The notes under the pieces: model-generated | What the model saw: the letters and a program-made list of their open reading frames with translations, nothing else | Database searches by the model: none | Told to the model about the DNA's origin: nothing | In this document: piece by piece, positions 1-47,722 of the stretch | How positions within the stretch are numbered: the first letter of the stretch is position 1 | How the letters are laid out: every line of letters begins with the position of its first letter | Position numbers and translations under genes: made by a program | NCBI GenBank assembly: GCA_902786285.1 | Contig: CADABX010000008.1 | Span: forward strand, 1 to 47,722 | Direction of reading: 5' to 3' | Length of the DNA stretch: 47,722 nucleotides | Origin: Oscillospiraceae bacterium | GTDB lineage: Bacteria > Bacillota > Clostridia > Oscillospirales > Acutalibacteraceae

Positions 1-30
1 CGGTCTTATTCTCGTGTTTTCATAATGATA

Positions 31-75
31 ATGCAGTCGAGTTTCTCATCTCGACTGCATTTCTGTCTGTTTTTA
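31..75 (+). terminator. Rho-independent terminator of a gene to the left
   Basis: An 11-bp perfect stem (ATGCAGTCGAG / CTCGACTGCAT, 31-41 and 50-60) is followed by a T-rich tract. It probably ends a plus-strand gene outside the window. Confidence 0.7.
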
Positions 76-96
76 TTTCCTTATCTTAATGATATT

Positions 97-119
97 GCCT
101 GCTGCAGGCGGTTTTTTTT
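97..119 (+). terminator. Second short terminator hairpin
   Basis: GCCTG-ctg-CAGGC followed by GG and a run of eight T. It may be a back-up terminator or end a small transcript. Nothing coding is recognised between it and the hairpin at 31-60. Confidence 0.6.
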
Positions 120-144
120 CGTGCCCTTTTTGCATAGGATTCCG

Positions 145-173
145 TTGACAAAGCTTTTCGCCTTTGTTACAAT
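145..173 (+). promoter_or_regulatory. Sigma-A promoter of the DUF4474 surface protein
   Basis: TTGACA (145-150), 17-bp spacer, TACAAT (168-173), about 25 nt before the RBS (CGGAGG) of the gene starting at 206. Confidence 0.85.
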
Positions 174-205
174 AGCTTGCGACAAATGAAAAACGGAGGT
201 ACCCT

Positions 206-1441
206 ATGCAAAAACTGAAAAAACCGATCGCTTTGCTGCTGCTGAGCTGGATGCTGCTGTCTGTCTGTATCCTCGGCGCCGCGGCAACGCAGGACAATCC
301 GACCGATCCGCAGACCGTTTCGTCTGCGTTGGAATCGCAGCCCGTCAGCGAACCGTCGAACGAACCGACCAGTGAACCGGCAACCGAACCGGAAACGCCT
401 GTCGCGAACCCGCAGGTGTCGATCACGGCGGACAATGTGGAGGTCGAGCTAAACAAGACAATCGGCCTGCACGCCGAGGTGCAGGGCTTTGAAAAAACGC
501 CGACGCTCATTTGGAAAAGCGACGATCCGTCGGTTGCCGCCGTGGACGAAAACGGCACGGTTAAAGGCAAAATAATCGGCCGCACCGCGATCTCGGTCAC
601 GGCAAGCGATGGGCAAACCGAAGCGCACGATTCCATGGTGATCCACGTCACCAAAGACCGCAACGCCATCCAGCATCTGATCGAACACAAGCAGGTGCTC
701 GGCTATAAATACAGCTTCCGCGACGATTACTACTATACGAACGACAAGAACTGCTGGCAAAGCAATTACGGCTTTGCAAAGTTTTATGACCTGGTGGCGC
801 CGTATATGCTGCTGGAATACGACTATGTGCGCGTCTATTTCACCTATGCAGGCAAGGACTGGATGATCCAGCTGTGGAAGGGTCAGTACGGTTTGCTGTT
901 CTACGGCGCGGAACAGGGCGTCTATACCAGAAGCCACAGCGACGAAGCGCCAAACATCTTTACGATGTATAACTGCGCCGGCAAGAGCGACTGGCTGGAT
1001 ATGGAAATGACGCTGTATCACGACCGATCCGGCAACGGCAGCTATGTGCGCGAGCTTTCCCGCGACTACGGCAAATACTGGTGGTGCACCGGCTTTAAAG
1101 AGGGCCATCTGCGCAGACAGGAGCCGGCTACTGAGCTGCGTACCGCCGGCACCATCACCCTCAAGGACGCCGAAATGACCCGCCTGTTTACCGAAGGGCT
1201 CAAGGAGCTCGGCTTCCAAGAGGCGGCAAGCAAGGACAACATCGGTCTCGACGCGTTCTATACCGACGGCAACAGCGTCCGCTTTGTCTGGCAGAATATC
1301 AACGACGCCGAAACCACCATGCCGATCAAGTATGCCGCGGCGCTCGGCGGCATTGGCACCGTCCTCGCCTTCTTTGTCGGCATCTTTGCGTTTATGGCCA
1401 TGGCCTTTGCCGGCGTCGGATTGCTGATCATCATCCTGTAA
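206..1441 (+). CDS. Secreted Big2 / DUF4474 surface protein
   Basis: A 411-residue exported protein of unknown function. Residues 1-28 form a signal peptide (Lys-rich start, Leu-rich core, AAA-like cleavage site). Residues about 30-68 are a Pro/Glu/Ser/Thr linker with SEP/TEPE repeats. Residues about 70-150 form a bacterial Ig-like group 2 (Big2) domain (WKSDDPSVAAVDENGTV is typical). The following 170 residues, rich in Tyr/Trp, match my recollection of the DUF4474 domain of clostridial proteins. The last 40 residues are a hydrophobic, Gly/Ala-rich membrane segment. This suggests a cell-surface protein held by a C-terminal transmembrane helix. It is monocistronic, with its own promoter at 145 and a terminator at 1457. 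The RBS CGGAGG sits 8 nt before the ATG. The DUF4474 name rests on memory of the family, not on a search. Confidence 0.8.
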   Translation: MQKLKKPIALLLLSWMLLSVCILGAAATQDNPTDPQTVSSALESQPVSEPSNEPTSEPATEPETPVANPQVSITADNVEVELNKTIGLHAEVQGFEKTPTLIWKSDDPSVAAVDENGTVKGKIIGRTAISVTASDGQTEAHDSMVIHVTKDRNAIQHLIEHKQVLGYKYSFRDDYYYTNDKNCWQSNYGFAKFYDLVAPYMLLEYDYVRVYFTYAGKDWMIQLWKGQYGLLFYGAEQGVYTRSHSDEAPNIFTMYNCAGKSDWLDMEMTLYHDRSGNGSYVRELSRDYGKYWWCTGFKEGHLRRQEPATELRTAGTITLKDAEMTRLFTEGLKELGFQEAASKDNIGLDAFYTDGNSVRFVWQNINDAETTMPIKYAAALGGIGTVLAFFVGIFAFMAMAFAGVGLLIIIL

Positions 1442-1456
1442 ACATCCGCATAAAAC

Positions 1457-1500
1457 AATACCGCTTCCGGCCGGACTGCTCCGGGGAAGCGGTATTTCTT
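1457..1500. terminator. Bidirectional terminator
   Basis: A 12-bp stem, AATACCGCTTCC (1457-1468) and GGAAGCGGTATT (1485-1496), with T-rich sequence on both strands. It lies between the plus-strand gene ending at 1441 and the minus-strand gene ending at 1511, so it can serve both. Confidence 0.85.
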
Positions 1501-1510
1501 TGTTAGGTTT

Positions 1511-3103
1511 TCAGCGTTGAAACAGCGTTTTGAGGAACGTGCCGAGCGCACGGAAGAAGTCGCGCAGCACCGTCCAGAAGGTTCGTTTTGTGCCGGCGGT
1601 GTTGTCCTCGGTGTCGTCGATCGACCGGATCGGCGTCAGCGTGCCGGTGGCGTAATCGGAGCCGGCGCTGTTCGTTGGCGTATACTGCAAAAACTGCGGA
1701 TAGGCCGGATCGGTAAAGACCGTCATGTTGTCGTTGTTGGCAAACGCAACGCAAAGATCGTTGACGCAGTCCGGGAAATGGGTATGATACAGATCCTTGG
1801 TGAACCAGGTCGTGTCCGGAAACAGCGCCGTTGCGGCGTCGATTTTGCAATCGGCGGACAGATAGCGCGCGTGCCCGCTCTGCACCGCCTTGCGGATATA
1901 GCTGTCGGACAGCGTTTTGTTGTAATCCGCAGCCTTCGCGCCGTAGGACGCGTAGCCGACGCTCACATAGCCGTCGCTTTCCTCGTTTGCGTCGTCGGAC
2001 AGCGGGAACGCCGGATAGCCGTATTTTGCGATCACGGCAAAGCGCACGTCGTCCTTGAGGGCAAGCAGTTTTTCGTTCATCTGCTTTTGCATCTCATAAT
2101 AGGCGTCGGTTTTTTCCAGCAGTCCGGCATATTCGTCCTCCACGCCCTGAAACACATAGGCGCGGGCTGTTTCGTAATATGCGGGCGAAACCATTGCCCA
2201 ATAGCTCGGGAAGGTTGCAAAGGTCGCACGCAAAATCGGCACCATTGCTTCCTTTTTGAACGCGTTATAGGTGCGCATAAAGCGGTCGAGTCCGACGCCG
2301 ACCAGCTTCATCTCGTTGGCGAGCGCAAGCAAAACAAAGATCAGATCGGTCGTCTGTTCGTCGCGGATGACCAGATTGTTCGAATCGCGGTAATAGCTCA
2401 AAAAACGTTCCAACGCGTTCGGGTCAACGGTCAGCTCACCCGAAAACAGCGCGTTTGCTGCGCCGATGCCATAGGTCGAGCTGGAATAGAAGGTGCTCGA
2501 GTGAATCTTGTCGCCACCGTAGGTATACAGATAGGCATACACGATGTTGGTGGACAGGCAGCGCGAGATCAGATCCACCTTTTCGGCGCCGGTCTCCTCC
2601 AGCACCGCGTCGATCAGATCGCGCAGCTCGTCGGCCAGCGTAATCGGCGACAGCCGCCAGTCAAAGTGCCAGCGGTAGACCGGATAGCGTTCGCCGCTTG
2701 CGAGCGGGATCGTCTCCTTGATATTCGACAAAGAGCCCTGTCCGCGCCACATATTGCCCGGATATACATGCGATCCGTCGGTCGGCGTGCCGTCCTTGCC
2801 AAGCGCTTCGGTTTCATAGACCGGCACCACCGTCTCATACAGCAGTTCACTGAACGGCCCGTAATCTCCGGTATAATCGCCGTGGAACGAGCGCTTTACC
2901 AGCTCCGTGAGATTCGGCTGCAGCCGGCTCATCAGGTCGATACCGAGATTATAGACCTGCGTGCCGTCGTCGCGGTACAGACCGATGCCCTGCCCTTCCA
3001 GATAGATCATCGGACAGGCTGTCTGCGCCTCATCCGCAAACGCGGGCACCGCAAGGCCCAGCAGCAGACAAGCCGTCAACAATAAACTGAACAATCGTTT
3101 CAT
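1511..3103 (-). CDS. Secreted alpha/beta-hydrolase (lipase-like) protein
   Basis: A 530-residue exported protein. The start at 3103 was chosen because GGAGG lies 8 nt upstream; an ATG five codons earlier lacks an RBS. Residues 1-24 form a signal peptide ending in AFA. Residues about 30-200 resemble lipase/acyltransferase alpha/beta-hydrolases that act on lipids (YRWHFDWRLSP, then a helix and EKVDLISRCLSTNIVYAYL). The nucleophile elbow, normally G-x-S-x-G, reads S-R-C-L-S, so the serine position is occupied by cysteine. The remaining 300 residues are helical and not assigned. It is the last gene of the minus-strand run, 44 nt after the GNAT gene. It could be a cysteine-nucleophile hydrolase or a catalytically dead relative. 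Confidence 0.65.
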   Translation of the reverse strand: MKRLFSLLLTACLLLGLAVPAFADEAQTACPMIYLEGQGIGLYRDDGTQVYNLGIDLMSRLQPNLTELVKRSFHGDYTGDYGPFSELLYETVVPVYETEALGKDGTPTDGSHVYPGNMWRGQGSLSNIKETIPLASGERYPVYRWHFDWRLSPITLADELRDLIDAVLEETGAEKVDLISRCLSTNIVYAYLYTYGGDKIHSSTFYSSSTYGIGAANALFSGELTVDPNALERFLSYYRDSNNLVIRDEQTTDLIFVLLALANEMKLVGVGLDRFMRTYNAFKKEAMVPILRATFATFPSYWAMVSPAYYETARAYVFQGVEDEYAGLLEKTDAYYEMQKQMNEKLLALKDDVRFAVIAKYGYPAFPLSDDANEESDGYVSVGYASYGAKAADYNKTLSDSYIRKAVQSGHARYLSADCKIDAATALFPDTTWFTKDLYHTHFPDCVNDLCVAFANNDNMTVFTDPAYPQFLQYTPTNSAGSDYATGTLTPIRSIDDTEDNTAGTKRTFWTVLRDFFRALGTFLKTLFQR

Positions 3104-3147
3104 CTTTTGAACCTCCAAATGTTGCTTCGCACGATTTTTTTCAAAAT

Positions 3148-3615
3148 TTATAGCAGCAGTTCCATGGTCCGGCGCTGTTCGTGCATACCGAACGATTGGT
3201 AAAACCGCATGGCTTTTTCATTAAACGACCACACGTTAAGCGTCACATTGCGGCACCCGCAGTCTTTGGCATATTGCACCGCGTGGGTCATCAGCGCTTT
3301 GCCGACGCCGTTGCCGCGGCTTGTTTCGTCCACACAAAGATCGTCCACATACAGCGTTTTGCAGCTTTCGAGCAATTGGTCGTCTTTGACTTCTTTCAAT
3401 ATGCAGAACGCGTATCCCAACAGCGTGTCGCCGTTCATGCAGACGAAGACCGGCCTTGTTTCGTCACGCAGCAGCTTTTTCAGCTCTTTTTCGCTGTATT
3501 TCGTCGCAGGCCCTTTGAACAGATCGGGCCGGCCGTTGTGGTGCACCATGTTGACCTGCACCAAAAGCTTTAAAATCTGCGGGATCTCGGCCGGTGCCGC
3601 TTTGCGAATCTCCAT
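3148..3615 (-). CDS. GNAT-family N-acetyltransferase
   Basis: A 155-residue protein with the full GNAT layout: an N-terminal strand/helix region, a central sheet (VFVCMNGDTLLGYAFCIL), the acetyl-CoA loop VDETSRGNGVGKALM (Q/RxxGxG/A-type motif), and a C-terminal strand with NEKAMRFYQSFGM. It transfers an acetyl group from acetyl-CoA to an amine; the substrate cannot be told. It follows ispF by 12 nt in the same operon. There is no visible functional link to the neighbours. Confidence 0.85.
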   Translation of the reverse strand: MEIRKAAPAEIPQILKLLVQVNMVHHNGRPDLFKGPATKYSEKELKKLLRDETRPVFVCMNGDTLLGYAFCILKEVKDDQLLESCKTLYVDDLCVDETSRGNGVGKALMTHAVQYAKDCGCRNVTLNVWSFNEKAMRFYQSFGMHEQRRTMELLL

Positions 3616-3627
3616 CTTTCTTCTTCC

Positions 3628-4095
3628 TTATCTGAGCAGTACCACGGCGTGCGCGGCGATCCCTTCGCCGCTGCCCGTAAAGCCGAGGCCCTCCTCGGTC
3701 GTGGCCTTCACACTCACCTGCCCCGGGTCGATTCCGCAGGCGCCGGCAATGTTTTGCCGCATTGTATCGATATAGGGACGCAACTTCGGCGCCTGGCAAA
3801 GCACCGTTGCGTCGATGTTTTCAATGGCATAGCCCTGCCCGGCAACAACGCCGCAGACCTCCCGCAGCAGCAAAAGGCTGTCTGCGCCCGCATAGCGCGG
3901 ATCGGTGTCGGGAAACAGTTTGCCGATATCGCCCAGTGCCGCGGCGCCAAGCAGCGCGTCGGCAATTGCGTGGAGCAAAACATCGGCGTCGGAATGGCCG
4001 AGCAGCCCTTTTTCAAACGGGATCTCCACACCGCCGAGGATCAGCTTTCTGTTTTCCGTCAGCCGGTGGACGTCATATCCGTGTCCGATTCTCAT
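3628..4095 (-). CDS. ispF: 2-C-methyl-D-erythritol 2,4-cyclodiphosphate synthase
   Basis: IspF of the non-mevalonate isoprenoid pathway, which cyclises CDP-ME 2-phosphate to ME-cPP. Its 155 residues match the family length. The metal-binding GHGYDVHRL (Asp8, His10) and the region [25 protein letters not shown] followed by LFPDTD are intact, as is the C-terminal [24 protein letters not shown]. The ATG overlaps the stop of rnmV by 4 nt (ATGA), so translation is coupled. The other MEP gene here, ispE, lies at 40732. Confidence 0.97.
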
Positions 4096-4682
4096 GCTTC
4101 CAGTTCCTCCAATGCCCGCAAAAATGTATCGCGCCCCACAAAATCGTTGAGCACCCGCAGCAGCGCCGATGTGGACAAATGCTCCGGCAGCGCAAGCGCT
4201 TGCAAAAGCTGTTTGCGCCTTTGCGCACTGTTCGGTCTGCCGGAAAGACCGAGGCTGAACAGATCCGCCGTTGTCAGCGGTTCGTCCTGCGGCAGCGTGC
4301 TTTGTGTCGCCGTGATCCCGGCGCGCCGGAACGCGTCCAGCAGCACCTGCTCGCTCATGCCTTCCACACCGAGCTTGCCTTCCGCGCCGGGGGTTTTCTT
4401 GCGTTTTTCCTTGCCGTAAAGATCGGGCACATACACATGTGTCAGATACTGCGGCGGAATGCTCGATTGCAAAAAGTTGCGGATCAGAAACCCGGCGGAA
4501 TCGCTGTCGGTTAAAACGATCAGCCCCCGCGTTTCGGCGATCCGGCGCAAAAACGCCAGCTTCTCTTTGTTTTTAAAAATGCCGAACCCGTCTGTGGTGA
4601 GAATCAGCGTGTCGAGCAGATTGGACAGCTTGATCTTGTCATACTTGCCCTCCACGATCACCGCCTGCTGCAACCGGATCAT
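4092..4682 (-). CDS. rnmV: Ribonuclease M5
   Basis: Toprim-type nuclease that matures the 5S rRNA ends in Firmicutes. The 196 residues carry the Toprim glutamate in [12 protein letters not shown] (residues 8-19) and the DxD motif in [14 protein letters not shown] (about 58-71), then the basic linker [14 protein letters not shown] and the C-terminal helical domain (DUF4093). It overlaps holA upstream and ispF downstream by 4 nt each, so three genes are translationally coupled. Confidence 0.92.
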
Positions 4683-5716
4683 ACGCGTTCACCGTTGGCG
4701 ATCAGCAGCAGCCGCACGATCAGCTGTTCGAGCACAAGCGCGCCGCTTTCGCCGGTCGATTTCAGTTTGCGGTCGGCTTCCTTCAGCGTATCGAGCGCCC
4801 GGCGGATCTGCGGCAGCGTCAGCTTTGCCGCGTCGCGGGCAGCGTTCTGAATTGCGAATTCGCGGCCCTTGTAGCCGTAGGCGCCGATCAGACTTTGCAC
4901 GCTGCCGCCGCAGGACACGGCAACCTTCGCACGGTAAAGATCGATATACGCGCCGTTGAGCGCGCCGAGAATATAGTACGGCTCCACGCGCATCTGCAGC
5001 AGTGTGTCGAGCACACCGTAGGCTTTGTCAAAGTCCTGCTGCAGCAAAAACCGCGCCAGACCGTAGACCTTTGCGTCGAGCGTTTTGGTCGCCACCGCGT
5101 CGATATGCGCCTTGGTAATTTCGCCCTGCGCATAGGCGCAAACCTTTTGCAGCTCCTGAATCAGCATATGAAAATCGTCGCCGACACACGAGACGAGATA
5201 CTGCGCCATGGCGGATGACAGAACGCAGCCCTGCTTCGACGCCGAGGCGATCAGCGGACGGTACAGCTCCTGGCCGCTGCGCTTTTGCAATTCGCACACC
5301 GCGCCGTATTTCTGGAACAGGTCGCGAACCTTCTTGCCCGTCTTTTTGGAAACGGGATTGAGCGTTTGCAAAAACAAAACGATCGCCGTGTCCGGCAGCG
5401 CCGAAAGGCCGTCCGTCAGCAGCTGCAGATCGCGTGCGGAAATCGGGTCAAGCTTCATGTCGTCCACCACGATCACACGCCGGTCGGCCATCATGGGCAT
5501 CGTTGCCGCCAGGTCGAACACATCGCGCAAATCGACGCTTTTGCCGTCGAAGCGCTCCACATTGAACGACGCGAACGCCTTGTCGGCCGCCGCGTCCACA
5601 AGCTTGTCGAGATACAGCTTTTTGAGGTAATCCTCCTCGCCGACAAACAAATAGCACGGCAGAAACGATTGCGCCTTAATATGCGCGCACAACGCTTTTT
5701 CGTCAAAGACCGCCAT
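4679..5716 (-). CDS. holA: DNA polymerase III subunit delta
   Basis: The delta subunit of the clamp loader, which opens the beta clamp. The 345 residues match the family size. The sequence shows the AAA-like N-terminal fold without a functional P-loop (FVGEEDYLKKLYLDKLVDAA), the segment FNVERFDGKSVDLRDVFDLAATMPMMADRRVIVVDD typical of HolA, and the C-terminal helical collar (LLQMRVEPYYILGALNGAYIDLYRAKV). It follows comEC by 31 nt, the common Firmicute order comEC-holA. Confidence 0.95.
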   Translation of the reverse strand: MAVFDEKALCAHIKAQSFLPCYLFVGEEDYLKKLYLDKLVDAAADKAFASFNVERFDGKSVDLRDVFDLAATMPMMADRRVIVVDDMKLDPISARDLQLLTDGLSALPDTAIVLFLQTLNPVSKKTGKKVRDLFQKYGAVCELQKRSGQELYRPLIASASKQGCVLSSAMAQYLVSCVGDDFHMLIQELQKVCAYAQGEITKAHIDAVATKTLDAKVYGLARFLLQQDFDKAYGVLDTLLQMRVEPYYILGALNGAYIDLYRAKVAVSCGGSVQSLIGAYGYKGREFAIQNAARDAAKLTLPQIRRALDTLKEADRKLKSTGESGALVLEQLIVRLLLIANGERV

Positions 5717-5747
5717 GCTCTCACCGCTTTCAACAAGATTCTTTTTA

Positions 5748-7271
5748 TTATAACACGTTTTTCAGTAAATGGTCAAGTCTTTGCCGGCGATAAAGCCAAA
5801 TTGCAAAAATAACCAGCGCACCGGCACAGACGGCCAGCGCCGCGGCGGCGGCGCTTTTGGGCAATGTCAGCTCGGCAAACGGCATCCCGCCCAGCCACCC
5901 GGCCACCTTGATGCAATACTGCGCCAGCGTGTCGGTCAAAAACCGCAGCGCATCGCCGAGCAGCGGCACGGCGTGCAGCGCCAGAAACAGCCCGGTGAAC
6001 ACCAGCACCGGCAGCAGAAACGGCAGCAGCAAAAGATTCGTCACAACGCCCAGGAGCGACACGGTGCCGAACGCGTAGATCTGCACGGGCAGCGTGACCA
6101 CGCCGACACAAAGGCTCATGCATACCGACGTGCCCGCGCCGGCAAGACCGGACGAAAGCGCGCCGGGCAGCTGCTTTTGTTCAATCGCTTCTTCCAGCCG
6201 ATTGGCTGCAGGCAGCGCGAATACCAGAATCGCCAGCGTGGAAAGCACCGACAGCAGAAAGCCCACATGCATGCAGAACGCCGGCCTTGCAATCAGCAGT
6301 ACCGTTGCGGCAAAGCCGAGCGCATTGACAGCGTCCGGCTTTTCACCCAGCACAAAGCCGAACAGATACACAATCATCATCAGACCCGCGCGCAAAACCG
6401 AGCCGCTGAAGCCGGCAAACGCCATCAGCAAGACAACCACGCCCGACAGCACAAGACCCGCCGTGCGCAGATTCTGCGTCCTTCTGCGCCACAGCGCGAT
6501 CAGAAAGAACACCCACGCCGACAGATGCAGCCCGGACACGGCCATGATATGCGCCGCGCCGGCGCGCCGGAACGATTGATACAGCCCGTCGGGCATCCCG
6601 CCCTTTTCGCCAAACAAAACCGCCGTCAAAAAGCTCGCCTGCGCGTCGCCGAACGAGCGGTTCAGCACTTCCACCATCCGCTGCCGCAGCCGCAGCACCC
6701 GGGCATAGGGCGACACCCGCGCCGCCCGCTGCACAGTCACCCGCAGCACCGGCCGCGCACCCAGAAACAGCATCCGGCCGTGATAGGACCGCACGGAATC
6801 GCGGTTGTCGCCGCCGAGCGCAAACAGACTGCCCGCAAACTGCAGCCGGTCGCCCGGCGCGAGCTGGTCCGTTTCGGGTGTGCCCGGGTTCAGATAGACG
6901 CGCACTGTGCCCGGAATCCGTGTGCCGTCGTCACACGCTGCCTTCACCGTGCAGACGGTGCGGCCTTTGTAATCGGTATAGGGATAGGAGCTGACGGTAC
7001 AGTTGAGCGTCCGGCGGGTGCCGGCAAGCGACAGCGTCGGGACGCGGCAGCAGGTGCAAAAAAGCAGAAAAAGCAAACAGCCCGTCAGCGCGCTGAAAAA
7101 GCACAGCGGCAAACGGGCGTCTTTGCGGATTTTTGGATGCAGCAGACTGCACAAAAACAGTACGAAGCAGACCGCGCCTGCGATCATGACCGGTTTTGCG
7201 TCGGACACAAACGAAAGCGCGAGCATCACGAAGAACAGCGTCAGGCCGGAAACGGCAAACGGACGGGTCAT
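5748..7271 (-). CDS. comEC: ComEC/Rec2-type DNA uptake channel, short form
   Basis: A polytopic membrane protein of 507 residues. Residues 1-85 hold three hydrophobic segments, about 85-190 the OB-like DUF4131 region (GDRLQFAGSL), and about 200-490 the Competence domain (HIMAVSGLHLSAWVFFLIAL, FSGSVLRAGLMM). ComEC carries single-stranded DNA across the membrane during transformation. Full-length proteins have a further C-terminal metallo-beta-lactamase-like domain of about 250 residues. Here the protein stops after the last membrane helix, and the next gene follows at once, so that domain is missing. AAGGAG lies 5-6 nt before the ATG. The short form may have lost transformation activity or use a separate nuclease. 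Confidence 0.88.
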   Translation of the reverse strand: MTRPFAVSGLTLFFVMLALSFVSDAKPVMIAGAVCFVLFLCSLLHPKIRKDARLPLCFFSALTGCLLFLLFCTCCRVPTLSLAGTRRTLNCTVSSYPYTDYKGRTVCTVKAACDDGTRIPGTVRVYLNPGTPETDQLAPGDRLQFAGSLFALGGDNRDSVRSYHGRMLFLGARPVLRVTVQRAARVSPYARVLRLRQRMVEVLNRSFGDAQASFLTAVLFGEKGGMPDGLYQSFRRAGAAHIMAVSGLHLSAWVFFLIALWRRRTQNLRTAGLVLSGVVVLLMAFAGFSGSVLRAGLMMIVYLFGFVLGEKPDAVNALGFAATVLLIARPAFCMHVGFLLSVLSTLAILVFALPAANRLEEAIEQKQLPGALSSGLAGAGTSVCMSLCVGVVTLPVQIYAFGTVSLLGVVTNLLLLPFLLPVLVFTGLFLALHAVPLLGDALRFLTDTLAQYCIKVAGWLGGMPFAELTLPKSAAAAALAVCAGALVIFAIWLYRRQRLDHLLKNVL

Positions 7272-7291
7272 CGTTTTCTCCTTCGCAGATC

Positions 7292-7828
7292 TTATTTGAA
7301 GAACAGCGGCAGCTTCTCAAGGAAGAAGATGTCGTCGCGGTCGGCGGCGTCGCCTTCGGCAAGGATGGCGCACTGGCCGACGATGTCGGCGTCAAAGTGC
7401 TGCACCAGCTTGTTCACGGCTGCCAGCGATTCGCCGGTGGAGATCACGTCGTCCACAATCAGCACACGCTTGCCGCGCAGCTTTTCGCCCTCGGCGCCGT
7501 CCAGATAGACAGTCTGCACCTTGGCGGTGGTGATGGAGCGCACGTTGACCGACACGGGATCGGTCATATACAGCTTCGGGCCCTTGCGGCAAACGAAGTA
7601 CGGCTTGCCGCTCTGCTTTGCCATCTCATACGCGAGCGGAATGCTCTTGGCTTCCGGGGTCACGATATAGTCAAAATCGGGGCATTTTTCCAGCAGCGCC
7701 TTGGCCGACGCAACCGTGATCTCCACGTCGCCGAAGATGACGAACGCCGCGATATCAAGGTTCGGGCCTGCCGCACAGATCGGCAGCTCCCGTTCGAGGC
7801 CCGCGATGGTCATTTTATAGGTTTTCAT
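7292..7828 (-). CDS. Purine-type phosphoribosyltransferase
   Basis: A 178-residue type I phosphoribosyltransferase. The PRPP-binding loop VLIVDDVISTGESLAAV (about 123-139) is diagnostic, with the usual VTPEAKSIPLAYEMAKQSGKPYFVCRKG stretch before it. It resembles the adenine/xanthine phosphoribosyltransferase group (apt/xpt), which salvages a purine base with PRPP, but specificity cannot be decided from sequence by eye. It lies between HIT and comEC in the alaS operon. The 61-nt gap upstream carries short GACAGTC-like repeats. Confidence 0.88.
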   Translation of the reverse strand: MKTYKMTIAGLERELPICAAGPNLDIAAFVIFGDVEITVASAKALLEKCPDFDYIVTPEAKSIPLAYEMAKQSGKPYFVCRKGPKLYMTDPVSVNVRSITTAKVQTVYLDGAEGEKLRGKRVLIVDDVISTGESLAAVNKLVQHFDADIVGQCAILAEGDAADRDDIFFLEKLPLFFK

Positions 7829-7889
7829 AGTACAACATCCCTTTCTATATATACTGTCGACTTACGACTGACGATGGATGACTGTCAGC

Positions 7890-8231
7890 TTACCCTGCCG
7901 GCCAGCCGAACGCACGGCCGCCCATCATATGAAAATGCAGGTGCTTGACAGTCTGGCCGCCGTCTTCGCCGCAGTTGTTGACGATGCGGTAGCCGTTTGA
8001 AAGTCCGAATTCCTTTGCCAGCCGCGCAGCCACTTCAAAGATGTGGGCCACAACCGCGCTGTTGTCGGGGGTGATATCGTCACACGACGTGATATGCTGT
8101 TTCGGGATCAGCAGCACATGCACCGGCGCCTGGGGCGACAGGTCCTTGAACGCGAGCACGCTGTCGTCTTCATAGACCTTGGTGGACGGAATTTCTCCGT
8201 TTGCGATTTTGCAGAAAATGCAGTCACTCAT
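7890..8231 (-). CDS. HIT-family nucleotide-binding protein (HinT-like)
   Basis: A 113-residue histidine-triad protein. The N-terminal zinc site CIFCKIANGEIPS, the core PVHVLLIPKQHITS and the catalytic triad HLHFHMMGGRAFGWPAG are all present and of family length. HinT-type proteins hydrolyse purine nucleoside phosphoramidates and acyl-AMPs. Location directly behind alaS (12-nt gap, AAGGAGG RBS) fits the known ability of HinT to act on aminoacyl-AMP, though that link is inference. Confidence 0.95.
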   Translation of the reverse strand: MSDCIFCKIANGEIPSTKVYEDDSVLAFKDLSPQAPVHVLLIPKQHITSCDDITPDNSAVVAHIFEVAARLAKEFGLSNGYRIVNNCGEDGGQTVKHLHFHMMGGRAFGWPAG

Positions 8232-8243
8232 GGTTCTTCCTCC

Positions 8244-10883
8244 TTATTTGAGCATGCCGCCGAGAAGATCGGCCGCCTGTTTGATCGCGTCGGGCAGCGC
8301 GTCAATGTTCTTGGCGCCTGCCATGGCGGAATCGGGCTTGCCGCCGCCGGAGCCGCCGGCCAGTTGTGCCACAGCGCGGGCAAGGTTGCCCGCGTGGGCG
8401 CCGGCCGCCACAGCCGCTTTGCCGCAGCAGGTGCAGATATTGCCGCTGCCCTTGGCCTTTTGCACGCCGCCGATGACGCCGACGTAGTCGTCGCCCTTGC
8501 TCTTGACAAGGTCGCACATGCGGCGCAGCTCGTCCACTGTGGTGTCGGGCAGGAACGCCGTAACAAGCTTCACGCTGCCGATTTGCTGCGCATGGTCGAG
8601 CATGCTTTGCGCTTTGGCGTTGGCGATCTGGCCGGACAGCTTTTCGATCTCCTTATCCTTCGCCTTCAGCTCTGCCATCACAGCGCCGGCACGGGAGACG
8701 AGCTCCTTCGCGTTGGCAATCTTGAGCGCGGCCGCCGCGTCGTCGAGCGTCTGCAGCGTACCGTTGACAAACGCGAGCGCGTTCAGACCGGTCACAGCCT
8801 CGATCCGGCGCACACCGGCCGCAACCGAGGATTCCGACACGATCTTAAACAGACCCAGCGCGCCGGTGTTGGGCGCATGGGTACCGCCGCAAAGCTCCAC
8901 GGAGAAGTCGCCGGCTTTGACCACACGCACCACGTCGCCGTATTTTTCGCTGAAGAGCGCCATCGCGCCCATCGCTTTCGCTTCTTCAATCGGCATCTCC
9001 TTTGTTTCCACGGGGATCGCCGCGAGGATCTTTTCGTTGACCATCGTTTCCACTTCGGCGATCTCGTCCTTCGTCATCGCGGAGAAATGCACAAAGTCGA
9101 AACGCATGACATGCTCATCCACAAGCTGACCGGCCTGCTCCACATGGGAGCCGAGCACCTTTCTCAAAGCCGCCTGCAGCAGATGCGCCGCGGTGTGGTT
9201 GCGCATGGTCGCCTGTCGGGCGTCTTTATTGACCGCTGCCGTCACCTTGTCGCCGACAGCAAGATCGTCGCCGGCCGTCAGCACACCGTGGTGCAAAAAC
9301 AGGCCGTCCGCCGTTTTGGTGGTATTCTGCACGGTAAAGACCGTGTCGCCCTTAACGATCACGCCCTTGTCGCCGACCTGGCCGCCGCTTTCGCCGTAAA
9401 ACGGCGTGGCGGAAAGGATCAGCGTCGCTTCGTCGTCGCGGCCGACGCCTTCGGCACGCTCGCCGTCCATCAGGATACCGACGATCTCAGCGTCCGCCGT
9501 CAGCGTTTCGTAGCCGACAAACTGCGTTGCGGCAAGATCCTTCAGCGCGGCGCTGCCGCCCTTCCACGCTTCTGCGCCGGCGTCCTTGCGCGCGGCACGG
9601 GTGCGGATGCGGTTTTCTTCGACCAGCTTGCGGAAGGCGTCTTCGTCCACGGTGTAGCCCTTTTCCTGCAGCAGCTCTTTGGTCAGATCGATCGGGAAGC
9701 CGTAGGTGTCCTGCAGCTTATAGGCGTCTTCGCCGGACAGCACGGTGCCGTCCAGACTGTCGAGCATGTTTTTCAAAAGGCTCAGACCGGTGTCGATCGT
9801 TTTGGCAAACGATTCCTCCTCGGCCTTGATGACCTTGACAATCAGATCGTGCTTTTCCTCAAGATTCGGATAGGCGTTCTTGTTCTCCTGAATCACCGTT
9901 TCGCACACTTCATACAGGAAGGTGCGGTTGATGCCCAGGAGCTTTCCGTGTCTTGCCGCGCGGCGCAGCAGCCGGCGCAAAACATAGCCGCGGCCCTCGT
10001 TGGACGGCATCACGCCGTCGCCGATCATGAAGGTGGTGGAGCGGATATGGTCGGTGATCACGCGCAAAGAGATGTCCTTTTGCAGATCATCGTGATAGTT
10101 GATGCCGGCGATGCGGATCACGTGCTTCATAATGTTTTGCACGGTGTCCACTTCAAAGAGGTTGTCCACGCCCTGCATGATGCACGCCAGACGCTCGAGG
10201 CCCATGCCGGTGTCGATGTTGCAGCTCTTGAGCCGGGCGTAGTTGCCCGCGCCGTCGCTTTCAAACTGGGTGAACACCAGGTTCCAGAATTCCGTGTAGC
10301 GGTCGCAGTCGCAGCCGGGGCCGCAGGTCGGCGAGCCGCAGCCGTATTTTTCACCGCGGTCAAAATAGATTTCCGAGCACGGGCCGCACGGACCTGCGCC
10401 GTGCTCCCAGAAGTTGTCCTCCTTGCCCAGCCGGACGATGTGCGACGGATCCACGCCGACTTCTTTCGTCCAGATGTCAAACGCCTCGTCGTCGTCCTGA
10501 TAGATCGTGACCCAGAGCTTTTCAACGGGCATTTTCATCACTTTCGTGCAAAACTCCCATGCCCACGGGCACGCCTCGTGTTTGAAATAATCGCCAAACG
10601 AAAAGTTGCCCAGCATCTCAAAATAGGTGCCGTGGCGCGCCGTGATACCCACGCGCTCGATATCGGGCGTGCGGATGCATTTCTGGCAGGTTGTCACGCG
10701 GGTGCGCGGCGGCGTCAGTTCGCCGGTGAAATACTTTTTCAGCGGCGCCATGCCCGCGTTGATCAGCAGCAGGCTTTTGTCGTTTTGCGGCACCAGCGAA
10801 AAGCTCGGCAGCCGCAGATGCCCTTTGCTTTCAAAGAATTCCAGATACTTTTCGCGGATCTCGTTGAGTCCCATCCATTCCAT
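8244..10883 (-). CDS. alaS: Alanyl-tRNA synthetase
   Basis: Charges tRNA-Ala. Its 879 residues match the family. The class II catalytic domain starts at FFESKGH; tRNA recognition follows. The editing domain shows HxxxH (RNHTAAHLLQAAL) and CGGTH (VELCGGTHAPNTG), and the DHHA1 C-terminal domain ends in GGSGGGKPDSAMAG. The start at 10883 (MEWMGLN) has GAAGGGAAG about 8 nt upstream; a longer reading from 10967 would run through the T-box terminator and is rejected. It heads the minus-strand operon down to at least 3148 and is controlled by the T-box leader. Confidence 0.98.
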   Translation of the reverse strand: MEWMGLNEIREKYLEFFESKGHLRLPSFSLVPQNDKSLLLINAGMAPLKKYFTGELTPPRTRVTTCQKCIRTPDIERVGITARHGTYFEMLGNFSFGDYFKHEACPWAWEFCTKVMKMPVEKLWVTIYQDDDEAFDIWTKEVGVDPSHIVRLGKEDNFWEHGAGPCGPCSEIYFDRGEKYGCGSPTCGPGCDCDRYTEFWNLVFTQFESDGAGNYARLKSCNIDTGMGLERLACIMQGVDNLFEVDTVQNIMKHVIRIAGINYHDDLQKDISLRVITDHIRSTTFMIGDGVMPSNEGRGYVLRRLLRRAARHGKLLGINRTFLYEVCETVIQENKNAYPNLEEKHDLIVKVIKAEEESFAKTIDTGLSLLKNMLDSLDGTVLSGEDAYKLQDTYGFPIDLTKELLQEKGYTVDEDAFRKLVEENRIRTRAARKDAGAEAWKGGSAALKDLAATQFVGYETLTADAEIVGILMDGERAEGVGRDDEATLILSATPFYGESGGQVGDKGVIVKGDTVFTVQNTTKTADGLFLHHGVLTAGDDLAVGDKVTAAVNKDARQATMRNHTAAHLLQAALRKVLGSHVEQAGQLVDEHVMRFDFVHFSAMTKDEIAEVETMVNEKILAAIPVETKEMPIEEAKAMGAMALFSEKYGDVVRVVKAGDFSVELCGGTHAPNTGALGLFKIVSESSVAAGVRRIEAVTGLNALAFVNGTLQTLDDAAAALKIANAKELVSRAGAVMAELKAKDKEIEKLSGQIANAKAQSMLDHAQQIGSVKLVTAFLPDTTVDELRRMCDLVKSKGDDYVGVIGGVQKAKGSGNICTCCGKAAVAAGAHAGNLARAVAQLAGGSGGGKPDSAMAGAKNIDALPDAIKQAADLLGGMLK

Positions 10884-10901
10884 TGTGTGTGTCTTCCCTT
10901 C

Positions 10902-11136
10902 AAAAAAAATAAAGCGCTCCCGCACGCCGGGGTGAGCAAAGCCCACGGTACCACCCGGCTTGTGCAAAAAGCACCACTTTTTCCCGTTAACGCCGGGGAT
11001 ACGTCACGCCTTTCGGCGGCGGCTCCAAAGGGGCAGCAAAGCAGTCCGCTGACCCGCGCGCGCTTGCAGCCGTGGCGCACGCTCTCTGTTGGCCGGATCC
11101 GCCTTGATTCTTTGTCAAAGCCTTTGAAAATATAAC
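10902..11136 (-). promoter_or_regulatory. T-box leader (tRNA-Ala riboswitch) of alaS
   Basis: On the minus strand 10942-10956 reads GGGTGGTACCGTGGG, the T-box antiterminator sequence. Its TGGT bulge can pair with the ACCA end of tRNA-Ala. Downstream lies a competing terminator stem (GCT..CCCG / CGGG..AGC) followed by TTTATTTTTTTT, about 10902-10937. Upstream, AGAGAGC and a GC-rich stem fit stem I with a loop that contains GCT and GCA alanine codons; which is the specifier cannot be fixed by eye. Uncharged tRNA-Ala should favour readthrough into alaS. Confidence 0.93.
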
Positions 11137-11142
11137 AAATGT

Positions 11143-11171
11143 ATTTTACACGCTTTCGTGCGGTTTGTCAA
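11143..11171 (-). promoter_or_regulatory. Promoter of the alaS operon
   Basis: TTGACA-N17-TAAAAT on the minus strand (-35 at 11166-11171, -10 at 11143-11148), giving a leader of roughly 250 nt that contains the T-box. Confidence 0.88.
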
Positions 11172-11184
11172 GCAAAACGGCAAA

Positions 11185-11217
11185 GAAAACGGACGGAACC
11201 GGTCGGCTCCGTCCGAA
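11185..11217 (-). terminator. Terminator of the SDR gene
   Basis: Minus-strand stem GGACGGA / TCCGTCC (11191-11214) followed by GTTTTCTTT, 14 nt after the stop of the dehydrogenase gene and just before the alaS promoter. Confidence 0.8.
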
Positions 11218-11228
11218 AGATCATGCGC

Positions 11229-12002
11229 TTACATACAGGTGTAGCCGCCGTCGACCGGCAGATTGACGCCGGTAACATAGGACGACGCCTTCGACGCAAA
11301 GAACAGCGCCGCACTGTCGAGTTCTCCCTCTTCGCCATAGCGTTCTTCGGGGATCATGGTTTTGGCGTTTTGCTGGAAGAAATCGCTGTTCAGCGTATCG
11401 CGGGTCAGATCGGTATAGAAATAGCCCGGGCAGATCGCGTTGACAGTGATGTTGTATTTGCCCCATTCGGCAGCCAGCGCACGGGTCAGGTTGACCACGC
11501 CGCCCTTGGCTGCGTGATACGGTGCGGAGCCGGCGATCTTGTTGCCAACAAGGCCGTACATGGACGCGATGTTGATCACACGGCCGTACTTTGCCGGGAT
11601 CATCGCTTTCTTTGCCACGGCGCGTGCCACGCGGAAGGAGCCGAACAGGTCGATGTTCATCTCGTTGCCGAACTGCTCGTCGGTGATATCTTCGGCGGGC
11701 GCCACAGCGCCGGTGCCTGCGTTGTTCACAAGAATATCGATGCGGCCGAATTTCGCCAGAACGGCGTCCACCATCGCTTCCACCTGTGCGGTGTCGGTGA
11801 TATCGCAGCGGACAGCCAGCGTTTCCACGCCGTATTCCGCTTTGATCGCGGCGGCAACGTCGTCGATCATGTTCTGTCTGCGCGCCACGGCAACAATGGC
11901 CGCGCCCTGGTTGGCGAGCGCCTTTGCCATCTGGACGCCGAGGCCGGTGGAGCAGCCGGTGACGATGGCAACCTGTCCCTTGAGATCAAAATAGTTTTTC
12001 AT
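11229..12002 (-). CDS. Short-chain dehydrogenase/reductase
   Basis: A 257-residue classical SDR. The nucleotide-binding motif is TGCSTGLGVQMAKAL (TGxxxGxG), followed by NNAGTG and the catalytic Ser-Tyr-Lys set (NIASMYG and YHAAKGG). The C-terminus PVDGGYTCM is the usual SDR end. The overall pattern is closest to gluconate 5-dehydrogenase-like/3-ketoacyl reductase-like NAD(P)-dependent enzymes; the substrate is not certain. It forms a single-gene transcript with promoter at 12049 and terminator at 11185. RBS GGAGG lies 9 nt upstream of the ATG. Confidence 0.9.
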   Translation of the reverse strand: MKNYFDLKGQVAIVTGCSTGLGVQMAKALANQGAAIVAVARRQNMIDDVAAAIKAEYGVETLAVRCDITDTAQVEAMVDAVLAKFGRIDILVNNAGTGAVAPAEDITDEQFGNEMNIDLFGSFRVARAVAKKAMIPAKYGRVINIASMYGLVGNKIAGSAPYHAAKGGVVNLTRALAAEWGKYNITVNAICPGYFYTDLTRDTLNSDFFQQNAKTMIPEERYGEEGELDSAALFFASKASSYVTGVNLPVDGGYTCM

Positions 12003-12048
12003 GGTTACAACCTCCGTTGGTCAGTTTCCCGTTATGCGGGTCGTTTCT

Positions 12049-12077
12049 ATTATACCTGCCGCGAAGAGAAAAAGCAA
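12049..12077 (-). promoter_or_regulatory. Promoter of the SDR gene
   Basis: TTGCTT (12072-12077), 17-bp spacer, TATAAT (12049-12054) on the minus strand. Confidence 0.85.
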
Positions 12078-12177
12078 GTCAAAAGTTAGCAAAGACTTAC
12101 TTTTTCGTCAAATTTGTGTTATAGGTTGCACAGATTTCCCGATTATTGAAACAAATTGTGAAAAATCACAAGCGCGC

Positions 12178-12228
12178 TTGCATTTTACGGGTTCGTGTGC
12201 TAAAATATGGACAGTGAACAACGGTTCA
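12178..12228 (+). promoter_or_regulatory. Promoter and 5' hairpin of peptide unit 1
   Basis: TTGCAT (12178-12183), 17-bp spacer, TAAAAT (12201-12206). Transcription should begin near 12213. The RNA would begin with the hairpin TGAAC-aacg-GTTCA (12215-12228). Confidence 0.85.
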
Positions 12229-12260
12229 TCGATTCTATTTAAATTATGGAGGAACATACT

Positions 12261-12401
12261 ATGGATTTCATCAAGACCCTTATCGATCAGATTCTCGGCG
12301 CGATCAAGGCAATCGGCAGCGACAACAGCAAGATCGGCAACGTCATCGACGCGCTCAAGAACATCTTTGCGAGCCTCGGCAAAAAAGACGACGCTGAATA
12401 A
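12261..12401 (+). CDS. Amphipathic small peptide 1 (46 aa)
   Basis: Unrecognised 46-residue peptide starting MDFIKTLIDQILGAIKAIGS. An Ile/Leu-rich amphipathic helix (2-19) is followed by a polar SDNSKIG turn, a second amphipathic helix (NVIDALKNIFASLG) and an acidic tail KKDDAE. No signal peptide, double-glycine leader or cysteines. GGAGG lies 8 nt before the ATG. It is the first of eight similarly built genes, each with its own control signals. Size and helix pattern recall leaderless bacteriocins and staphylococcal beta-type phenol-soluble modulins, but no sequence homology is claimed. Confidence 0.82.
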   Translation: MDFIKTLIDQILGAIKAIGSDNSKIGNVIDALKNIFASLGKKDDAE

Positions 12402-12415
12402 GAACCAACCGAAGA

Positions 12416-12447
12416 ACGGCTGCCGCGGCGGCCGTTTTTCTTTTTTC
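12416..12447 (+). terminator. Terminator of peptide unit 1
   Basis: ACGGC / GCCGT stem with a GC-rich interior (12416-12435) followed by TTTTCTTTTTT. Confidence 0.8.
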
Positions 12448-12725
12448 GGGGCAGATTTCCCCTGCGCCAATGGTATCAGCTTCAGAAAAAGCGTTGCCCT
12501 CCCCGCTGCCACTGCAACGCAGGCGCGGCTATATGGGGAGGGCTTTTGTTGCCTGCTCCTTAAGTTAATGACTTTCCCCTGTGTGCAGCCGCTCACCGGA
12601 AAAGCGCGCAAAATCGGCACCAAAATTCCGGAAAGAGGAAGGAAATTACACCGATTTTATACATTTTATCCAAATTATTAAAACATCTTTTTACATTTTT
12701 TGTGCGCTTTATTCCGATGAATCTA
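12448..12725. other. Peptide 1-2 spacer with competing hairpins
   Basis: No gene is seen. It holds GCGTTG (12491-12496) that can pair with CAACGC (12515-12520), and GCCCTCCCC (12496-12504) that can pair with GGGGAGGGC (12535-12543) followed by TTTTGTTG. The two helices share bases and exclude one another, so this could be a terminator/antiterminator or a small RNA. The rest is AT-rich. Confidence 0.5.
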
Positions 12726-12786
12726 TTGATTTTTTGTAAACAATGTGTTAATATATTCCCGTGAGATGAGATCTCGAAACACTCAC
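12726..12786 (+). promoter_or_regulatory. Promoter and 5' hairpin of peptide unit 2
   Basis: TTGATT (12726-12731), 17-bp spacer, TAATAT (12749-12754). The expected transcript start near 12761 coincides with the hairpin GAGAT-gag-ATCTC, which is enclosed by an outer GTGAG / CTCAC pairing option. Confidence 0.85.
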
Positions 12787-12815
12787 AACATATTTTATTA
12801 AGGAGGATATATCCC

Positions 12816-12980
12816 ATGAAAGACTACATCCAAAAAGCTAGCAACATTGGTCTTGCTATCATCAAAATCGTGAAGGCTATCTTCAAGATCTTCGGCATCA
12901 AAGAGCTTGAATATGATGTGACCGGCGAAAACTGGGATAACATCAAAGACGGACTTGATACCATCGCTGACCAGTTCTAA
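12816..12980 (+). CDS. Amphipathic small peptide 2 (54 aa)
   Basis: Unrecognised 54-residue peptide. Residues 5-29 form a cationic, Ile-rich amphipathic helix (AIIKIVKAIFKIFGIK). Residues 30-40 are an acidic linker with the array's only Trp in this region (ENWDN). Residues 41-54 form an acidic helix (IKDGLDTIADQF). No Cys and no signal peptide. AGGAGG lies 9 nt upstream. The plus-charged first helix and minus-charged second helix recur in the other units. Confidence 0.85.
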   Translation: MKDYIQKASNIGLAIIKIVKAIFKIFGIKELEYDVTGENWDNIKDGLDTIADQF

Positions 12981-13000
12981 GTCAAAACAAAACAAAAGAA

Positions 13001-13030
13001 AGAGTCGGGTTTCCGGCTCTTTTCTTTTTA
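13001..13030 (+). terminator. Terminator of peptide unit 2
   Basis: AGAGTCGG-gttt-CCGGCTCT with one G-T pair, then TTTCTTTTT. The TCGG...CCGGC core recurs in several other units of the array. Confidence 0.85.
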
Positions 13031-13072
13031 CATTTTTCTTAATGGAATTACCAGCGTTTTTTTTAAAACCTC

Positions 13073-13101
13073 TTGTATTTTGCGGGCGGATATGATAGAA
13101 T
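13073..13101 (+). promoter_or_regulatory. Promoter of peptide unit 3
   Basis: TTGTAT (13073-13078), 17-bp spacer, TAGAAT (13096-13101). This unit has only a weak 5' pairing (TTG / CAA, 13106-13122), unlike the others. Confidence 0.82.
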
Positions 13102-13145
13102 AGCCTTGCTAATAATAAACAATGAAGTAATAGGAGGAAATAATT

Positions 13146-13316
13146 ATGGATTTCGATAAGATCAAGGGGTTCTTCAACGGCGTGATTAAGCTTGTTGCGA
13201 AGATTTTTGAACTCTGGCTGTCAGACAAAGATATCGCTGACCTCGGCGAAGACAACAGCAATGTCAACACCATCATCGACGAAATGGAAAACATCTTTAA
13301 CCAGTTCAAGAAATAA
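13146..13316 (+). CDS. Amphipathic small peptide 3 (56 aa)
   Basis: Unrecognised 56-residue peptide opening MDFDKIKGFFNGVIKLVAKI, clearly related to peptides 5 and 6 (MD-[FY]-x-KI-x-x-[LF]FN). The first helix runs to about residue 26 (KIFELWLS), then an acidic/Asn-rich stretch (DKDIADLGEDNSNVN) and a second acidic helix IIDEMENIFNQFKK. Calculated net charge is about -4. No cysteine or leader. AGGAGG 7 nt before the ATG. Confidence 0.85.
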   Translation: MDFDKIKGFFNGVIKLVAKIFELWLSDKDIADLGEDNSNVNTIIDEMENIFNQFKK

Positions 13317-13329
13317 GTCATCATAAGAG

Positions 13330-13358
13330 CAGGAAGCAAAACCGTTTCCTGTTTTTTT
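13330..13358 (+). terminator. Terminator of peptide unit 3
   Basis: CAGGAA / TTCCTG stem followed by seven T. Confidence 0.75.
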
Positions 13359-13369
13359 ATCGCTGATAC

Positions 13370-13420
13370 TTGCTTTTTCTATATAAGTATGCTAGAATAC
13401 AGCCATGAGATTACCATCTC
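13370..13420 (+). promoter_or_regulatory. Promoter and 5' hairpin of peptide unit 4
   Basis: TTGCTT (13370-13375), 17-bp spacer, TAGAAT (13393-13398). The hairpin GAGAT-tacc-ATCTC (13407-13420) lies at the expected RNA 5' end (start near 13405). Confidence 0.87.
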
Positions 13421-13445
13421 TGAAATCTTTTAAGGAGGAAATACT

Positions 13446-13601
13446 ATGGAAGAATTTATTGCTATTCTTGATCAGTTGGTCGCATTTTTGATGAAACTGC
13501 TCAAAAACATCGGCGCGTTCGGCGACAACGATAAGCTCCCCGGCGTGCTGCAGCAGTACTATGACGACGCCAAAACGGTTGGCGAAGCAATCGCTGAATA
13601 A
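13446..13601 (+). CDS. Amphipathic small peptide 4 (51 aa)
   Basis: Unrecognised 51-residue peptide. Residues 2-25 form an amphipathic helix (AILDQLVAFLMKLLKNIGAFG), sharing the KLLKN[IV]G segment with peptide 6. A DNDKLPG turn follows, then an acidic C-terminal helix with a YYDDAK segment. AGGAGG 7 nt before the ATG. No Cys, no signal peptide. Confidence 0.85.
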   Translation: MEEFIAILDQLVAFLMKLLKNIGAFGDNDKLPGVLQQYYDDAKTVGEAIAE

Positions 13602-13612
13602 GTTTATACAGC

Positions 13613-13639
13613 ATAAGCCGGTCATCCGGCTTATTTTTT
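13613..13639 (+). terminator. Terminator of peptide unit 4
   Basis: Perfect 9-bp stem ATAAGCCGG-tcat-CCGGCTTAT, then TTTTT. Confidence 0.92.
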
Positions 13640-13674
13640 ATGAATAAATCTTTAATTTTTTTCAAACAAATGTA

Positions 13675-13724
13675 TTGAAATTCCGGAAATAATATGGTAG
13701 TATAGTTGCAGGATTTCCATATCC
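13675..13724 (+). promoter_or_regulatory. Promoter and 5' hairpin of peptide unit 5
   Basis: TTGAAA (13675-13680), 17-bp spacer, TAGTAT (13698-13703). The hairpin GGAT-ttccat-ATCC (13711-13724) lies at the expected RNA 5' end. Confidence 0.86.
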
Positions 13725-13749
13725 GAGTTTTCAGAAAGGAGAAACAACG

Positions 13750-13917
13750 ATGGATTACAACAAGATTAAGGAATTGTTCAACACCTTCCTTGGCTTTTTG
13801 ACCAAGCTGCTTGTCGGTCTCGGCGTTCTCGAGAGCGAAGACAAGACTCCGTACGGCGAATACATCAACGATTTCGTCGGCCTTGCCGATCAAGTCAAAG
13901 ACGCACTCGACAAATAA
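13750..13917 (+). CDS. Amphipathic small peptide 5 (55 aa)
   Basis: Unrecognised 55-residue peptide opening MDYNKIKELFNTFLGFLTKL, the closest relative of peptide 6 (LFNTF[LV]GFL.KLL). The hydrophobic helix runs to about residue 27. The linker LESEDKTPYGEYIN is acidic, and the last helix ends VKDALDK, like peptide 6's IKDAFNK. GAAAGGAG lies about 8 nt before the ATG. Peptides 5 and 6 probably arose by duplication. Confidence 0.87.
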   Translation: MDYNKIKELFNTFLGFLTKLLVGLGVLESEDKTPYGEYINDFVGLADQVKDALDK

Positions 13918-13930
13918 GTTTTTTGTGCAC

Positions 13931-13960
13931 AAAAAGTCGGGCAACCGGCTTTTTCTTTTT
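13931..13960 (+). terminator. Terminator of peptide unit 5
   Basis: AAAAAGTCGG-gcaa-CCGGCTTTTT then CTTTTT. The preceding TTTTTTGTGCAC also occurs after peptide 6, so the duplication included the 3' end. Confidence 0.88.
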
Positions 13961-14002
13961 GCCTTTTTTTGAACAATTTTTAAATATTATTTGTCCAAAC
14001 AC

Positions 14003-14051
14003 TTGCTTTTTTTCATAATATGTGGTAGTATACATCCATGAGTTCTGCTCA
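14003..14051 (+). promoter_or_regulatory. Promoter and 5' hairpin of peptide unit 6
   Basis: TTGCTT (14003-14008), 17-bp spacer, TAGTAT (14026-14031). Hairpin TGAG-ttctg-CTCA (14039-14051) at the expected RNA 5' end. Confidence 0.86.
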
Positions 14052-14074
14052 AATCTAACAAGGAGGAAAACAAA

Positions 14075-14242
14075 ATGGATTTTGATAAAATCATCAGCCT
14101 GTTCAACACGTTCGTTGGATTTCTTCAGAAGCTGCTCAAAAACGTCGGCGTGATCGGCGCAGAAGATGAAGACAAAGCAAACGGCTACAAGGGCGACATC
14201 GACAGCCTGATCAATGCGATCAAAGACGCGTTCAACAAATAA
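14075..14242 (+). CDS. Amphipathic small peptide 6 (55 aa)
   Basis: Unrecognised 55-residue peptide opening MDFDKIISLFNTFVGFLQKL. The amphipathic hydrophobic helix spans about 3-27, followed by a very acidic linker (GAEDEDKANGYKGDID) and a C-terminal helix SLINAIKDAFNK. It shares its start with peptide 3, its core with peptide 5 and KLLKN[IV]G with peptide 4, which ties these units into one family. AGGAGG 9 nt before the ATG. Confidence 0.87.
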   Translation: MDFDKIISLFNTFVGFLQKLLKNVGVIGAEDEDKANGYKGDIDSLINAIKDAFNK

Positions 14243-14257
14243 GATTTTTTGTGCACG

Positions 14258-14287
14258 AAAAGTCGGGAAACCGGCTTTTTCTTTTTT
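14258..14287 (+). terminator. Terminator of peptide unit 6
   Basis: AAAAGTCGG-gaaa-CCGGCTTTT followed by TCTTTTTT. Confidence 0.88.
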
Positions 14288-14365
14288 CTCGTAATTGTGT
14301 CATATATTCTGTATTGCTTTGACAAAAAATTCACAAATAGAACAAAGCTTTTTCTCTGCCTGCCC

Positions 14366-14418
14366 TTGTCTTTTTCTTCACAATATGTTAATATATAGCC
14401 ATGAGAAACAGCATTCTC
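14366..14418 (+). promoter_or_regulatory. Promoter and 5' hairpin of peptide unit 7
   Basis: TTGTCT (14366-14371), 17-bp spacer, TAATAT (14389-14394). Hairpin GAGAA-acagca-TTCTC (14403-14418) at the expected RNA 5' end (start near 14401). Confidence 0.87.
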
Positions 14419-14447
14419 GAAAAAAAATGAACGGAGGAAGTATCTTA

Positions 14448-14606
14448 ATGGAAAAGTATCTTGACAAATTTCAGGCCATCCTTGGCGGCATTATGAAACT
14501 CATGTATCGTGTTTTCGGTATCTTCGGTGTAGTTTCTAAAGATGACACGACCGGCGAGCAGTTGGCTGACGCTTTCAAACAGTTCGCAGAGGATATCAAA
14601 GGTTAA
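14448..14606 (+). CDS. Amphipathic small peptide 7 (52 aa)
   Basis: Unrecognised 52-residue peptide. Residues 2-30 are a hydrophobic amphipathic helix with Met/Leu/Phe (LGGIMKLMYRVFGIFGVVS), whose [KR][IV]FGIFG motif resembles peptide 2's KIFGI. The linker KDDTTGE is acidic and the last helix is LADAFKQFAEDIKG. The start at 14448 follows CGGAGG; a longer reading from 14295 has no RBS and crosses the promoter. Peptide 8 follows after 57 nt without a recognisable promoter of its own. Confidence 0.86.
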   Translation: MEKYLDKFQAILGGIMKLMYRVFGIFGVVSKDDTTGEQLADAFKQFAEDIKG

Positions 14607-14610
14607 CAAC

Positions 14611-14636
14611 AAAAAGGCCGGGTGACCGGCTTTTTT
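14611..14636 (+). terminator. Weak terminator between peptides 7 and 8
   Basis: GCCGG-gtga-CCGGC followed by six T. It is shorter than most terminators in the array, so readthrough into peptide 8 is plausible. Confidence 0.7.
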
Positions 14637-14663
14637 ACAAAGCTTACAAAGGAGGATCATTGT

Positions 14664-14819
14664 ATGAGAACCTTGCTCAATTCCATTTTCAACATGGCCA
14701 TCACCCTGCTCAACATGGCAGACAACAACGGCGCTGCCCCGCGCATCTTTTATCTGTTCCAGCGCCGCATCAACGGCTTTATGGATCTGTTCGGCATCAC
14801 CGACGAAACCTTTGGCTGA
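14664..14819 (+). CDS. Small peptide 8 (51 aa), divergent
   Basis: Unrecognised 51-residue peptide, the odd one of the array. It opens MRTLLNSIFNMAITLLNMAD, an uncharged amphipathic helix, then NNGAAPRIFYLFQRRINGFM, which is basic, and ends DLFGITDETFG. Unlike the others it has four Arg, no Lys and only three Asp plus one Glu. AGGAGG lies 7 nt before the ATG, yet no promoter is visible. It is probably expressed with peptide 7 as a two-peptide unit, and a strong terminator follows. Confidence 0.75.
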   Translation: MRTLLNSIFNMAITLLNMADNNGAAPRIFYLFQRRINGFMDLFGITDETFG

Positions 14820-14828
14820 GAACACGCC

Positions 14829-14857
14829 GACCGGCTTTGCGCCGGTCTTTTCTTTTT
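14829..14857 (+). terminator. Strong terminator closing the peptide array
   Basis: GACCGGC-tttgc-GCCGGTC then TTTTCTTTTT, 10 nt after the stop of peptide 8. Confidence 0.92.
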
Positions 14858-14868
14858 GCCCAAAAGGA

Positions 14869-14897
14869 TTGATTCCCCCGCCCGTTTATATTATAAT
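14869..14897 (+). promoter_or_regulatory. Promoter of the GH127 operon
   Basis: TTGATT (14869-14874), 17-bp spacer, TATAAT (14892-14897), 32 nt before the ATG. Confidence 0.85.
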
Positions 14898-14928
14898 ACA
14901 AATAATCAAAACCGAAAGAGGGATCACG

Positions 14929-16767
14929 ATGGAGCATTTGCAGCAAGTACCGTTCAGTCAAGTTGACATCACCGGCGGCTTCTGGCGTCAAAAACAGACG
15001 CTCAACCGCGACGTCACCATCTTTGCCGTGCGCGACCGGTTCGAAGACACCGGGCGTTTCCGCGCGTTCAAATTCGACTGGACGCCCGACAGCGACATTC
15101 CGAAGCCGCACTTTTTCTGGGATTCCGATATTGCAAAATGGATGGAGAGCGCGGCGTATATTCTTGCAAAAACGCCGGACGCCGCGCTGCAGCAAACGGT
15201 GGAGCAGGTCATCGACGACATCGAAGCCCACCAGGACGAAAGCGGCTATTTCAATATCTACCACACCGTTGCGGAGCCGGAAAACCGGTTTCGGATCCGC
15301 GATCACCACGAGCTGTATTGCCTGGGTCATCTGATTGAAGCCGCCGTCGCCTATTTTGAGGCCACCGGCCACGACCGGCTGATCCGCATTTTGGACAGAT
15401 ATATCGATCTTGTGATCCGCGTGTTCACGGTGGAACACTCCGCCGGCTTCACCACCCCGGGACACGAGGAGATCGAGCTTGCGCTGTTTAAGCTTTACCG
15501 CCTGCGCCGCGACAAAAAGTATCTGGATCTCGCCATGTTCTTTTTGAACGAACGCGGACAAACCGACGAATATCTCACCGGCTGGGGCAACGCACGCTAC
15601 GCCCAGTCGCATCTGCCTGTGCGGCAGCAGCTGACCGCCGAAGGGCACTGTGTGCGCGCGTGCTACCTCTATTGCGCGATGGCGGACGCCGCAAAGGAAA
15701 CGAACGACCCCGCCCTGTTTGCCGCCTGCCGGTCGCTGTTTGACGATATCACGCAAAAAAAGATGTACGTCACCGGCGGCATCGGCTCGAGCCACCACGG
15801 CGAGGCGTTCACGATTCCCTACGACCTGCCCAACGACACGGCCTATAACGAGACCTGCGCGTCGATCGCGCTGTCGATGTTTGCCGACCGGATGAAGGAA
15901 ATCGACCCGCAAAGCAAATACGCCGACACGGTGGAGCGCGAGCTGTATAACGGCGCACTCGCCGGGCTGTCGCTCGACGGCAAAGCGTTTTTCTATGAGA
16001 ACCCGCTGGAAATCAACCTTTCCGACCGTCACCGCCACACCAGCGTCAACGACAGCGACCGGCTGCCGATCACGCAGCGGCTCGAGGTGTTCGGCTGCTC
16101 GTGCTGCCCGCCCAACGTCACACGCTATCTCGCCACGGTCGGCGGTTCGATCTATTCCGTGACCGACGACGCGCTGTATGTCCACCAGTTTATGGAAAAC
16201 ACGGCTTCGGTTGACGGTATGACTGTGCGGATGCAAACGCGCTATCCGCAGGACGGCAAGGTGCGCCTGACGATTGACGGCGCCAAAGGCAAAACCGTTT
16301 TTGTCCGCATCCCCGGCTGGTGCAGCGACTATACCTGCTCCCTGCCCTGCCGGATGCAAAACGGCTACGCCGCGTTTTCCGCCGACGAAGACGCCTTCGT
16401 GCTGGACGTTGATTTTGCCATGCAGCCCTCCTTTGTCGCAGCCCACCCGGCAGTCCGCGCCGACGCGGGCAAAGCCGCGCTGCTATACGGTCCGGTGGTC
16501 TATTGCATGGAGGGTGTGGACAACGGCGAAAACCTGTTTGATCTGGTCATCGAACCGCACGGCGGCGCCGAGGTGCGTTTTGACGAAACCTATGGCGCGA
16601 ACGTGATCACCCTGCCGGCGCAGCGCATCGAAGCCGCCGACGAAACGGCGCTCTATGCCCCCTGCGGCGCCGAAAAGGCGACCCCCGCAAAGGCAACGTT
16701 TATCCCCTACTACGCCTATGCCAATCGCGGCGAAAGCGACATGACGGTCTGGTTCCGCTGCCTGTAA
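14929..16767 (+). CDS. GH127 beta-L-arabinofuranosidase-like enzyme
   Basis: A 612-residue cytoplasmic protein of glycoside hydrolase family 127 (DUF1680, HypBA1-like), which removes beta-L-arabinofuranose from plant oligosaccharides. The (alpha/alpha)6 barrel segments are typical: ITGGFW near the N-terminus, HELYCLGHLIEAAVAYFEAT (about 126-145) and YNETCASIA in mid-protein. The cysteine cluster FGCSCCPPNVTRYLA provides the catalytic thiolate and zinc ligands of this family. The C-terminal half is beta-rich. No signal peptide, so substrates must be imported first. The chosen ATG follows GAAAGAGGG. It is co-transcribed with the membrane protein at 16786. Confidence 0.9.
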   Translation: MEHLQQVPFSQVDITGGFWRQKQTLNRDVTIFAVRDRFEDTGRFRAFKFDWTPDSDIPKPHFFWDSDIAKWMESAAYILAKTPDAALQQTVEQVIDDIEAHQDESGYFNIYHTVAEPENRFRIRDHHELYCLGHLIEAAVAYFEATGHDRLIRILDRYIDLVIRVFTVEHSAGFTTPGHEEIELALFKLYRLRRDKKYLDLAMFFLNERGQTDEYLTGWGNARYAQSHLPVRQQLTAEGHCVRACYLYCAMADAAKETNDPALFAACRSLFDDITQKKMYVTGGIGSSHHGEAFTIPYDLPNDTAYNETCASIALSMFADRMKEIDPQSKYADTVERELYNGALAGLSLDGKAFFYENPLEINLSDRHRHTSVNDSDRLPITQRLEVFGCSCCPPNVTRYLATVGGSIYSVTDDALYVHQFMENTASVDGMTVRMQTRYPQDGKVRLTIDGAKGKTVFVRIPGWCSDYTCSLPCRMQNGYAAFSADEDAFVLDVDFAMQPSFVAAHPAVRADAGKAALLYGPVVYCMEGVDNGENLFDLVIEPHGGAEVRFDETYGANVITLPAQRIEAADETALYAPCGAEKATPAKATFIPYYAYANRGESDMTVWFRCL

Positions 16768-16785
16768 ACGGGGAAGGAGAAACCG

Positions 16786-17529
16786 ATGGTGCGTCCTTTG
16801 ATGAAAAACAAAGCCTTCGGCGCGTTGCTGGTGTTCACAGGCGTGTGCGCCTTCGCGCTGATTGTGCTGCGCGTGGTGTTCTATCAGTTTATATTTGACC
16901 CGCAGTACTATCCGGTGGACTACGGCCGGTTCAACTTCTTTTCGTTTTTCACGGTGCAGTCCAATCTGTATGTATGCTTTTATCTGGTGTGTCTCGGCTG
17001 TGCCGTATTCGGCGCCGGGCGGGCGCAAAAAATCGCCTTTCACCCGATGGTGCGGCTGACGGTGACAACGTATATTCTTGTGACCGGCATGGTCTATTGC
17101 GGCGGAATCCCGATGCAAATGACGCCGCCGCTGTATTGGACCGACTTTTACCAGTGCCTTCTGAGCGTGGTGCAGATCGTGCATCACGTTGTCATGCCGT
17201 GTCTTATGCTGGTGCTGTTTTTGCTGCCGCCGACAAACCAGCGCATCCACCTGCGCGCTTTGCCGCTGGTCGGGGTCTATCCCCTTGTCTATTCGCTCGT
17301 TTCCATCGTGCGCGGCGCAGTGAGCGATCCGCCGTTTTATCCTTATCCGTTTTACCGGCCGGACTTTTTCTGGACGATGTTTTTCGGCAGCCGCCCGCTG
17401 CAGCCGGTGCAGGCCTATCTTTTGATGCTGCCCATGCTGCTTTGCGGCGTCGGCGTGTTTGTGCTGCTGGCGCTGGTGCTCTCGCTGATCCACAACAACC
17501 TCTGCGCACGGTTGGAACCCGCCGTATGA
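16786..17529 (+). CDS. Polytopic membrane protein (Pr6Pr-like)
   Basis: A 247-residue membrane protein with about six transmembrane segments. The FNFFSFFTVQSNLYVCFYLV block (about 46-65) and the overall length match the Pr6Pr family of integral membrane proteins, whose function is not known. GGAAGGAGA precedes the ATG, and it follows the GH127 gene by 18 nt. There is no transporter signature. Family name from memory of the FFTxQSN motif. Confidence 0.72.
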   Translation: MVRPLMKNKAFGALLVFTGVCAFALIVLRVVFYQFIFDPQYYPVDYGRFNFFSFFTVQSNLYVCFYLVCLGCAVFGAGRAQKIAFHPMVRLTVTTYILVTGMVYCGGIPMQMTPPLYWTDFYQCLLSVVQIVHHVVMPCLMLVLFLLPPTNQRIHLRALPLVGVYPLVYSLVSIVRGAVSDPPFYPYPFYRPDFFWTMFFGSRPLQPVQAYLLMLPMLLCGVGVFVLLALVLSLIHNNLCARLEPAV

Positions 17530-17547
17530 CCTCAATAAAACAAAAAC

Positions 17548-17582
17548 GCCGGGCAGTCCGCACTGCCCGGCTTTTGGTTTTT
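17548..17582. terminator. Bidirectional terminator
   Basis: Perfect 10-bp stem GCCGGGCAGT-ccgc-ACTGCCCGGC (17548-17571) with T tracts on the plus side and A tracts giving U on the minus transcript. It separates converging genes. Confidence 0.93.
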
Positions 17583-17583
17583 G

Positions 17584-19167
17584 TTACGGTTCAAACTGAT
17601 AATACGCCGCAAGCGTCTGCAGATCGTCCGGCGTGAACGCCTTGTTGAAAATCAGCAGATCGTCCATGCACACCAGCGCGTCGTTGCCGGTGTTGATTTT
17701 GTGCGACGCTTCGTCGCCGACGGTAAACGGCAGCGCGTCCATCGGCTCCGCGGCAAAATACGCCGGCAATGTGAACGTGCGCTTGTACTTGAAATTTTGG
17801 AAAAGCACAATGGTGTTTTCCTGCCGGTGAAACGCGAACACAACGTGCATCCAGCCGCCCGAAACGTCGCGGAAATAGGGCGTGATATGTTCCTGATAGG
17901 ACGCGGGGTCGGGCGTTTCCACGCCGAGCCACGTTGCGACCTTGGTAAACCCGAGTGCAAAACCCGCGCCGGAATCGGTCATGGTCTTGGTGCCGCAATA
18001 GTACGCCTCCGACACCGGGGCGCCGTCCACCTTGAGCCAGGCGCAGACTGTAAAATCGTCCTTGCCGAACCGCACATCGTCGCTGCAAAGGCACCCTGTC
18101 GCGCCGAATTCCGCATAGGCGCCGTGTACACCGTCGCCGTAGAATTTCACATTGCCCTCCTCGCGAAACCGGGCGTTGCCCGTCGCGTCGGCGGCGTCGT
18201 ATTCAAAGAACACGGCGAGCTTGATCTGCTCTTCCGGGAAAAACGCGGCAAGGCCCTTTTCGCTGTGCAGATCGGGCTGCGGCTGCGGCGTGATCTCGCT
18301 GCGGACGCCCTCCGGGTCGCGCAGATACGGCCGGTCCCAATCGCAAAACACGCCTTGCGGCACCTGCGAGGAATAGCCGTCGTCGTTCTTTGCCGGGATC
18401 TCCAGCCCGAACGCATAGCGCACGATCGCGTTGACGTCGCGCGTCAGGGCGAAAAAGCCCTTCGTTTTGCAGACCGTTTTGCCGCGCAGCGCAAAAAAGA
18501 TGTACTTTTCGCCGTCGGTATAGCCGCCGTGGCCGCGCTTGAAGCCGCCGTGGTCGGTGATCGAGAGAAACAGTGTGTCGTTCAACATCCCGGCGTCGCG
18601 GCAGGCGTCAAAGATCCGGCCCACCATCGCGTCCACGCGGGTAATGCACTGCAGATGGCCTTCGGTGCCGTAGCCGAAATGGTGGCCGGCCTCGTCCGGG
18701 TCGTCGATATGGATGAACAGCAGATCGGGCCGTCGCGCTTTGATACAGGTCACAGCCTTGTCGGTCGTCTCCTCGCCGCTTTTCGTCTCCTGCATCTCCA
18801 CGCCGCGGTCGTCCTCAATGATACCGCCGTTGATCGGCGCCCAGTTGCTCACAGAGCAAAGCACAGCGTCGGGATACGCCTCCCGCACCGTAGCAAAAAT
18901 CGACGGCAGATCGTCGCTGTGGTAGCGCGTCTGGCTGATCCCGCCGTTGGTCAGGCCGTGGATCTCGGGCGCGGCGCCCAGCAGCATGGCGCCCCAGTTT
19001 TGGGCGCTGATGGTCGGAAACATCGATTGCGCGTCGGTCGTTTTGGCGCCGTTTTGAAAGATGGCGTCCATACAGGGCGTTTCGGTATTTTGGCAAAAGC
19101 TGCCCATGCCGTCGATGCCGACGATCACAACGTGGCGGTAGCGGCGGGCGGAAGTATTCCGGTTCAT
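17584..19167 (-). CDS. Alkaline-phosphatase-superfamily phosphodiesterase with LamG-like tail
   Basis: A 527-residue protein. Residues 1-290 show the type I phosphodiesterase/nucleotide pyrophosphatase fold: metal-binding GIDGMG (about 17-22), nucleophile threonine in MFPTISAQNWG, DDPDEAGHHFGY, TDHGGFKRGHGG. Residues about 320-520 form a concanavalin/LamG-like beta domain (FYGDGVHGAYAEFGATG, FTVCAWLKV, WMHVVFAFHRQENTIVLFQN). No signal peptide is seen, which is unusual as LamG domains generally act outside cells. It should hydrolyse a phosphodiester or phosphomonoester; the substrate is unknown. It is monocistronic and divergent from the GH43-like gene. AAGGAGATG lies before the ATG. Confidence 0.82.
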   Translation of the reverse strand: MNRNTSARRYRHVVIVGIDGMGSFCQNTETPCMDAIFQNGAKTTDAQSMFPTISAQNWGAMLLGAAPEIHGLTNGGISQTRYHSDDLPSIFATVREAYPDAVLCSVSNWAPINGGIIEDDRGVEMQETKSGEETTDKAVTCIKARRPDLLFIHIDDPDEAGHHFGYGTEGHLQCITRVDAMVGRIFDACRDAGMLNDTLFLSITDHGGFKRGHGGYTDGEKYIFFALRGKTVCKTKGFFALTRDVNAIVRYAFGLEIPAKNDDGYSSQVPQGVFCDWDRPYLRDPEGVRSEITPQPQPDLHSEKGLAAFFPEEQIKLAVFFEYDAADATGNARFREEGNVKFYGDGVHGAYAEFGATGCLCSDDVRFGKDDFTVCAWLKVDGAPVSEAYYCGTKTMTDSGAGFALGFTKVATWLGVETPDPASYQEHITPYFRDVSGGWMHVVFAFHRQENTIVLFQNFKYKRTFTLPAYFAAEPMDALPFTVGDEASHKINTGNDALVCMDDLLIFNKAFTPDDLQTLAAYYQFEP

Positions 19168-19201
19168 ATCTGCATCTCCTTCGCGGGGATTCTTGTATCA
19201 G

Positions 19202-19231
19202 ATTATATATCAAAAAGGAACAAAAAATCAA
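19202..19231 (-). promoter_or_regulatory. Promoter of the phosphodiesterase gene
   Basis: TTGATT (19226-19231), 18-bp spacer, TATAAT (19202-19207) on the minus strand. Confidence 0.82.
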
Positions 19232-19248
19232 GGGTACTCAAAAAATAC

Positions 19249-19277
19249 TTGCGCGGCATGCCTTCTCATGCTATAAT
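19249..19277 (+). promoter_or_regulatory. Promoter of the GH43-like gene
   Basis: TTGCGC (19249-19254), 17-bp spacer, TATAAT (19272-19277). Confidence 0.8.
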
Positions 19278-19330
19278 GCAACCAAAGCAGTCCGGCGCAC
19301 TGCCGCGGCTGCAAAAGCGGAGGCGATTTT

Positions 19331-20728
19331 ATGGAAAAGGTACGTCAGATCACAAAAGCGGTTCTCGTGGTCTTTTTTACCCTCAGCCAGCTCTTTGCGC
19401 TGCGCCCCTGGGGCGGCGATTATCAGCCGAGCAAAGCGGTCGCGCCGGGCGACGAGACAAAGTATCTGCAGATAGAAGCGAACGACAAAGGGTTTGACAC
19501 CTTTCGGCCGCGCGACGAAAGAGGCGGCTACCGCTACGGTCCGTCGATGATCCTCAACAAAGACGGCAGCCTCGACGTCTGGAGCGCCGCCAACGGCCCC
19601 GGCGATCTGGTCGATCTTGTCAGCTACAACCGGCTGATCTGCGGCGGGCGGCTCAGCACCGGCGAAACCATCGCCGTCAAGCCCACGCCGGAAAGTCTGG
19701 ATCAAAACTGGACCTGCGACCCGGGCGTGATCAAATTCGGCGGCTATTACTACGTCGGCTATACCACAACGGTGGACACGCGCGGTGTGGACAACGACGT
19801 ATGTGTGGCGCGCAGCAAAAAGCCGGACGGTCCCTATGAAAAATGGACCGGCAGCGGCTGGGGCATATGTCCGGCGCCGCTGGTGGAATATACCGGCAAC
19901 CCCGAATACTTCGGCTGCGGCGAGCCGTCCTTTGTTCTGATGGGAGACACGCTGTATATCTATTACACCTGGGCGGATGAAACCGGCGCAGCCACGCGCG
20001 TTGCAACCGCCGATGCCACGGACGAAAACTGGCCGGCAACGATCCGATTCTGCGGTGAATGCATCCCGCCGAAAAACGGTGGCGATTCTGCGGACGTGAA
20101 ATATGTTGACGCCTACGGCCGCTTTGTGGCTGTGTTTACGGAAAAGCGGTTTTCCGACGACAGCTATGTCGCCGTCTGGGAATCGTTTGACGGTCTAAGC
20201 TTTCGCCAAAGCGGCTTTGTCAAAACCAACACGGCCAAAAAGCTGCATAACTGCGGCATCTCCGGCCGGGCAGACGGTCATATCGGCAAAGACGATCCCG
20301 TCTACCTCTCCTATGCCTACGGCGGCGCCGACGGCAACAACTGGGGCAACTGGTCCACGCGCATGCACCGCGTCACGCTCTCGCTTGCCGACGCGCCGAA
20401 AACCGACGACACCGCCGAACAAAACACGGATCTCGTCGTGGTTCGCAAACCGCTAAACATCGTACCGCAGGTCACCACAATCAAAGCGGATAAACAGGTC
20501 TATACCCTCAGCAAACCGCAGCTGCTGTGGGCCATGGCGCTTGACGCGGACGGCGACTATTTCCCGCTGCTGACCGGCGTATGGTTCAGCGGCTACGACC
20601 GGTCGGTCGTCCGGTTTGTCGGCAATCTTGCCGTTCCCGTCGCGCCCGGCACCACACGTGTCACCCTACACTGGCACGGCTTTTCGGGCGACTGCGTCGT
20701 GCATGTCACCGACGACGCACAGGGATAA
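19331..20728 (+). CDS. Secreted GH43-like beta-propeller protein
   Basis: A 465-residue protein with an N-terminal hydrophobic export segment (residues 8-24). Residues about 40-350 look like the five-bladed propeller of glycoside hydrolase clan F (GH43 and relatives). The acidic residues fall in typical places: RYGPSMI near the start, NWTCDPGVIKFGGYYYVGYT (about 121-140), and FGCGEPSFVLMGDTLYIYYT (about 196-215). Residues about 375-462 form a Big2-like Ig fold. It probably acts on or binds plant or mucin glycans, and GH127 nearby suggests arabinan-type material. Substrate and activity are unproven. RBS GCGGAGG. Confidence 0.75.
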   Translation: MEKVRQITKAVLVVFFTLSQLFALRPWGGDYQPSKAVAPGDETKYLQIEANDKGFDTFRPRDERGGYRYGPSMILNKDGSLDVWSAANGPGDLVDLVSYNRLICGGRLSTGETIAVKPTPESLDQNWTCDPGVIKFGGYYYVGYTTTVDTRGVDNDVCVARSKKPDGPYEKWTGSGWGICPAPLVEYTGNPEYFGCGEPSFVLMGDTLYIYYTWADETGAATRVATADATDENWPATIRFCGECIPPKNGGDSADVKYVDAYGRFVAVFTEKRFSDDSYVAVWESFDGLSFRQSGFVKTNTAKKLHNCGISGRADGHIGKDDPVYLSYAYGGADGNNWGNWSTRMHRVTLSLADAPKTDDTAEQNTDLVVVRKPLNIVPQVTTIKADKQVYTLSKPQLLWAMALDADGDYFPLLTGVWFSGYDRSVVRFVGNLAVPVAPGTTRVTLHWHGFSGDCVVHVTDDAQG

Positions 20729-20746
20729 CCGTACAAAAAAACAGAC

Positions 20747-20782
20747 AAACCCGGACAGACGTGTATCTGTCCGGGTTTTCGT
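20747..20782. terminator. Bidirectional terminator
   Basis: Perfect 13-bp stem AAACCCGGACAGA (20747-20759) and TCTGTCCGGGTTT (20766-20778). It lies between converging genes. Confidence 0.93.
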
Positions 20783-20796
20783 TCTATAGCAGGGAC

Positions 20797-21429
20797 TCAT
20801 TCATCCAAGTGAATGTTCCAGCCCGTGTCGATCTTCTTTTTCACCGTTGCCATTGTTTCTGGATCCAGCTCCGGCCAGTCAGTCACGGTTTGCGCGTGGT
20901 TGGTAACCAGATGCGCTTTTTCTGCACACAGGGCGATTGGTGTATCGGCCAGCGAATCGGAATAAAAGTTGTCGATCACCGGAAAGCCGTGGTCGATGAT
21001 ATACTTGGCTTTTTCCTTTGCATACATTAGGTTATTGACAAATACCCCGTATTCCCGATCGTATTCCGAAGCCATATAGTGCACGCCCAGCCGCTTGGCG
21101 ATCGGGCCGATGATGCACGCCGGCGACGCGCTGATGATCAGATCGTCGGGCTGTTTTTGCGCCAGATACCACGCGGAGATCTTTGTTTCATACTTGTCCC
21201 AGTACCGCTCGATCTGCTCGTCAAAATCGTCGACCATCGTCAGAAAGCTGAACATCCGGCGCTGCATCAGATGGTTCGGGATCTTGCCCGCCTTATACAA
21301 AACCAGATGTTTCAGCACGCGCGGCAGATACGTTACCAAAAGCTTCGGATGGCGCACCATGCACCAGCGTGCAAAGCCGATGGTACAATCGGAATAAAAA
21401 ATCGTTCCGTCAAAATCATAGACATTCAT
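20797..21429 (-). CDS. HAD-superfamily phosphatase (HAD-IB type)
   Basis: A 210-residue phosphatase of the haloacid dehalogenase superfamily. Motif I is YDFDGTIFYSD (Asp5 nucleophile, Asp7 acid/base), motif II is LIISASP and motif IV is YSDSLADTPIA. The helical cap between motifs I and II and the overall spacing match the phosphoserine-phosphatase-like IB group. The substrate is unknown. It has its own promoter at 21496 and shares the terminator at 20747. RBS AGGAGAG. Confidence 0.88.
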   Translation of the reverse strand: MNVYDFDGTIFYSDCTIGFARWCMVRHPKLLVTYLPRVLKHLVLYKAGKIPNHLMQRRMFSFLTMVDDFDEQIERYWDKYETKISAWYLAQKQPDDLIISASPACIIGPIAKRLGVHYMASEYDREYGVFVNNLMYAKEKAKYIIDHGFPVIDNFYSDSLADTPIALCAEKAHLVTNHAQTVTDWPELDPETMATVKKKIDTGWNIHLDE

Positions 21430-21495
21430 CGCAAACTCTCCTGCTTTTTCTTTTCATCTATACGAGTGGCAGATTGTGTTTCATTTCTATCGAGT

Positions 21496-21524
21496 ATTAT
21501 AATACATCCAAGAATACATTTCAA
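21496..21524 (-). promoter_or_regulatory. Promoter of the HAD phosphatase gene
   Basis: TTGAAA (21519-21524), 17-bp spacer, TATAAT (21496-21501) on the minus strand. Confidence 0.85.
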
Positions 21525-21732
21525 TGGTTTTTTGTCATGTTTTTTCGTTTCCCGAAAAACGAAAGGCAGGTAAACGGAAGCACAGATAACGTACTGTTCG
21601 GTGAAAGCGCGCCCGGGTGATACATTTCCGAGGCAACAAGCCTAAAGCGATACAAACCAGCAGTCTCTTCGGGCCGCTGGTGCTTTTGATTACAGTTCAA
21701 CACGCCGTGCCTGCCGTTGGGAACGAGTAGCA
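21525..21732. other. Non-coding stretch before the repeat
   Basis: No gene is supported. A TTTCGTTT / AAACGAAA hairpin at 21543-21564 is not followed by a T run. The rest is unremarkable. Confidence 0.4.
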
Positions 21733-21857
21733 ATCGGGCTCCGGAGAAGCCGATCGACCGCTCCGAAGCCCTATTTTGCTTGATTTTGCCCTATTTCTGC
21801 CCAAAATGCAGAAAAAAACGCCTTTTGCCGTGGTAGACAAAAGACGTTTCTTTCATG
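21733..21857. repeat. Left copy of a 120-bp direct repeat
   Basis: About nine tenths identical by eye to 30268-30389, in the same orientation. Shared landmarks are ATCGGGCTCCG, CCGCTCCGAAGCCCT, TTTTGCCCTATTT, TGCCCAAAATGCAG, and a hairpin in which AAACGTCTTTTG pairs with CAAAAGACGTTT. At the right copy this hairpin is the likely terminator of tRNA-Gln. Here no tRNA follows. On its right two GGTACCGATT copies stand 28 bp apart (21877 and 21905). Confidence 0.85.
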
Positions 21858-21935
21858 TAAAAGACTACCCAAAAGGTACCGATTTAAGCTAAAAAACGCA
21901 AAATGGTACCGATTGCCGCCACCGGGATTGCCGCT

Positions 21936-22355
21936 TTATGTCTGGCTGTCTATCTCGGCCAGCCGTTCCAACCAGCGAAGGATGCAACCCTCTTGGAAGA
22001 ACGCCAGCAATGCTCCGTCGCAGAAACGTTCTGCACGGACGGCTCCAATGAGCAGCGCGATCACACCCTTTGCTTCCATGTCGCTGACGTCGGCCTGCTC
22101 CATGGACGTTGATCCCCACTCAATGCCGAGGCTCTCCAACGTGTGTCCGTATTTAGTGTGCTCATACTCCGGGTGTGCCTCGCAGTATGCGTACAGCGTA
22201 TTTATGAATTGATCGACCACTCTGGTGTAATTGACAAATGGCATTTGCTTTGGGTGTTCTGGTGTACCGTCGTTCTCCCGGTCAATAAACCATTCGCCAA
22301 AGGAGTCGTCCTTTATTCTCGGAATGAATGCTGTGAGTTCTGCGAATTTATCCAT
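21936..22355 (-). CDS. DUF6508-like protein
   Basis: A 139-residue soluble protein of unknown function. The opening MDKFAELTAFIPRIKDDSFGEW followed later by FVNYTRVVDQFINTLYAYCE resembles small accessory proteins of Firmicutes that I recall as DUF6508; this assignment is from memory. The start at 22355 was chosen because GGAGGG lies 8 nt before it; a GTG three codons upstream is possible. It overlaps the preceding gene by 8 nt (ATGGATAA). It sits among recombinase and IS remnants, so it is probably cargo of a decayed mobile element. Confidence 0.6.
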   Translation of the reverse strand: MDKFAELTAFIPRIKDDSFGEWFIDRENDGTPEHPKQMPFVNYTRVVDQFINTLYAYCEAHPEYEHTKYGHTLESLGIEWGSTSMEQADVSDMEAKGVIALLIGAVRAERFCDGALLAFFQEGCILRWLERLAEIDSQT

Positions 22356-22668
22356 CTTCTTCACCCTCCGTTCCTTCCGCGTTCCCTGCCTCTGCCTTCT
22401 TGTTTCTTAATTCAACAACGCCTTGCCAGAATATCTGGAACTGATCGTCCCGGTATCTATCTGCGATCAGTTTACAGATTTCCGCTGTAAAATGAAGATA
22501 TGATTGGTACCGGGATTCCGGTGAGGGTGAACAGAACATTTCCTCCGCTGGTGCGCCGTCTTTCTCAAAGCGACGTATTCTTTCGAGCAGATCATCCCGA
22601 ACAGCAAGAAGTTCTTCGTAGGAATCGTTTTCATGTAAGGACCTGAAATGCTCCGGACTGATCATCAT
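22348..22668 (-). CDS. Unrecognised helical protein (106 aa)
   Basis: Function not recognised. A 106-residue, charged, mostly helical protein: ISPEHFRSLHENDSYEELL, an arginine-rich helix DDLLERIRRFEKDG, YQSYLHFTAEICKLIADRYR, and an acidic low-complexity tail (NAEGTEGEEDG). The start at 22668 follows GAGGTGGG by 4 nt; an ATG at 22707 is rejected because it overlaps the -10 element at 22706-22711. Translationally coupled with the DUF6508-like gene. Confidence 0.65.
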   Translation of the reverse strand: MMISPEHFRSLHENDSYEELLAVRDDLLERIRRFEKDGAPAEEMFCSPSPESRYQSYLHFTAEICKLIADRYRDDQFQIFWQGVVELRNKKAEAGNAEGTEGEEDG

Positions 22669-22705
22669 GTTTCCCACCTCACCATCTGTGATTTCTGTTT
22701 TGCCC

Positions 22706-22734
22706 ATTATATCACATTGTGTTGCTATTTTCAA
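22706..22734 (-). promoter_or_regulatory. Promoter of the two-gene accessory operon
   Basis: TTGAAA (22729-22734), 17-bp spacer, TATAAT (22706-22711) on the minus strand. Confidence 0.85.
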
Positions 22735-22777
22735 TCGGTCGGCTCGATCAAGTAACGATTCCGTTACTCCGTTACGC

Positions 22778-22821
22778 AAAAAAGCCCTCGACCATCGGTG
22801 CTGCTGCCGGTGATCGAGGGC
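22778..22821 (-). terminator. Terminator after the recombinase remnant
   Basis: Minus-strand GCCCTCGA / TCGAGGGC stem (22784-22821) with inner CCGG/CCG pairing, followed by TTTTTT. It was probably the terminator of the once-intact serine recombinase. Confidence 0.85.
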
Positions 22822-22826
22822 TCTCT

Positions 22827-23426
22827 TTATTTGATATATTCCTGCCGGATCGTGACGCCGCATTTGAATTCGATCTCGATCTCGGTATCCCGGACGACGA
22901 TCTGCTCGACCAGTGATCGCATGATGGCTGAGTCGTCTGCGCTCATGATCGTGCCGTCCTTGATGCCACGCTCGAAGGTGTCGAGGATAACCTTGAGCTC
23001 AGTGTACTGATTGGCCGTCTGCGCTGCTTCGTCCCGCTCTGCTTCGAGTGCCTTCATCTGCTCGCTGTACTCTTTGACCTTTGCCGCATAGTCCGCTGCG
23101 CTCACTTCCATCCGCTGCTTCGCTTTGTGAAGCGCCAGTCCGGCTTCCTGCAGCGCGATGATCTGATCCTCGATTTCGCGGAGCCGATCGCCGGTGTCGC
23201 CTTGATACTCTGCGTCGATGCTGCTTTTGACCGTTTCGAGCACTTCGTCCGCGTTGTCCGTGATCTCCCTGATCGCGGCGAGGTAGGTGTTCTGCAGTAC
23301 GTCCTCTCTCACATGGTGTGAATCGCAGCTGGCTCTGCCATTCTGTATCCGGTTTGTGCAGCCCCAGTTCTTGATTTCCCGATTTTCAACGCGTGACCCC
23401 GCGCCGTTGTCCGGAGGATCAGGCAT
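22827..23426 (-). pseudogene. C-terminal remnant of a large serine recombinase
   Basis: About 185 residues resemble the C-terminal part of large serine recombinases. The recombinase zinc-ribbon segment NWGCTNRIQNGRASCDSHH is followed by REDVLQNTYLAAI, a long coiled coil (about 80 residues, Glu/Lys/Ala-rich) and the terminal VEQIVVRDTEIEIEFKCGVTI. The N-terminal resolvase catalytic domain with its serine, the Recombinase domain and the first zinc cysteine pair are absent. No RBS starts the open frame. It is a 5'-truncated remnant of a transposon or integrative element of the Tn4451/ICE type. Confidence 0.85.
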
Positions 23427-23599
23427 GGAGATTGATCTCCCCCTACACAGAGGGCAAAACGTCACGGAAAATCTGTCACTTTCGGAAGATCTCTGGAAAT
23501 GGTTCCTCGTATATATGCAATCCTCAAAAGAGGATATTGTTTTCAATTTCAAGTATCTATCAAGTTTCTCGGAGGATCAGCCCGGTCCTCCTTTTCTTT

Positions 23600-23907
23600 T
23601 TAGCTCAGTCGAATGATCTGGCTGTTTGCTGTGATGCGGTCCACAAGGGTCTGCATCAAGTGTGTGTCTTCCGCTGCGCTGATCCAGCCGGACAGCTCAC
23701 GGTTCGTAATGAGGATGAGGCTCCTTGCCTCGTTCAAAAATGAGATCGCACGATAGAATATCGGCAGGTCTTCCGGCGTGATGTTTGCGTACATCACGTC
23801 GTCGATGATGATCACCGCGCAATCCAATATGTAACGGTAGATCTTTTCGGTTTTGCGGGAGCTGTCCTTAAGTGTTTGAGCTCTAAAAACTGTTCTTTGG
23901 AAATCAT
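23600..23907 (-). pseudogene. IS21-family remnant (istA start fused to istB end)
   Basis: The last 90 or so codons (frame from about 23869) match the C-terminal half of the IS21 helper ATPase IstB: Walker-B-like VIIIDDVMY, LPIFYRAISFLNEARSLI, ITNRELSGW, DTHLMQTLVDRITANSQIIRLS. Upstream, in a different frame, an ATG at 23907 with AAGGAGG begins MISKEQFLELKHLR, which looks like the start of an IS21 transposase IstA. The bulk of istA and the P-loop half of istB are gone. The fusion therefore looks like an internal deletion derivative. Confidence 0.75.
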
Positions 23908-24093
23908 CGTTTTTTTACCTCCTTGTTCTTTCTTTATTTCGATTTCCAAATCAGCTGCGTGCAATCATACGCACCACCTCCTTTGAAATAAAAGCATATG
24001 TATAATAACACCTCGAACGATTTTTTGTTAAACGCACTTGCAATTATATCCATCTTGCGAACCAGCGCAAAAAACTTTTCGTTGCGCAGGCAG

Positions 24094-24121
24094 AAAAAAA
24101 GCCGCCGGAACAACCGGCGGC
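24094..24121 (-). terminator. Terminator of the importer/surface-protein operon
   Basis: Perfect 8-bp GCCGCCGG / CCGGCGGC stem (24101-24121), extended by A-T pairs, with TTTTTTT on the minus strand, 14 nt after the stop of the last gene. Confidence 0.93.
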
Positions 24122-24134
24122 TTTTCGCGTTGTC

Positions 24135-25049
24135 TTATTTGCTCAGCAGGCCCTTGAAGAAGTCGATGACCTTCTTGAAGAAGTCCGCGATCGAATCAAG
24201 GAGGCTGCGGATGAAGTTCACCTTTTCGTCGTCCTTGTCCTTTACGGTAAAGGTGATATTCACCGCTTTCTCAAGCGTGTGGTTGTTGTTGGCTTTCACG
24301 TCTTTGCCGATCTTCAGCGTGTATTCGCCGGTTGCAAGGTTTTTATAAGTCAGCACAGTGTAGCTGCCTTTGCTGTTGACATCCGGCTTCTGGAAATCAC
24401 TGAACGAAACGTTTGCGACCTTCTTGCCGTCCTTGTCGTAGATGCCGATTTTTTCAAAGTTGGCTGCCTGGTTTTCATCCATACCGCGGCTGAACGTGAT
24501 CGTGATGGTGCCGCTGGGTTCGAGCTCGGCGCCTGCCAGATCCTTGTCGCCGGCTTTCACAGAAACGAGTTCCAGCGGGCTTTCGCCGTTGCCGCCGCCG
24601 GTACCGCTGCCGTTGCCTTTGTTGACAGTAAAGGTAAGCTCATACTTTGCACCGAGGGTGTTGCCGTTGGTATCCTTGAATTCCTTGCCGATCGTCAACG
24701 TATATGTTGCTTTCGCAAGGTTGCCGAGCACAACGCCGACTTTTTTGCCGCCGGGGGTAGTCAAAGAGATGGAAGCAGCATTTCCACTGCCGTCTTTCAA
24801 CTGGATCTTGCCGGAGTTAGAGACCCAAACGCTGCTGTCGGTCACGTTGCCGGAGAAGGTGAGCAGGATGGTGTCGTTTCCGTGAATCTCTGTCGCTTCG
24901 GCGACCGGTGTGTCGTTGATCGTTGCAGACTGCACCGTCAGAGCAGTGCTGCCGCCGCCGTTGCCGCCTGCCGCGAAGGCCGTTGTTGCAACGGAGAAGA
25001 GCATGAGGATCGCCAGCAGGACGCTAAGGGTACGATTGGTTTGTTTCAT
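24135..25049 (-). CDS. Secreted protein with two SbsA-type Ig-like domains
   Basis: A 304-residue exported protein. Signal peptide 1-26 (ends TAFA), then a GGNGGGS linker. Two Ig-like domains of the SbsA/Big_5 type follow (about 35-145 and 160-265), each with a TxTITFSxxM/ILLTFSGNV strand and a YTL.IGK.[FV]K strand, separated by a second GNGSGTGGGNG linker. The last 28 residues form an amphipathic helix with the FFKKVIDFFKGLLSK pattern, resembling the small peptides at 12261-14819. Last gene of the seven-gene operon, 16 nt behind its partner. Possibly a surface binding or adhesion component. Confidence 0.8.
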   Translation of the reverse strand: MKQTNRTLSVLLAILMLFSVATTAFAAGGNGGGSTALTVQSATINDTPVAEATEIHGNDTILLTFSGNVTDSSVWVSNSGKIQLKDGSGNAASISLTTPGGKKVGVVLGNLAKATYTLTIGKEFKDTNGNTLGAKYELTFTVNKGNGSGTGGGNGESPLELVSVKAGDKDLAGAELEPSGTITITFSRGMDENQAANFEKIGIYDKDGKKVANVSFSDFQKPDVNSKGSYTVLTYKNLATGEYTLKIGKDVKANNNHTLEKAVNITFTVKDKDDEKVNFIRSLLDSIADFFKKVIDFFKGLLSK

Positions 25050-25065
25050 GTGGATTCATCCTTTC

Positions 25066-26055
25066 TTATTTGTTTTTCTTCTTTATGATCAAAACCACCG
25101 CAATGGCTGCAATGATTAAGAATCCGCCAATGAGAAGATAGGGCAACGGGAAGCGCTTCGCCGGTTCGATCACCTCAGGAGCCTCGTCAGTCGCGTCGGT
25201 TTCGGTCTGCGACGCCGTGACCGTTTCGGTCGTCTGAGGAGCTTCGGTTGTTGTCTCGGTCGCCGTTTCCGTAGTTGTAACTTCGGTCGTCGTCTCGGTG
25301 GTTGTCTGTGTGGTCGAAACCGCCGTCGTGGTGGTAGCTTCCGTCGTCACAGGAGTCGTCGTGGTCGGTTTCGTGGTGGTCACCGTTGTTGTCACCGCCG
25401 CAGCCGCCCTGGTCGTTGCGGTCGTCTTTGTCGTAGTCGGCTTTGTTGTGGTTGGCTTCGTGGTGGCCGGTTTGGTTGTTGCCGGTTTTGTTGTGGTTGG
25501 CTTGGTTGTCGTGGGCTTCGTGGTTGTCGTCGGAGTTGCGGTCGTGGTCAAAGGCGCGGTCGTCGGTTTTTCACCCGCCACTGTGAATGCGATATAGCTG
25601 TCACGTCCGATGCTCACGCCGCTCTTGGATGTGATGCCGCCGCCGATTTTGAGCAGATAGGTCGTACCCGGCGTCAGCGCCGATTGCGGCACAATGGTGA
25701 CGATCCGCTTGATCGACGGGTCGACCTGGTCGTCGCCCATGAGGACATTGATCGGAACGCTGTTGCCGTCCGCGTCCGTCATGGAAAAGCATTTCTTGTT
25801 GTTATCTCTTACTGTAAAGTGTACCACATTTTTGGAAAAGGTCAAGACGATTTGCGGCGTTTGCGAAACATTCTCCGCTCCGTTGGCAATGCTGGACGAC
25901 GCAAGCACCAGCGGCTGACCTTTGCCGCCGCCCGTTCCGTCACCGTTACCGCCGCCGCTGCCGTCGCCCGCGAAAGCGGTCATCATGCTGCAAAGCAGCA
26001 AACACAGCGCAAACATAAGCGCCGACACACACCTGATCGTTTTAGAATGCTTCAT
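25066..26055 (-). CDS. Surface protein: Ig-like domain, Thr-rich stalk, membrane anchor
   Basis: A 329-residue exported protein. Signal peptide 1-29; linker GDGSGGGNGDGTGGGKG; one SbsA-like Ig domain (about 45-165, VLTFSKNVVHF...YLLKIGGGI). A stalk of about 120 residues follows, made of TTTKP/TTTET repeats that are likely glycosylated. The C-terminal transmembrane helix (PLPYLLIGGFLIIAAIAVVLII) ends in KKKNK. The start at 26055 overlaps the stop of the preceding gene (ATGA), with AGGAG upstream, so it is translated together with the importer genes. It resembles a rod presenting an Ig domain outside the wall, perhaps a receptor for the importer's ligand. Confidence 0.85.
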   Translation of the reverse strand: MKHSKTIRCVSALMFALCLLLCSMMTAFAGDGSGGGNGDGTGGGKGQPLVLASSSIANGAENVSQTPQIVLTFSKNVVHFTVRDNNKKCFSMTDADGNSVPINVLMGDDQVDPSIKRIVTIVPQSALTPGTTYLLKIGGGITSKSGVSIGRDSYIAFTVAGEKPTTAPLTTTATPTTTTKPTTTKPTTTKPATTKPATTKPTTTKPTTTKTTATTRAAAAVTTTVTTTKPTTTTPVTTEATTTTAVSTTQTTTETTTEVTTTETATETTTEAPQTTETVTASQTETDATDEAPEVIEPAKRFPLPYLLIGGFLIIAAIAVVLIIKKKNK

Positions 26056-26258
26056 TGTCCTGCTCCTTTCATGCAAACAAAACTGTCTTTCGTCCACCGT
26101 CGATAGCGGCAGTTGTAGCAGCTGCGCGGGTCGTCCGTCACGCATTCCTCTTCACAGTCCTCCGTGAAGAGCGGGCACTGTTCAGCGATGCGGACGGCGT
26201 CTTGATACGCTTCTTTTCCACCGGTGAAAGTCGTTTTTCCGTTTTCTTCTTTCCACAT
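26052..26258 (-). CDS. Cys-rich small protein (68 aa)
   Basis: Function not recognised. Six cysteines in 68 residues: CPLF, DCEEECV, SCYNCRY and VCMKG, spaced in pairs as in a small zinc or Fe-S fold. A Trp-Thr-Lys segment precedes the last cysteine, and no export signal is visible. It lies 4 nt behind the TiaS-like gene and is coupled by an ATGA overlap to the surface-protein gene, so it is an integral member of the importer operon. Metal binding is inference from the Cys spacing. Confidence 0.7.
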   Translation of the reverse strand: MWKEENGKTTFTGGKEAYQDAVRIAEQCPLFTEDCEEECVTDDPRSCYNCRYRRWTKDSFVCMKGAGQ

Positions 26259-26262
26259 AGTG

Positions 26263-26991
26263 TTATCCTTTGTTCTTTTTGATCTTCGGCTTCGGCATCC
26301 GGACGCCGTCTTTTTCCACAAGGATCGCGGTGATCTTTCCGGCCTGATAAACGAGCTTCGTCGGCAGCTCAAACCGAAGGGTCAAATTCTCCGTGATCTC
26401 GCTGCCGTCTTCATCGGCGAAGCGCCCCACACCGTAGGCGGAGGCAAACTCCTCCGTCGTCCACTCGACCCGATCCATCGGCGGATAAAGCTTGCCCTTG
26501 ATGCGGCCTTCCGCTTTGCCTGCCCGCAAGCCCGCGCCGGCAAGCGCACCGATCACGCCGATGCCCGTGCCGCCGTGTTCGCTCAGATGCACGTCGTCGC
26601 CAAACGCTTTTGCTGCGGCGTATGCCTGCGCTTTGGTGAGCACCTGCGTCTGTGCCAGCCGGCCGAATACAATCAGCGGCGCGTAATCCAGCGCTTCGTC
26701 ATCGGTCAGCACGCAAAGGCCGGGATCGGAACCCTCGGCCGCGTTGTGGCGCAAATAGCTTTCGCAAAACGCAGTGAACGCGGCGCGGTCATCTGTTTGA
26801 GCCGTGCAGCACATGGCGCTGTTATGGGAGGTATACGCGATCGCGTCGTCGATCAAAAACTGATAGCGGACAACAAAGCCGCTTTTGGCAAGTCCACGCA
26901 CCGCAGCCTCGCGCATCATGTTTTCGAGCAGTTCGCCCGTACCGATGCTCTCCAGGTTGTCGGTGTCATCGATGCAAACAAACAGGTTCAT
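26263..26991 (-). CDS. TiaS-like (tRNA-Ile2 agmatidine synthetase-like) protein
   Basis: A 242-residue protein opening MNLFVCIDDTDNLESIGTGE. The IDDTD motif followed by GTG is the signature of the TiaS family, whose archaeal members add agmatine to C34 of tRNA-Ile2. A further part (GTGIGVIGALAGAGLRAG, about 173-190) fits the family's glycine-rich region. Archaeal TiaS is about 420 residues with a zinc ribbon and OB fold, which are missing here. Bacteria use TilS for this tRNA, so another substrate is likely. One nt behind the binding-protein gene, AGGAGG inside that gene's end. Confidence 0.7.
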   Translation of the reverse strand: MNLFVCIDDTDNLESIGTGELLENMMREAAVRGLAKSGFVVRYQFLIDDAIAYTSHNSAMCCTAQTDDRAAFTAFCESYLRHNAAEGSDPGLCVLTDDEALDYAPLIVFGRLAQTQVLTKAQAYAAAKAFGDDVHLSEHGGTGIGVIGALAGAGLRAGKAEGRIKGKLYPPMDRVEWTTEEFASAYGVGRFADEDGSEITENLTLRFELPTKLVYQAGKITAILVEKDGVRMPKPKIKKNKG

Positions 26992-26992
26992 C

Positions 26993-28066
26993 TTACGCCT
27001 CCTTGTCGTTCGTCTTCGGCGTGCGCATCTCGCTGCCGTCTTTGATGGCCGCAAGCCAGTCGTCGCTGAGCGTAAAGCCGAAAAAGTTCATGTAAAAGTC
27101 CCGCAGTTCTTTGTCGAAATCGAGGTCAAATGTATCAGGATACAGCAGCTTTGTCAGCCACAGCAGCGCCAGCGGCGTTTCCAAACTGGAAGGATGCCCC
27201 ATGCGCGTGATGCCGATCGGGATCTGATAGACCCTTCCCGTTTGCACGGCAGACAGACCCACCCATTTTTCATCGGAGAGGATATAGTCGTCGACCTGCG
27301 CCTCGTTGCAGATGATCAGATCCGGATCCCACGCATAGATTTGCTCCAGCGTGGTATAGGCTTTGTTGCCCTCCATATTCAGAGCACCGCTTTCCAGCGA
27401 GACGTTTGTCGCGCCTGTGTGCGCAATCCATTCGGCGCAGTAGCTGCCCTTGTAATCGGTGCGCACGGCCTCATTGACAGCGTGATACAGCCGCACCGGC
27501 GTTCCGGTCTTTGCAGCTTCGTCCGCACGGTCAAGCGCAGATTGGAACCATTGGATGTATTGCTCGGCCTTTTCGCTTTGCCGCAGCGCTTCGCCCAGCA
27601 CACGCACAGCGCGGAACTGTTCTTCGATCGTTTCAAAATCAATCACGATGTAGGGAATACCCATCGCGTCAAGCTTCTCGCGTTCAGCAGCAGTTTCATA
27701 GACGCCCGCGTTTGTGACAATCAGGTCTGTGCCCCGCGCCATGATCTCTTCCGCGTTGATGGCGCCGCTGTTTTTGACCACCACGGCATTTTGCATTGCG
27801 GGACAAATATCGGCCAGAAGTTTGCTGCGTGCGGCGTTGTTCACAGTGGTGGTGATCCGGTCGCCGTAACCGAACATGACGAGCATCGGTCCGGAGAAGG
27901 GGCACAGCACACTGATCGACTGCGGATCGGCCGGCACGGTGACCGTGCGGCCCGCACAGTCGGTGACAGTGATCCCGTCGGTCTGCGGCTGCGCTTTCGG
28001 CGTACAGGCGCACAGTGCGCCAAGGAGCAGCACACAGACAAGCGCAAGAGAGATCGTTCTTTTCAT
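26993..28066 (-). CDS. ABC importer substrate-binding lipoprotein (BtuF/FepB type)
   Basis: A 357-residue lipoprotein. The signal ends in a lipobox-like LCAC (Cys about 21). The mature part begins ITVTDCAGRTVTVPADPQSI, the standard opening of periplasmic-binding domains for iron-siderophores, haem and cobalamin. ISVLCPFSGPMLVMFG, GTDLIVTN, EEQFRAVRVLGEAL and YPDTFDLDFDKELRDFY further match the helical-backbone family. The ligand cannot be read from sequence. It overlaps the ATPase gene upstream by 4 nt (ATGA). Confidence 0.9.
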   Translation of the reverse strand: MKRTISLALVCVLLLGALCACTPKAQPQTDGITVTDCAGRTVTVPADPQSISVLCPFSGPMLVMFGYGDRITTTVNNAARSKLLADICPAMQNAVVVKNSGAINAEEIMARGTDLIVTNAGVYETAAEREKLDAMGIPYIVIDFETIEEQFRAVRVLGEALRQSEKAEQYIQWFQSALDRADEAAKTGTPVRLYHAVNEAVRTDYKGSYCAEWIAHTGATNVSLESGALNMEGNKAYTTLEQIYAWDPDLIICNEAQVDDYILSDEKWVGLSAVQTGRVYQIPIGITRMGHPSSLETPLALLWLTKLLYPDTFDLDFDKELRDFYMNFFGFTLSDDWLAAIKDGSEMRTPKTNDKEA

Positions 28067-28878
28067 TCTGTTCTTTCCTCCCTGCCGAGCACGGCGATTG
28101 TTTTGACAGGACGCCCCTGTGCGTCGGTCGTTTCCAAGATCGACGCGCGCACGCCGTAAACGTCCAGCAGTGTCTGCGCGGTCAGCAGATCGCTCGGCGC
28201 GCCGATACGCGCAGCTTCGCCCTTCTTCAGCATCACGGCACGCACCGGCAGACCCTTGGATTCAAAATAGAAGGGATGATCCAGCGCATGGGTCGCCATC
28301 AGAACGCCGATCCCGTCGTTTTTCACAAGGTCGGCCAGCGTATCCAGAAACAGCAGTTCGTTTTTGAAGTCCAGCGAGCTCGTCGGTTCGTCCAGCACAA
28401 TCAGCGGCGTTTGCTGCGCCAAAGCGCGGGCAAGCAGCACAAGCTTCAGCTCGCCGCCCGAAAGTGCGGTATAGGGACGGTCGGCAAACGTTTCGATGCC
28501 GACACGCCGCAGCGCCGCGTCGCACAGAGCGCGATCTTCTTTGCCCGGCGCACCGAGCAGTCCGGCCTGCGCCGTTCGGCCCATAAGCACGACTTCACGC
28601 ACCGTGTAGGGAAACGTCGGCGTATGAATCTGCGGCACATAGGCCGCCTGCCGCGCGAGCGTCTGGCGCGTGCAGGACAGAACGTCTTTGCCGCACAGGG
28701 AGACTTTTCCTGAAAGCGTGCGATGAAAGCCCAGCACACAGTCGAGCAAAGTCGTCTTGCCACTGCCGTTCGGGCCGAGCAAACAGACGATTTCACCCTT
28801 TTCAACCATCAGCGACAAGTCCCGCAGCAGCGGTGCTTCACTATAGGAAAAGGAGAGGTTTTGAATTTGCAAAATCAT
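28063..28878 (-). CDS. ABC importer ATP-binding protein (FecE/BtuD type)
   Basis: A 271-residue ATPase. Walker A GPNGSGKTT, signature ALSGGELKLVLLARAL, Walker B LIVLDEPTS and the switch His in MATHAL are intact. The start at 28878 gives MILQIQNLSFSYSEAPLLRDL and overlaps the permease stop by 4 nt; a longer reading is internal to the permease gene. It energises import of a metal chelate or corrinoid-like compound. Confidence 0.95.
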   Translation of the reverse strand: MILQIQNLSFSYSEAPLLRDLSLMVEKGEIVCLLGPNGSGKTTLLDCVLGFHRTLSGKVSLCGKDVLSCTRQTLARQAAYVPQIHTPTFPYTVREVVLMGRTAQAGLLGAPGKEDRALCDAALRRVGIETFADRPYTALSGGELKLVLLARALAQQTPLIVLDEPTSSLDFKNELLFLDTLADLVKNDGIGVLMATHALDHPFYFESKGLPVRAVMLKKGEAARIGAPSDLLTAQTLLDVYGVRASILETTDAQGRPVKTIAVLGREERTE

Positions 28879-29891
28879 GTCCAGTTTCCTCCCCGCGTCT
28901 TTTTGAGCAAATAAACGAAGAAGGGTGTGCCGATCAGCGCACAGAGAATGCCGATCGGAATCTCCGCGCCGGTGAGCGTGCGGGAAAGCAGATCCATCAG
29001 CACCATGAAGCAAGCGCCGAGGGAGATGCTGACCGGAACCAGCTTTTGGTTATTGTTGCCGATCAGCATCCGGCCGATATGCGGAATCACCAGACCGACC
29101 CAGCCGATCGTGCCGCTGATGCACACAGCGGCGGCGGTACAAAGCGTTGCTCCGCCGATCACAAGAAACTGGCAGCGGCGCACATCCAGCCCGAGGGCAG
29201 CCGCTTCGCGTTCTCCCATGGAAAGCACGTTGAGCCGCCAGCGCGACAGGAAAACCAGAAGGATACCGAGCGTCATGGGGATAAGCGCAAGCAGATGGGA
29301 ATAGCCGATTGAAGCAAACGATCCCATAAACCAGAAGGTGATGCTCGGCAGCTGGCTGTAGGGGTCGGCGATGTATTTCATGATGGAGACGAGTGCACTG
29401 AAAAACGCGCCTACAATGGTTCCGCCGAGAATCATGGTGATGGTGGTTGTCACGCGGGAGATGCGTCCGGCAAACCAGCTGAGCACCACAGCCACCAGCG
29501 CGAATACAAACGAAAACAGATAGGTATACACCCCGCCGCCGAAACAGACGATGGCAACGCAGGCGCCGAAGCCCGCGCCGTTGGAAACACCGAGAATGCC
29601 GGAATTGACCAGCGGGTTGCGGAACACGCTTTGGAACGCTGCACCGGACACGGCCAGCGACGCACCGACAAACGCGGCAGCCAGCGCCCGCGGCAGCCGC
29701 AGCTGCCACACGGCAACGCGCGTCGCAAGCGGCACGCTTCCCGGACGGAGGATCGCCGCCAACACCTCATGCACCGGCAGCGGATAGCGTCCGAAAAACA
29801 GCGACGCCGCAACAAACAGAACCGGCAGCACAAGCAGCGACGCAATCAGCACTGCGCCGCAAATCGGTTTTGTGGTTCCGGTTCGTTTCAT
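28875..29891 (-). CDS. ABC importer permease (FecCD/BtuC family)
   Basis: A 338-residue membrane protein with about ten helices. Diagnostic stretches are LPRALAAAFVGASLAVSGAA FQSVFRNPL (one block, split here), NSGILGVSNGAGFGA and SGTIGWVGLVIPHIGRMLIG near the end, the coupling region of FecCD permeases. The start at 29891 (MKRTGTTKP) follows TTGGAG. First gene of the seven-gene operon behind a leader of about 170 nt. Confidence 0.94.
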   Translation of the reverse strand: MKRTGTTKPICGAVLIASLLVLPVLFVAASLFFGRYPLPVHEVLAAILRPGSVPLATRVAVWQLRLPRALAAAFVGASLAVSGAAFQSVFRNPLVNSGILGVSNGAGFGACVAIVCFGGGVYTYLFSFVFALVAVVLSWFAGRISRVTTTITMILGGTIVGAFFSALVSIMKYIADPYSQLPSITFWFMGSFASIGYSHLLALIPMTLGILLVFLSRWRLNVLSMGEREAAALGLDVRRCQFLVIGGATLCTAAAVCISGTIGWVGLVIPHIGRMLIGNNNQKLVPVSISLGACFMVLMDLLSRTLTGAEIPIGILCALIGTPFFVYLLKKTRGGNWT

Positions 29892-30062
29892 AGGTTGTTC
29901 TCCAACAAAAAAGGTCAAACGATGGTTTCTGGCACAGCAGATGCTTTAAAGGTGTACGGAGAAGACAGTATTTCTGAAAACAGAGTATTACTTTCTGTTG
30001 TGCCATTCTTCTCTGTGATCTGTGAGTTTCTGTGAGGCTTTTTCTTTAAAGGCCGCACGTGA
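29892..30062 (-). promoter_or_regulatory. Structured leader of the importer operon (candidate riboregulator)
   Basis: No gene. In the minus-strand RNA, TGGCACA-A-CAG (30005-29995) pairs with CTG-C-TGTGCCA (29940-29930), closing a domain of about 76 nt. The only mismatch is A-C, and smaller stems such as TCTG-tttt-CAGA lie inside. The closing stem ends 38 nt before the start codon. I do not recognise a known riboswitch class. No T-run terminator is seen, so control at translation would be more likely. Function is inference. Confidence 0.5.
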
Positions 30063-30068
30063 GAGAGT

Positions 30069-30097
30069 ATTTTACCATACTGGCCGTGTAAAATCAA
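30069..30097 (-). promoter_or_regulatory. Promoter of the importer/surface-protein operon
   Basis: TTGATT (30092-30097), 17-bp spacer, TAAAAT (30069-30074) on the minus strand, start near 30062. Confidence 0.85.
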
Positions 30098-30106
30098 GGC
30101 TTAAAT

Positions 30107-30184
30107 GGTACGAAATAGTTACTTCGGAGCCGATCTTCGTTCTTTCTCGACAATTGAAAGGTTCGAGTCCTGTATCCTCGTACC
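30107..30184 (+). other. tRNA-like fragment with T-arm consensus
   Basis: A 78-nt block closed by perfect 7-bp arms GGTACGA / TCGTACC and containing GGTTCGAGTCC (30160-30170), an exact match to the tRNA T-arm consensus. It does not fold into a full cloverleaf: T-stem pairing is poor, there is no D-loop GG, and no CCA follows, only TTTTT. It could be a decayed tRNA 3' end left by an integration event, or a terminator-like hairpin. Confidence 0.4.
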
Positions 30185-30267
30185 TTTTTGTGTTTCTTTA
30201 CAGGTGCAAAGAAACGCAAAAAGTACACCAGCATTTTCAGGCATTTTTGAGGGCGAAAAGCAAAAAA

Positions 30268-30389
30268 TCGGGCTCCGAAGAAGTCGATCAACCGCTCCGA
30301 AGCCCTGTTTTGCTTGGTTTTGCCCTATTTTTGCCCAAAATGCAGGAAAAAACGTCTTTTGCCGTGGTAGACAAAAGACGTTTCTTTTA
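30268..30389. repeat. Right copy of the 120-bp direct repeat
   Basis: Near-identical partner of 21733-21857. It adjoins the 3' end of tRNA-Gln, and its hairpin (CGTCTTTTG / CAAAAGACG) followed by T on the minus strand should terminate the tRNA transcript. Confidence 0.85.
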
Positions 30390-30463
30390 TGGCTGCGGAT
30401 CTAGGATTCGAACCCAGACATACAGAGTCAGAGTCTGCTGTGCTACCCTTACACAAATCCGCA
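30390..30463 (-). tRNA. tRNA-Gln (anticodon CUG)
   Basis: The minus strand folds into a cloverleaf: acceptor TGCGGAT / ATCCGCA (7 bp), D-arm GTGT...GCAC, anticodon stem GCAGA / TCTGT with loop CT-CTG-AC, T-arm CTGGG-TTCGAAT-CCTAG with one G-T pair, discriminator G and an encoded CCA. Anticodon CTG reads the glutamine codon CAG. It has its own consensus promoter and a terminator hairpin in the adjoining repeat. Confidence 0.95.
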
Positions 30464-30476
30464 ACGAACATGTGAT

Positions 30477-30505
30477 ATTATACACATCCGATGCACGATT
30501 GTCAA
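30477..30505 (-). promoter_or_regulatory. Promoter of tRNA-Gln
   Basis: Full-consensus TTGACA-N17-TATAAT on the minus strand (-35 at 30500-30505, -10 at 30477-30482), as expected for a stable RNA gene. Confidence 0.93.
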
Positions 30506-30523
30506 GGGGTTTTCAAAACTTTT

Positions 30524-31261
30524 TTATCTGACCGCAATAAAGAAAATACTGCTTGCCAAAAGAATCTGCGCGGCAAAATAGGTGCCGATGTTGACCCATT
30601 TGAGCGGGCGGTTCTTTTCCTGTCCGCCAAACAGGATCAGACCGAGCGTGGCGTCGGACACCACAAACAGCACAGCGCCGAGCCCGACGGTTACAAAGAG
30701 CATCGGGATATGGTCGTGCAGACCCCACCACCACTGGCCGCAGCAGTAGCGGATCGCCTTTTCCGCCATCGTCACGATCGTCAGCGCATACAGTGCCACG
30801 GGGATGACCATGTAAAGCTTTGCCTTGATCTGCTTTTTCCACGCATACAGCGCAAACAGCGCCACAACAAGCAGGATGACCGGGATCTCATACCAGCGGA
30901 AAAAGCCGTACTGCGGATAGGTGTCGCGGATGGCGCGTTGGAACGCGAGGATATAGAAGATGTGCCCGCCCAAAAACGCGAACAGCCCGATGCCGAACAC
31001 CCAGATTTTGTCGGTGATGAGATGCAAAAACAGATCGCCCACCCAACCGAGTGCAAGGCCCCACAGGATCAGATGCGCATAGGGCGTGTGATTGCCGGAG
31101 ATCTTGACCGCCAAAAGGCCGGCCAAAAAGAACAGCGCCGAGCAGATCATTTTGACGCCGAAGCTTTTCCAGCATTTTTTCGGCCACGAATACTTGAGGA
31201 ACAGCGGCACTGTTACAAACTCCGCCGCAACAACGAGTATGAAAAGAATCTTCCAGAACAT
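30524..31261 (-). CDS. YhhN-family membrane protein (lysoplasmalogenase-like)
   Basis: A 245-residue protein with about eight transmembrane helices. The conserved YhhN segments are present: LGWVGDLFLHL (metal-binding Asp), GLFAFLGGHIFYILAF and a C-terminal GAVLFVVSDATLGLILF. Characterised members (TMEM86, YhhN) hydrolyse the vinyl-ether bond of lysoplasmalogens. Plasmalogens occur in many anaerobic Clostridia, so lipid remodelling is plausible. Last gene of an operon with a serine hydrolase (21-nt gap) and a GDPD-like protein. Confidence 0.87.
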   Translation of the reverse strand: MFWKILFILVVAAEFVTVPLFLKYSWPKKCWKSFGVKMICSALFFLAGLLAVKISGNHTPYAHLILWGLALGWVGDLFLHLITDKIWVFGIGLFAFLGGHIFYILAFQRAIRDTYPQYGFFRWYEIPVILLVVALFALYAWKKQIKAKLYMVIPVALYALTIVTMAEKAIRYCCGQWWWGLHDHIPMLFVTVGLGAVLFVVSDATLGLILFGGQEKNRPLKWVNIGTYFAAQILLASSIFFIAVR

Positions 31262-31282
31262 GTCGGTTCTCCTTTCGTCTTC

Positions 31283-32872
31283 TTATTTCAGCTTGCCGAA
31301 GTGGACCATATCCACCAGCGGCGTGACATAGGGCAGAAGCGATTCGATCGGCTTTGCCAAAAGATCGGATTTGAAAACGTTCTTGACCGAGTTGGCCAAA
31401 TTTTCCACCATGACCGCCGTCGACGGCATGGCCGATGGCTTGAGCGTGACGCGGTCGCCGTTGAAACGGAAGATCAGCCGCCGCGCCGCGACCGATTCGA
31501 TCGGGCGGATGAGGATTTCGAGTTCCGTTTCGTTGTTCCAGCAGCCGATCGAGCACGCCGTCAGCGGCATCTGGCCGAGCGTCATGTTGTCCCAACGGTA
31601 TTCGCCGTCCATGCCGATGTGCACACTGTTGATCTCGCCGCCCTCCGACCAGGTCATTTTCAACGCGCCCTCCTGCGGCTCAAACTTGACGTTGGTGATG
31701 TTGCCGGCCTTGTCCTTGCCCATAAACGTCAGCGTCAGCGGCGCCACGGATACGGGATAGCCGATCACGTTGAGCAGCAAAGGCTTGTTGAAGGTGATCT
31801 TTTTGCCCAGCAGCCGGCGTTCCATCGCCGCACGCGGACGGGCCGGCAGCTTTTCATAGGGCGGAATCGCGATGGCGACCGGCACAGCGTCGGGCGCGTC
31901 GCCCATAAACGCTTTCGGGAAATGCTCCCAGATCACGTCGCGCATCCCCTGCTCGTTCACTTCGCCCGCGTTGATGATCAGGCAGGCGTCGAGGTCTTCA
32001 AAGTTGATGCCGAACTGGCTGAACATGCCGTCGGCGCGGTAGCTGTTTTTGTAGCCGCCGTTGCGCCAGAAGCAATAGCCGTAGCCCGCGGTGGAATCGT
32101 ACTGGTTCTGCGCGTTTTTGCTCTTGGTGTGAAACGCCGTGGCGGTTTCGGCCCAGCCTTCGGGCAAGATCTGTTTGCCGCCGAAGGAGCCGCCCTGCTG
32201 ATAGGTCAGCATAAACTTCGCGAGATCCATGGGCTTCAGCATCAAGCCCCAGCCGCCGGCTTCGATCCCGCGCGGATCGGTTTCCCAAAACGGACGCTCG
32301 ATGCCCAGCGGTTCAAACAATCGCGGCATCAGATAGTCGACCACGCTCATGCCGGTCTTTTTGTGGATGATGCAGCAAAGCAGATACATGTTTTCGCTGA
32401 TATAGAAAAACTCTGTGCCCGGCTCGGCAACAAAACTGGAATTGACAATGTCGTGGAACCAGCGATCCTTCGTTTTGTCCATCATCGGCGTCACGGAAAG
32501 TCCGGAGCGCATGGTCAACAAATCTTCGACCGTCAGCTTTTCCAGATTCGGGTTTTCCTTTTCGCCGCGGGCTTCCGGGAAGATGTCCACAAACTTCGTA
32601 TCCAGCGCGATATACCCCTCCGCGATGGCAAAGCCGATGGCGGTGGCGGTGACGCTTTTGCTCACGGAATACATTGCGTGGGCGTGGTCGGGACCGTAGG
32701 GGTCGCGATAGGCCTCCACGGCGACCTGCCCGTGGCGCAAAACGATGATGGAATGCAGCTCTTTTTTGAGCTCCATGCAGTGGTCAATATATGCACGGAC
32801 TTCTTTGGAATCGACGCCGACGCTCTCGGGCGTTTTGGCGCGCGGAATGGAAACGGTTTCTGACACAGACAT
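31283..32872 (-). CDS. Beta-lactamase-fold serine hydrolase (class C-like)
   Basis: A 529-residue protein. Residues about 10-360 form the beta-lactamase/D-aminopeptidase-like fold, with SxxK in YSVSKSVTATA (catalytic Ser and Lys, about residue 74-77) and the second motif as YISEN (degenerate YxN) followed by MYLLCCII. The last 170 residues are a beta-rich extra domain (FNKPLLLNVIGYPVSVAPLTLTF...). No signal peptide, so cytoplasmic esterase or peptidase activity is likely. Start at 32872 has AGGAGG 7 nt upstream. Middle gene of the operon GDPD-like / hydrolase / YhhN. Confidence 0.85.
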   Translation of the reverse strand: MSVSETVSIPRAKTPESVGVDSKEVRAYIDHCMELKKELHSIIVLRHGQVAVEAYRDPYGPDHAHAMYSVSKSVTATAIGFAIAEGYIALDTKFVDIFPEARGEKENPNLEKLTVEDLLTMRSGLSVTPMMDKTKDRWFHDIVNSSFVAEPGTEFFYISENMYLLCCIIHKKTGMSVVDYLMPRLFEPLGIERPFWETDPRGIEAGGWGLMLKPMDLAKFMLTYQQGGSFGGKQILPEGWAETATAFHTKSKNAQNQYDSTAGYGYCFWRNGGYKNSYRADGMFSQFGINFEDLDACLIINAGEVNEQGMRDVIWEHFPKAFMGDAPDAVPVAIAIPPYEKLPARPRAAMERRLLGKKITFNKPLLLNVIGYPVSVAPLTLTFMGKDKAGNITNVKFEPQEGALKMTWSEGGEINSVHIGMDGEYRWDNMTLGQMPLTACSIGCWNNETELEILIRPIESVAARRLIFRFNGDRVTLKPSAMPSTAVMVENLANSVKNVFKSDLLAKPIESLLPYVTPLVDMVHFGKLK

Positions 32873-32894
32873 ATTGGCTCCTCCTGTTCTTCCC

Positions 32895-34052
32895 TCAGAC
32901 TTTTTTCTTCTTTTTATAAACGAATACGTCAAATCCCAGCAGCAGCGCGCCGAAAACGACGATGGCAATGATCTTGCCCGGCGTCACAACCCAGTCGCCC
33001 AGGCGGACCTCGTTTTCGTCCGCCGGCGTCAAATGCCGCAGCTCGTTTTGTAAAACGCTCTGTGCCGATTGCAACTGCGAGAGCGACGCGCGTTTTTCGC
33101 TGCGTATATCAATCGCTGTCAAGTATGCTTTCTCCAATGCGGAGCCTTTGTCTTGCGGCACCGCTTCTGCCTGTTCAAGCAGCGCTTCCAGTGCGGCGCG
33201 TTCGGTCCCTGTCTGCCGGATATACGCCAAAAGGCCGCGGAGGTTGCCCGTCTCGATCGCGGCAAACCCGCGCGAGATCAGATCGTCCCAGCCGGTCGCG
33301 TCGTCGGGTCGGCGGCCGCACAGCATGGGGTCATAGGTCGGCGCTAAAGCGCTGACACTGCGCTTTTCGTGAAAGCGCTTGGCTGTGAACTTCTGGTAGA
33401 ACACATTGAAATAGTTTTTGCTCTGGAACTGCACCAGCGGCATATCCGCCGTCTGCAGACGGTTCCAATGGGTGATGGCGTTCATCACCACGTTGCCGCG
33501 ATAGACGCAGACGACGGGCATTTTGCTGCCGCTTTTCGTTTTCCAAGCCAGCGCTTTTTTCGCGCTTTCGGTGGTGCGCAGCAGGAGGTTTGCGGGCGGC
33601 TGCGACTGCAAAAACGCATGTAGCGCGTCGCGCTCATCCCAGGCGTTGTCGAGGATCAGACCGCCTTTGCCTTGTACCGCGGCCAGTGCTTCTTCGAGCG
33701 TTGCAACGGGTTCCTGCGACACGGTACCGTTGAGGTTGCGAAGATGCAGCTTTTGCACATCGGAGAGTGTGAGCGCGGACAGATCGTCTTCTTCGGCGTC
33801 GCACTGGATCGGCAGCGCCCGGTCTTCGAGCAAAACGAACGCGCCGTCCGCTGTTTTTTGCACACTCACGGAAACGTAATCGGCGCCTTCGTCAAACGCC
33901 GCCTCGATCGCGGCAATGCTGTTTGGCGGAGCATCGGTGGTATCGCCGCGAAAAGCCACGGCGACGAGGCCGCCCTCATCCGCGGCCGCCGCCGCAAACG
34001 CAAAGCAGAAAAGCGCCGCGCACAGCAGCGCAAAAGTCATCAGTCGTTTCAT
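32895..34052 (-). CDS. Membrane-anchored, degenerate GDPD-like protein
   Basis: A 385-residue exported protein. Signal peptide 1-23 (ends AAAA), a domain of about 230 residues like glycerophosphodiester phosphodiesterase, a helical part (about 255-345) and a C-terminal membrane helix with KKKKKV tail. The fold markers remain, but the catalytic set is altered: the usual HRG...ENT reads FRGDTTDAPPNS, E-x-D reads SVS, and the next active-site His is in LLEDRAL instead of D-x-H. It is therefore probably inactive and may bind ligands. First gene of the lipid-type operon, promoter at 34086. Confidence 0.72.
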   Translation of the reverse strand: MKRLMTFALLCAALFCFAFAAAAADEGGLVAVAFRGDTTDAPPNSIAAIEAAFDEGADYVSVSVQKTADGAFVLLEDRALPIQCDAEEDDLSALTLSDVQKLHLRNLNGTVSQEPVATLEEALAAVQGKGGLILDNAWDERDALHAFLQSQPPANLLLRTTESAKKALAWKTKSGSKMPVVCVYRGNVVMNAITHWNRLQTADMPLVQFQSKNYFNVFYQKFTAKRFHEKRSVSALAPTYDPMLCGRRPDDATGWDDLISRGFAAIETGNLRGLLAYIRQTGTERAALEALLEQAEAVPQDKGSALEKAYLTAIDIRSEKRASLSQLQSAQSVLQNELRHLTPADENEVRLGDWVVTPGKIIAIVVFGALLLGFDVFVYKKKKKV

Positions 34053-34085
34053 GGATCGGATTCCTTTTTGATTTTTGTTGCTTCC

Positions 34086-34114
34086 ATCATAGCATGTTTT
34101 CCGGCCGAATGCAA
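34086..34114 (-). promoter_or_regulatory. Promoter of the GDPD-like operon
   Basis: TTGCAT (34109-34114), 17-bp spacer, TATGAT (34086-34091) on the minus strand, immediately after the metH stop codon. Confidence 0.82.
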
Positions 34115-34120
34115 GCGTAA

Positions 34121-36520
34121 TCACCCTTCGGGGAAAAAGCGTTTTGCGAGCTTCACACTGCCCATCGCGTCTTTGGCGTAGCCGGACGCGCCGATCAGAT
34201 CGGCATATTCCTGCGTAAGCACCGCCCCGCCCACCATCGTGCGCACATGGGGCAGCTCTTTTTTGAGCAGCGCAACGGTCTTTGCCATCGCGTCGAGCGT
34301 TGTGGTCATCAGCGCGGACAGGCCCACCAGCGTGGCGCCGGTTTCCCGGGCGGCTTTGACAACTGTCTCGGGCTTGACGTCTTTGCCGAGATCGATCACG
34401 TCATAGCCATAGCTTTGCAGCAGCACCTTGACGATGTTTTTGCCGATATCGTGGATATCGCCCTCCACGGTGGCAAGGATGATCTGTTCCTTTTTGCCGT
34501 CCGTCTGCGGCAATTTTTCGCTCACCATTTCGAACGCGGCGGACGCGGCTTCTGCGCTCATCAAAAGCTGCGGGAGAAAGATCTTGTTCTTTTCAAAGCT
34601 TTCGCCCACGTTGTTCAGCGCCGGAATGATCTGTTCGTCGATCAGCGCAAGCGGATCTTCCGTTAACAGCAGCCGTTTGGCTTCATCGGCGGCCTGCTGC
34701 TGCAAGCCCTTGACGATGGCATACATCAGCGGCGGCAGATCGGTTTGTTCGTCGCCTGCCCCGGCAACGACCGGCGCAGCAGCCGATGCGGCGTGCGGAT
34801 GGGACAGTGCAAACGAAATGTAGCTTTCACAGTGCGGATCAAAGCCGTGCACCATCGCGGCCACCCGGTAGGCACACATCATATCGGCCGCGCAGGGATT
34901 CATGATCGCGCAATTCAGTCCGCTTTGGATCGCCATGGACAAAAACACGGCGTTGATATCCGCGCGCTCGGGCAGTGCGAACGACACGTTGGACACGCCG
35001 AGACAGGTCCGCACACCGAGCGTTTCGCGGATCATGCGAATGCTGTCGAGCGTCACCTTTGCGGCGTTGTCATCGCTCGACACCGCCATGCACAGCGGAT
35101 CCACCACAATGTCTTTTTTGCCGATCCCGACCTGTGCGGCGCGGTCGATGATTTTTTGCGCGAGCGCTGTGCGGCCTGCGGCGGTGTCGGGGATGCCGTC
35201 TTCGCCGATCGTCAGCGCGATCAGCACGCCGCCGTATTTTTTGCAAAGCGGCAAAACCGTTTGCAAACTCTCCTCTTTCGCGTTGACGGAGTTGATCAGC
35301 GGCTTGCCGTTGTAGACGCGCAGCGCCGCCTCCAGCGCAGCCGGGCGCACGGTGTCGATTTGCAGCGGCAGATCGAGCACACTTTGCAGCTCCTCCACCG
35401 TCTCTTTTAAAACCGCCGTTTCGTCGATTTCGCCGAGGCCGACGTTGACATCGAGGATATGCGCGCCGGCGTCCTGCTGCGCGATTCCCTCGCGCACAAG
35501 ATAGCTCAGATCGTGCCGGCGCAAAGCGTCCTTGAGCTTCGGTTTGCCCGTGGGGTTGATCCGTTCGCCGATGATCTTCGGCATCCCGGCCAGCGACACC
35601 GCATGGGTATAGGACGCGACGACGGTGTCGTATTTTTCTATGGGCGGCGTAAACGGCAGATCGCGCGTTTTTTCCACCGTCTGCCGGATAAAATCGGGTG
35701 TGGTGCCGCAGCAGCCGCCGAGCGCGTGGACACCGAGCGCCGCGATCTCGCACATAATATCGGAGAATTCCTCCTGATCCACGTCAAACGTGGTCACGCC
35801 GTCGGCGATTTTGGGCAGACCCGCGTTCGGGTTGATGACCACGGGCAGACTCGCACATTGCACATACTGCGCGGCGATGCCCTTCATCTGCCGCGGGCCG
35901 AGCGAACAGTTGGCGCCCAAAGCTGTGACGCCCAGTCCTTCGAGCGTTGCCACCACCGCCGACACGTCGGCGCCGGTCAGAAGATGGCCGCTTTCATCAT
36001 ACGCGTTGGTCACGATGATCGGCAGATCGCAGGTTTCCTTGGCGGCAAGCACGGCCGCCTTGGTCTCATACAGATCGCTCATCGTCTCGATGAGAATCAG
36101 GTCAAACCCGCATTGCGCGGCGATGCGGATGCTTTCGGCAAACACGGCCACCGCGTCTTCAAACGGAAAATCGCCGAGCGGGCGCAGCATTTTGCCGAGC
36201 GGCCCGACGTCAAAAGCGAAATAAATGCTGTCTTTGTCGCCGGAAAAGCGTGCTTTCGCCCGCGAGAGATTCGCATACGCGGCGGGAATGATCGCGTCCA
36301 GATTGTCAAATTTCAGCGTATTCGCGCCGAACGTGTTGGAGGTGATGACGTTCGCGCCGGCGTTCATATAGGCAAGGTGGATCTCCTCGAGCACCTGCGG
36401 GTGGCTGAGGTTCCAATTTTCGGGCAGCGTGCCGGCAGACAGCCCGGCCTTTTGCAGCAAGGTGCCCATCCCGCCGTCAAAATAGGTGCGGGCAGTATGC
36501 AGGCGTTGTTGGAGTGTCAT
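34121..36520 (-). CDS. metH: Cobalamin-dependent methionine synthase without activation domain
   Basis: A 799-residue enzyme that moves a methyl group from methyltetrahydrofolate to homocysteine. Residues 1-290 form the homocysteine domain, with zinc cysteines in ALGANCSLGP and ALGGCCGTTPDF. About 310-570 is the pterin-binding barrel (IIGERINPTGKPKL, DVNVGLGEIDE). About 585-660 is the B12 cap, and about 670-799 the B12-binding domain, with DIHDIGKN (cobalt-ligating His). The C-terminal SAM-dependent reactivation domain of long MetH is absent and is supplied by the separate gene at 36642. Confidence 0.95.
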   Translation of the reverse strand: MTLQQRLHTARTYFDGGMGTLLQKAGLSAGTLPENWNLSHPQVLEEIHLAYMNAGANVITSNTFGANTLKFDNLDAIIPAAYANLSRAKARFSGDKDSIYFAFDVGPLGKMLRPLGDFPFEDAVAVFAESIRIAAQCGFDLILIETMSDLYETKAAVLAAKETCDLPIIVTNAYDESGHLLTGADVSAVVATLEGLGVTALGANCSLGPRQMKGIAAQYVQCASLPVVINPNAGLPKIADGVTTFDVDQEEFSDIMCEIAALGVHALGGCCGTTPDFIRQTVEKTRDLPFTPPIEKYDTVVASYTHAVSLAGMPKIIGERINPTGKPKLKDALRRHDLSYLVREGIAQQDAGAHILDVNVGLGEIDETAVLKETVEELQSVLDLPLQIDTVRPAALEAALRVYNGKPLINSVNAKEESLQTVLPLCKKYGGVLIALTIGEDGIPDTAAGRTALAQKIIDRAAQVGIGKKDIVVDPLCMAVSSDDNAAKVTLDSIRMIRETLGVRTCLGVSNVSFALPERADINAVFLSMAIQSGLNCAIMNPCAADMMCAYRVAAMVHGFDPHCESYISFALSHPHAASAAAPVVAGAGDEQTDLPPLMYAIVKGLQQQAADEAKRLLLTEDPLALIDEQIIPALNNVGESFEKNKIFLPQLLMSAEAASAAFEMVSEKLPQTDGKKEQIILATVEGDIHDIGKNIVKVLLQSYGYDVIDLGKDVKPETVVKAARETGATLVGLSALMTTTLDAMAKTVALLKKELPHVRTMVGGAVLTQEYADLIGASGYAKDAMGSVKLAKRFFPEG

Positions 36521-36641
36521 AAAATCACCTCAGATAAGGGCCAATGGCCAAGAGAATCATACATAGCAGATAGCTTTTGTGATTGACTGAAAAGGCGCGG
36601 CTGCACGGTTCCGGCCATCGCCAGCGCGCGGCGTGTCGGCC

Positions 36642-37253
36642 CTAGGCCCTCGGCTCTTGGCCCTCAATCCCCACAAACGCCGTCACACTTTTGCACGGCG
36701 TCATAAACAGCGTGTCGGTCAGCGTGATGCCGAGCTTGCGCGTCGCGTCGAGCATCGACAAAATCTGCGGCTGCACAGAGAGCGGCACATCGCCGTAGCC
36801 CGGCGAAAACCGCGGACGCAGCGTGCGCCCTTCGGCCAGCTTCCCGTTTACAAGATTGCACCAGCCCTCCACAGCGGCGGAGCAATAGGCGTCAAACACC
36901 GGCGCGAACGCCGGTTCTGTCTTTTGCAGCCGCAGCAGCAGCCGGTCGACCCCGGCGCCGAGCGTGGCGGCAAAGAGAAACAGACTGCTGCAGCCCTGCA
37001 GATTTTTCGCAAGGCTCGCGCTTTGCAGCCGCAGGCCGCCAAACGCAAGAGCGTCGCCGTCGGCGGTCAGATCATACTGCGCAAAACACGCCTTGGGCGC
37101 GGCGCAGGTCTTCAGCGCTTGCTGCGCCCGGTCAAACAGCGCGTCGATCCCGTCGTCCGCCTGCCTGCCGCGATAGCCGAGATAGCGCAGCGCTTCGCGG
37201 CGGTTGACGGTGATCTCGTCCACGCCGCCGGTCAGCAGTGTCAGCCCGCTCAT
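36642..37253 (-). CDS. Methionine synthase activation-domain protein
   Basis: A 203-residue stand-alone vitamin B12-dependent methionine synthase activation domain. The key SAM-binding signature RPRFSPGYGDVPLSVQ (about 147-162) is present, followed by LFMTPCKSVTAFVGI. It should help reductively remethylate the cobalamin of MetH. It overlaps metF by 4 nt (ATGA) and lies 121 nt upstream of metH, so all three act in one pathway. The last codons (EGQEPRA) and following spacer consist of AGGGCC-type repeats. Confidence 0.9.
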   Translation of the reverse strand: MSGLTLLTGGVDEITVNRREALRYLGYRGRQADDGIDALFDRAQQALKTCAAPKACFAQYDLTADGDALAFGGLRLQSASLAKNLQGCSSLFLFAATLGAGVDRLLLRLQKTEPAFAPVFDAYCSAAVEGWCNLVNGKLAEGRTLRPRFSPGYGDVPLSVQPQILSMLDATRKLGITLTDTLFMTPCKSVTAFVGIEGQEPRA

Positions 37254-38107
37254 CGCAAAATGGCGCTGACGTTGCGCATGATGGCGGCGGCAACGTCGGG
37301 CTTGTTCATCGAATACACATGCACCGCAGGCACACCGTTGGCAAACAGATCGACGATCTGCTGCGTGGCATAGGCGATGCCGGCCTGCGCCATTTGCTGC
37401 GGATCGCTGCCGTATTTATCCACGATGCGGCAAAACCGCTGCGGCAAGGCCGAGCCCGAAATGCGGCAGATCCGCTTGATAGAGCCGGGATTCGTCACCG
37501 GCATGATTCCCGCCACCACAGGCACCGTGACGCCGGCTTCGCGGATGCGGTACAGGAAGTTATAGTAGATATCGTTGTCGAAAAACATCTGCGTGGTGAA
37601 AAACGAACAGCCGGCGTCCTGCTTTTCCTTGAGGTGGCGCACATCGTCAAAGCTGTTGTCGCTTTCCGGGTGCGTTTCCGGATAGCATGCGCCGCCGATG
37701 CAAAACGAGCCGTCGGCCGCGATCTCGGCAATCAGTTCGCTCGCGTAGCGGTAATCGCTCTCGTGCGCTTCCGACACCCGGTCGCCGCGCAGTGCCATGA
37801 TGTTGGTGATATGGTTGTCCTTAAGCAGCTGCATCTGCGCGTGCACCTGCGCTTTTGTGGAGTTGATGCAGGTCAGATGCGCCATCACAGGCACGCCGGA
37901 CAGGTTTTGCAAATCGGCACACAGCGCTGCCGTGTAGTCCGACGTGCCGCCGCCCGCGCCGTAGGTGACGCTCATAAAGGCCGGTTTGAGCGCAGCGATC
38001 TCCATCGCTGCGGCGGACACCGATTCGATCTTGTCGGTGGTTTTGGGCGGAAAGACCTCGAACGAGAGCGAGGGCTTGTCCGATTGGATCAGACTTAGAA
38101 TGTTCAT
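37250..38107 (-). CDS. metF: 5,10-methylenetetrahydrofolate reductase
   Basis: A 285-residue MetF that makes 5-methyl-THF, the methyl donor of MetH. Typical stretches are SFEVFPPKT near the N-terminus (catalytic Glu), FMSVTYGAGGGT, ALRGDR and GCSFFTTQMFFDN. AGAGGTG lies 7 nt before the ATG at 38107; an ATG three codons earlier is less well placed. First gene of metF / activation protein / metH. No SAM or cobalamin riboswitch is visible upstream. Confidence 0.95.
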   Translation of the reverse strand: MNILSLIQSDKPSLSFEVFPPKTTDKIESVSAAAMEIAALKPAFMSVTYGAGGGTSDYTAALCADLQNLSGVPVMAHLTCINSTKAQVHAQMQLLKDNHITNIMALRGDRVSEAHESDYRYASELIAEIAADGSFCIGGACYPETHPESDNSFDDVRHLKEKQDAGCSFFTTQMFFDNDIYYNFLYRIREAGVTVPVVAGIMPVTNPGSIKRICRISGSALPQRFCRIVDKYGSDPQQMAQAGIAYATQQIVDLFANGVPAVHVYSMNKPDVAAAIMRNVSAILR

Positions 38108-38130
38108 TTGATACACCTCTTTGTAGGGAT

Positions 38131-38208
38131 GAGGGATTGAGGGATTGAGGGATTGAGGGACTAGGGACTGAGGAAATGAAGAATTAAGAATTAAGAATTA
38201 AGAATTTA
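38131..38208. repeat. Short tandem repeats (8-mer GAGGGATT, 7-mer GAATTAA)
   Basis: Three exact GAGGGATT units (38131-38154) run into AGGGACT twice, then three exact GAATTAA units (38181-38201) and a variant. Similar 7-nt arrays with other sequences occur at 41651 and 47541. Confidence 0.85.
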
Positions 38209-38234
38209 GAATTTATATTTTTTAATCCGAAGCT

Positions 38235-38286
38235 GTCACGCGCCCACAAAGACCGTGGTTAGGTCGAAGCGTCAAATGCGCGTGAC
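38235..38286. other. Strong palindromic element, possible structured RNA
   Basis: GTCACGCGC (38235-38243) pairs perfectly with GCGCGTGAC (38278-38286), enclosing CCAC-aaagac-CGTGG-type and GACC / GGTC pairings. No T run follows on either strand, so it is not a plain terminator. The inner GCGTCAAATG is also found in the repeat copies at 41690 and 47574. Confidence 0.55.
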
Positions 38287-38350
38287 TGAAGGGGCTTGCA
38301 CGTGCGATTGCTTTTCGTGATCGGCTTGGTTCAAACCTGATCCGCCGCTC

Positions 38351-38896
38351 TTATTCCGCCTGCGCCTGTGCGCTTCGAAGCTCGGCGCCGTATTTGCACA
38401 GACAGCTCATCACGATCAGCGCAACGCCGACCGCCGCCCAGGCGGGCGCATGGATGCCTTCCGCCGAAAAGCCGGGCAGATTCTTTTCCAAAATCGTCGA
38501 AAGCAGCGTCATCACCATATCCGCCGCAAGCGGCAGAACCGTGCCGAGAATGCCGAGCCGCAGCAGCTCCTTGGCGCCGCCGAAGGTAAACGGCGTGCCG
38601 TCGGCAAGCTCGCGTTTCAAATAGTGCTTGGCGAACGCGGTCAAAACAATCACGATGATGCAGGCAACGATGCCCTGCGAAACGAGCGCATACAGGTTGC
38701 CGTCGGACATCGAGGCCGTCTCCGGGATCAGGCCTTCGATGGTCGTGTCGCCGATTTTGAACGCTTCGAACCCGAACAGCAGCGACATGAGCCCCGCCGC
38801 GGACAAACACAGCCCGACGATGGCACACACAAACAAAATGGTACTGATGATCTTCGCTGCCTTCGCCAGCGACTGAACGGTACTCAAACTTTTCAT
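38351..38896 (-). CDS. DUF2975-type membrane protein
   Basis: A 181-residue protein with four transmembrane helices (about 14-40, 68-88, 112-135, 150-168). The segment HYLKRELADGTPFTFGGAKELLRLGI between helices two and three is typical of DUF2975 proteins, which are often paired with a Cro-type regulator; none is seen here. Function unknown. CGGAGG lies 7 nt before the ATG. Confidence 0.7.
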   Translation of the reverse strand: MKSLSTVQSLAKAAKIISTILFVCAIVGLCLSAAGLMSLLFGFEAFKIGDTTIEGLIPETASMSDGNLYALVSQGIVACIIVIVLTAFAKHYLKRELADGTPFTFGGAKELLRLGILGTVLPLAADMVMTLLSTILEKNLPGFSAEGIHAPAWAAVGVALIVMSCLCKYGAELRSAQAQAE

Positions 38897-38945
38897 AATA
38901 GCCTCCGATTTATAAAATAATAAACGAACTGCTGTGCACTATGCA

Positions 38946-40307
38946 CTAATTTTTCAGGCTGTGCATCGGCGCCGGGATCCGGCCGCCGCGGGCGATGAAC
39001 GCGTCGCTGCTTTCCGGGTGGACCGGCATCACGGGCGCGGAGCCCAGAAGGCCGCCGAATTCCACAATTTCGCCCACCTGTTTGCCCGGCGCGGGGATCA
39101 CGCGCACGGCGGTGGTTTTGCAGTTGACCATCCCGATGGCCGCCTCGTCCGCGATGATGGCGGAGAGCGTGGACGCCGGCGTATCGCCCGGCACGGCGAT
39201 CATATCGAGCCCGACCGAGCAAACGCAGGTCATGGCTTCGAGCTTGTCGAGCGAAAGGGTCTTACTTTGCGCGGCGGCGATCATGCCCTCATCCTCGCTC
39301 ACGGGAATAAACGCGCCGGACAGTCCGCCCACATGGTTGCTCGCCATCACGCCGCCTTTTTTGACCGCGTCGTTGAGCAAGGCCAAAGCCGCCGTGGTGC
39401 CGTGGGTACCGCAGACTTCGAGTCCCATTTCTTCGAGGATGCGCGCCACACTGTCTCCTTTTTCGGGTGTGGGCGCAAGCGAGAGATCGACGATGCCGAA
39501 CGGCACGCCCAAGCGCTGCGACGCTTCCCGCGCCACAAGCTGCCCCATGCGCGTAATTTTAAACGCAGTCTGCTTGATCGTTTCGGCCACCACATCAAAG
39601 GGCTTGCCCTTGCAGCTTTGCAGCGCGTGATAGACCACGCCCGGGCCGCTGACGCCAACGTTGATCACGCTTTCCCCTTCGCCGACGCCATGGAACGCAC
39701 CGGCCATAAACGGGTTGTCCTCCACCGCGTTGGCGAACACCACAAGCTTGGCGCAGCCGAAGCCGCCGCTGTCCTTGGTCAGGTCGGCCGTTCGCTTGAT
39801 CGTTTCACCCAGCATCCGCACGGCGTCCATGTTGATGCCGGCCTTGGTGCTGCCGACGTTAACACTGGCGCACACGCGTTCCGTGGACGCGAGCGCGGAC
39901 GGGATGGAGCATATCAGCTTTTTGTCGCTTTCGGTAAAGCCCTTTTGCACCAGCGCGGAAAAGCCGCCGATGAAATTGACGCCGCATGTTTTGGCCGCGT
40001 TGTCCAGCGCCGTGGCAATCGGCGTATAGTCATCCTCTTTGCACGCCGCCGCCACAAGGGAGATCGGCGTGACGGAAATGCGCTTGTTGACGATGGGGAT
40101 GCCGAATTCCTTTTCGATCTCTTCGCCCACGCGCACAAGATCCTTCGCTTCGCGGGTGATCTTGTCATAGACCTTCGCGGCGCAGCGCGTCACGCTTTCG
40201 TCGCTGCAATCCAGCAGCGAAATGCCCATCGTGATGGTGCGCACGTCGAGATGGCGGTGCTCGATCATGTCGAGCGTGGAGACAACGTCTTTGATATCAA
40301 ACAGCAT
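38946..40307 (-). CDS. PFL-family protein (UPF0210/DUF711)
   Basis: A 453-residue conserved protein of unknown exact role. It has the usual opening with [31 protein letters not shown] (split as [20 protein letters not shown]), a glycine-rich core ([15 protein letters not shown]) and the [20 protein letters not shown] region. Its pairing with an ACT-domain protein (9-nt gap) is the standard arrangement in Firmicutes. The fold is related to pyruvate-formate-lyase-type barrels. Confidence 0.92.
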
Positions 40308-40316
40308 GTCGCCACC

Positions 40317-40586
40317 TCACACGCGGTGCATCAGCGTGAAAATATCCTCGCGCTGGGTGCGGACCACAAGTCCCATCTCTTTGCCGATGGCGGCAAGCTT
40401 GTCGGACAGCTCGGCCACAGGCAGCTTGCTTTTTGCAAGGTCGATCAGCATCGCCATGGTGAAGAATTCCTGCATGACGGTCTGGCTGATATCGAGGATA
40501 TTGACGTCGTTTTCGGCAAGACAGGTACACACGCGGGCGATGATGCCGGTGGTATCCTTGCCGGTCACGGTCACAATAGCTTTCAT
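40317..40586 (-). CDS. ACT-domain protein (UPF0237)
   Basis: An 89-residue small-molecule-binding ACT protein. The KAIVTVTGKDTTGIIARVC opening and NVNILDISQTVMQEFFTMAM stretch are typical. It is thought to bind an amino acid and act with the PFL partner downstream. AGGAGG precedes the ATG, and the promoter is at 40619. Confidence 0.94.
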   Translation of the reverse strand: MKAIVTVTGKDTTGIIARVCTCLAENDVNILDISQTVMQEFFTMAMLIDLAKSKLPVAELSDKLAAIGKEMGLVVRTQREDIFTLMHRV

Positions 40587-40618
40587 AGGGTATCCTCCTA
40601 AAGGGTATAGATAGTTAT

Positions 40619-40646
40619 ATTATAAATTTTCTGCGCGATTTGTCAA
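40619..40646 (-). promoter_or_regulatory. Promoter of the ACT/PFL operon
   Basis: TTGACA (40641-40646), 16-bp spacer, TATAAT (40619-40624) on the minus strand. Confidence 0.88.
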
Positions 40647-40690
40647 GAAAAAGCGGACAGTCGACAGTCTTCAGCCGACAGTTTTTATAC

Positions 40691-40714
40691 AAAAAAAGCC
40701 GCCCGACGGGCGGC
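40691..40714 (-). terminator. Terminator of ispE
   Basis: GCCGCCC / GGGCGGC (40698-40714) with seven T on the minus strand. It lies between two GACAGTCGACAG-like copies. Confidence 0.9.
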
Positions 40715-40731
40715 ATCCTGTTGATTGTTGA

Positions 40732-41610
40732 CTACTGGCTGTCGACTGTTTCGATTCCTCGCGGCACACAGTCGCACACATACACGTTTTTGAAGCTGCG
40801 GCGCAGCGTGCGGGCAGCCTCCTCGGCATCCGCTTCGCTGCTGAAAATGCCGAACACGCTCGGCCCGCTGCCGCTCATACAGGCGCACGACGCGGCATGG
40901 CGGCGCAAAATGCCCTTGATGATCACGCGCTCCGACACGTCGATGAACTGTTCAAACACATTGTCCACCCGGCGATATACGCCGTCGAGGTCGCCCGCGA
41001 GGATGCTTTGCAGCATCCCGCTTTTATCGAGATGGCGCACCCGCTCCGCCGTGTCAAAGGCTTTGTACGCTTCGCCCGTGGAAACGCTGCAGTCCGGCTT
41101 CACGATCACGATCTTGCCGAAATCCAGCGCCGGCAAAAACGACAACAGCGTGCCCGTATACTGGGCGAGCATCAGACCTCCGAGGGCGCAAAACGGCACG
41201 TCGGAGCCGATGGCGCTGCCGACGCGGATCAGCTCGCGCGTGTCGAGCACATTTTCGTGCAGCCGGTTGAGCCCGACCAGCACCGCCGCCGCGTCCGCCG
41301 AACCGCCGGCAAGCCCCGCCGCGTGGGGGATGTGCTTTTCAATATGGATATCGAGTCCGGTCATCGGCAGTCCCGTTTCGTCAAAGAACCGCCTTGCCGC
41401 CTTATAGGCGAGGTTGCCCTCCCCCGCCGGGATCGCCGGATCGCTGCAGGAAACGGTCAGTGCGCCGGAATCATTTTCGTCCAGCGTCACAAGATCATAC
41501 AGCGACACCGATTGCATCACCATAAACAGATCATGGTAGCCGTTTGGCAGCGTGGAAAGAATATCGAGCATCAGGTTGAGTTTGGCGTAAGCCTTGAGGG
41601 TGAGCGTCAT
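40732..41610 (-). CDS. ispE: 4-diphosphocytidyl-2-C-methyl-D-erythritol kinase
   Basis: A 292-residue GHMP kinase of the MEP pathway. Diagnostic are AYAKLNLMLDIL, the ATP-binding PHAAGLAGGSADAAAVLVGLN (about 90-110) and the C-terminal ACMSGSGPSVFGIF. The last residues (TVDSQ) are encoded by a GACAGTCGACAG-type intergenic repeat that continues past the stop, so the terminus may be a recent add-on. RBS CGGAGG. Confidence 0.95.
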   Translation of the reverse strand: MTLTLKAYAKLNLMLDILSTLPNGYHDLFMVMQSVSLYDLVTLDENDSGALTVSCSDPAIPAGEGNLAYKAARRFFDETGLPMTGLDIHIEKHIPHAAGLAGGSADAAAVLVGLNRLHENVLDTRELIRVGSAIGSDVPFCALGGLMLAQYTGTLLSFLPALDFGKIVIVKPDCSVSTGEAYKAFDTAERVRHLDKSGMLQSILAGDLDGVYRRVDNVFEQFIDVSERVIIKGILRRHAASCACMSGSGPSVFGIFSSEADAEEAARTLRRSFKNVYVCDCVPRGIETVDSQ

Positions 41611-41650
41611 AGATACCTCCGGGGTTGCGTTGAGAGAAAGCGTTTATTCT

Positions 41651-41913
41651 AATTCGGAATGCGGAATTCGGAATTCGGAATTGTGGGACGCCGCGCAAAG
41701 CGCGATGCGTCAAAGGTGTAACGGCAAGGTCATATCTTTGCTGTCAGGAAATGCAAATCTGTTCGTTGACGGAAGCAGACTTGTTGCATGATTCCCGTTT
41801 CAGCGAATACGATCTACGCGATGTCGGAAGCGAATCGTTTGCGCCGCGGCGCATGGTGTCGGATTGCCGCGCGGAAGCCCGCGACCTTCATTCCGAATTC
41901 CGCATTCCGAATT
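41651..41913. repeat. MITE-like element with 24-bp inverted ends
   Basis: The left end (41651-41674) and right end (41890-41913) are 24-bp perfect inverted repeats built from 7-nt ATTCGGA units. The interior carries no credible gene. 41684 onward (GTGGGACGCCGC...GATGCGTCAAA...GGCAAGGT...) closely matches 47574 onward. No flanking transposase is visible. Length of about 260 bp fits a miniature inverted-repeat element. Confidence 0.75.
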
Positions 41914-41920
41914 CCGAATT

Positions 41921-41983
41921 GAAGATTTTGCAATTTGCCTTATGCAAATTGCAAAATCTTCCCGACGTTGCCGCCGGGAAGAT
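41921..41983. terminator. Terminator of the GPH transporter overlapping an 18-bp palindrome
   Basis: On the minus strand ATCTTCCC / GGGAAGAT (41983-41956) followed by TTTTG ends the transporter transcript. The same bases form part of a perfect 18-bp inverted repeat, GAAGATTTTGCAATTTGC (41921-41938) and its complement (41944-41961), with a 5-nt loop. The two hairpins exclude each other. Confidence 0.75.
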
Positions 41984-41994
41984 AGTCAGCGTTT

Positions 41995-43824
41995 TTATTC
42001 GGCAGCGGTTTCCGCCGCGTTGCGCTTGGCGTTGAGTTCATCGAGAATGCGCGTGTGCTCCTTGTCGGGCAGCGCATACTTCCACGTCGGGATCGCAGCC
42101 AGCAGCATACCGATCGCGGGCGGGATGGAGATCAGGAAGAACATGGCGGCGGCGAATTTACCGTCGTTGTAGGTCTTGAAATCCGCGCCGTTGACCAGCG
42201 CATTGTTCAAAAGGGCAACGTTTTTGTCGGAGAATTTCACGATTGCATACACGGCGCCGGAGATCAGCGACGCGATACCGGCAGACAGCTTGGTGATAAA
42301 GCTCTGGCCCGAGAAGAACACGCCGTCCGGGCGGATGCCGTTTGTATATTCCTCATAGTCGACGCAGTCTGCGATCATAACCGACTGCAGCACGTTCAGC
42401 GAGCCCATCGACGCGCCCGCCATGAAGAACAGCACGCTCATCACGATCATGCCGCCCCAGGTCAGCACGTTGCCGCCGGAGAGCTTAAAGAAGACGAAGA
42501 TGAGTGCAAACGGGATGGCGCCGATTGCGGTGAAGAAGTTATACATGTTCTTCTTTTCGTGCTTTTTAATGAGCGCCGGCACGGACAGCGGGAAGAAGAT
42601 CATACCGCCGAACAGACCGATCACAAGGATAACGACCTTCAGCACAAGCGCGGTGTTGAGCGCGCCGTCCACAAACAGCGTGGCGCCGATGTCGTTGTTG
42701 AAGAAGTAGTACATCACGAGCGTCATGGCGACGATGCCGAGCAACTGGATCGGGCTGCGCAAAATACCGGAGATGAGGATCTGGCGGAACGGCTTGTTGC
42801 CGAACATGATCTGGAAGTTTTCCTTGATGGAATAGGTCTTTTCGTTTTGCGGCGCAACCTTTTCCTTGACGGAGAAGCCGGCAAACTGGAACAGGATCGT
42901 TGCAAACACCGTCATCACAACGGCCAGCGTGATATACGCCATCCGCAGCGAGTGCGCCTCGTCCATGCCCTGCGCCTTAAACATGCCCTGGAAGGCCGGC
43001 GCGATCATGGTAAACAGCGTGCCGATCATGCCCACATTGGCAACGGCACGGGCCAGCGAGAGCGCCTTGGCGCGGTCGTTCTGGTCTTCGGTCATCAGCG
43101 AGGTGACGCCCCACAGCGGGATGTCGCCGATCGTGTAGGTCATGCCCCAAAGGACATAGGAGAACGCAGCCCAGGCGATGATGAGCGCACCCTTGGCTCC
43201 GGTCTTTTTGACAAAGCCGAGTTCGCTCTGGAATTCCTGGAGAATCGTTTCGGCAAGCGCGTTGTCGGTCACAGGCGCTTTGTCGGCGTCGGTATAGATC
43301 ATGACCTTGGTCTTGACGATGTTGCCGTCTGCGTCCATCAGCGTTTTGCCGTTTGCGTCCTTTTGCAGTTCCCAGGTGCCGCCGGCCGGAACAAACAGAT
43401 ATTTTGTGCCGTCAAAATCCAGCTCCTTCACAAGGTTGCTGTCCACAAATTCAACATAGGCCGCCGGATCCTGCAGCGCCACCTCGTGCAGCTCGTTCGG
43501 TTCGGCATACATACCGTTGAGGAACGGCAGAATCGTCGTGATCAAAATCACGCCGGGCACAAACAAAAGATAGGGCTTGCATTTGCCCCATTTGGTGCGG
43601 GTCTTGTCGACGATGGTACCCATCATCGGGTCGTTGATCGCGTCCCACACACGCGCCAGCGCGAAAATCAGCGAGCAGGCGATCGCCGGCAGGAAGATGA
43701 CGCTCTGGAAATAGAACGCCAGACCGGTGGCGGTGATATTATAGATAATGTTTTGTCCGGCCAAACCTGTCAGATAGCCGGCCAGCTCACGCTTGGTATA
43801 GGTGAGCGGAGATTTTTGACTCAT
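41995..43824 (-). CDS. GPH-family sugar/cation symporter with large extracellular insert
   Basis: A 609-residue major-facilitator protein of the glycoside-pentoside-hexuronide group. The N-terminal LTGLAGQNIIYN, DAINDPMMG (cation-site Asp) and DKTRTKWGKCKPYLLF are typical. A block of about 110 residues (about 110-220), soluble and with DANGKTLMDADGN, lies between predicted helices 3 and 4 where MelB-like proteins have a short outside loop. The remainder has the usual helices. It may import oligosaccharides for GH127 and GH43-like enzymes, by inference. Operator-like palindrome and promoter upstream. Confidence 0.87.
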   Translation of the reverse strand: MSQKSPLTYTKRELAGYLTGLAGQNIIYNITATGLAFYFQSVIFLPAIACSLIFALARVWDAINDPMMGTIVDKTRTKWGKCKPYLLFVPGVILITTILPFLNGMYAEPNELHEVALQDPAAYVEFVDSNLVKELDFDGTKYLFVPAGGTWELQKDANGKTLMDADGNIVKTKVMIYTDADKAPVTDNALAETILQEFQSELGFVKKTGAKGALIIAWAAFSYVLWGMTYTIGDIPLWGVTSLMTEDQNDRAKALSLARAVANVGMIGTLFTMIAPAFQGMFKAQGMDEAHSLRMAYITLAVVMTVFATILFQFAGFSVKEKVAPQNEKTYSIKENFQIMFGNKPFRQILISGILRSPIQLLGIVAMTLVMYYFFNNDIGATLFVDGALNTALVLKVVILVIGLFGGMIFFPLSVPALIKKHEKKNMYNFFTAIGAIPFALIFVFFKLSGGNVLTWGGMIVMSVLFFMAGASMGSLNVLQSVMIADCVDYEEYTNGIRPDGVFFSGQSFITKLSAGIASLISGAVYAIVKFSDKNVALLNNALVNGADFKTYNDGKFAAAMFFLISIPPAIGMLLAAIPTWKYALPDKEHTRILDELNAKRNAAETAAE

Positions 43825-43850
43825 TTAAAAGCCCTCTTTTCAAACGATTT

Positions 43851-43869
43851 TTGCGTATCGTTTACGCAA
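43851..43869. promoter_or_regulatory. Palindromic operator of the GPH transporter gene
   Basis: TTGCGTA-tcgtt-TACGCAA, a perfect 7-5-7 palindrome just downstream of the -10 box, near the transcription start. The position and symmetry fit a LacI-type repressor site. Confidence 0.65.
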
Positions 43870-43874
43870 TCTAT

Positions 43875-43903
43875 ATTATATCGTATAAAAATCGAATCGT
43901 CAA
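43875..43903 (-). promoter_or_regulatory. Promoter of the GPH transporter gene
   Basis: TTGACG (43898-43903), 17-bp spacer, TATAAT (43875-43880) on the minus strand. Confidence 0.87.
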
Positions 43904-43994
43904 ATACAAGATTTTTGGTGATAATTGTATAAATTGCACAAAAAACGCGCAGCGAAACGCTGCGCGAATGGAACACAGAACATTGACTTTCGAC

Positions 43995-44411
43995 TCATTC
44001 TCTGTGCGCTTTTTCCTGCTCCCGCACATACCGGTAGTAGCCGTTTTCGCTCACATCGAGCACACGGCAAAGCTCGCTCACTCTGCCCATGTCCTTGTGC
44101 TCCCAAATAAAACGGTAGCGCAAATAAAGCGTCGCCTCCTTCGGACCGCTGAAAAACTGCAAAACCTGCCGCAGAATCTCGTTTTCGTGCAAAAGCAGAT
44201 CGTTTTGCTTTTCAAGCCCTTTCAGATCCACATTGCCGTCGCGCTTCATACCGTTGATACTGAACGCGTTGGCTTTGCCGAAGCGGTTGGTCTTGCGCCG
44301 CCAGTCCTCCAGCGTATGATAGGGAATCTCCAACTGCTGCGATGCGCGCCGCACACCGATCTTTTGCGAAAGCGCGACCGCCTGCTGTTTGAATTCCTTT
44401 TCATATTTCAT
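43995..44411 (-). CDS. IS3-type OrfA-like DNA-binding protein with short OrfB piece
   Basis: A 138-residue protein. Residues 1-85 look like the helix-turn-helix/leucine-zipper OrfA of IS3 transposons (KYEKEFKQQAVALSQKIG, LEIPYHTLEDWRRKT, LKGLEKQNDLLLHENEILRQ). Residues about 98-138 resemble the start of OrfB (FIWEHKDMGRVSELCRVLDVSENGYYRYVREQE). The DDE catalytic domain is missing. Its own consensus promoter, GGGAGG RBS and clean reading frame suggest it is expressed, perhaps as a domesticated DNA-binding protein; a decayed IS is the alternative. Confidence 0.72.
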   Translation of the reverse strand: MKYEKEFKQQAVALSQKIGVRRASQQLEIPYHTLEDWRRKTNRFGKANAFSINGMKRDGNVDLKGLEKQNDLLLHENEILRQVLQFFSGPKEATLYLRYRFIWEHKDMGRVSELCRVLDVSENGYYRYVREQEKAHRE

Positions 44412-44474
44412 CGCGTCGCCCTCCCGCAAACAAATGACGGTTTGTAATACTTTTTAATATATTTTTGTAATATA

Positions 44475-44504
44475 ATTGTATCATACTAGAATTGCGTTTG
44501 TCAA
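44475..44504 (-). promoter_or_regulatory. Promoter of the OrfA-like gene
   Basis: TTGACA (44499-44504), 18-bp spacer, TACAAT (44475-44480) on the minus strand. Confidence 0.8.
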
Positions 44505-44537
44505 GCTATAATTTGAGGTGCAAGGAGGTGTTGCAGC

Positions 44538-44720
44538 TTGAATAATGAGCCGTTAGTCATCAAAAAGCGCGGCGATGACGGAACCCGCATCATCACCGTC
44601 CGCATCCGGGAAGACACACTCAATACGCTTGACCGCATCGCCGGAGAGACCAACTATTCACGCAACGAACTGATCAACCTCATTCTGGCGCACGGCGTCA
44701 AGAATCTCAAGATCGAATAA
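44538..44720 (+). CDS. Ribbon-helix-helix DNA-binding protein
   Basis: A 60-residue protein of the Arc/CopG type: the beta strand TRIITVRIREDTLNTLDRIA and helix-turn-helix NYSRNELINLILAHGVKNL are textbook. It starts with TTG at 44538, 7 nt after GGAGGTG; no in-frame ATG exists. A TATAAT at 44506-44511 is a likely -10. It is divergent from the OrfA-like gene and may regulate that shared region. No toxin partner is seen. Confidence 0.82.
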   Translation: MNNEPLVIKKRGDDGTRIITVRIREDTLNTLDRIAGETNYSRNELINLILAHGVKNLKIE

Positions 44721-44725
44721 ACCGC

Positions 44726-44761
44726 AGCAAAAAGACGCCCTCATCGGAAGGCGTCTTTTGC
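44726..44761. terminator. Bidirectional terminator
   Basis: GCAAAAAGACGCC / GGCGTCTTTTGC-type stem (GACGCC 44734-44739, GGCGTC 44750-44755) with T on both strands between converging genes. Confidence 0.88.
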
Positions 44762-44770
44762 TTTGATATG

Positions 44771-45721
44771 TTATCCTTGAAACAGCGCCCGCAGCCGCAG
44801 CAGCATGCTGTGGAGCCACGCGATGAGGCCGCCGAAGAGCTGGCCGTCGTGGTCCTTGCCGCAATAGGGACACAGATCCTTGATATGTTCGCCGCAAACC
44901 TTGCAGTCGCCGTGTTCGTCCAGAAAGTGACCCAAAGGCTTGAGCGTGGTCGGGCCGGGAAACAGCACGGCGCCGCAGCGTTCGCAGTGTTCGCCCTGTG
45001 TGCGGCCTGCGGTGGTGCAGGTCGGTGCAACATAAGGATCCTCCACAAAACTGTGGCCGAGCATCTGCAGCACCATCGTTTCTTCCAATTCACAGCTTTC
45101 GCACACACGCTTTGCCTCACCGCGGTGCAAGCAGTCCGGCGCTGTCACCGTTTCCCAATCGCCGAACGTGTGCGCTTTGAGCGGAATCTCCTGCGTTTCG
45201 GATGCGTCGCAGTTTGCGCAGTCGCGGCGCTCTTCGCCCAAAGCGGTGCAGGTTGCGGCGGTCACGGTGTACCAGTCGCCGAACGCGTGCTCCTGCATCG
45301 GGATATCCCGCGTTTCAAATGCGTCGCAGTTTGCGCAGTCGCGGCGCTCTTCGCCCAAAGCGGTACAGGTGGCGGCGGTCACGGTGTACCATTCGCCGAA
45401 CGCGTGCTCCTGCATCGGGATATCCCGCGTTTCAAATGCGTCGCAGTTTGCGCAGTCGCGGCGCTCTTCGCCCAAAGCGGTGCAGGTGGCGTCGGTCACG
45501 GTGTACCATTCGCCGAAGGTGTGTTCTTTGAGCGGGATCTCCCGTGTCTCGTATTCTTCGCAGTTTGCGCAGTCGCGGCGCTCTTCGCCCAAAGCGGTGC
45601 AGGTGGCGGCGGTCACGGTGTACCATTCGCCGAAGACATGTTCATGCGGTGCGTCGTCCGCTGCTATTGCCGTCGGTGCGGCAAACAGCAGCACAATCAA
45701 AGAAAGAAACAATCGTTTCAT
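44771..45721 (-). CDS. Secreted Cys-repeat protein with amphipathic tail
   Basis: A 316-residue exported protein. Signal peptide 1-21. Four nearly identical 39-residue repeats (about 27-182) follow, with core TCTALGEERRDCANC. A fifth diverged copy, a sixth partial one (CTTAGRTQGEHCERCG) and a zinc-ribbon-like end CKVCGEH...CPYCGK come next. Each repeat has three cysteines in a C-x9-C-x2-C pattern. Such repeats occur in clostridial surface proteins of unknown role. The final 22 residues (GGLIAWLHSMLLRLRALFQG) form an amphipathic helix. It has its own promoter and is monocistronic. Confidence 0.8.
   Translation of the reverse strand: MKRLFLSLIVLLFAAPTAIAADDAPHEHVFGEWYTVTAATCTALGEERRDCANCEEYETREIPLKEHTFGEWYTVTDATCTALGEERRDCANCDAFETRDIPMQEHAFGEWYTVTAATCTALGEERRDCANCDAFETRDIPMQEHAFGDWYTVTAATCTALGEERRDCANCDASETQEIPLKAHTFGDWETVTAPDCLHRGEAKRVCESCELEETMVLQMLGHSFVEDPYVAPTCTTAGRTQGEHCERCGAVLFPGPTTLKPLGHFLDEHGDCKVCGEHIKDLCPYCGKDHDGQLFGGLIAWLHSMLLRLRALFQG
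45176..45643. repeat. Four 117-bp tandem repeats within the Cys-repeat gene
   Basis: Period 117 bp (39 codons). Copies are nearly identical at DNA level, with differences of only a few bases (for example GCGGCGGTC versus GCGTCGGTC), so the array expanded recently and may vary in number. Confidence 0.9.
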
Positions 45722-45741
45722 AGCTTCATCTCCCTGCCAGT

Positions 45742-45770
45742 ATCATAGCAGACTTGCGGCAAAAAAGCAA
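45742..45770 (-). promoter_or_regulatory. Promoter of the Cys-repeat gene
   Basis: TTGCTT (45765-45770), 17-bp spacer, TATGAT (45742-45747) on the minus strand. Confidence 0.82.
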
Positions 45771-45792
45771 GCCTCGACCCAACGATCCGATA

Positions 45793-45821
45793 TTGACAAA
45801 CACAGTTTTATCTGTTATCAT
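45793..45821 (+). promoter_or_regulatory. Promoter of the toxin mRNA
   Basis: TTGACA (45793-45798), 17-bp spacer, TATCAT (45816-45821). Start near 45828, leaving an untranslated leader of about 108 nt. Confidence 0.85.
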
Positions 45822-45843
45822 TGCAAACGGAGTTTTCTCCCCT

Positions 45844-46073
45844 GAGAGCTATCTACATAAGTGCGGTAGGCGGTTAGTCCCTCTTTCTTCCAAGAGGGTT
45901 CGCCCTCTTGAGTCTTTCTGAGAGGGTGATGCGTCATGGAATATGCGACGATTATAACACTCGTTTTAATTCTTGCGATCCTTCTGACCATAAAAAATTA
46001 ACCGCCCCAATTGACCCTGCGGAGCGGTTAATTCACTAACTGCCGAGGGCTAACCATCTATCGGATAGCTCTC
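45844..46073 (+). promoter_or_regulatory. Long-range pairing and RBS-sequestering hairpins of the toxin mRNA
   Basis: GAGAGCTATC (45844-45853) near the 5' end is the exact complement of GATAGCTCTC (46064-46073) near the 3' end. CAAGAGGG-ttcg-CCCTCTTG forms a hairpin at about 45890-45909. The RBS GAGAGGG can pair with an upstream CCCTCT. 5'-3' pairing that hides the RBS is known from type I toxins such as Hok and AapA. Confidence 0.7.
45936..46001 (+). CDS. Candidate type I toxin peptide (21 aa, hydrophobic)
   Basis: Very short gene for MEYATIITLVLILAILLTIKN: an acidic start, a 15-residue Ile/Leu/Val membrane segment and a lysine near the C-terminus. RBS GAGGGTGAT. Small single-span peptides of this type, often called holin-like toxins, are made by type I toxin-antitoxin loci of Firmicutes and damage the membrane. 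The leader structures and the antisense RNA on the other strand support this. Activity is inferred. Confidence 0.78.
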   Translation: MEYATIITLVLILAILLTIKN

Positions 46074-46077
46074 TTGT
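45991..46077 (-). ncRNA. Candidate antisense antitoxin RNA
   Basis: From the consensus promoter at 46084-46112 an RNA would begin near 46077 and end at the hairpin TTAACCGC / GCGGTTAA (46031-45998) followed by TTTTTT. The roughly 85-nt RNA is complementary to the 3' part of the toxin mRNA, including the last toxin codons and the GATAGCTCTC arm of the 5'-3' pairing. The arrangement is that of a type I antitoxin. Confidence 0.78.
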
Positions 46078-46083
46078 ACTTTT

Positions 46084-46112
46084 ATTATACCCGTGCCGAT
46101 CGCTTTTGTCAA
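46084..46112 (-). promoter_or_regulatory. Promoter of the antitoxin RNA
   Basis: Full-consensus TTGACA-N17-TATAAT on the minus strand (-35 at 46107-46112, -10 at 46084-46089). It is stronger than the toxin promoter, as expected for an antitoxin. Confidence 0.9.
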
Positions 46113-46147
46113 GCGGTCGGTTTTGTTTTCTGCAAATAACAGAAAGA

Positions 46148-47485
46148 TCACAGTCCACGGACAAACGCTTTAAACATCTCGCCGCGCTGCTGATAGTTTT
46201 TGAACATGCCCCAGCTCGCGCACGCGGGCGACAGCAGCACACAGTCGCCTTTCTTTGCCGCGGCATGGGCCAGCGACACGGCTTCTTCCAGAGTTTCGGC
46301 AAACACATAATCCTTGAAGCCGACCTTGTCGCAGGTATCGGCGATCTGCTGTGCCGTCTGGCCGAGCAGAATCAGCTTTTTGACCTTGCCCGGGAAGCGT
46401 TTGACCCAGTCGGTGAAATCGGCGTGCTTGTCGTAGCCGCCGCCGATGAGCACGGTCTTGCCCGGCATCGCGTCGATCGCCTTGATGGCGGCGTCGGTGT
46501 TGGTGCCTTTGCTGTCGTTGTAATACTTTACGCCGTCCTTCTCGCGGACAAATTCGATCCGGTGCTCCACGGCGACAAACTGCTTTGCCGCGCTGCGGAT
46601 GATGTCGAGCGGCACCCCGGCGCAGTGCGCCATCGCGGCGGCCGCCATGATGTTTTCAAAGTTGTGCAGACCCACAAGGTTGACGTCGTCGGTGTCGAGC
46701 AGCTTTGTCACACTGCCGTTTTCCGAAAGATAAATCGCGCCGTCGCGGTAGTACCAGCCATTCTCGAGCACCCGCGCGGAGGAAAAGAACACCACCCGGC
46801 ACGGCGCTTTGCCGCCGAAATCGCGCAGCACGTCGTCCTCGTAGTTGAGCACGCAAAAGTCGCTGTCGTCCTGGTTCTGCGTGATAGATTCCTTCACTTT
46901 GATATAGCCGTCCATCGAGCCGTGACGGTCGAGATGGTCGGGTGTGATGTTGAGGATCGCCGACACCTTCGGCTTCACGGTGCGCATCGTTTCGAGCTGG
47001 AACGAGCTGATCTCGGCCACGGTCCAGCCGCCATCCACACTGTCGAGCGCCAGACCGGTATAGGGGATCTCGATGTTGCCGACGAGCAGCGTGTGTTCGT
47101 TCCATTTCTTGAAAATCGCGTAGGTCAGCGCCGTGGTCGTGGTCTTGCCGTTAGTGCCGGTAATCGCGACGAGCGTGCCCTTGTCGTGGCGATAGGCGAG
47201 CTCGATCTCGCTCCAGATGGGGATACCCTTCCCGGCAACGGCTTTGAGCACGTCGGAAAACAGCGGCACACCGGGGCTTGTCACGCAGATATCGATCCCG
47301 TCAAGGTCGCCGTCGTGCAGCTCGCCGAGCAAAAACCGGCACTCGCAACCGATGCGTTCGCACACGGCGGCGGTGTCGAGATCGGTTTTGCCGTCGTATA
47401 AGACAAAGGTTTCTCCGAGCTGCCGCAGCAGCCGGGCGCTGTCGATGCCGCTTCTGCCGGCGCCGACGATCAGGTAGGTTGACAT
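46148..47485 (-). CDS. murD: UDP-N-acetylmuramoyl-L-alanine--D-glutamate ligase
   Basis: A 445-residue Mur ligase that adds D-Glu to UDP-MurNAc-L-Ala in peptidoglycan synthesis. Residues 1-95 form the Rossmann-like UDP-binding domain (YLIVGAGRSGIDSARLL). The ATP loop is ITGTNGKTTTTALTYA, and NITPDHLDRHGSMDGYIKVK and NDSKGTNTDAA are typical of MurD. The C-terminal domain has LIGGGYDKHADF and VLLSPACASWGMFKNYQQRGEMFK. RBS GGAGG 7 nt before the ATG. No cell-wall neighbours are visible inside the window. Confidence 0.97.
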   Translation of the reverse strand: MSTYLIVGAGRSGIDSARLLRQLGETFVLYDGKTDLDTAAVCERIGCECRFLLGELHDGDLDGIDICVTSPGVPLFSDVLKAVAGKGIPIWSEIELAYRHDKGTLVAITGTNGKTTTTALTYAIFKKWNEHTLLVGNIEIPYTGLALDSVDGGWTVAEISSFQLETMRTVKPKVSAILNITPDHLDRHGSMDGYIKVKESITQNQDDSDFCVLNYEDDVLRDFGGKAPCRVVFFSSARVLENGWYYRDGAIYLSENGSVTKLLDTDDVNLVGLHNFENIMAAAAMAHCAGVPLDIIRSAAKQFVAVEHRIEFVREKDGVKYYNDSKGTNTDAAIKAIDAMPGKTVLIGGGYDKHADFTDWVKRFPGKVKKLILLGQTAQQIADTCDKVGFKDYVFAETLEEAVSLAHAAAKKGDCVLLSPACASWGMFKNYQQRGEMFKAFVRGL

Positions 47486-47540
47486 GGTTACACCTCCGAA
47501 GATTTCTGTTTAAACCGAACAGAGAACCCGGAGCCGAAAT

Positions 47541-47722
<182 letters not shown>

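Follow-up and report, generated by a model that had tools for sequence, protein, structure and literature searches.

The window, the whole 47,722-nucleotide stretch of Oscillospiraceae DNA analysed here, carries eight small genes of 46–56 codons each on its forward strand at positions 12261–14819. Their products, p1 to p8, are 46, 54, 56, 51, 55, 55, 52 and 51 aa long and are encoded at 12261–12401, 12816–12980, 13146–13316, 13446–13601, 13750–13917, 14075–14242, 14448–14606 and 14664–14819, respectively. All eight units have a ribosome site with a strong Shine-Dalgarno sequence and a terminator hairpin. A pattern scan located the terminators of genes 1 (12411–12440), 2 (12998–13023), 4 (13613–13634), 5 (13931–13954), 6 (14257–14280) and 8 (14829–14847); those of genes 3 (13325–13356) and 7 (14611–14636) come from folding, at −15.9 kcal/mol each, and 0 of 200 shuffles were as good. 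Promoters lie ahead of genes 1–7 at 12178–12206, 12726–12754, 13073–13101, 13370–13398, 13675–13703, 14003–14031 and 14366–14394, and gene 8 has none of its own here. An earlier sequence-only reading of this DNA had described eight genes of these sizes, each with a strong ribosome site and a hairpin terminator, as mostly independent units of which the eighth lacks a promoter, and the present analysis recovered the same arrangement.

The seven promoters share the form TTGNNN-N14-TGN-TANNNT, that is, 17 bp between the boxes and an extended −10 element (gene 1 has TTGCAT-17-TAAAAT with extended −10 TGC). The 17-bp spacing had been recognized before; the accompanying term “near-consensus” is too generous for the −35 boxes because only 3–5 of 6 positions match. 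Across 50 units from the nine loci listed, the extended −10 element with 17-bp spacing recurs in 38, compared with 0.6 in mononucleotide-shuffled upstream DNA, which exceeds chance. Folding also predicts a 5′ leader hairpin in six of the seven promoter-bearing window units: at 12214–12229 (gene 1, p 0.215 alone), 12761–12786 (gene 2, p 0.185 alone), 13404–13422 (gene 4, p 0.035), 13711–13724 (gene 5, p 0.195 alone), 14039–14051 (gene 6, p 0.035) and 14403–14418 (gene 7, p 0.020); folding found none downstream of the gene 3 promoter. When folding was compared with mononucleotide shuffles, with two of the leaders shortened, the predicted hairpin had p < 0.05 in 19 of 42 related sequences. Across 23 genus loci, an early leader hairpin occurs in 48 of 62 small-ORF units (about five of these ORFs look spurious by eye) versus 3 of 25 long genes that share the promoter motif. 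Such a hairpin is not exclusive to small-peptide units, since it also precedes 6 of 31 long genes that have the promoter motif in a sample from the own genome. Neither the extended −10 element nor the leader hairpin featured in the earlier reading.

The peptides had been described as alike in architecture rather than close in sequence. BLASTP against a database of the eight sequences, run with no composition correction, links p1, p3, p4, p5 and p6 (p5–p6 at 47% identity, E 2e-16; p4–p6 at 9e-8; p1–p3 at 3e-6; p3–p6 at 5e-6), so these five are paralogues as well as look-alikes; p2 and p7 are linked only at E 0.002–0.004. Three peptides, p3, p5 and p6, begin with MD[FY]xKI, as reported previously. 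The acidic C-terminal helix attributed to all eight does not hold for p8, which belongs to a different family with net charge 0 and an LFQRRIN motif. Homologues of p8 with 38–71% identity sit at the arrays of three relatives (G216, G202 and G206), and p1 has orthologues in G216 (77%) and G202 (66%).

Among small frames, matches with E of 1e-4 or lower place related genes in 9 of 34 genomes from the genus, mostly in one clade. Multi-gene arrays are present in G216, G202, G206, G227, G209 and G228, and the genome that contains the window array has another one as well. This recurrence in related genomes lay beyond what the sequence-only reader could see; one array-bearing genome comes from goat omasum. 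Gene number, composition and sequence of the arrays change fast between species, and among 394 genomes drawn from the order a profile matched one, the own genome. The final count with outside genomes leaves out L127, itself a genus member, and two further genomes at 70% alaS identity. A first scan of genome contigs with p6 found no relative, and a scan of phage DNA and a plasmid tblastn gave no match. Matches of p6 in G170 and G173 were set aside as chance because the open frames that contain them are 405 and 413 aa long; by eye, the one in G170 falls within a gene resembling a phage capsid gene, next to a protease-like one, and looks like a coiled-coil resemblance.

Comparisons between these arrays indicate that the peptide genes are real and under purifying selection. 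The earlier reading had proposed dN/dS below 1 in related arrays as a check on function and frameshifts or premature stops in most units of close relatives as evidence against it. Values of 0–0.81 were obtained in 32 of 33 orthologue comparisons, that is, in all that were computable (the remaining one is saturated), and no frameshift or broken ORF was met in the arrays read. One 50-aa orthologue pair has identical protein at a pS of 0.30. The hydrophobic or polar class of a residue is kept in 79% of 354 substitutions, compared with 53% in shuffles (maximum 63%), in a count that leaves out the p4, p6 and q4 pairs, the G216 comparisons of p2 and p3, and two of the three q5 pairs.

Peptides of the family are about 40–66 aa long and, in all 50 units, Cys-free, and no signal peptide was seen by eye. 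Their net charge averages −3.6, with 49 of 50 at 0 or below and one positive. Hydrophobic moments of the window peptides are 0.50–0.59 and the mean maximal KD is 1.27, which is amphipathic rather than transmembrane; over 19 residues KD exceeds 1.6 in 11 of 50 peptides and 1.9 in one, so most are not transmembrane-like. AlphaFold models suggest a two-helix hairpin for p6 (pLDDT 79, predicted helices at residues 3–24 and 29–54) and for the leaderless amphipathic p1 (pLDDT 73), with pTM of 0.39–0.47 and alignments that contained 3 and 11 sequences; binding to membranes or interfaces is likewise a prediction. The p1 and p8 families keep specific polar residues. Codon usage is ordinary (34th–87th percentile for the eight window genes) and does not support very high expression.

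Searches of Pfam (sets of 8, 28 and 10 peptides), NCBIfam (the eight window peptides) and PDB sequences (one profile) gave no convincing family match, in agreement with the earlier view that no described family fits. Models of phenol-soluble modulins (PSMs) were absent from the Pfam lists for the eight window peptides and from the families listed for the 28 peptides of set A4, and no match at the curated Pfam PSM cut-off was established for these or for the p1 class (A3). Within Pfam, the p1 class comes nearest to PSMalpha (PF17063), in 1 of 10 members at E 0.0017, and p6 to AgrD at E 0.01; both matches are single and weak, as would be expected of any amphipathic helix.

Genes adjoining the arrays include alaS and genes for SDR, GH127, GDSL esterase and aminotransferase proteins, identified mostly by eye, with ten neighbours and tail proteins checked against Pfam; other arrays have neighbours such as a gene for an SNF symporter and an aquaporin-like one. 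The window array adjoins a GH127 gene. In relatives no array was found upstream of GH127 or around the SDR gene in the stretches examined; the contigs of G209 and G228 that carry GH127 do have an array, about 12–14 kb away from it. Inspection by eye showed no gene for modification, immunity or dedicated export, and no Pmt-type transporter, beside the arrays, as the earlier reading had stated for leader peptides, modification enzymes, immunity genes and transporters around this array.

The explanation that we tentatively place first is that an exporter whose gene lies elsewhere carries these leaderless peptides out of the cell, and that they act there, on the surface or within the matrix, as surfactants resembling PSMs, above all the beta type, without being PSM members. 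The arrays constitute a fast-diversifying multigene family, mainly of one genus clade, of leaderless, mostly acidic, Cys-free peptides with a predicted two-helix fold, and most genes are self-contained cassettes of extended −10 promoter, predicted leader hairpin, Shine-Dalgarno sequence, ORF and terminator. The peptides would be expressed in the cytoplasm without processing, would exit through the separately encoded exporter and, at the surface or in the surrounding matrix, could work as surface-active helical peptides. Beta-type modulins are about 44 aa long and acidic to neutral, and tandem peptides related to them exist. By eye, by hydrophobic moment and by their helical models, the array peptides are leaderless, amphipathic and alpha-helical as PSMs are, and they are also multi-copy. 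They differ in lacking sequence membership, in being hosted by gut Clostridia and in lacking a visible Pmt-type exporter alongside. Moreover, staphylococcal modulin genes are few in number and organized into operons, whereas here up to eight genes mostly have a promoter, leader hairpin and terminator each. Of the three guesses in the sequence-only reading, modulin-like surfactants fit best as an analogy and not as a family assignment; membrane remodelling is a less favoured possibility. Several points count against the surfactant explanation: no exporter ties the peptides to the outside, the ordinary codon usage gives no hint of very high expression, and a pure detergent would not need the conserved polar residues of p1 and p8. 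The single weak matches to PSMalpha and AgrD, the pTM values of the models and the occurrence of the early hairpin in some long genes weigh the same way. A further comparison is LspU of Staphylococcus aureus, a PSM-like amphipathic small protein that shares an mRNA with an exported lipase and reportedly traps lipases on the surface of the cell (PMC12607899). It is paralleled in G202, G206 and G216, where an array adjoins a gene for a GDSL/CE2-type esterase whose N-terminus resembles a signal peptide; in contrast, the arrays here are separate, and the window array has GH127 as its neighbour.

It is possible, if unlikely, that the peptides instead stay in the cytosol as membrane-associated small proteins on the inner leaflet, where they would shape or pack the membrane or recruit partners. 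The missing signal peptide and adjacent exporter, the amphipathic rather than transmembrane helices, the housekeeping-type promoters and the conserved polar residues all suit such a role; fast turnover of arrays between species would be unusual for a housekeeping membrane function, and the restriction of the profile to the own genome within the order sample also speaks against it.

Leaderless bacteriocins of the aureocin and lacticin Q type are helical, and the array peptides are similarly leaderless and clustered and are predicted to be helical. Bacteriocins or cytolytic peptides directed against competitors, another of the earlier guesses, would thus accord with leaderless products of 41–66 aa, multi-peptide clusters and rapid turnover. 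They are nevertheless improbable because the class is reported to carry a net cationic charge (PMC6131525) and the array peptides are mostly acidic; by eye, immunity and transport genes were also not seen beside them, although immunity genes may defy recognition.

Secreted proteins in the genus frequently have a cationic amphipathic helix at the C-terminus, under criteria that we set ourselves for what counts as secreted-like and as an amphipathic tail; one example is encoded at 24138–25049 on the minus strand. A link to the array peptides is speculative. In a two-part surface system, diverse free acidic peptides from the arrays would co-assemble with these C-terminal helices of enzymes into a coat on the cell surface that retains exported enzymes without sortase or S-layer anchors. 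We rate this as quite improbable, and slightly more so given that five such tails are partly from members of the genus that lack strong array matches.

Small envelope channels are very improbable, despite the two-helix models and the match in size class and helix type to corynebacterial PorA and PorH, tiny amphipathic helices that oligomerise (PMC3792995). PorA and PorH are cell-wall channels that act in the mycolic-acid wall of their hosts, and the array peptides gave no convincing family match in Pfam. Bacteria of this order are not known to have a mycolic-acid envelope. Type I toxin-antitoxin arrays, in which antisense RNAs silence toxic small membrane peptides, would explain tandem small genes with their own promoter and terminator, yet they are scarcely credible: antisense promoter-like sites, the only trace of an antisense RNA gene sought, occur in 13 of 50 units versus 17.9 in shuffles and are thus not enriched, and most peptides lack a transmembrane-like helix. 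Chance ORFs on regulatory RNAs, which the structured 5′ leaders and terminators might suggest, can practically be dismissed given purifying selection on the protein, the conserved amphipathic pattern and the intact frames.

Many small genes of gut bacteria are skipped by annotation. Here, a coherent, selected and easily recognized cassette is repeated in arrays within one genus clade, and the searches of Pfam, NCBIfam and PDB sequences assigned its products to no described family. Should the peptides prove to be exported surfactants, gut commensals would join the bacteria with modulin-like biology; should they remain in the cell, they would form a new class of membrane-binding proteins in bacteria. 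In either case, the cassette offers a handle with which more such genes may be found without sequence homology.

The array in the window comprises eight small genes on the plus strand, p1 (12261-12401), p2 (12816-12980), p3 (13146-13316), p4 (13446-13601), p5 (13750-13917), p6 (14075-14242), p7 (14448-14606) and p8 (14664-14819), with products of 46-56 aa; all eight lie where the sequence-only reading had placed them. That reading also gave seven of them their own promoter with 17 bp between the boxes, and every gene a terminator, which our analysis bears out. The seven promoters share TTGNNN, a 17-bp spacer and TANNNT, with TG one base 5' of the -10 box, and six terminators were recovered by pattern scan and two (p3 and p7) by folding. 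Located 3' of the p7 terminator, p8 has no promoter of its own within the window; its homologue in the genus relative G202 has one. Codon usage of the array genes is ordinary.

The same unit recurs beyond the window. Across nine loci in eight genomes, an extended -10 promoter with exactly 17 bp precedes 38 of 50 units, compared with 0.6 in shuffled upstream DNA. Folding places a hairpin in 33 of 42 leaders examined, mostly starting 6-10 bases 3' of the -10 box and thus about at the predicted RNA start, with stems that vary by unit (e.g., TGAAC/GTTCA, TGAGC/GCTCA, GGTATC/GATACC and CTGATT/AATCAG); against mononucleotide shuffles, 19 of the 42 leaders (three of seven in the window) reach p<0.05. 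A 5' hairpin of such kind can stabilise a transcript. When the promoter motif served as the handle at 23 genus loci, many of them chosen for their peptides, an early hairpin accompanied 48 of 62 small ORFs versus 3 of 25 long genes (p 2e-8). In a 457-kb sample of the own genome it was present in 9/11 array units versus 6/31 long genes, EF-Tu (by eye) among the six, so the hairpin is not exclusive to arrays; in that sample the two arrays alone combined the complete cassette with a small amphipathic ORF, and a 37-aa amphipathic ORF in L223 had the promoter and lacked the hairpin.

Most of the eight peptides are kin. In BLASTP against a database of the eight sequences, p5 and p6 are linked at 47% identity (E 2e-16), p4-p6, p1-p3 and p3-p6 are also linked, and p2 and p7 join the others at E 0.002-0.004 only. 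Separate from p1-p7, p8 belongs to an LFQRRIN family; p8 homologues accompany the arrays of G216, G202 and G206 at 52, 71 and 38% identity, respectively. A p1-p7 profile matches genes of G216 and G202 (E 1e-9 to 1e-5), and a p1-class profile matches small frames at E 1e-4 or better in 9/34 genus genomes (G000, the 2.39-Mb assembly that holds the window as G000:C8, with G202, G206, G209, G216, G222, G226, G227 and G228). Eight of these form one clade by alaS, with at least 80% identity to the window alaS; the ninth, G222, is at 71%. G225, whose alaS is 95% identical, has no such match in small frames at E 1e-4. In a family sample the profile at E 0.01 matched 9 of 250 genomes, the own genome included, three of them solely in frames >100 aa; in an order sample at E 0.002 it matched the own genome alone among 394. 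Shorter peptides of like character are encoded elsewhere in the genus (e.g., by G204, G218 and G230) and, outside it, within the family (e.g., by G060 and G044). Weak p1-profile matches also fall inside very long open frames of up to 9354 aa (G000:C1:103709, G204:C12:160938 and similar), possibly giant surface proteins.

Read directly, the arrays differ in content and place. G216 has seven units in window order (p1, p2, p3, p4, one p5/p6-like, p7, p8), G202 has seven, and G206 has six and, on the opposite strand, a p8 homologue; at a different genomic place, G227 has four and G209 and G228 have five each. Cassettes lie within about 1.5 kb of alaS at 6/30 genus alaS loci (G000, G202, G209, G216, G227 and G228), the G206 array is about 3 kb away, and the remaining loci, mostly with 66-78% alaS identity, have no cassette within about 1.5 kb. 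By eye, none was seen in a scan of 78 further alaS loci (L127-L204), some with little flank and at least one (L127, from G221) from a genus member. The window array is flanked by GH127, alaS and an SDR gene. In G216 and G202, alaS is followed by the array, then a GDSL/CE2-type esterase and an aminotransferase; in G206 it is followed by the aminotransferase, the esterase and then the array. Distant from the window array, 26993-29918 (minus strand) encodes a binding protein, ATPase and permease that by eye resemble an ABC importer for iron or cobalamin. The own genome has a second array in a DeoC/nitroreductase/NUDIX neighbourhood (by eye), which also recurs in G202 and partly in G206. It lies at 4385-6130 of stretch L079 (G000:C7:9000-18000), where one strand carries a p1-like gene and the opposite strand four further peptide genes. 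In G206, L205 (G206:C1) carries at 11725-13096 a row of four similar MFDKIKEIIGEIKDLFATIGETGF-like genes for 56-61 aa peptides, perhaps a recent expansion, and in L212 (G206:C76) divergent genes for amphipathic peptides again have this promoter and hairpin (minus strand 6484-6657, and a plus-strand unit from the motif scan). Literature searches over open-licence full texts gave no paper on arrays of this type in gut Clostridia, as judged from titles and the opening of abstracts.

These genes are under constraint. Nei-Gojobori dN/dS, for which the sequence-only reading had named values below 1 in related genomes as a sign of real function, is 0 to 0.81 in 32 of 33 orthologue comparisons and saturated in one; the highest values (p2 and p4 against G216) may reflect mispaired paralogues. 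Hydrophobic/polar class is kept in 79% of 354 substitutions versus 53% in shuffles, with low-identity pairs excluded and a BLOSUM alignment that somewhat favours class retention. No frameshift or premature stop occurs in the arrays read; the decay of most units in close relatives, which that reading had named as grounds for rejecting its proposal, is therefore not observed.

The 50 units encode cysteine-free peptides of 41-66 aa with a mean net charge of -3.6 (one positive) and a mean maximal 19-residue hydropathy of 1.27. AlphaFold predicts two helices in p6 (3-24 and 29-54; pLDDT 79, pTM 0.47; 11 aligned sequences) and p1 (2-19 and 25-45; pLDDT 73, pTM 0.39; three aligned sequences). Pfam and NCBIfam gave no match near curated cut-offs for the eight window peptides, and a profile search of PDB sequences gave none; in Pfam, one of ten p1-class members resembles PSMalpha (E 0.0017). 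The main rival to export of these signal-less peptides is that they remain inside the cell on the membrane.

Secreted-like proteins of the genus show a companion feature, often ending in a cationic amphipathic helix. Those with such an end number 8/54 in own-genome stretches, 5/26 in stretches from a further 20 genomes of the genus, 1/27 in stretches of 20 genomes from other genera, and 1/91 near alaS elsewhere (1/93 with L127, L129 and L135 included). Such tails are thus commoner in the genus than in the other stretches sampled (13/80 versus 2/118; pooled p 0.0002), an excess that is not significant against the matched 1/27 alone (p 0.11). Proteins not scored as secreted carry them at 3/274, 3/127, 1/167 and 3/708 in successive samples. 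Tailed proteins with a signal-like N-terminus are encoded at window 24138-25049, 1514-3118 and 44774-45721 (all minus strand; only the first qualifies under our strict rule), at L074 8114-10084, and in L242, L076 and L077; in several, the C-terminal helix follows a CPYCGxxHxG-like motif. Of the five tails found in other genus genomes, three come from G138 and G201, where profile matches are weak (E 0.058 and 0.011, in long frames), which counts against a link with the arrays. Twelve tails from an overlapping genus set average +2.3, and this charge, complementary to that of the peptides, suggests that the two may interact.

We regard it as near certain that the array genes are real, are under selection and form a coherent cassette family. 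The best single reading of their products is that they are exported and act as surface-active peptides, and we hold it tentatively.
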